IMG/VR virus record: IMGVR_UViG_3300025767_001100
Location: 1 to 22,320 of that record
Direction: 5' to 3' (one strand)
Origin: a virus
Length of the DNA stretch: 22,320 bases
Shown here: positions 1-22,320 of the stretch, piece by piece
How the letters are laid out: each line of letters starts with the position of its first letter
Position numbering within the stretch: the stretch's first letter is position 1
Made by a program: the position numbers and the translations under genes
The notes under the pieces: model-generated
What the model was told of the DNA's origin: nothing
Database searches by the model: none
What the model saw: the letters and a program-made list of their open reading frames with translations, nothing else

Positions 1-692
1 ACTTTGTTGTCGGGAGTAATGATGTTTATATATTTGGGGGACATCCTGGATCAATTAAATCAGTGGCTGATGGCAGAGTTCGGCGTTATCTTATTGATAA
101 TTTAAATAAAGCACAAGAACAAAAACTATTTATTTTACGTTATCAGTCTAAAGATGAGCTATGGATTTGTTATCCTAAAGGTAATAGCACAACAATTAAT
201 GAATGTCTTATTTGGAACTATCGATTAAACAATTGGACTATCCGTAGAATGAATAGTACTATCACTTCAGGTGATATTGCACCCTATGCTAATAATCCTA
301 ATGAAAGAGTTCCTTTATTTGCATATGGAACAGAGTTAATGTACGGAGATAAAACTTATTCTTTAGTAAATTCTACTGCATATGAATCATTTGTAGAGCG
401 TAGAAGACTTGCCATGAGTCCTGAGTTTGATACTGAAACACTATCTACTATTGCAATGAAAGTTGAAGGTTCTAATGCTACATTAACAATGTATGTTAAA
501 GGAAGTAATTATCCTGGAGACAACGTTAGTCCAACAACAGGTGTATCTAATACGTTTACTGTTGCTAGTGATTACAAGATAGATATCAAGGAATCAGGTA
601 GATTCTTAAACTATAAACTAACAGAAACAGCTACTAATGAATGGAATGTTTCAGGACTACAGTATGAGATCCTTAAAGGAGGAACTAGATAA
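1..692 (+). CDS. Tail nozzle / tail tubular protein B-like (5'-truncated by window edge)
   Basis: This is the C-terminal part of a podovirus tail tube or nozzle protein of the T7 gp12 type. The frame is open from position 3 to the TAA at 690-692. A GTG at 63 could be taken as a start, but about 20 codons of matching coding sequence precede it (VYIFGGHPGSIKSVADGRVR spans that codon), so the real start lies upstream of the window. The visible ~229 residues begin with a segment of the propeller-like family type (DGRVRRYLI; later IWNYRLNNWTIR). They end with a beta-rich domain containing ESGRFLNYKL, an aromatic W/GLQYEI strand and a basic tail, as is usual for these proteins. Placement directly before a tail fibre gene fits the T7 order gp11-gp12-fibre. 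No signal peptide or membrane segment is visible. The family call rests on pattern recognition and context, not on an alignment. Confidence 0.75.
   Translation, partial: FVVGSNDVYIFGGHPGSIKSVADGRVRRYLIDNLNKAQEQKLFILRYQSKDELWICYPKGNSTTINECLIWNYRLNNWTIRRMNSTITSGDIAPYANNPNERVPLFAYGTELMYGDKTYSLVNSTAYESFVERRRLAMSPEFDTETLSTIAMKVEGSNATLTMYVKGSNYPGDNVSPTTGVSNTFTVASDYKIDIKESGRFLNYKLTETATNEWNVSGLQYEILKGGTR
677..682 (+). promoter_or_regulatory. Ribosome binding site for tail fibre gene
   Basis: AGGAGG lies 9 bases before the ATG at 692, inside the end of the tail nozzle gene. The stop and start overlap as TAATG, so the fibre is probably translationally coupled to the nozzle protein. Confidence 0.75.
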
Positions 693-2713
693 TGTCTATT
701 ATTCGTCCACCAATTTCTGGTGACAGTCCACAAGACTCGTGGGCGAATCAAGTTACTGAAGCTATTAATAAAGGTTTGCTTGCACCAAGCGTTAATCCTA
801 GTGCAGCATCAGTAGTTAGTGTTGGTGGTTTTAGTGCGGCAACTGTTTATCTTTATACAAGAACAACAACAGCGTCTGCTCCGGCAGCTATTTCTCAAGA
901 TCTTACCTATGATTATAGCCAAGCAACTTTTACTACTTCACCGCCTTTTGGTTCTGCTAACTGGGAAACATCGCCTCCAGGAACAGTTAATGGAGATTAT
1001 CTTTGGGTAACAACTGTTAACATATCTGCTAACGTTGCTCAAGAAATTATTCCATTTGCTAGTTGGTCTACGCCTACTGTGTTTTCAGTTAATGGTCAAA
1101 GTAGTATTGTAGTAAATGCTTTTAAAAGAGCAACATCATTACCTTCAACACCTACGGGTGGTAGTTATAGTTTTACTACACAAACACTTACACCACCTAG
1201 TAGTTGGTCTGCATCAATACCTAGCGGTACTGATCCTGTTTATATTTCAACTGCTATTGCTACAGTATCAGGTACTTCAGGTGTAGATAGTAGCCTTACT
1301 TGGTCTGCTGCAGTTAAAATGGTAGAGAACGGTACTGACGGAGATGCTGGTCCAGAACTTGAATCAGGGCTAGTTTACTATACTACACCACAAGCAAGTA
1401 ATCCTGGAACGCCAAGTGCTACTAATTATAACTTTAGTACAGGTGCTTTTACAGGGCTTACTAGTGGATGGCAAACAAATCCAGTTACAGTTAATATAAC
1501 TACAACAACAGCACTTTTTTGGTCTTCTAAATTTAGAGTTAATCAAGGACCAAATGATGCTAATCCTACTATTACTTTTAACACACCAATAGCTTCTGTA
1601 AACTTTGGAACCAATATACAATCAGATAACTATATAGCAGGCACTAGCGGTTGGCAAATACAACGGGCTAGTGGAGATGCTGAGTTTAATGATATTACAG
1701 CTAGAGGGGAACTTAAAAGTGCAAACTTTAATGGTACCTTTAATACCCTAAATGATACAATAAGTAACTATACTACTAGTACAAGTGTGTTTAGTGCAAA
1801 CTATTGGGGTCTTAAAGATGGCTTTGCAAATAATGCAAGTAATATTTCACTTTCAAGCTGGTCAAGTTTTTTAGATCCTGTTAGTAATACAGATCATGTT
1901 GTAGTAAAAGTACGAGCAAGCACTGCAGCAATAACTGAAGTGGTTACTCAACTAGGTCGTGGACAACAAATAACACTTCTTCGTGATTTAAATAATTATG
2001 CAGTATACGAAGTTTGGAATGCAGGATATGCACCTGAAGATGGTAATACAGCATATATTCAGTTAAGAAATTTATCAACTTCAATAGGCGCTCCTGCGGG
2101 AAGTTCATTAAAGTTTGTTGCTCTCAATGTTGTTGATCCTGGAACTACAGGTTATTTCTTTAGCGAAGATAAATCTGTTATTAATTCAGGAACGCTTGAT
2201 GTTTCTAACATTCGTATTAATGGTAGCATTCAAGCTAAAAACCTTGATATTGGTATTACACTTCAAAGTAAGTCAGGTAGTCGCAGCGGAGTTATTACAA
2301 GTTGGGCAGAGTTTCTTAGGCTAGAAACAACTGATAGCCCTGATTTTAATACAGACGTTTCTTATGATTCACAAGTTACTGTAGTGTCACGATCAGGTGT
2401 AGGTGATGTTGTATTTGTAAAAGTACTAGATGAAAGTCAGCTAGGAACGGAAGGCTCAGCCACTTATTCGTCATCTCAAATTGGTTTATCGGTAGGCTCT
2501 ACTACTAGTTTTGCAAATACAATTGACAGTGCTAGTGTTTACTCTAACTCTCCAAACCAATCAAGCTCTTTTACTACTTCTATGTCTGATTCAAATGTAA
2601 ACGTATCAAGAGGTACTATTTACTTATTCTGTTATAGAGAAAGACCTGGAGGAGATACTGCAATTGGGTGTGGTTCAAGCGCAAGTATTACTGAAGTAAG
2701 GAGACCTGCATAA
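692..2713 (+). CDS. Tail fibre / host-specificity protein
   Basis: This 673-aa Ser/Thr/Asn-rich, Cys-poor protein is probably the receptor-binding fibre attached to the tail nozzle. The N-terminus (RPPISGDSPQDSWANQVTEA) looks like the virion-anchoring segment of short phage fibres. Residues ~50-130, 140-210 and 226-285 hold three diverged copies of a beta-rich module: an aromatic strand, a Pro-rich turn, a Tyr-x-Phe/Tyr strand, a W-x-x-x-P turn and a final W/Y strand. Residues ~313-345 match the conserved segment found in many fibre and gpJ-like proteins (GWQIQRASGDAEFNDITARG), which usually marks the change from shaft to distal domain. The last ~300 residues have no domain I recognise and probably include the receptor-binding tip. 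The gene overlaps its neighbours by one base on both sides (TAATG). No chaperone-cleavage motif was recognised. Confidence 0.8.
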   Translation: MSIIRPPISGDSPQDSWANQVTEAINKGLLAPSVNPSAASVVSVGGFSAATVYLYTRTTTASAPAAISQDLTYDYSQATFTTSPPFGSANWETSPPGTVNGDYLWVTTVNISANVAQEIIPFASWSTPTVFSVNGQSSIVVNAFKRATSLPSTPTGGSYSFTTQTLTPPSSWSASIPSGTDPVYISTAIATVSGTSGVDSSLTWSAAVKMVENGTDGDAGPELESGLVYYTTPQASNPGTPSATNYNFSTGAFTGLTSGWQTNPVTVNITTTTALFWSSKFRVNQGPNDANPTITFNTPIASVNFGTNIQSDNYIAGTSGWQIQRASGDAEFNDITARGELKSANFNGTFNTLNDTISNYTTSTSVFSANYWGLKDGFANNASNISLSSWSSFLDPVSNTDHVVVKVRASTAAITEVVTQLGRGQQITLLRDLNNYAVYEVWNAGYAPEDGNTAYIQLRNLSTSIGAPAGSSLKFVALNVVDPGTTGYFFSEDKSVINSGTLDVSNIRINGSIQAKNLDIGITLQSKSGSRSGVITSWAEFLRLETTDSPDFNTDVSYDSQVTVVSRSGVGDVVFVKVLDESQLGTEGSATYSSSQIGLSVGSTTSFANTIDSASVYSNSPNQSSSFTTSMSDSNVNVSRGTIYLFCYRERPGGDTAIGCGSSASITEVRRPA

Positions 2714-3066
2714 TGACGTTATTTATTACTATTAACTCTGATAATAAAATAACTTCGCAAGGACAAATAGACTCACCAATGGTTGAAACTCCTACAACAA
2801 TTTTAGGTATTAGACCTAATACTTATGATACGCATTATGATCCGGTTAATAACACTACATATGAGTCAGAAGAATCTTATGCGGGTAGACAATTAAATAA
2901 ACGCAATGTTTATCTTACACAATCAGATTACACACAAATATCTGATGCTACATTTCCAGGAACTTTAACAGAGTGGCAAACCTATCGTCAACAGTTAAGA
3001 GATTTGCCTACTAACAGTAATTGGCCTTACTTAGAACCAGAGGATTGGCCTACAGAGCCAAGTTAA
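2713..3066 (+). CDS. Tail fibre assembly chaperone-like protein
   Basis: This 117-aa acidic protein has a C-terminal half that looks like the phage tail assembly chaperone (APC) family: a hydrophobic/Asp segment (LTQSDYTQISDATF), a Trp-x-x-Tyr-Arg-x-x-Leu-Arg-x-Leu-Pro helix (EWQTYRQQLRDLP) and a Trp/Pro-rich end. Proteins of this type are encoded straight after fibre genes and help fold or attach the fibre. The first ~70 residues are beta-rich and were not recognised. Translation starts at an ATG overlapping the fibre stop, with an AAGGAG element 9-15 bases upstream. Family assignment is by eye; the role is inferred from position. Confidence 0.65.
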   Translation: MTLFITINSDNKITSQGQIDSPMVETPTTILGIRPNTYDTHYDPVNNTTYESEESYAGRQLNKRNVYLTQSDYTQISDATFPGTLTEWQTYRQQLRDLPTNSNWPYLEPEDWPTEPS

Positions 3067-3068
3067 AT

Positions 3069-3539
3069 ATGATAAGAAAACTAGAGGACAATGATGTATT
3101 CGAAGCTATTACGCTAATGAATAAATCAACAGAAGACAATGAGTACTTTGGGTATAAGCGTAATGAAGCTGTATGGATAAAGTATTTTGTTGGACTAGTA
3201 GAAAAACAAAAAGAAACCCCTCATGCACTTGTAATAGGCGACTATATAAATGGAAAGCTAAGGGGTTTTCTTTCTGCTGAATCTTTTAATAACTACTATA
3301 CTAACGAATATATTATGGACGTTAAGGATTGTATTGTTGATCATGACTACAATAACGCTTTTACAGTTTATAGACTATTCGATGCCATGATTGCACATAC
3401 TAAGGAGTATGGTGGTAAACATTGGCGAGCCGACTCAATTCGTAGCGAGCAAGAAGCTATGGATTATGGTCGTTTCTTGCAACGCCGTTATGATGCGGCA
3501 ATCCATGTCTCAGTTAGAGGCGTAATACAGGAGAATTAA
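3069..3539 (+). CDS. GNAT-like acetyltransferase family protein
   Basis: This 156-aa protein is laid out like a GNAT N-acetyltransferase: helix (DNDVFEAITLM), helix, a beta strand with a turn (VIGDYINGKLRGFLSA), a strand ending in VDH, a helix where acetyl-CoA would bind (NAFTVYRLFDAMIAHTKEYG) and a final strand with an Arg/Tyr-rich end. The canonical Q/R-x-x-G-x-G/A acetyl-CoA loop is absent, so catalysis is uncertain. I chose the ATG at 3069, two bases after the preceding stop, over an in-frame TTG at 3021 inside the previous gene. The Shine-Dalgarno upstream is weak, which suggests coupling. Small GNAT-like proteins are reported near structural genes in marine podoviruses, but their target is not evident here. 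A structural role of the fold is possible. Confidence 0.5.
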   Translation: MIRKLEDNDVFEAITLMNKSTEDNEYFGYKRNEAVWIKYFVGLVEKQKETPHALVIGDYINGKLRGFLSAESFNNYYTNEYIMDVKDCIVDHDYNNAFTVYRLFDAMIAHTKEYGGKHWRADSIRSEQEAMDYGRFLQRRYDAAIHVSVRGVIQEN

Positions 3540-4187
3540 ATGTTCGAAGATTCGAATCCAGATCTAGGGATCTTTGATATGCAAGTAGAATTACCGGAGG
3601 ACGCTCCTAAGTTTCTACACAGGCATTTCAATAGTCATATTTGTAATAAAGGTGGTGCTAAAACTACTACAACTACAAGCGGTATTGATCCAGAGTTTAA
3701 ACCATACCTCACAAGAGTTCTTTCTGATGTAACGGATCGATACGATAAAGAAATTTCAGGTGGTGCAGATTCTATTGTAGCTAAAATGACACCAGAACAA
3801 GAGCAAGCTTTAGCTGCACAAAAACAACAAGCTGAAGATGCAATGGCAGGTACTGGGATGTACGACACAGCTGCAGGTCGTAGACGCGATATGGAAAACC
3901 TTATGGGTAGCTCAGTAGGTCAAGCAGCTTCTGCGGGTGGTCTTGGTTCTGCTCGTGGTGAAAAAGCAATGATGGGAGCAGTTGCAGATCGTTCATTAGC
4001 ATTTGATCAAGAACGACAACGTGTTGCAGAAATGGGTGTTAAAAATCTTGGTGAAGTGGGTTCAGCTAAACAAGCTTATAATCAACAAAGATTAGATGCA
4101 CCACATACATCAGCATCAAGATACTTTGGTTATCTTGGTAATGCACCCCAACAACAAACAGCTACTCAAAGCGGAGGTGGTAAGTAA
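3540..4187 (+). CDS. Internal virion protein, small (gp14-like position)
   Basis: This 215-aa protein follows the GNAT-like gene with no gap and has an AGGAGA site 7 bases before its ATG. It has an acidic N-terminus, a Thr-rich linker (~43-47), a Gln/Ala-rich helix with probable coiled-coil character (~80-100), a Gly/Ala/Met-rich middle (MGSSVGQAASAGGLGSARGE) and a C-terminus of the form RYFGYLGNAP followed by Gln/Thr and a Gly-rich end. I recall that last pattern from small internal or core proteins encoded just before the large ejection proteins of podoviruses, a position equivalent to T7 gp14. Such proteins are ejected into the cell envelope during infection. The exact family was not confirmed. 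Confidence 0.55.
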   Translation: MFEDSNPDLGIFDMQVELPEDAPKFLHRHFNSHICNKGGAKTTTTTSGIDPEFKPYLTRVLSDVTDRYDKEISGGADSIVAKMTPEQEQALAAQKQQAEDAMAGTGMYDTAAGRRRDMENLMGSSVGQAASAGGLGSARGEKAMMGAVADRSLAFDQERQRVAEMGVKNLGEVGSAKQAYNQQRLDAPHTSASRYFGYLGNAPQQQTATQSGGGK

Positions 4188-4960
4188 TGCCTATAACATT
4201 AGCAGGTCCTCTTGGAAATCATCCAGGAATGAATGGATCACCACGATATAAAGCACCTACACCACAAATGGCTCCAGAAGAAAAGTCTGCTGCGGATATG
4301 ATTAAAGAGCAAGCCTCTAGTACAGCTATGGAAGCAGGCGCTGAAGCTGCTCAAGAAGCAGGAACAGAGTATATTATAGATCCATTAAAAACTAAAGCAA
4401 AAGAAATGTGGACAGGATTTACTGCTCCTGCTACCGCACCGTCATCTTCATTTATGCCTGCAGCTTTACCATCTGAACTCACAGGTCCAATGATGTCTGG
4501 ATCTCAAACTGCTACTGCTGATGCTTTACTATCTTCAGGTATGACAGGTGCAGAAGCAGCGGCTGGTGCTGGATCTATAGCTCCTGCAGTTGCATCCACA
4601 GCAGCCCCTGCAGTAGCTTCTACAGTTGCACCTACAGTAGCTGCTACAGCAGCACCCGCAGTTGCAGGACCAATGGCAGCTATGATGGCAAGCCCTCTAG
4701 CGCCTTTAGCGATTGGTGCACTTGCAGGTAAAGCTTTTGGTTTGTTTAACAAAGGTGGTCCTGTTGAACCATCTTATGCTAACATGGGTGGTCTTATGCC
4801 TATGCTTATGGAAAAAGCAAAAGAGGAAGGTATCCCAATGGGGTTAGCCTCTTTACTATATCAAGGTGGTCCTGTATCAAAAGTAAAATATGCCCAATCA
4901 GGTGGACCAGTAGATGAAAAAATTGAAGTAAGTTATCGTGGTCCATTAGCGGGTAACTAA
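4187..4960 (+). CDS. Internal virion protein, Ala-rich, with hydrophobic core and GGPV motifs
   Basis: This 257-aa protein has an N-terminal ~60 residues that are polar and helical. A Pro/Ser linker follows, then a long Ala/Val/Pro/Met-rich hydrophobic stretch (~118-187) able to insert into a membrane. It includes four tandem 8-residue units (130-161). The C-terminus contains three GGPV motifs (190-193, 227-230, 239-242), a motif that recurs in the N-terminal part of the next protein. It starts at an ATG overlapping the previous stop (TAATG), with GGAGG at about 4172-4177. It lies between the gp14-like gene and the large internal proteins, so a role in the ejected core or trans-envelope channel is likely but inferred. 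No enzymatic motif was seen. Confidence 0.55.
   Translation: MPITLAGPLGNHPGMNGSPRYKAPTPQMAPEEKSAADMIKEQASSTAMEAGAEAAQEAGTEYIIDPLKTKAKEMWTGFTAPATAPSSSFMPAALPSELTGPMMSGSQTATADALLSSGMTGAEAAAGAGSIAPAVASTAAPAVASTVAPTVAATAAPAVAGPMAAMMASPLAPLAIGALAGKAFGLFNKGGPVEPSYANMGGLMPMLMEKAKEEGIPMGLASLLYQGGPVSKVKYAQSGGPVDEKIEVSYRGPLAGN
4574..4669 (+). repeat. Degenerate tandem repeat, four 24-bp units
   Basis: Four consecutive 24-base units encode SIAPAVAS, TAAPAVAS, TVAPTVAA and TAAPAVAG in the Ala-rich internal virion protein. The units are more alike in protein than in DNA, so the repeat is old or kept by selection on the hydrophobic, Pro-kinked helix. Confidence 0.75.
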
Positions 4961-4970
4961 GGAGAGCTTA

Positions 4971-7900
4971 ATGAAACTCAAAAACTTTACTCAGAAGGAC
5001 AGATATGGGAACATGACATCTTATGACTTCTATGAGTCAGATGATAACATGGGTGTCCCAGAGATGCAGGGTATTCCTCAACATCCTGGAGGTCCTAAGG
5101 GGACTGACACTGTTCCCGCATGGTTAACTCCTGGGGAGTTTGTGATGAATGCGGAAGCTACTCGTATGTTTGAACCTCAGATTGAACAAATGAATAACGC
5201 TGGTCGTGCCGTACAAGCACAACAGGGTGGTACAATCCCTGAGTATGCTGCTGATGGTGGTCAAATGCCAGCAGCTAAAATGGATGGTAATACGTTTGCT
5301 AAAGCAGCAATGGCAGTGGGATTACCTACAGATAATGCTACGTTAAACAAACTAGTTAATTTAGTTAATCAAGGTATGAGTGTTCAAGAAGCAGCAAAAA
5401 GAATCGCTAGTGTTCCACAGTACTCAGCTAATGGTGGCCCTGTGTACCTTGCAGAAGGTAGTGGTGGGTTCTTTGATAAGCTGTTAAATATGTTTTCTAA
5501 TGATGAAACCCCAAAAGTACCAGCTGCAACTCAAGCTGTAGTACCCCCATCAAGTTCTAGTCGCGCTGATCGTGTTGCTAATTTAGTTAATGCAGCAAAA
5601 ACAGATGGTCCAACTAGACCAGACCCAACTATGTCTAATCAGATGTATATGGATTTTCTTAAAAAGAAAGAAGGGTTTCGTAATGAAGCCTATTTAGATT
5701 CTGCAGGTGTCCCAACAATTGGTTATGGGTTTACTGAAGGCGTACAAATGGGTGATACTATTGATGAGAAGACTGCTAATGATAGACTTCTTAAAGAGAT
5801 GGCAAAGACTGATCAAGACTATAACAAATTAGTAACTGCTGATCTTAATCCTAATCAACAAGCTGCTGTTAAGTCACTACTGTATAACATTGGTGGACCA
5901 CAGTTTGCTAATAGTAAAGCACGTGCTGCACTTAACACAGGTGACTTTGAGTCCTTTAAGAAAGAAGCTGCAGAGTTTCGTATGGCTGACGGTAAAGTAA
6001 TCCCAGGATTAGAAAACCGTAGGCGTGATGAGCTAGAGTTGTTCTTTAAGCCTTACAAGGCAGACAGACCTGATACTTCTAATGCCCCTATGTCAATGGT
6101 TTCTCCAGAAGAGCAAGCTACTTTTCAGAGAGATGTTGAAGCAGCACAGAAGGCTACTCGTGAGCAAGGCATGTATGATCCTGATGGAAACATGGAAGCT
6201 ATTCAAACTGGTATTGATCAAGCTCAAATTCTAGAAGATCAACGGCGTATGCAACAAGGGCAAAAACCAGTGCCTTCAATGATTGGTGCTGCAGTTCCAC
6301 CAAAACCTACTGATGATCCATTAGTATCTACAGTCCCCCCTAGTAATACATCGCGGGATGATCGTGTTGATGTGCTAAACAATGCTGCTAAAGGTGGGAA
6401 TACTGTAATAGGAACACTTCAAGGTAATGATGTTTATCAAGATGATTTAGGTGAGTACATTAACACACCTGAGGGTCCTGTGTATTTAGATGGTAATCAA
6501 CTACAAGCTATGACAAAGGCACCAGCTTCAGTCCCTTCTAGTAGTACTGTACCTGCAGTCCCTCCTAGCAATACATCGCGGGATGATCGTGTATCTAAAC
6601 TAACTGATGCTGCAACTGTCCCTAGTGCTTCGTCTAATACTGAAGTCCCATTACCTGATGATGATATATTTTCAACACCAGCTATGAGCACTGATCCAAC
6701 AGCCTCTATGCTTGCACGACAACAAGCCTTGGGGTTAGGCCCTAAAGATGTTAAACAACCTGATGTAAATGTAACCCTTAATCAAGGAGAGTATGGTGTA
6801 AACGATACTATCATTAGAGAAGATGCTAATGGTAATCCTATTACTTACAAATGGGATTCATCTAAAGATGCTTATGTTGACAATGAAGGTCTTGAGTATA
6901 ACCGTGGAATTGGTGAACGTGTATCTGGTTTATTTAAATCAGAAACTGTGGAAAACGCTGAACCAGAAACAGGTGATACACAAATTGGAACACTCAATGG
7001 TAATCCAGTGTATATGGGACAGGATGGTAAGCCATATGTTATGGAAGACTTAGAAGTTCTTGGGACATCTGCAGGTGTTCAAAAGATGAATATCCAACCT
7101 TGGCAAACCGATGACATTAAAATGTTACCTAAAGAAAACCGCCCAGTGGCTGGTCCTAAAACCCCTTCTCCTAAAGACAAAGATGGTTTAGTTCCACTAC
7201 CTATGGATACTTCTATCCCTGATGAACTTAGTGGTACACCAATGGACTCAAGTGCTGGTGTGCCTAAACTGGAAGAAGCACCTCCTCCACCTACAGTTCT
7301 TCCTGATGAACTACAACCTGGTCAAGAAATGGACAGTAATAAAGGAATAGCACTTAAAGAAGTTATTAAAAAGACTGAAGGTGATAACACTACTACTGGT
7401 CAAACAGGAGAAGCTGCAACAAAGGCAGGTGAAACAGCACCACCAGAACAGATAGACGAAGCTGAGTCTTTCTTATCAGGTATCTTTGGTGATCTCTTTG
7501 ATGCAGATGAACTTAAACGTATGGCTATTATGTATGTTGGTTCTCGTGTAATGGGTGGGTCTCATACTGGATCTATGAACTTTGCTGCTAAACAATATGT
7601 TAATCGTGTTGATGCAAAGGCAGCTGAAAAGAAAGCTTTAGCTAAAGAAGAGCGTCTTGATAAAAAAGCTGCTAGAAAAGAGTTTAATAAAAATGTATTT
7701 AAACTTGAAACAGAACGTAACTTCTCTCCTAAATCTATTAAAGCATGGAAAGATTCATACGATCCTAAAACAGGAACAGCAGATAGTTCTTTACTAAGCG
7801 CTATAGTTAAACCATCACCAATGAACATTGAAGGTCCAGCACAACTATGGTACCCTGAAGGTGGTGGTAAGCCAATCCTAGGTATAACGGTTAAGGTTGG

Positions 7901-8699
7901 GAATAAAGAAACTGGAACGACTACAATGGTTATTGATCCTAAAACACGTGAGCAAATACCAACCTATCTGTATCATCAAGATCGCTCTAGGGTAAAGAAC
8001 ACTGATGAGTATAAAGCGGCTTATCAAAAAGACTCTGCTATATATACTACAATGCTTGCAGACCTTCAAGCTAAACAGTTTAAGCCAGGGAATAAGGCAG
8101 CTAACACTGAAGATTATAGACCAACTGATATTACAGCATCAGTATCAGGTCCTAACATTGCTAAATGGCAACGTGATCACGGTGTCGATCCTAGTCTTAT
8201 GCCTCAGATTCTAGAAAGCGCATATGCAAATATGGTTGCTTCTGGTCAAAAGAGAACTGCTGACGAAGGTAAGTCTGTAAAACATAAGAACATTGAAAAA
8301 TTCTTAGACGGTGCTTATATGCCAGCGTTGGTTGGTGATGGATCAATCTTTAATGTTCCTGGTAAAGATAAACCAGGGGACTTTAAAAGGATTTCAGAGT
8401 TAACTAACAATCTTGTTCGTCAGGCTAGGGCTAATCCTAAACAGGATATTAAACCAACAGCCAAGGACCATGAAGTTGCTAAGCATATTTATACGCAACT
8501 TAAAAATGAGTTCTTAAATGGTTCATATTCAGTACCTGACCCTGATCGTAATAACCCTAATGAAACTAAAATGCAAAACATATGGACTGACGAAGAGTCA
8601 AAAGCAGACTTCCTTAAAGAAGCTGAAGAAAGAAACATATCTGCATTTGAGTTATTCATTGAGCAAAAACAAAAAGCTTATAATAGAAAACCTGTATAG
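4971..8699 (+). CDS. Large internal virion protein with embedded GH24 lysozyme domain
   Basis: This 1242-aa protein occupies the position of T7 gp15. Residues ~38-67 carry a segment typical of phage tape-measure and internal proteins (DTVPAWLTPGEFVMN). Residues ~220-370 form a T4-type GH24 muramidase domain. E234, D243 and T249 give the family spacing E-8-D-5-T in the context KKKEGF...LDSAGVPTIGYG, and a later NRRRDE helix closes the domain. It would cut peptidoglycan locally during genome entry. Three repeats of the form PPSxxSRxDRVxxLxxAA lie at 191-210, 455-474 and 530-549, and two copies of IGTLxGNxVY start at 480 and 672. Residues ~872-908 are a Lys/Ala/Glu-rich probable coiled coil. The C-terminal ~330 residues were not recognised. 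Start: ATG at 4971 after GGAG at 4961-4964. No signal peptide is present, which fits ejection rather than secretion. It is not a free lysis endolysin. Confidence 0.85.
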   Translation: MKLKNFTQKDRYGNMTSYDFYESDDNMGVPEMQGIPQHPGGPKGTDTVPAWLTPGEFVMNAEATRMFEPQIEQMNNAGRAVQAQQGGTIPEYAADGGQMPAAKMDGNTFAKAAMAVGLPTDNATLNKLVNLVNQGMSVQEAAKRIASVPQYSANGGPVYLAEGSGGFFDKLLNMFSNDETPKVPAATQAVVPPSSSSRADRVANLVNAAKTDGPTRPDPTMSNQMYMDFLKKKEGFRNEAYLDSAGVPTIGYGFTEGVQMGDTIDEKTANDRLLKEMAKTDQDYNKLVTADLNPNQQAAVKSLLYNIGGPQFANSKARAALNTGDFESFKKEAAEFRMADGKVIPGLENRRRDELELFFKPYKADRPDTSNAPMSMVSPEEQATFQRDVEAAQKATREQGMYDPDGNMEAIQTGIDQAQILEDQRRMQQGQKPVPSMIGAAVPPKPTDDPLVSTVPPSNTSRDDRVDVLNNAAKGGNTVIGTLQGNDVYQDDLGEYINTPEGPVYLDGNQLQAMTKAPASVPSSSTVPAVPPSNTSRDDRVSKLTDAATVPSASSNTEVPLPDDDIFSTPAMSTDPTASMLARQQALGLGPKDVKQPDVNVTLNQGEYGVNDTIIREDANGNPITYKWDSSKDAYVDNEGLEYNRGIGERVSGLFKSETVENAEPETGDTQIGTLNGNPVYMGQDGKPYVMEDLEVLGTSAGVQKMNIQPWQTDDIKMLPKENRPVAGPKTPSPKDKDGLVPLPMDTSIPDELSGTPMDSSAGVPKLEEAPPPPTVLPDELQPGQEMDSNKGIALKEVIKKTEGDNTTTGQTGEAATKAGETAPPEQIDEAESFLSGIFGDLFDADELKRMAIMYVGSRVMGGSHTGSMNFAAKQYVNRVDAKAAEKKALAKEERLDKKAARKEFNKNVFKLETERNFSPKSIKAWKDSYDPKTGTADSSLLSAIVKPSPMNIEGPAQLWYPEGGGKPILGITVKVGNKETGTTTMVIDPKTREQIPTYLYHQDRSRVKNTDEYKAAYQKDSAIYTTMLADLQAKQFKPGNKAANTEDYRPTDITASVSGPNIAKWQRDHGVDPSLMPQILESAYANMVASGQKRTADEGKSVKHKNIEKFLDGAYMPALVGDGSIFNVPGKDKPGDFKRISELTNNLVRQARANPKQDIKPTAKDHEVAKHIYTQLKNEFLNGSYSVPDPDRNNPNETKMQNIWTDEESKADFLKEAEERNISAFELFIEQKQKAYNRKPV
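5541..6617 (+). repeat. Three dispersed 60-bp repeats encoding PPSxxSRxDRV segments
   Basis: Copies at 5541-5600, 6333-6392 and 6558-6617 encode V-P-P-S followed by a Ser/Arg/Asp-rich core and L-x-x-A-A. The second and third share an almost identical stretch around ATACATCGCGGGATGATCGT; the first is diverged. They flank the lysozyme domain and sit in Pro/Ser-rich linkers, so they may be binding segments rather than folded domains. Confidence 0.8.
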
Positions 8700-8714
8700 A
8701 TAAGGAGATTCAGT

Positions 8715-11700
8715 ATGTCGATGTTTGATACTATGGCCCCCATGCCTAATAGACAACTAGAAGGTACAAGCTTTAGTATTATAGATGCTGATACTGCTGT
8801 GAACACTGACACTGGGGAGTCTTATAGATTCCCTGGTGTTGATGCACCTGAAGTACAAAAGTTTCTAGGTACTGAAAGATACACTACTGGTGAAGCTGGT
8901 GGTGAAGCAACAACAGAAGCTGTTTATAATCTAATGAATAACCTTGGGTATACAAACCCTAAGCCAAGACTTGATGAGAATGGTCAAGTACAAATGGATC
9001 GTGGTGGTACTCGTATTATTGCCGACTGGTATAATGATGCGGGTGAAAACTTTGTTGACAGAGGTTTGTCAGAGGGTATCTATAAACCTACTGAGTTCTC
9101 TAATGATGCTCAAGATTTAATCTATTCTCTTGGTCAAGCTAAAAGAGATCGTGAAGATAGACTATATGATCCTGCAGCTGAACCATCTGTTGTTACTGAT
9201 GATTGGGCTACAGCACGAGGTATGATTGCTGACGCTCTAGAGAAAGAAGGGTATCAACAGTACGGTCTTAAACGTATAGCATCTGATGAAGCTGAACTAG
9301 CTGCTGCTAAAGAAGCTGGGATGCTACAATTCTACGATCAAAACCAAGTTGAAACACGTTCAAGTGATCGTACACTTATGAACGAAGCACTAAACCCTTG
9401 GTCAGATAACTTTGAAAAGTCTCTTATAGGTATCCAGGAAAGCTGGAGTGGCCTTAAGAATATGTGGGGTGAAGCCACAGATAATGAAAACCTTGCAGAG
9501 GTAGGTCGTCTAGGTGTTGAAAGACAACGTGAACGTCTTGCAAAGTACGGGACTAGTATTGTAGACTGGAAAGATATCGATAGCTTTAGTGACGGTATCG
9601 ATTATGTTATGAACAACGCTGCTATGTCTTTACCTTACATGGCTGTGATTGGTGCATCTGCACTTGCTGCCCCTGTTGTAGGAACTGCAGCGGGTGCTTT
9701 AGGTGCTGGGTCATTACTGACAAGCGGTGTAACAATGGCTACAACTATGCTTGCCCCTGCTTCTATTTATGCTTCTCAAACTTGGAATGAGATGGAAGGC
9801 AAAAAGAATATGGGTGTAGCTGTTGGTTCAGGTATTATACAAGCTGCCTTTGAACGTATTGGTCTTGAGATCATTGTTGGTAAAACATTCGGTTCTTTTG
9901 CACCAAAGAAGCTTATGCAAGAAGCAGTAGAAAACTTAGTAACTAAGGGTGTTAAGGGTGTTAAATACAGCAGAGCAGAAGCTACTAAAATAGTTGGTAA
10001 TGCAACCCGTCAGGCAATTGCAGAGTACACAGGTGATGCTGCTAAAGCTGCTGCTTCACAGGTTGCTGCTAAACAAATTGTTAAAAACCTTTCTGCTCGT
10101 GCCTTAAAAGGTGGTGGCGGTGAGATGTTAACAGAGGGATTACAAGAAGCTGTAGCATATACCGGAGCTACTCTTGGATCCGATAAGGTCTTTGACTATA
10201 ATGAATTAGCTGATCGTATGATTGCTGGCGCTGTTGCTGGTGCTACTCTTGGTACAGCTTTCTCTGCCCCTGGTGCTATCTATGATGTGGGTGCCTGGAA
10301 AGATTTACAAGTTCGTAAGTTACCTGCAGAAGCTAAACGGTTATCAGAAGAAGGTGCACGTGCTGAACGTGAGCGTGTTGAGAATGGGCAGATTGCTTAT
10401 GATCTAGCTAAAGCTGAGGAAACACAACGACAATTAGATGCAGGTGAAACTGTAAACATGGTTGAGGTTGAAAGGGTTGCTGAAGAAGCAAGAGAAAAAG
10501 GGACTCGCGTTCAAACTATTGATGAACTCTTAGAAGAAGAACAAGAATATCTTGCTGCAATGAAAAGTAATAACTTACTTACTATGGATCAATTTAAAGT
10601 GGAACAAAAAGCAGCTAAAGATAGTGGTGCAAAAGGGTTTCCTAGTTTTGAAAAGTGGAGAGCTAACAAGAAAAAAACTTCTAAAGTAAAAGGACAAGAT
10701 GTAGAAGTTAAAAGATCTATGGTTTCAGATATGAATGATCGTAAAGCTGAACATGAAAGAGTTGAAAAAGATAACACCCTTGCTGGTGTTGTTGGTCGTG
10801 CTCTTGAAGGGTCTGTCAAACTTGTAAGGAAACTAACAAGGACTGCTGTACCAGATAGATATAGAGATAAAAAGGCAGGTAATATTCTTGGAGCTATGGT
10901 TGATTCAAGTCATTCAAAATCTAATTCTGGTAGAGACTTAGAGTCCTATAAGTTTAATCTTGTATCTATGTTTAAGAATATGGTAAGTGTACCAGAAAAC
11001 TTTTATGCTTCCTTAAACAATAACAAGATTACTAGCAGAACAAAAAGAGCAGAGATTAGTAAACAAGTATATGCAATCTTAAAGAACATAATCAAAAACA
11101 AAAGTGGTCTACCTGATATAAGTAAGATACCACAAGATGGTGAGGTTGTTACTTTAGATGGTATGACTTTCACTATGACTGGTCGAGATCAAATTGTACA
11201 GTTAGCTCAAGACTTAAACAAGTTATCAGATCTAATGCACAGTCGTCAGGCTAAGTATACTATAGATCCAAAGACTGGAAAACCTACTCTTGGTTATATA
11301 CAAAACTATTTGTTTAAGTTTAAGTCATTAAATAAGGCAGCTATTTCTGCTGATCGTGCAAAGTTTGAAGCCACATTAGTAGATCAATATAAACAAATAA
11401 CACCTGCTATGGCAAAAGAATTAACTGATAAGATACTTGAGAATGATCAGGTTAGTTCTATTAATGATGTAGTAGATGAAACCTTTAACGTAACTAAAGG
11501 TGGTATTGTACCTGGATCACATCGTAAAAGATCTCTTGCTATGTCAGAGAACCCAGAGTTCGATCAGTTTATGGAACAAGATATCTTTGCAAATGTTTCT
11601 CAGGCAGCTAAGTCTGCTGCTAGATTTGAAACACATCGTAAATACATTGGTCAAAACGGAGAGGTCATGGCATCTCTCCTAGATAAAATGGAGTATGATG

Positions 11701-13139
11701 AAGGTGTACCAAGAGAAGAAGTAAATGCTATTGCTTCTAGGCTTGTGGATTATCTTAACGCTGAATCTGGTAACTATAAAAGACCTACTTCAGATGCAGG
11801 TAAGAAAGCTGTAGCTGCACAAAAGAACCTTATGTTCTTAGCTACATTTACAATGCTTGGTTTGGCTACAGTTGCTTCTCTTGTAGAGATAGCTTTGTCA
11901 GGTCGTGCTCTTACCTTTAATCAAATCTATGGTCGTGAAGGTAAAACTTCTGGAAGAACCAGTCTTAATTCTTTTGGTAGGGAGCTTGCTAAAATGTTAG
12001 CAGACCTTATGGGATTTGCTGGTGACACTGTTCGTTGGCAAGACAAAGGTGTTGGTACACAATCAAGAGGTCAAGAGATCATACGTGATTTAGGTTACTA
12101 TGAATGGGATGTTGGTGCTGCTACTGTGACAGGTGTGTCTGAAGTTAATCCTCTACACCAGAAATGGTATGAGTTATTCTTTAAGATGACAGGTCTTACA
12201 GGGTGGACTAACTTTACTCGTTCTATGAGAGCTTCTATTGCTAATGATTTTATGTTTGATCATATTAATAAAATTGTAGAATTTAGGCAAATGAAAAGAG
12301 CCAACCCTGAACTTGTTAAAGATAATGATATCCAAGAGTCTGAAGAAATGCTTCGTAATCTTGGTGTCAATGTCGATGACGTAGCTCGTATCTATGAGCA
12401 AATGGGTGGCGATATGTCAGCGGTTTTAAGTGAAGCAGATGATGCAATCTTAACAGAAAACATGAGGACAGGTACGTTTAATTTTGTCAATGATGCAGTT
12501 GCCCTACCTACTGTTGGTAACAGACCACTGATCTATCAGGATCCTAGGTTTGCTTTACTTACACAGTTCCAGGGATTCATGGCTACATTCTCATCTAATC
12601 ATATACCTAAAATGTATGAGCAGTATATCAAGCGTGGTAACCCATCAATGAAGTACAATGCTTTTGCTTTAATGACTACTATGATTATGCTTGGGTTTGC
12701 TTCTCAGTATCTTAAGGATCTTATCAAGTATGGTGGAAGCGGTAAGCAAATGATGACTGCTGGTAACCCTTACCTTGATACCTCTGAGTATATTCAACGT
12801 GGTATTAGATCTTCAGGATTACTTGGTGTTGCAGATCGTTTAATTGATACTGCAGGTTATGGTCTTTACGATGATGGAAGAACTAAAGGTGGTCTTGATT
12901 GGGCATGGAAAACAATTTCTGGTGAAGCCCCAGCAGCTGGTATTATTAATAGAACTGGAAGAGTTGCAGAAAAAGTAGCTGAAGGAGACTTTGGTGGTGC
13001 AGGTCAACAGTTAAGTAAGATGACACCAATCTTAAGTATCTTCGGTGCTGAAAGAACTGGTCAAGTAATAGGTGATACGGCTACTGCTATCTCTGATGCA
13101 GTACCTTCATGGAGCTTTAAGGAGAAAAGTAATGAGTAA
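8715..13139 (+). CDS. Large ejection protein (gp16-like) with N-terminal SNase-like nuclease domain
   Basis: This 1474-aa protein is the largest in the window, as T7 gp16 is among T7 internal core proteins. Residues ~18-127 match the staphylococcal nuclease fold. The segment IIDADT, then YRFPGVDAPE, then DRGGTR followed by a Gly-x-x-(F/V) helix, lines up with SNase D21, R35, D40, E43 and R87 as D26, R38, D43, E46 and R100. Hydrophobic or amphipathic segments lie at ~304-352, 364-390, 502-522, 1038-1061 and ~1310-1330, suited to forming a channel through the cell envelope. Residues ~530-630 are charged and probably coiled. The C-terminus has the FALLTQFQGFMATF pattern typical of podovirus internal proteins. 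No lytic transglycosylase motif was found; muralytic function seems to sit in the preceding protein. The start ATG at 8715 follows AAGGAGA by about 7 bases. The virion role is well supported by size and context; nuclease activity is inferred. Confidence 0.8.
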   Translation: MSMFDTMAPMPNRQLEGTSFSIIDADTAVNTDTGESYRFPGVDAPEVQKFLGTERYTTGEAGGEATTEAVYNLMNNLGYTNPKPRLDENGQVQMDRGGTRIIADWYNDAGENFVDRGLSEGIYKPTEFSNDAQDLIYSLGQAKRDREDRLYDPAAEPSVVTDDWATARGMIADALEKEGYQQYGLKRIASDEAELAAAKEAGMLQFYDQNQVETRSSDRTLMNEALNPWSDNFEKSLIGIQESWSGLKNMWGEATDNENLAEVGRLGVERQRERLAKYGTSIVDWKDIDSFSDGIDYVMNNAAMSLPYMAVIGASALAAPVVGTAAGALGAGSLLTSGVTMATTMLAPASIYASQTWNEMEGKKNMGVAVGSGIIQAAFERIGLEIIVGKTFGSFAPKKLMQEAVENLVTKGVKGVKYSRAEATKIVGNATRQAIAEYTGDAAKAAASQVAAKQIVKNLSARALKGGGGEMLTEGLQEAVAYTGATLGSDKVFDYNELADRMIAGAVAGATLGTAFSAPGAIYDVGAWKDLQVRKLPAEAKRLSEEGARAERERVENGQIAYDLAKAEETQRQLDAGETVNMVEVERVAEEAREKGTRVQTIDELLEEEQEYLAAMKSNNLLTMDQFKVEQKAAKDSGAKGFPSFEKWRANKKKTSKVKGQDVEVKRSMVSDMNDRKAEHERVEKDNTLAGVVGRALEGSVKLVRKLTRTAVPDRYRDKKAGNILGAMVDSSHSKSNSGRDLESYKFNLVSMFKNMVSVPENFYASLNNNKITSRTKRAEISKQVYAILKNIIKNKSGLPDISKIPQDGEVVTLDGMTFTMTGRDQIVQLAQDLNKLSDLMHSRQAKYTIDPKTGKPTLGYIQNYLFKFKSLNKAAISADRAKFEATLVDQYKQITPAMAKELTDKILENDQVSSINDVVDETFNVTKGGIVPGSHRKRSLAMSENPEFDQFMEQDIFANVSQAAKSAARFETHRKYIGQNGEVMASLLDKMEYDEGVPREEVNAIASRLVDYLNAESGNYKRPTSDAGKKAVAAQKNLMFLATFTMLGLATVASLVEIALSGRALTFNQIYGREGKTSGRTSLNSFGRELAKMLADLMGFAGDTVRWQDKGVGTQSRGQEIIRDLGYYEWDVGAATVTGVSEVNPLHQKWYELFFKMTGLTGWTNFTRSMRASIANDFMFDHINKIVEFRQMKRANPELVKDNDIQESEEMLRNLGVNVDDVARIYEQMGGDMSAVLSEADDAILTENMRTGTFNFVNDAVALPTVGNRPLIYQDPRFALLTQFQGFMATFSSNHIPKMYEQYIKRGNPSMKYNAFALMTTMIMLGFASQYLKDLIKYGGSGKQMMTAGNPYLDTSEYIQRGIRSSGLLGVADRLIDTAGYGLYDDGRTKGGLDWAWKTISGEAPAAGIINRTGRVAEKVAEGDFGGAGQQLSKMTPILSIFGAERTGQVIGDTATAISDAVPSWSFKEKSNE
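13119..13124 (+). promoter_or_regulatory. Ribosome binding site deciding the start of the putative virion RNA polymerase
   Basis: AAGGAG lies 7 bases before the ATG at 13132, which is itself 8 bases inside the end of the preceding gene. An earlier in-frame ATG at 13072 has no such site and would add 20 residues in a Leu-rich out-of-frame reading of the upstream gene, so 13132 is preferred. Confidence 0.8.
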
Positions 13140-16100
13140 ACGTGGTCAATCATCTGCTGCTACAATAGCAGAGACAGCAACTCAAAAACTAGCAAGAGAG
13201 TCAGCATTAGCACCTGTTGTCCGAGAAGAACAAGAAGCAGTGGGGGTAGAAGAAGCCCCTGCTGCTCAACCTGTTCAGTTAACAATGTTTGACAGTATGG
13301 AACCAATGCCGGATACCCCTGAGGTTACCGATGAGGTTACCCCTGAAGTGAATGTACGTACTGTAGAAGAAGGTGCAGACCTATTTGGTGAGCAAGAGTA
13401 TAGAGAAAGCACAACCACTGGTCCACTTGTAGTGACACCAGAACAACGAGCAGAAGGGGTTGTGCCTCGTGGTCAAGAAGAGGGTCGTGTAGACCTTTGG
13501 GATTTTCGCAATAACTATTTTAATAGATCTGAACAACAGCGTAATAGGTCTATGGTGTCAGCAAGACAAGCTAATCAAGCCGTTGCTGATGATGGTGGCC
13601 TTAGTGCACGTGTGTTAAACCTAGCAGATCAAGTTGAAATAGGCAACGTTGGATTAGGAGGACTAGGTGTTAACGCTCAAGATAACGTAGCCCTCAATGT
13701 ACTAAACACTGTTAACGCTATTAACCCAGAGACTCGTAAACCAGACAGGGATTTCTTACAAGTAGCTGGACTAGTTGTAGAAGATGCTATGGCTACTATG
13801 TCTATGCAAGATGGTGTTGAAGCATATGAGTTAATGGAAGATGAGGGTGATACTTTTCAAAGTGTAAATAAAAAAGGTAAGCCTGTAACAAAAGTTGTAC
13901 CTAAAGCACAAGGCCGAGTTCAAATTGGAAGACGCATCCATAATGAATACCAGAAAATGAAAGGCGTTGAGAACCCAGTAAGTATTTCTAAAGATGATGC
14001 TGAAACCTTAGGTGATCTAGCTAAAGAATTATATTTTGCTGCTAATGAATCTGATGTTAATCCTATCATTGAGCTAATGCATATTGATAAGAACGATGGT
14101 AAGAGACCACAAAGGGCATTTAGAATCACACCTTATGGAGAAACCATGTTATCTGCTGGTACTTGGAAGAGAGCAAAGATGTTCCCTAAAGCCAAGATCA
14201 GACCTTCAAAGAGTGCTTTGAAAAAAGGTAAGCTGGTTGGTGAACCAGAGCAGGTAGTAAGAAATATCTCTGGTGCTCAAGGATCTGTAGTTGGTGCTAA
14301 ACAAATCAATGAAGCAAAAGAAAACATGTCTACAATACCTAATTATATACCACCATCTAGACTTAAGATATTATTAGCAACAGTAATGCCTGTGTTGACG
14401 GGTCAGATTACTGCAGAGAATGATGTTTTTGGATTAGCTACTATAAACCATGTGGGTCTTGATAAAAAGAATGAACTTCGTGCTCAAGCTAAACGTAAAA
14501 GACTGCCCCAGTTAGAAGAAGACCAAGAGGTTGAACGTAACTACAGTCAGTTAGTTAATAATTTAGCACAGGATGTTTATGGTATTGCATTAGAAAGACA
14601 TGGTGCAAACTTCCTTACTTATTATACGCAAGCATTCTCTGGTCGTATATCAGATGCTCAGCAGAACACACTTAACCCTACTCGTTCTAAGACTGCTAGG
14701 TTTGTTACAGCTAATGCTGTTCCAGCCAGGGTAGGTAATCGTTCAGCATCTAGTAGACGATATGAAAAAGCATTACGTCAGATGTATGCTATGACTCTTG
14801 TAGAAGGTGCAGATATATTGATACCAACTGAACGAGAGTTTATGTTGGAAACAAAATCAGCACAGCTATATGAGTGGGGAGATGTATTAAGAACTGCTAT
14901 GGATGCCATTTCTGATGCCGATGTCCAGGCGGTTGCTAATGCAATTGAACAAGGTGTTCCACTGATACTGGCAAATGGTCAACCTAATCCAGACTTCCCA
15001 CAGTTACCTAAGTGGGGATCTAAGATTGACCCTGAGGCTAATGCAGAGTTACTCAAAGCTATTAAGGATAAAGGTGAAGACGGTCAAGTATTTATAGACG
15101 GTCTTATTGACTTTGCTAATTACCAAGATAAAAGAAATAACAGAAACTCTGATGGAACTTATGAACATCAATCATTCTTTAATGCTATGATGGATGGTAA
15201 GACTAATGGTCTTGCATCTAATGGTTTACAGATGGGTGTCTATGAGATGGCTTTTAAAACTGGTATTCTTAGACAGGCTGGATCAAAGACTTTCTTAGAT
15301 GGTAATGTAGATATACGTGATCAACTTGCAGCAAACCTTATAGAAGAACTTAATAAGTCATTCAGAGGTACAGAACTAGATAGACCTGAGACCCTCAGAG
15401 ATATACTAAGTGTTGCACGTACTGTGTATCAAGATCGTGCGCTTAATAAACAAACCACGATGACGTTTCCATATGGTCGAGAGTTAGAAAGCTTTAAGTC
15501 TGATATTGAAGAACGATTTAATGTTCTTTTACAAGAGTCCCAACAACAAAAACAATTAGATATTGATAATGGTTTTTCAGATCCTGATTCATATCTTGTT
15601 GATTGGGTTGAGTCTCTTAATAGAAATAAAGTTTCTAACTCAGTAATCATTGAAACACTTCATGGTAAATACATCGATGGTCTTATGGCTACATTATCTC
15701 CTGAAGTTATTGCATCAAGAGCAATGATGCGTAGTGTTGCACAGATGGCTGGTATATCTAATGAGTTGTTCACTATTGTTTCACCTACAGGTTTTGAGAT
15801 TAATCTTGGAGGTTCTGTTAGTACAGGGCTAGATCAAGATGCTTCTAAACAAGTAAAGGTGTGGTCTCCTAAAGACAAATCTGTTAGGCCAAACCCGAAA
15901 GAAAAACTTCCTATTGGTGAAATGAAAAAGACTGAACCAGTTGTATCAAAGTATGGTGAAGTGTTTACAGCTGCTGCTGAAAAGAGATATACAAATATTG
16001 ATTCAGAGGGTAATGAAGTTATTACCTATGTCCCTGGTGATGTAGCTTATGGTGGATCTGTTCCGGCCCCTATGCATTCAATTGATGCAGCAACCGTTGT

Positions 16101-16716
16101 CAAAACCATGACAGGTAAATCATGGGATAAACTTAAAGCTAACTCTGGTGGTCATCCATATGTTCATACAGTGTATGATGCATTTAAAGTAGACGCTATG
16201 TCTTATGACACTATCCTTGAAGAAGCTAATAACAACTGGATTGATGTTAATATGAAATGGTCTTACCTTGAAGCAGCTAAGGATTCATTGTCAGAAATTG
16301 ATAGGCAATTTAATGAACGCTTTAAAGGTGTATCTGATAGTCAAGTATTAACGAACCCCACTGATACTTCTGTTATGAGGTATCTGTTAGAGTTTGATTC
16401 CAACAGTAAGGCATTGCCTGACGGATCACCTACATTTGGTTATCCTAATCTAGCTGGTAAGTTATCTAAGACACTACCCCCAGGAACGGACATTGAACCT
16501 GTCCTCCGTGGTGTTTTAAAATCGATTAATATCAAAGAAGATATAACCCTTGGGGATCTTAAACAGTTCCGAAACACAATGAAGAAGTCTCTTAATATTG
16601 AATCGAGACTGAACTCTATGATTAAAGAAACTAATGATCGTAAGGTTATATTAAAAAGAGAAATTGCTAAAGCAATACGGGAAGGTAGACCTGTGTATCA
16701 GTACTACTCTCACTAG
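13132..16716 (+). CDS. Putative virion-associated single-subunit RNA polymerase, divergent
   Basis: This 1194-aa protein is the last gene of the virion module. Read by eye it contains, in order, the landmarks of T7-family RNA polymerases. A GR motif occurs in TQAFSGRI (R505; compare DWRGR of T7). Motif A is MDGKTNGLASNG (D688; compare FDGSCSGIQH). Motif B is R769-x3-K773-x3-M-T-x2-Y781-G782 (RALNKQTTMTFPYG), identical in spacing to T7 R627, K631, Y639 and G640. A VSPTGF segment (883-888) resembles T7 VTPDGF. Motif C consists of HSIDAA (982-987) and VYDAF (D1016; compare T7 HDSFG, D812). Deviations are Ala at the T/D position of T/DxxGR and Tyr instead of His before the motif C Asp. Motif A lacks the DYSxIE of A-family DNA polymerases, arguing against that. 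The N-terminal ~480 and C-terminal ~175 residues are unassigned. Position and size suggest packaging as in N4 vRNAP; this is inference. Confidence 0.78.
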   Translation: MSKRGQSSAATIAETATQKLARESALAPVVREEQEAVGVEEAPAAQPVQLTMFDSMEPMPDTPEVTDEVTPEVNVRTVEEGADLFGEQEYRESTTTGPLVVTPEQRAEGVVPRGQEEGRVDLWDFRNNYFNRSEQQRNRSMVSARQANQAVADDGGLSARVLNLADQVEIGNVGLGGLGVNAQDNVALNVLNTVNAINPETRKPDRDFLQVAGLVVEDAMATMSMQDGVEAYELMEDEGDTFQSVNKKGKPVTKVVPKAQGRVQIGRRIHNEYQKMKGVENPVSISKDDAETLGDLAKELYFAANESDVNPIIELMHIDKNDGKRPQRAFRITPYGETMLSAGTWKRAKMFPKAKIRPSKSALKKGKLVGEPEQVVRNISGAQGSVVGAKQINEAKENMSTIPNYIPPSRLKILLATVMPVLTGQITAENDVFGLATINHVGLDKKNELRAQAKRKRLPQLEEDQEVERNYSQLVNNLAQDVYGIALERHGANFLTYYTQAFSGRISDAQQNTLNPTRSKTARFVTANAVPARVGNRSASSRRYEKALRQMYAMTLVEGADILIPTEREFMLETKSAQLYEWGDVLRTAMDAISDADVQAVANAIEQGVPLILANGQPNPDFPQLPKWGSKIDPEANAELLKAIKDKGEDGQVFIDGLIDFANYQDKRNNRNSDGTYEHQSFFNAMMDGKTNGLASNGLQMGVYEMAFKTGILRQAGSKTFLDGNVDIRDQLAANLIEELNKSFRGTELDRPETLRDILSVARTVYQDRALNKQTTMTFPYGRELESFKSDIEERFNVLLQESQQQKQLDIDNGFSDPDSYLVDWVESLNRNKVSNSVIIETLHGKYIDGLMATLSPEVIASRAMMRSVAQMAGISNELFTIVSPTGFEINLGGSVSTGLDQDASKQVKVWSPKDKSVRPNPKEKLPIGEMKKTEPVVSKYGEVFTAAAEKRYTNIDSEGNEVITYVPGDVAYGGSVPAPMHSIDAATVVKTMTGKSWDKLKANSGGHPYVHTVYDAFKVDAMSYDTILEEANNNWIDVNMKWSYLEAAKDSLSEIDRQFNERFKGVSDSQVLTNPTDTSVMRYLLEFDSNSKALPDGSPTFGYPNLAGKLSKTLPPGTDIEPVLRGVLKSINIKEDITLGDLKQFRNTMKKSLNIESRLNSMIKETNDRKVILKREIAKAIREGRPVYQYYSH

Positions 16717-16719
16717 AAT

Positions 16720-16777
16720 AAAAAAAAATACCCCTACTAGAATCCAATTAAGGAAACTAGTAGGGGCTTTTTTATTT
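16720..16777. terminator. Bidirectional rho-independent terminator between convergent modules
   Basis: A perfect 10-bp inverted repeat (CCCCTACTAG at 16731-16740 and CTAGTAGGGG at 16757-16766) has a possible inner TCC/GGA pairing in its loop. On the + strand it is followed by C and six T; on the - strand by the complement of an A-tract (16720-16728), so it can stop transcription from both sides. The + strand T-tract overlaps the stop codon of the leftward 82-aa gene, and the A-tract begins 4 bases after the stop of the polymerase-like gene. Confidence 0.93.
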
Positions 16778-17020
16778 AAGCATACCGTTCTTAGCCAGTA
16801 GCTCTCTGATGTCACGCTCAGCATTCTTTTTGATCTCTGCAGCTTTGTCAGGTTCTAAACCTCCCTCAACTGCTTTGTCATAGTTATACTGTAGCATGTC
16901 TTCGTTAATCTTATTTGAGTATGCAGAGTCTGGTGATAGACCAAAGGTTTCTACATATTCCATGTCATCTACTGGTGCTCCACGTAGAGCCAAGTAGTTA
17001 TACGATTTTTTATCGCTCAT
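16772..17020 (-). CDS. Hypothetical 82-aa protein downstream of RNA polymerase
   Basis: Not recognised. This is a small, charged, probably all-helical protein. Its central and C-terminal parts have the look of an Asp/Glu/Lys-rich helical bundle (NYDKAVEGGLEPDKAAEIKK), with no Cys, no signal peptide and no membrane segment. I place the start at the ATG at 17018-17020, which has AAGGAGAT six bases upstream, rather than at an in-frame ATG at 17056 inside the polymerase gene. The ribosome binding site overlaps the polymerase stop codon, so the two genes are a coupled pair. It is the last gene before the shared terminator. A role linked to the polymerase is possible from position only. Confidence 0.75.
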   Translation of the reverse strand: MSDKKSYNYLALRGAPVDDMEYVETFGLSPDSAYSNKINEDMLQYNYDKAVEGGLEPDKAAEIKKNAERDIRELLAKNGMLK

Positions 17021-17024
17021 TGTT

Positions 17025-17032
17025 ATCTCCTT
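17025..17032 (-). promoter_or_regulatory. Ribosome binding site of the 82-aa gene
   Basis: AAGGAGAT on the - strand, spanning the polymerase TAA stop, sits 4 bases from the ATG at 17020 (6-7 bases from its GGAG core). It decides the start in favour of 17020. Confidence 0.8.
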
Positions 17033-19349
17033 AGGCAAAGAAGTAATCAGATTCATAGATCTGTGTTACATCTAGATCACCTAGTTGTGGTTGCTCAACG
17101 TCAAGGTTAGTAGCATCAGTGATGATGTTGTCTTGAATTAAGTCATAGTAATTTCTTTTATCGTACATATCGATAAAGGTTTGTTTTGTTCTTGCTAGTA
17201 ATGTTTCAACATCACATGCATGAGTACTAAAGGAATCATGTACTGCTCCGAAGTCACCATTCCAGTCTTCAATAACCAATGCCATATGGCTTGCATCTTG
17301 GCTGTGAATGTAGTTGGGGCTGACACCACACATGAATCCGCGAATATCTGGGGTCTTTGTAGGTACTCTTGCCACATGGTTTACTCCTTTGTGTCCCTTA
17401 GAGTCAGTCTTGTATCCACTTATCGTACCTCTACATTTACGTGTAGCTGTCGTAAAGTTTTCATAGGTCACTTTAAACCCTGAAGGAGTAATCCATTTGA
17501 GTTTATCTCTACCATTACCGTAGATCAGTTTACTTTTAAAAGATTTTAACTCAACAGTCAGACTGTTTAACTCTTCTATTTCTTCATCGGTTTTATCTTT
17601 CTTCGTATAGAGTTCCTTCTGATCCTTAACAAGTTGTTTGTATTCAGGTCCAGCAACATCCCCATTGGGGCAGAACTTCTTATACTCACCGATCTCATAC
17701 TGTGCAATCTTCTGTAAGAATGCCATCGTATGTAGGGGTCCTGGGCATACCATGTTGATTGCTTTGATTAGTAACTTAGATAACTTATCACAGTCATCTT
17801 GTGTTATCCCATAAGTAAGATGGAAGTCTTCTGTCTTACAATCAAAGAACATGTTTTCAGCAATCTTTCTAGCACCTGCAGAGTAAGCTCGTGTCATACT
17901 ACCACGTTTAGATATACCTTTTCTGATGTGTTTCATTGGCATCTGATCTAAGATACCTTTAAGACGATCATCAGTGACAAGGTTATATAATTGCTTTGCA
18001 GTCTGAACATAGAAGTCATACTGTATATCTACTGGTACAAGGCCTACAAGCTTCCCTGTGTGGCTGTCCTTAGAAATAGCACCTAGATGCTGCCAACCAT
18101 TGTTAGACCCGTCTACGGGCACTGGAAGGTGGCTTATGTAGATTCTATTATCTTTGACTGCCTTTTGATAATCATACCATTCAAAGCAGCAAGCAAGGAA
18201 TGATACAGGTTTCTCTGCTATATCAGCAATGATAGACTCTCTACCCATTTCAATTAGGACATTCATGTTATCATTAGTCCATCGTACTCTATCCTCAAGT
18301 GTAAACTTATCTACACTGATAGACTCTAGCCCTTCTTCTTGTAGGTACTTCTGGTATTCACCTTCACACCACTCAGGTAGTTCATCGATGTTATAACTTT
18401 GGTTGAAACTACTTGCTGTATGTACAGCTAACCAGAAGAGTCCATCCTCTGTCATGGGTTTACCCCTGGCAAAACACATCATACCCCTGGCAAGATCAGA
18501 CCCCTGGTAGTTTAAGAAAGACTCTGAGTAATAAAGTCTACCACGATAATCAGCTTGCATGTATTGATAGAACACATCATGTTCGTACAGAAGCTTAGCT
18601 TTTGTAGTGATGAAACCCCACTCAACATTCTTACTTCTACGTTTCATTTCTTTAGCATCATTATCTTCGATGGGTACGGATGAAACAAAAGAATCTTTGT
18701 TGTTTATTAAAGCATCGTAGACTCGTTGGTTAATACGCCAACCTGTCCTCTGTAAATTATCTACTGCTTTAATCCAGGGTTGTCCAATCATTGTACGGAA
18801 CTCATCGTTGTCCTCTTCTGTCCAGTTTTTGATTAGGGGTTCACCATCTGGTTGTGTAACCTTTGTTATTCTTTCTGGTCTTTCCAGTACTGTGTGGTTG
18901 AGAGAGATTCTCGACAATGCCTCAGGGATATCTGCTAGGTCAATCCATTTAGCTGTAGCTGATACAATATAACTAGTATCCCTTGTCTTGGGGTAGTACA
19001 GGTTAATGTATCCACAGTTAAAGAAGGCTTCGATAAAGAGATCACCCAACCTTACGTGCATATTCCAGGGTAACCCAGGTGGTTCCCTTTTTATCACACG
19101 TGCTACACGTTGTCCTATTGCTGTGGATACAGCAGTTAACTGTGCAGTCCCTGCAGGACTATCGGAGGTATCGTAGGTGAATCTCATTTGTATTGTCTGA
19201 AATGCAACAGCAACTAACTGTGGCATATCTTCTTTGTATTCTTTGTATAACCTCAAGAGTACACCACCTGAGTTAGCCTTAGGGTTATTTGGATTAACCC
19301 TTGAGACTTTCTCGACTAGGTACTCTGAGATCTGATCGAATGGATTCAT
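17031..19349 (-). CDS. T7-type single-subunit DNA-dependent RNA polymerase
   Basis: This 772-aa protein (T7 has 883) would transcribe phage genes from phage promoters. All core motifs are present: DYRGR (D267-R271), motif A PVDGSNNGWQH with D413, motif B KGISKRGSMTRAYS with K481 and Y489, TPSGF (~621-625) before the promoter-specificity region, HSQDASH (682-688), and motif C HDSFSTHA with D705. The protein ends in DYFFA, close to the FAFA end of T7 polymerase, whose carboxyl terminus lies at the active site, so the C-terminus is intact. The N-terminal domain is about 150 residues shorter than in T7, so promoter binding and any lysozyme-type control may differ. A charged helical insertion at ~555-605 separates motifs B and C. 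Unlike T7, where the polymerase is the first phage-class gene, here it lies near the end of the replication operon, after ThyX. ATG at 19349 follows an AGAGGA site. Confidence 0.97.
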   Translation of the reverse strand: MNPFDQISEYLVEKVSRVNPNNPKANSGGVLLRLYKEYKEDMPQLVAVAFQTIQMRFTYDTSDSPAGTAQLTAVSTAIGQRVARVIKREPPGLPWNMHVRLGDLFIEAFFNCGYINLYYPKTRDTSYIVSATAKWIDLADIPEALSRISLNHTVLERPERITKVTQPDGEPLIKNWTEEDNDEFRTMIGQPWIKAVDNLQRTGWRINQRVYDALINNKDSFVSSVPIEDNDAKEMKRRSKNVEWGFITTKAKLLYEHDVFYQYMQADYRGRLYYSESFLNYQGSDLARGMMCFARGKPMTEDGLFWLAVHTASSFNQSYNIDELPEWCEGEYQKYLQEEGLESISVDKFTLEDRVRWTNDNMNVLIEMGRESIIADIAEKPVSFLACCFEWYDYQKAVKDNRIYISHLPVPVDGSNNGWQHLGAISKDSHTGKLVGLVPVDIQYDFYVQTAKQLYNLVTDDRLKGILDQMPMKHIRKGISKRGSMTRAYSAGARKIAENMFFDCKTEDFHLTYGITQDDCDKLSKLLIKAINMVCPGPLHTMAFLQKIAQYEIGEYKKFCPNGDVAGPEYKQLVKDQKELYTKKDKTDEEIEELNSLTVELKSFKSKLIYGNGRDKLKWITPSGFKVTYENFTTATRKCRGTISGYKTDSKGHKGVNHVARVPTKTPDIRGFMCGVSPNYIHSQDASHMALVIEDWNGDFGAVHDSFSTHACDVETLLARTKQTFIDMYDKRNYYDLIQDNIITDATNLDVEQPQLGDLDVTQIYESDYFFA

Positions 19350-19364
19350 ACAATCCTCTTTCTG

Positions 19365-20006
19365 TTATGTTAGGCACCCCCAACTAACAGGGGCGATATT
19401 TTTAATACAGTCACCAAACATCTTGGCTAGTTCTTGTATCTCTACTTGTGCATGTTCATCAGTTCGTTGAGAGTAGATACGTGCAGCAGATGCTAGTGAT
19501 CCTGTCTCTACCCATTCAGTCATCATAGACTGGGGTAAGATCATACGTGCTTGCTCAGGGCAAATACCTTGAGCTAACATTTTTTCATAGCATGTAATAG
19601 CGTTCTCATGTATATCCCTTAGGTACTTACTAGGGAAGTATTGAGACTTAGCGTTACCACTGGAGCCTTGCTTAGCACCATCTGTTGGCTTAGCTCTCCA
19701 TGTGGTAGGCTCATAGAACTCTGGTGTTGTGTCTACATACCTCCGTGATACTTCATTACGTGTGATACCAATCATATGTTTGAACCACTGCCTCGCTACA
19801 AAGATAGGTGCTTTGATACGTACTTGGTATTGTACTTGACTGAAGGGTGTCCAGTGACCATGCTGTGCTAGGTACTGGATAAGTCTTTTATCACCATCAG
19901 TATACTCTGATCGTTGTTTATTAAAGGAGACTCTAGCAGCATTCACTACTGCTAGGTCACTCCCCATACTATCAATCAGTGTTACTTCAAATCGTGAAGT
20001 ATTCAT
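19365..20006 (-). CDS. thyX: Flavin-dependent thymidylate synthase ThyX
   Basis: This 213-aa enzyme makes dTMP from dUMP with FAD, NADPH and methylene-tetrahydrofolate, and so feeds phage DNA synthesis. Landmarks are NAARVSF (~22-28), HWTPFSQ (~51-57), the ThyX signature region 72-90 ending NEVSRRY, EQARMILPQ (~151-159) and QRTDEHAQVEIQ (~180-191, the dUMP-binding Arg and AQxEI helix). The signature departs from the textbook RHRxxSxNxxSxRY: RHR is replaced by KHM-type residues with one extra residue before NE, and Thr stands near the usual Ser. I recall similar variants in marine phage ThyX proteins. I place the start at the ATG at 20004-20006 because of AGGAGG five bases upstream; a TTG codon precedes it. 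It overlaps the end of the primase-helicase gene by about 20 bases and lies between it and RNA polymerase. Confidence 0.95.
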   Translation of the reverse strand: MNTSRFEVTLIDSMGSDLAVVNAARVSFNKQRSEYTDGDKRLIQYLAQHGHWTPFSQVQYQVRIKAPIFVARQWFKHMIGITRNEVSRRYVDTTPEFYEPTTWRAKPTDGAKQGSSGNAKSQYFPSKYLRDIHENAITCYEKMLAQGICPEQARMILPQSMMTEWVETGSLASAARIYSQRTDEHAQVEIQELAKMFGDCIKNIAPVSWGCLT

Positions 20007-21618
20007 CAAACCCTCCTGATGGTACTAGTCTTGTTGTCTTATTGTTGTACGTAGAACTTCCGGCAGGTCCTGTAAGTCCGGTGAATCTAGACTTGAGTAC
20101 TTTGAACTTGATTGTGTTTCGTTCTGACTCTGACTCTGCGACAAGGTTTCTTGAGAAGGCAATGATGTCGAACGAGATCTGCTTGATCGAACCACTGCCT
20201 TTGATATCATCGATAGATGCGATGTTCCCTTCTTCAAAACTTTTACCTCCTTGGGCTTTGCGTAGGTGTGAGATGAGACCCAACCATACATTGTGTTTCT
20301 TTACAACCTTAAGAAGGTCAGACATTACTTTATCCACCGCTTCGTTACCAGATAGCCCTTCAGAACCTTCTGATACCGCGATAGTAATGTGGTCAAGAAC
20401 GAGGTACTTGCAACCCATAAGGGCCATGTATTCGATCTTATCGATAAGAGATGAGTCCCCAACGGAGCCTTGGTGATCCAAGAGAACCAGTCGCTCGTCA
20501 CCGAACACAGCTTCGTATCCGCGTCTAAGTTCCTCTTCACTAGTTGGTGGAGGATCCATGATGTTACGTTTAAGTTGCATTGAGATAAACTTTTCGGCTG
20601 TATCTCCAACACTTTCTTCCAGACTAATGAGTCCAACCTTATCACTTGTCTTAGCAAGAAGGTCAAGAATAATCTCTTTAATGACAGTAGACTTACCACT
20701 ACCAGTGCCAGAGGTAAACAGAGTAATCTCACCATAGCGTATCCCCTTTAGTTTTTCATTGAGTCCACTCATACAGTCAGGATAAGGTACAGACTCTACG
20801 TTTTGTCTTGATTTAAATTGTTCCCATACTGCTTCTCCTGTTACAATACCTGCAGGTGACCACACTTGGGCAGTGAAGATAGCATCATTAAGAGACTTTG
20901 GACCATGCTTAATCAGTACTTCACATGGATCTTTCTCTTGTAATCTAGCAACTCTTACCTTTCCGGCACTAAACATTTTAGCTGCAGCATCCTGTGCTTT
21001 TTGACCTGCATCATCTTGATCAAAACAAAGTACAATTTCTTTGAATGAATTGATCCAGTCACGTTGTTCTAGTAATCCTCTCAGGTTAGATGCTGATGGG
21101 ATTGACACAACATTCCAGATCTTTTTACTAGTGCTTAGCATACTCTGGGCTACAGCACAGGCATCCAGTTCACCCTCAGTGATGACTAGTCTATGCTTAC
21201 CAGCGACACATACAGACTGACCAAACAGTTCACAGTCTTTGAAGTCACCATGGGTCTTGAACTCTTTTGGTAGTTTACGTTCTTTGTAAGCGACAGTGAT
21301 ACCGTGTTTTGTATACGGATAGAAGTGTGCTTCAGGTAGACCTTCACTTGTCACACTCATTTTGATATTGAAGTGATCTATTACTTCTTGAGAGATACCA
21401 CGAGAAGTAATAGGGTAGCTACGATAATTATTGATATCGGAGAATCTAGTAAGCTCAGTAAAGGTGGTGGGTTCATAACTGTCCATGTTTGTTTCTACTT
21501 TCTTTGATTTACCACAGCTGAAGCAGTGACCTACTCCATCAGTGTATGTTGTAAATGCATCGGAGCTACCACATTCAGGGAATGGGCAGGGTCCTTTAGT
21601 GTATCTTCGTTCATTCAT
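19987..21618 (-). CDS. Bifunctional DNA primase-helicase (T7 gp4-like)
   Basis: This 543-aa protein unwinds DNA at the replication fork as a ring and primes lagging-strand synthesis. The N-terminal zinc-binding motif has C11, C16, C32 and C35 (CPFPEC...HCFSC). A TOPRIM primase core follows, with E148 (VITEGE) and D200/D202 (LCFDQDD). The RecA-type DnaB-family helicase domain has Walker A TSGTGSGKST (K309), Walker B YLVLDH (D409), a helicase H4-like ISH (H451) and an arginine-finger region IAFSRN. The length is close to T7 gp4 (566 aa), so the protein looks complete and both activities are expected. Start: ATG at 21618, directly after the TAA of a possible 31-aa ORF, with only a weak GGA-type ribosome site, so coupling is likely. 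It overlaps thyX at its 3' end. Confidence 0.96.
   Translation of the reverse strand: MNERRYTKGPCPFPECGSSDAFTTYTDGVGHCFSCGKSKKVETNMDSYEPTTFTELTRFSDINNYRSYPITSRGISQEVIDHFNIKMSVTSEGLPEAHFYPYTKHGITVAYKERKLPKEFKTHGDFKDCELFGQSVCVAGKHRLVITEGELDACAVAQSMLSTSKKIWNVVSIPSASNLRGLLEQRDWINSFKEIVLCFDQDDAGQKAQDAAAKMFSAGKVRVARLQEKDPCEVLIKHGPKSLNDAIFTAQVWSPAGIVTGEAVWEQFKSRQNVESVPYPDCMSGLNEKLKGIRYGEITLFTSGTGSGKSTVIKEIILDLLAKTSDKVGLISLEESVGDTAEKFISMQLKRNIMDPPPTSEEELRRGYEAVFGDERLVLLDHQGSVGDSSLIDKIEYMALMGCKYLVLDHITIAVSEGSEGLSGNEAVDKVMSDLLKVVKKHNVWLGLISHLRKAQGGKSFEEGNIASIDDIKGSGSIKQISFDIIAFSRNLVAESESERNTIKFKVLKSRFTGLTGPAGSSTYNNKTTRLVPSGGFDEYFTI
20012..20017 (-). promoter_or_regulatory. Ribosome binding site of thyX
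   Basis: AGGAGG on the - strand, 5 bases before the ATG at 20006 and inside the end of the primase-helicase gene, supports ATG (not the adjoining TTG) as the start. Confidence 0.8.
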
Positions 21619-21714
21619 TTAGTTCCATCTTTCTTCTTTAGCTTGACGATTTAGTTTCCTCTTGTAACTCGCTTCCCGTTTCTTGTTGAGTCTCTGTTGC
21701 TTGATCACTTTCAT
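21619..21714 (-). CDS. Possible 31-aa basic small ORF between RusA and primase-helicase
   Basis: A short reading frame overlaps the 3' end of the RusA gene in another frame, and its TAA touches the ATG of the primase-helicase. The 31 residues from the ATG at 21714 are very basic and helical (VIKQQRLNKKREASYKRKLN). The frame is open further back, to 21810. The upstream GAGAG is too close to the ATG to be a good ribosome site. It may be a real small protein or leader that couples translation into the primase gene, or chance. No family is recognised. Confidence 0.3.
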   Translation of the reverse strand: MKVIKQQRLNKKREASYKRKLNRQAKEERWN

Positions 21715-22063
21715 ACTCTCGTATTCTGATGTCAAGGAACTCTCCTCCTCGTTTAACGATTCGCTTTTCAAGTTTGATGTTGTAAACTTTATTGTCATTG
21801 AAATCCTCATACACTCCTTGATATGTATCTAGTATTGGTTTGATTACATTATCCAGATCTGCTCCACGATTGGATAGACCTGCTATAATGTTAAAGGAGA
21901 CCTGACCAGACCCAAAGGGCCAGTCAGTTCCAATTAGTTGGTCACGGATATCATTCTGATACTGTAGATAATCCGCTGACTTGAACGTTGTCTTCCCCCT
22001 CCGGTTCCACATCTTGTTCGCACTCAGTGGTTTCAGGGAGAAGTAATGACTCATCTTGTACAT
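21638..22063 (-). CDS. RusA-family Holliday junction resolvase
   Basis: This 141-aa endonuclease would cut Holliday or branched DNA during replication and packaging, a role that T7 gives to gp3. The N-terminus has the RusA pattern LKPLSANKMWNRR. The metal-binding core is ADLDNVIKPILD followed by EDFNDNKV. D69, D71, K75 and D90 line up with the catalytic or essential D70, D72, K76 and D91 of E. coli RusA, so activity is expected. The last ~25 residues are a Glu/Gln/Ser-rich tail outside the fold. The start is the ATG at 22063 or the ATG at 22054; both lie inside the exonuclease gene, giving an unusually long overlap (104-113 bases), and the core motif at residue 13 does not allow a much later start. 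Confidence 0.88.
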   Translation of the reverse strand: MYKMSHYFSLKPLSANKMWNRRGKTTFKSADYLQYQNDIRDQLIGTDWPFGSGQVSFNIIAGLSNRGADLDNVIKPILDTYQGVYEDFNDNKVYNIKLEKRIVKRGGEFLDIRIREYESDQATETQQETGSELQEETKSSS

Positions 22064-22320
22064 ACTTACTCATTTCCTCTAGTTCTTCCCATGTTGTCAA
22101 CATAGTAAGTAGTTTACGACTAAGCCAAGGGTCACCTGCATCATGCTCTTTCCAAGCTTTCTCAACAGCTGTCCATCGTTGACCTACTGGGATCCCTTCA
22201 AGGATCTTAGCAGCTTTCTTTGGACCGATACCGTTGATCCCAGGGATGTTGTCACTAGTGTCACCTGTTAGACATTGTAACATTAAGTTCATTTCAGCTT
22301 TGTCATCATCAACAAACTCA
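21951..22320 (-). CDS. 5'-3' exonuclease, FEN/T7 gp6-like (5' part outside window)
   Basis: This is the C-terminal ~122 residues of a structure-specific 5' nuclease of the PolA-N/FEN family. The frame is open to the window edge; an internal ATG at 22292 is not the start, because VDDDKAEMNLMLQCL runs through it. The visible region has the acidic GDTSDNIPGI metal-binding segment and the helix-hairpin/H3TH DNA-binding motif GINGIGPKKAAKIL, and ends with a Glu-rich tail. The enzyme degrades host DNA or removes RNA primers, as gp6 does in T7. The last 113 bases overlap RusA in another frame. The active-site N-terminal half should lie just right of the window. Confidence 0.92.
   Translation of the reverse strand, partial: EFVDDDKAEMNLMLQCLTGDTSDNIPGINGIGPKKAAKILEGIPVGQRWTAVEKAWKEHDAGDPWLSRKLLTMLTTWEELEEMSKYVQDESLLLPETTECEQDVEPEGEDNVQVSGLSTVSE

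Follow-up and report, generated by a model that had tools for sequence, protein, structure and literature searches.

What is a nuclease-like domain doing at the front of a phage virion protein that probably reaches the host cell ahead of the genome? The window analysed here, a 22,320-base IMG/VR virus fragment, raises this question through a 1474-residue protein. A preliminary description of the sequence had placed a staphylococcal nuclease (SNase)-like domain at its N-terminus (8772-9095, i.e. residues 20-127), citing the pattern IIDADT / GVDAPE / DRGGTR and five active-site positions (D26, R38, D43, E46 and R100). It had made the assignment depend on an OB-fold SNase match and on the retention of E46 and R100 in homologues. 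The domain is borne out by profile comparisons, by its predicted fold and by a bridging homologue; the pattern and all five positions are present and align with SNase, the predicted structure matches the SNase OB-fold, and E46 and R100 are invariant in all relatives with an intact N-terminus. Coordinates are collected in Table 1.

Table 1. Features of the window discussed in the text.
Feature	Position	Strand	Basis
Upstream virion protein (1242 aa) with a phage lysozyme as its murein hydrolase, at residues 231-354	4971..8699	+	PF00959 E 2.7e-32
Large virion (probable ejection) protein with N-terminal SNase domain, 1474 aa	8715..13139	+	ORF list; PHROG 6958; C-terminal matches
SMFDTMAPMP, N-terminal peptide common to the SNase protein and the downstream virion protein	8718..8747	+	10-mer comparison
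SNase (thermonuclease) domain, residues about 14-131	8754..9107	+	hhalign; AlphaFold2 model; relatives
IIDADT, residues 22-27; D26 = SNase D21 (Ca ligand), T27 = T22	8778..8795	+	sequence, alignments
YRFPGVDAPE, residues 37-46; R38 = R35, D43 = D40 (Ca ligand), E46 = E43 (general base)	8823..8852	+	sequence, alignments
DRGGTR, residues 95-100; R100 = R87	8997..9014	+	sequence, alignments
Downstream large protein of the same block, contains TMFDSMEPMP	13132..16716	+	ORF list, peptide comparison

The SNase domain and its conservation

Single-sequence scans of the window domain against Pfam, NCBIfam, PHROGs and PADLOC gave no significant SNase match (the calcium-activated nuclease model of NCBIfam reached E 0.16), and phmmer against the PDB did not find SNase; the first reading of the sequence thus caught what automatic annotation overlooks. 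Profiles were more sensitive. When the window family, with Aeromonas phage phiA008 left out, was aligned by hhalign to five plasmid thermonucleases, the match had an E of 9.2e-8 (prob 94) with all catalytic residues aligned, versus E 0.4 (prob 0.15) for a control using another part of the same proteins. Because these thermonucleases had been retrieved by searching with the phiA008 domain, the similarity of phiA008 to them is biased, whereas the result for the window family is not. A profile search of the PDB built from the five closest sequences gave no match; with CRP-7 added, SNase ranked top, yet with an E of only 0.04, and with phiA008 included it was found at E 6e-7.

The alignment of the catalytic residues with D21, R35, D40, E43 and R87 of SNase was seen in the PDB profile search, in the hhalign comparison with the five thermonucleases and in the alignments of relatives, and D24, T27 and D95 likewise align with SNase residues. 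The domain thus has the OB-fold topology and active-site equivalents of staphylococcal nuclease / thermonuclease (PF00565). It differs in lying within a 1474-residue virion protein, in being too diverged for the Pfam model and in having a longer segment between VDAPE and strand 4. DRGGTR also has one residue more before the second arginine than the common DxxGR; R100 is positioned by the ADW/ADF/GDL match after it, and the L011 group has the same DxxxxR form.

An AlphaFold2 model of the domain has SNase topology (mean pLDDT 63, core about 80-90). All fifty of the fifty best Foldseek matches in the PDB are SNases (E 5e-3 to 2e-2), and VIA-align gave Z 7.3-8.1 over about 100 residues at an rmsd of about 3.5, the top score of 8.1 being against 1snd (98 residues, within residues 18-130). 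We place moderate confidence in the predicted fold. Each of these lines of evidence is moderate alone, and jointly they are convincing.

Relatives were gathered from viral contigs (IMG/VR) and phage records. All the relatives read whose N-terminus is intact (L001, L002, L017, L018, L020, L011, L012, L014, L021, L022, CRP-7 and phiA008) have DxDT, R-x4-D-x2-E and the second arginine. The five catalytic residues are invariant in 11 of the 11 sequences of the relatives' alignment as well as in CRP-7 and phiA008, and this invariance reaches IMG/VR contigs of about 30 per cent domain identity. Among seven less redundant relatives, 14 of the 114 domain columns are invariant and include all five catalytic positions (P 1.4e-5, treating columns as independent). 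A chance motif was considered and rejected on this statistic and the hhalign match to thermonucleases.

In four close pairs, dN/dS was 0.05-0.11 for the domain, rough values from 115 codons, versus 0.10-0.23 elsewhere in the protein. Purifying selection on the domain is equal to or stronger than that on the rest. Together, the invariant active site and the low dN/dS favour a working enzyme, and the structural leftover that had been offered as one explanation is unlikely. To judge from the sequences, the domain is most likely retained as an enzyme, with its activity predicted.

Two annotated relatives, CRP-7 gp34 and phiA008 pA_gene0066, combine C-terminal homology with an N-terminal SNase domain bearing the same active site; in both cases the annotation is just "hypothetical". 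The phiA008 domain, our bridging homologue, scores 35.7 bits, above the Pfam SNase cut-off of 21. It matches cellular thermonucleases at E 1e-12 (a set recruited with phiA008 itself) and the window family at E 1e-4, and may have been acquired separately. JB8, VPp1 and the KPP25-like phage CRPAP1904 have the C-terminal region in common with the window protein, with no SNase motifs at their N-termini and no Pfam SNase match; its absence from these homologues suggests that the domain is an exchangeable module. A tblastn search with the SNase domain alone found no phage record, a scan of bacterial genome contigs found no relatives, and no relative of CRP-7 gp34 was found on plasmids. The protein, the largest of those that would be ejected, belongs to a clade of marine, short-tailed phages (podoviruses) that encode a T7-type RNA polymerase.

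The carrier protein and its gene block

The reading frame is open and contiguous over all 1474 codons in the ORF list. Its sole significant family match is PHROG 6958, "virion structural protein" (E 1e-16), in the C-terminal part. Virion status of the family comes from PHROG 6958/30152 and from homologues annotated as structural or particle proteins, and PHROGs places it under "head and packaging". By tblastn, the C-terminal region recurs in the Pseudomonas phages KPP25, phiR18 and JB8, in Roseobacter phage CRP-7 (E 4e-20) and in phiA008. The matching KPP25 proteins are annotated as structural, and in Vibrio phage VPp1, where the region was found from the relative L017, the annotation is particle protein.

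The window holds tail genes, a plus-strand block of genes for large virion proteins and, on the minus strand, genes for ThyX, a primase-helicase and a T7-type RNA polymerase; the block stands between the tail genes and the polymerase, in an order resembling T7 14-15-16. The gene directly upstream of the SNase protein encodes a phage lysozyme domain in the window, L002 and L011, and the upstream neighbour in CRP-7 has a pesticin-like lysozyme domain. In the lineages checked, therefore, a murein hydrolase exists, on the adjacent virion protein. Hydrophobic segments of the 1474-residue protein lie at residues 311-335 (the first, in a region of about 300-345) and 1039-1068, with equivalent first segments at about 300-410 in relatives, and the SNase domain is N-terminal to the first of them. 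The downstream protein probably starts at the ATG of MSKRGQ; the ORF list begins it at an alternative GTG (13072).

T7 gp16 has an N-terminal lytic transglycosylase domain, binds DNA during entry and refolds on ejection, after which its N-terminus is located in the periplasm (PMC8954989). The window protein is like gp16 in gene-block position, in size and in having an enzyme domain at its N-terminus with a mostly helical body after it. Unlike gp16, it has an SNase in place of the transglycosylase, and the phage lysozyme is on the upstream protein. A comparison with PDB sequences gave no match to any solved ejection protein, gp16 included, and the C-terminal structure model (pLDDT 42) is too poor for a comparison with gp16. 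The exchange of SNase for transglycosylase is thus best described as a positional equivalence. The protein would probably be ejected into the cell before the phage DNA. The earlier statement that the nuclease "enters the cell first" is weak, given that the gp16 N-terminus ends in the periplasm; the SNase domain may therefore act in the envelope, not the cytoplasm.

A similar exchange is known in one unrelated phage hub. Gp147 of Bacillus phage 0305phi8-36 has an N-terminal transglycosylase, and its BtI1 homologue has at this place an SNase domain whose use is unknown (PMC2147016). The BtI1 baseplate hub is a precedent for a cell-entry virion protein whose N-terminal transglycosylase is replaced by an SNase (PMC2147016), although it is a myovirus-type hub from a Gram-positive phage-like element and the carrier proteins are unrelated. 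Polyvalent proteins (PMC5512222) are likewise large, thought to be injected and composed of several domains including enzymes, whereas the window protein has one recognisable enzyme domain only; a word search of the main text of that paper found no SNase. Searches of openly accessible literature turned up neither a description nor a test of a podovirus ejection protein that bears an SNase. The enzyme slot at the front of podovirus ejection proteins may be modular, with a nuclease where T7 has a murein hydrolase.

Possible roles at infection

SNase requires millimolar Ca2+, an ion whose free concentration in the cytoplasm is far below that in the periplasm and in seawater. It is a paradox that an intact general nuclease should probably be kept next to the phage's own genome while the particle is in Ca2+-rich seawater. 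The sequences establish the domain, its active site, conservation and position, and the neighbouring hydrolase; that the protein is ejected, that the enzyme works, that Ca2+ controls it, where it acts and what it cuts are inferences. Our main reading, to which we give a probability of roughly one half, is a Ca2+-dependent SNase-type nuclease in an ejection protein that would be silent in the virion and cut nucleic acid in the envelope at entry. In the virion, the domain would lie beside the genome, silenced through its fold state, its burial inside the core or a shortage of Ca2+. At infection, the ejection protein would exit the head and refold. The SNase domain, located ahead of the first hydrophobic segment, would come to lie within the cell envelope or immediately inside it. 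Envelope Ca2+ would then activate it to cleave the nucleic acid it encounters, be it competing phage, foreign or host DNA/RNA, with the murein hydrolase function carried instead by the preceding virion protein. SNase artificially targeted into T4 heads cleaved the packaged DNA (PMC7697877), so strict silencing in the capsid must be assumed, for example with the domain held unfolded. If active, the domain would be a virion-delivered nuclease working before any phage gene expression. The more specific proposal of an entry-stage weapon, a Ca2+-activated general nuclease that is silent until refolding and then, within the envelope or close to it, destroys the DNA of competitors or of the host, is a tentative one. 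CRP-7 is a cultured phage that carries the domain and allows these ideas to be tested.

Three other explanations have to be weighed against envelope cleavage at entry. The OB-fold might be non-catalytic, either a relic or a part of the ejection apparatus that binds nucleic acid or the cell wall. Inactive SNase-like folds exist, such as some SN domains of Tudor-SN, and the replacement of the common DxxGR by DRGGTR and the failure of a single-sequence Pfam scan to detect the domain point the same way. We nonetheless consider it unlikely, since relatives with intact N-termini all retain the calcium ligands, the general base and both arginines although most positions vary, and since dN/dS in the domain does not exceed that of the remaining protein. 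In another alternative, with which the intact active site agrees, the nuclease would act in cis: as the phage DNA is ejected or packaged, it would trim or nick the leading end of the genome, or release DNA that the core retains. Within the virion the protein should lie next to the genome end, and it is the positional equivalent of gp16, a DNA binder during entry (PMC8954989). SNase, however, lacks sequence specificity and would be ill suited to processing ends; packed into T4 heads, it cut DNA throughout (PMC7697877). The JB8, VPp1 and KPP25-like homologues do without the domain. All of this makes a cis role doubtful.

Least probable, in our view, is that the protein stays behind, for instance as an internal scaffold, and that its nuclease acts in assembly or on DNA from damaged heads. 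The "head and packaging" category would fit such a protein, as would the lack of direct homology to a proven ejection protein; the murein hydrolase on the neighbouring virion protein is, however, what an entry apparatus would be expected to have, the two hydrophobic segments are compatible with membrane insertion, and the gene order resembles that of T7 14-15-16.

A peptide shared by adjacent virion proteins, and other observations

The N-terminal peptide of the SNase protein has a near-identical counterpart within the N-terminal 70 residues of the protein encoded downstream (from 13132). The pairs covary between phages: SMFDTMAPMP/TMFDSMEPMP in the window, and SMFDSIQPIE/SLFDSITPIE and SIFDRIAEKP/SIFDRIAAQP elsewhere. 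Gene pairs bearing the peptide begin at 6001 and 10707 in L002 and at 8001 and 12100 in L017. The best 10-mer score of each pair was reached in 0 of 300 shuffles, and the peptide was not seen in CRP-7. It may serve as a docking or loading peptide. QLSLF/QLTMF also resembles a sliding-clamp-binding motif.

Further domain-like features were noted in the window and in relatives. A small tail-region gene (3021-3539), also present in L011 and L012, looks by eye like a GNAT acetyltransferase; a Pfam scan gave no confirmation. A Hint (intein- or Hedgehog-like) stretch, CFPEGTQISMADDTTKNIEDIQVGDKVLAF...HTYIAEDLRVHN, lies in a virion-region protein of three relatives (L002:2-2092, L011:1758-3593 and L012:1834-3672), and the L017 counterpart is without it. 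The C-terminal parts of the downstream large protein contain a segment that looks YbiA-like by eye (IWYGSGENSGLSNLALRPFKDKEGRVYQTVEHAYQTLKSGKFD) in the same three relatives (L011:11283-14306, L012:11169-14279 and L002:10707-14864).

Follow-up and report, generated by a model that had tools for sequence, protein, structure and literature searches.

A compact and probably virion-packaged single-subunit RNA polymerase in uncultured, mostly marine phages

RNA polymerases carried in phage particles

Packaged single-subunit RNA polymerases (RNAPs) are, in general terms, treated as a hallmark of the N4-like phages. The closest described enzyme is gp50 of N4, the virion RNAP (vRNAP), of which the mini-vRNAP structures are available (PDB 2PO4, 3C2P and 3C3L) and whose catalytic residues are R424, D559, K670, Y678 and D951 (PMC2784036). 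The gp50 proteins of the Schitoviridae range in size from 2,842 to 3,820 aa (PMC10654107), and published work connects the absence of cysteines from N4-type vRNAPs with tail passage and ejection (PMC3915230, PMC2784036). Outside the Schitoviridae, putative vRNAPs have been proposed for StenR_269 and the Zobellviridae from their size, helicity and lack of cysteine, with models of low confidence (PMC10747016).

The DNA analysed here (the window) is an entire IMG/VR record of 22,320 bases, and at positions 13132-16716 of its + strand it contains an intact ORF encoding a protein of 1,194 aa without any cysteine. As in N4 vRNAP, the five catalytic residues are matched, motif A follows the pattern DGxTNG, QH is absent after motif A, an aromatic residue precedes the aspartate of motif C, no cysteine is present and the gene stands last in the ejection operon and faces the replication genes; in the predicted structure, moreover, the fold is common to both over 763 residues. 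Unlike the N4 enzyme, the compact polymerase co-occurs with a T7-like RNAP, reaches only about a third of the gp50 size, has no equivalent of the N-terminal (roughly 1,000 aa) and C-terminal (roughly 1,400 aa) domains of N4, and is missing the E of the ExDGxxxG motif. No match was obtained when it was compared by HMMER with PHROG 2206, which represents N4 vRNAP, and its assignment as a Schitoviridae gp50 was rejected based on the size and the missing ExDGxxxG motif. With the T7/Autographiviridae RNAPs (PHROG 414) it shares a predicted right-hand fold and the motifs A, B, HSxD and C in register, whereas the weaker profile similarity, the lack of cysteine and the location among virion proteins set it apart from them; in this phage, the T7-like RNAP proper is encoded next to it (17031-19349, - strand).

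Other comparisons are more distant. Like the putative vRNAPs of StenR_269 and the Zobellviridae, it is a large cysteine-free protein of the internal virion type found outside the Schitoviridae, but in this case motifs, a profile match and a predicted fold can be presented. The vRNAP of phiKZ and the tape-measure RNAP of P23-45 are also brought into the cell in the particle, as would be the polymerase described here, but they are unrelated enzymes of the multisubunit cellular type (double-psi barrel). Finally, the cultured roseophage CRP-7 encodes a hypothetical protein, gp33 (MK613349), that occupies the same position after gp34 and convergent with a T7-like RNAP, has a similar size and no cysteine, and carries K-x3-R-x7-YG and IHDA where motifs B and C would lie, although its profile similarity is weak (E about 0.01) and the K and R of motif B are swapped. 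The AlphaFold2 prediction for gp33 was unusable.

A divergent polymerase and its family

An earlier note, made from the sequence alone, had described this ORF as a highly divergent single-subunit RNAP, and its coordinates, its length and the residues D688, R769, K773, Y781 and D1016 are as given there. All the positions in this paragraph lie on the + strand. The first 151 codons (13132-13584) encode an N-terminal tail that differs among relatives and is predicted to be disordered (pLDDT < 50). Downstream of it are R505 of the GR motif (14644-14646), corresponding to N4 R424; D688 (15193-15195) in the DGKTNG of motif A, a putative metal ligand (T7 D537, N4 D559); motif B (15436-15474), whose R769, K773 and Y781 correspond to R627, K631 and Y639 of T7 and to R666, K670 and Y678 of N4; the HSID of residues 982-985 (16075-16086), counterpart of the T7 HSQD; and D1016 (16177-16179) in the YDAF of motif C, again a putative metal ligand (T7 D812, N4 D951). 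Motif B, which reads R769-ALN-K773-QTT-MT-FP-Y781-G, has exactly the T7 spacing, as had been noticed. When the polymerase sequence was shuffled 200,000 times with its composition preserved, motif B by itself turned up in 0.8% of the shuffles, while the ordered composite DGxxNG, Rx3Kx7YG, SxDA and [YH]D[AS]F appeared in none of them.

When taken as a single protein, the polymerase gives nothing significant against Pfam, PDB sequences or PHROG, and a tblastn search of 50,697 annotated phage records, with three members of the family as queries, returned no relative. The first relative found directly was 93% identical; loci retrieved through the adjacent T7-like RNAP gave polymerase relatives at 34-40% identity, and a profile search yielded 54 loci from IMG/VR together with two contigs filed under bacterial bins. 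The phages that carry the family form a large group, uncultured and mostly marine, and no report of the family was found in the open-access literature, outside which many subscription papers lie. Full-length relatives have 1,117-1,385 aa. Conservation was assessed in 29 non-redundant sequences, the relatives being 23-48% identical to the polymerase of the window, and twelve positions are invariant in all 29 (R505, D688, G689, K690, T691, K773, Y781, G782, D985, D1016, A1017 and F1018), including D688 and D1016, whose conservation had been singled out for checking. Position 769 is R in 26 sequences and K in the other three, and the context of motif A is AMMDGKTNG in the window and AYIDGKTNG in relatives. 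Regarding the GR motif proposed in the earlier note, its arginine stands, since R505 is invariant and falls on N4 R424, but the D/T of the D/TxxGR pattern is absent, this position being mostly occupied by A, G or S.

The relationship with known RNAPs is reflected in both profile and fold comparisons. Individually, 19 of the 29 members match the T7-type RNAPs of PHROG 414 (best E=3e-7). In profile-profile comparisons, the family aligns with 13 N4-type vRNAP cores at 96.9% probability and E=1.5e-10, and with a T7-type alignment at E=6e-4 only, an unrelated control giving 0.27; judged by sequence profile, therefore, the polymerase is nearer to N4 vRNAP than to T7 RNAP. The N4 alignment places R505, D688, R769, K773 and Y781 on R424, D559, R666, K670 and Y678, and the T7 alignment stays in register from motif A (T7 D537) and motif B through HSxD to motif C, with D1016 on T7 D812; the equivalence of D1016 with N4 D951 comes from this T7 alignment and from motif comparison. 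Searching PDB sequences with the family profile returned chance helical matches only.

AlphaFold2, run on the 29-row alignment, gave a model with a pLDDT of 76.7 and a pTM of 0.75, in which residues 1-151 are disordered. Among the Foldseek matches listed for this model against the PDB, all are T7, mitochondrial or N4 RNAPs (E 3e-13). By VIA-align, it superposes on T7 RNAP over 538 residues (Z=28.0, 4.6 A) and on N4 mini-vRNAP over 763 residues (Z=23.6, rmsd 8.0 A). Because model residues 151-1194 align with N4 86-1063, the predicted structure covers roughly the N4 catalytic module alone, without the giant flanking domains of N4. The right-hand polymerase fold, proposed beforehand as a check, is thus present in the model, and the motifs reflect real homology, as indicated by their conservation in 29 sequences, the N4 profile comparison and the predicted fold. 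This protein is a genuine, very divergent single-subunit RNAP, as the earlier note had held, with predicted activity.

Operon position, cysteine content and packaging

The gene ends an operon of virion proteins on the + strand, which comprises two small genes (3540-4960; 215 and 257 aa), a large internal protein with a phage lysozyme domain (4971-8699; 1,242 aa, no cysteine) and a large ejection-type protein that belongs to a virion structural PHROG (8715-13139; 1,474 aa, no cysteine). The place after two large internal proteins and the translational overlap, both remarked on from the sequence alone, are borne out: the ATG at 13132 has a GGAG Shine-Dalgarno ahead of it and overlaps the end of the upstream gene, stop included, by 8 nt. 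Downstream, a bidirectional terminator-like hairpin (16719-16776, stem 16731-16740/16757-16766) separates the convergent RNAP modules, and the replication module follows on the - strand, with the second, T7-like single-subunit RNAP (17031-19349; 772 aa, 12 cysteines; PHROG 414, E=6e-101) and with ThyX thymidylate synthase and a primase-helicase (19365-21618).

This arrangement is maintained in the family. Among 59 relative loci, the order homologue of the 1,474-aa protein, polymerase, convergent T7-like RNAP and primase is kept wherever the contig is long enough, and in all relatives whose sequence extends far enough the polymerase gene is the last of the operon of ejection proteins. The 1,474-aa protein is also homologous to CRP-7 gp34 (hhalign E=6e-13). 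The Schitoviridae have seven hallmark genes, among them those for an N4-type portal, major capsid protein, DNA polymerase and TerL. One relative (G001) has a portal in the N4 portal PHROG 1216, a major capsid protein in a PHROG other than that of N4 and a DNA polymerase in the broad T7-type phrog_17; when its late ORF families were compared with N4 gp50-gp60, the only matches below 0.01 were the vRNAP and the portal.

The polymerase and both large upstream proteins contain no cysteine in 3,910 aa, while the T7-like RNAP and the primase of the window contain 12 and 11, respectively. Within the family, 24 of the 29 members have no cysteine and the remaining five have one; in ten relative genomes, the polymerase accumulates one cysteine in about 12,100 aa, versus 109 in 7,554 aa for the T7-like RNAPs, which have the same fold (about 14 per 1,000 aa). 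N4 gp50-gp52, T7 gp15 and gp16 and CRP-7 gp33-gp35 are equally devoid of cysteine. Other virion proteins of these phages are likewise cysteine-poor, so that zero cysteine would fit any virion location. Taken together, three independent observations, namely the conserved place as last gene of the ejection operon, the absence of cysteine as in known ejected proteins and the packaged N4 enzyme as the closest profile match, give good indirect support to the packaging of the polymerase in the virion. From there it would probably enter the cell with the DNA and begin the transcription of the phage genome.

These data have to be weighed against other readings of the same locus. The polymerase might work without being packaged, being expressed late in the cell to transcribe special late or replication genes, and the same genomes do encode non-packaged single-subunit RNAPs, the T7-like ones; nevertheless, none of the T7-like RNAPs examined shows a near-total loss of cysteine comparable to that of this family, whose fixed and translationally coupled slot at the end of the ejection operon and whose best profile match, a packaged enzyme, also make this option rather improbable. 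A second reading would make of it an ejected structural or channel protein that has kept the polymerase fold and lost polymerisation. The locus is indeed that of an ejection protein, the 150 N-terminal residues are disordered and variable, and CRP-7 gp33 retains only fragments of the motifs at the same place, but the catalytic residues do not vary in any of the 29 sequences, even at identities as low as 23%; a protein that had ceased to polymerise would hardly be expected to keep them, and this reading has little to recommend it.

Least credible of all, to the point of being nearly dismissible, is a family A DNA polymerase or a primase-like enzyme. That identity would draw on the right-hand fold class, which is shared, and on one viral DNA polymerase A entry matched at E=1e-3 in a viral structure library; yet the top fold and profile matches are all RNAPs, at least 10 orders of magnitude better, and the replication module of the relatives already has a separate T7-type DNA polymerase. 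On the ranking of the folds, the identity as a DNA polymerase was rejected. The best explanation, which is considered quite likely, is therefore a compact virion RNAP that would be packaged and ejected and would bootstrap a two-polymerase cascade.

A proposed relay of two polymerases

According to the cascade proposed for the compact vRNAP, it would be produced late, alongside the ejection proteins, and kept in the head until ejected, before the DNA or together with it, through a channel that the two large upstream proteins would form. Once inside the cell, it would most likely have the early strand as its template, with the replication module and, in it, the gene of the T7-like RNAP; by moving along the DNA, it may also help to pull it in. 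Transcription would then pass to the T7-like RNAP, starting at promoters of its own ahead of the structural operon and the replication module. Since the gene of the T7-like RNAP is within the module that it would serve, another polymerase must transcribe it first; the ejected polymerase is the candidate favoured here for this role, the alternative being the host RNAP. The relatives have clade-specific T7-type promoters (e.g., TAAGTTCCTTATAG or ATACCCCTTATAG) located upstream of structural genes, with one at the start of the replication module and facing it. N4-type hairpin promoters were also sought in the relatives, and no repeated one was recognised; some of them have an excess of intergenic hairpins in their early regions, but with no loop or stem sequence shared within a genome, for which reason these hairpins were not taken as promoters. 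An Rfam search gave no match. The early region of the phage studied here falls outside the window.

If the packaging holds true, the family extends the packaged-polymerase strategy to a separate group of phages that also carries a T7-like polymerase. A previous search of IMG/VR for N4-like viruses dropped the vRNAP hits that fell below 2,500 aa or had no ExDGxxxG (PMC10654107), and the compact family fails both filters. A more specific proposal, whose chances appear evenly balanced, is that, in a widespread and uncultured phage lineage, the two single-subunit polymerases act in relay, the compact packaged vRNAP making the first transcripts and the T7-like RNAP the rest, and that the former is near the minimum for an ejectable polymerase, so that the giant terminal domains of N4 would be unneeded for ejection. 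As a smaller protein, the compact polymerase would lend itself to the question of how a folded polymerase gets through a phage tail, and comparison with it would be a natural way of telling the parts of the N4 vRNAP that serve ejection from those that serve transcription.

Repeats and structured stretches outside the genes

The genomes of eight relatives (L025, L031, L032, L039, L044, L053, L060 and L070) carry repeated intergenic motifs that are specific to each clade (TAAGTTCCTTATAG, ATACCCCTTATAG, ATAAGTCCCTTTAG and AGTCCCTATAGGA), which are probably the promoters of the T7-like RNAP, the separate polymerase encoded in the replication module. On G009, which is the contig that carries L053, a tandem array of three perfect hairpins, each with a 4-nt loop (oriented positions 40711-40780), is flanked by two copies of the repeat CCTAGAGTACACTTAGGGATACTTATA at the place where the early and late modules meet: is this a candidate origin, or a promoter region? 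The early strand of the relatives also contains a conserved noncoding stretch of ~370 nt (e.g., L107:19370-19740, minus strand; 15 copies were aligned, in L138-L153), whose predicted fold is a series of stem-loops, far more stable than that of shuffled sequences (-147 kcal/mol, z=-10.5). The L148 copy lacks ~38 nt spanning one stem-loop, and a comparison of the stretch with Rfam gave no match.

Virion-protein genes and phage affiliations

The portal protein of the relative G001 (L115:5439-7631) belongs to PHROG 1216, as does the N4 portal, and this shared assignment hints at a head-and-ejection module in common with Schitoviridae. In the cultured roseophage CRP-7 (L003), gp33, gp34 and gp35 (17859-29367) are annotated as hypothetical; each is devoid of Cys, and together they look like a cluster of ejection proteins and a putative polymerase. 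Two contigs of the window's phage group, L095 and L096, catalogued in Bacteroidetes and Dehalococcoidia metagenome bins, are probably mis-binned phages.

A NADAR-like insertion in three polymerase homologues

The polymerase homologues of three relatives (L024:9602-13756, L053:9536-13561 and L069:9851-13705) bear an extra NADAR-like domain of ~110 aa, which the window protein lacks. It is inserted after the PTG segment and before SxDA, that is, in the part of the protein where T7 and N4 have their specificity loop, and contains the motifs VEHAYQ and LMxIRD. The insert matches PHROG 1017 (E=2.5e-9), and its match to the Pfam NADAR family (1e-4) falls under the Pfam cut-off. Since NADARs remove ADP-ribose from guanine (PMC11125620), the insert could act against DarT-type toxins, as a counter-defence that enters the cell by ejection.
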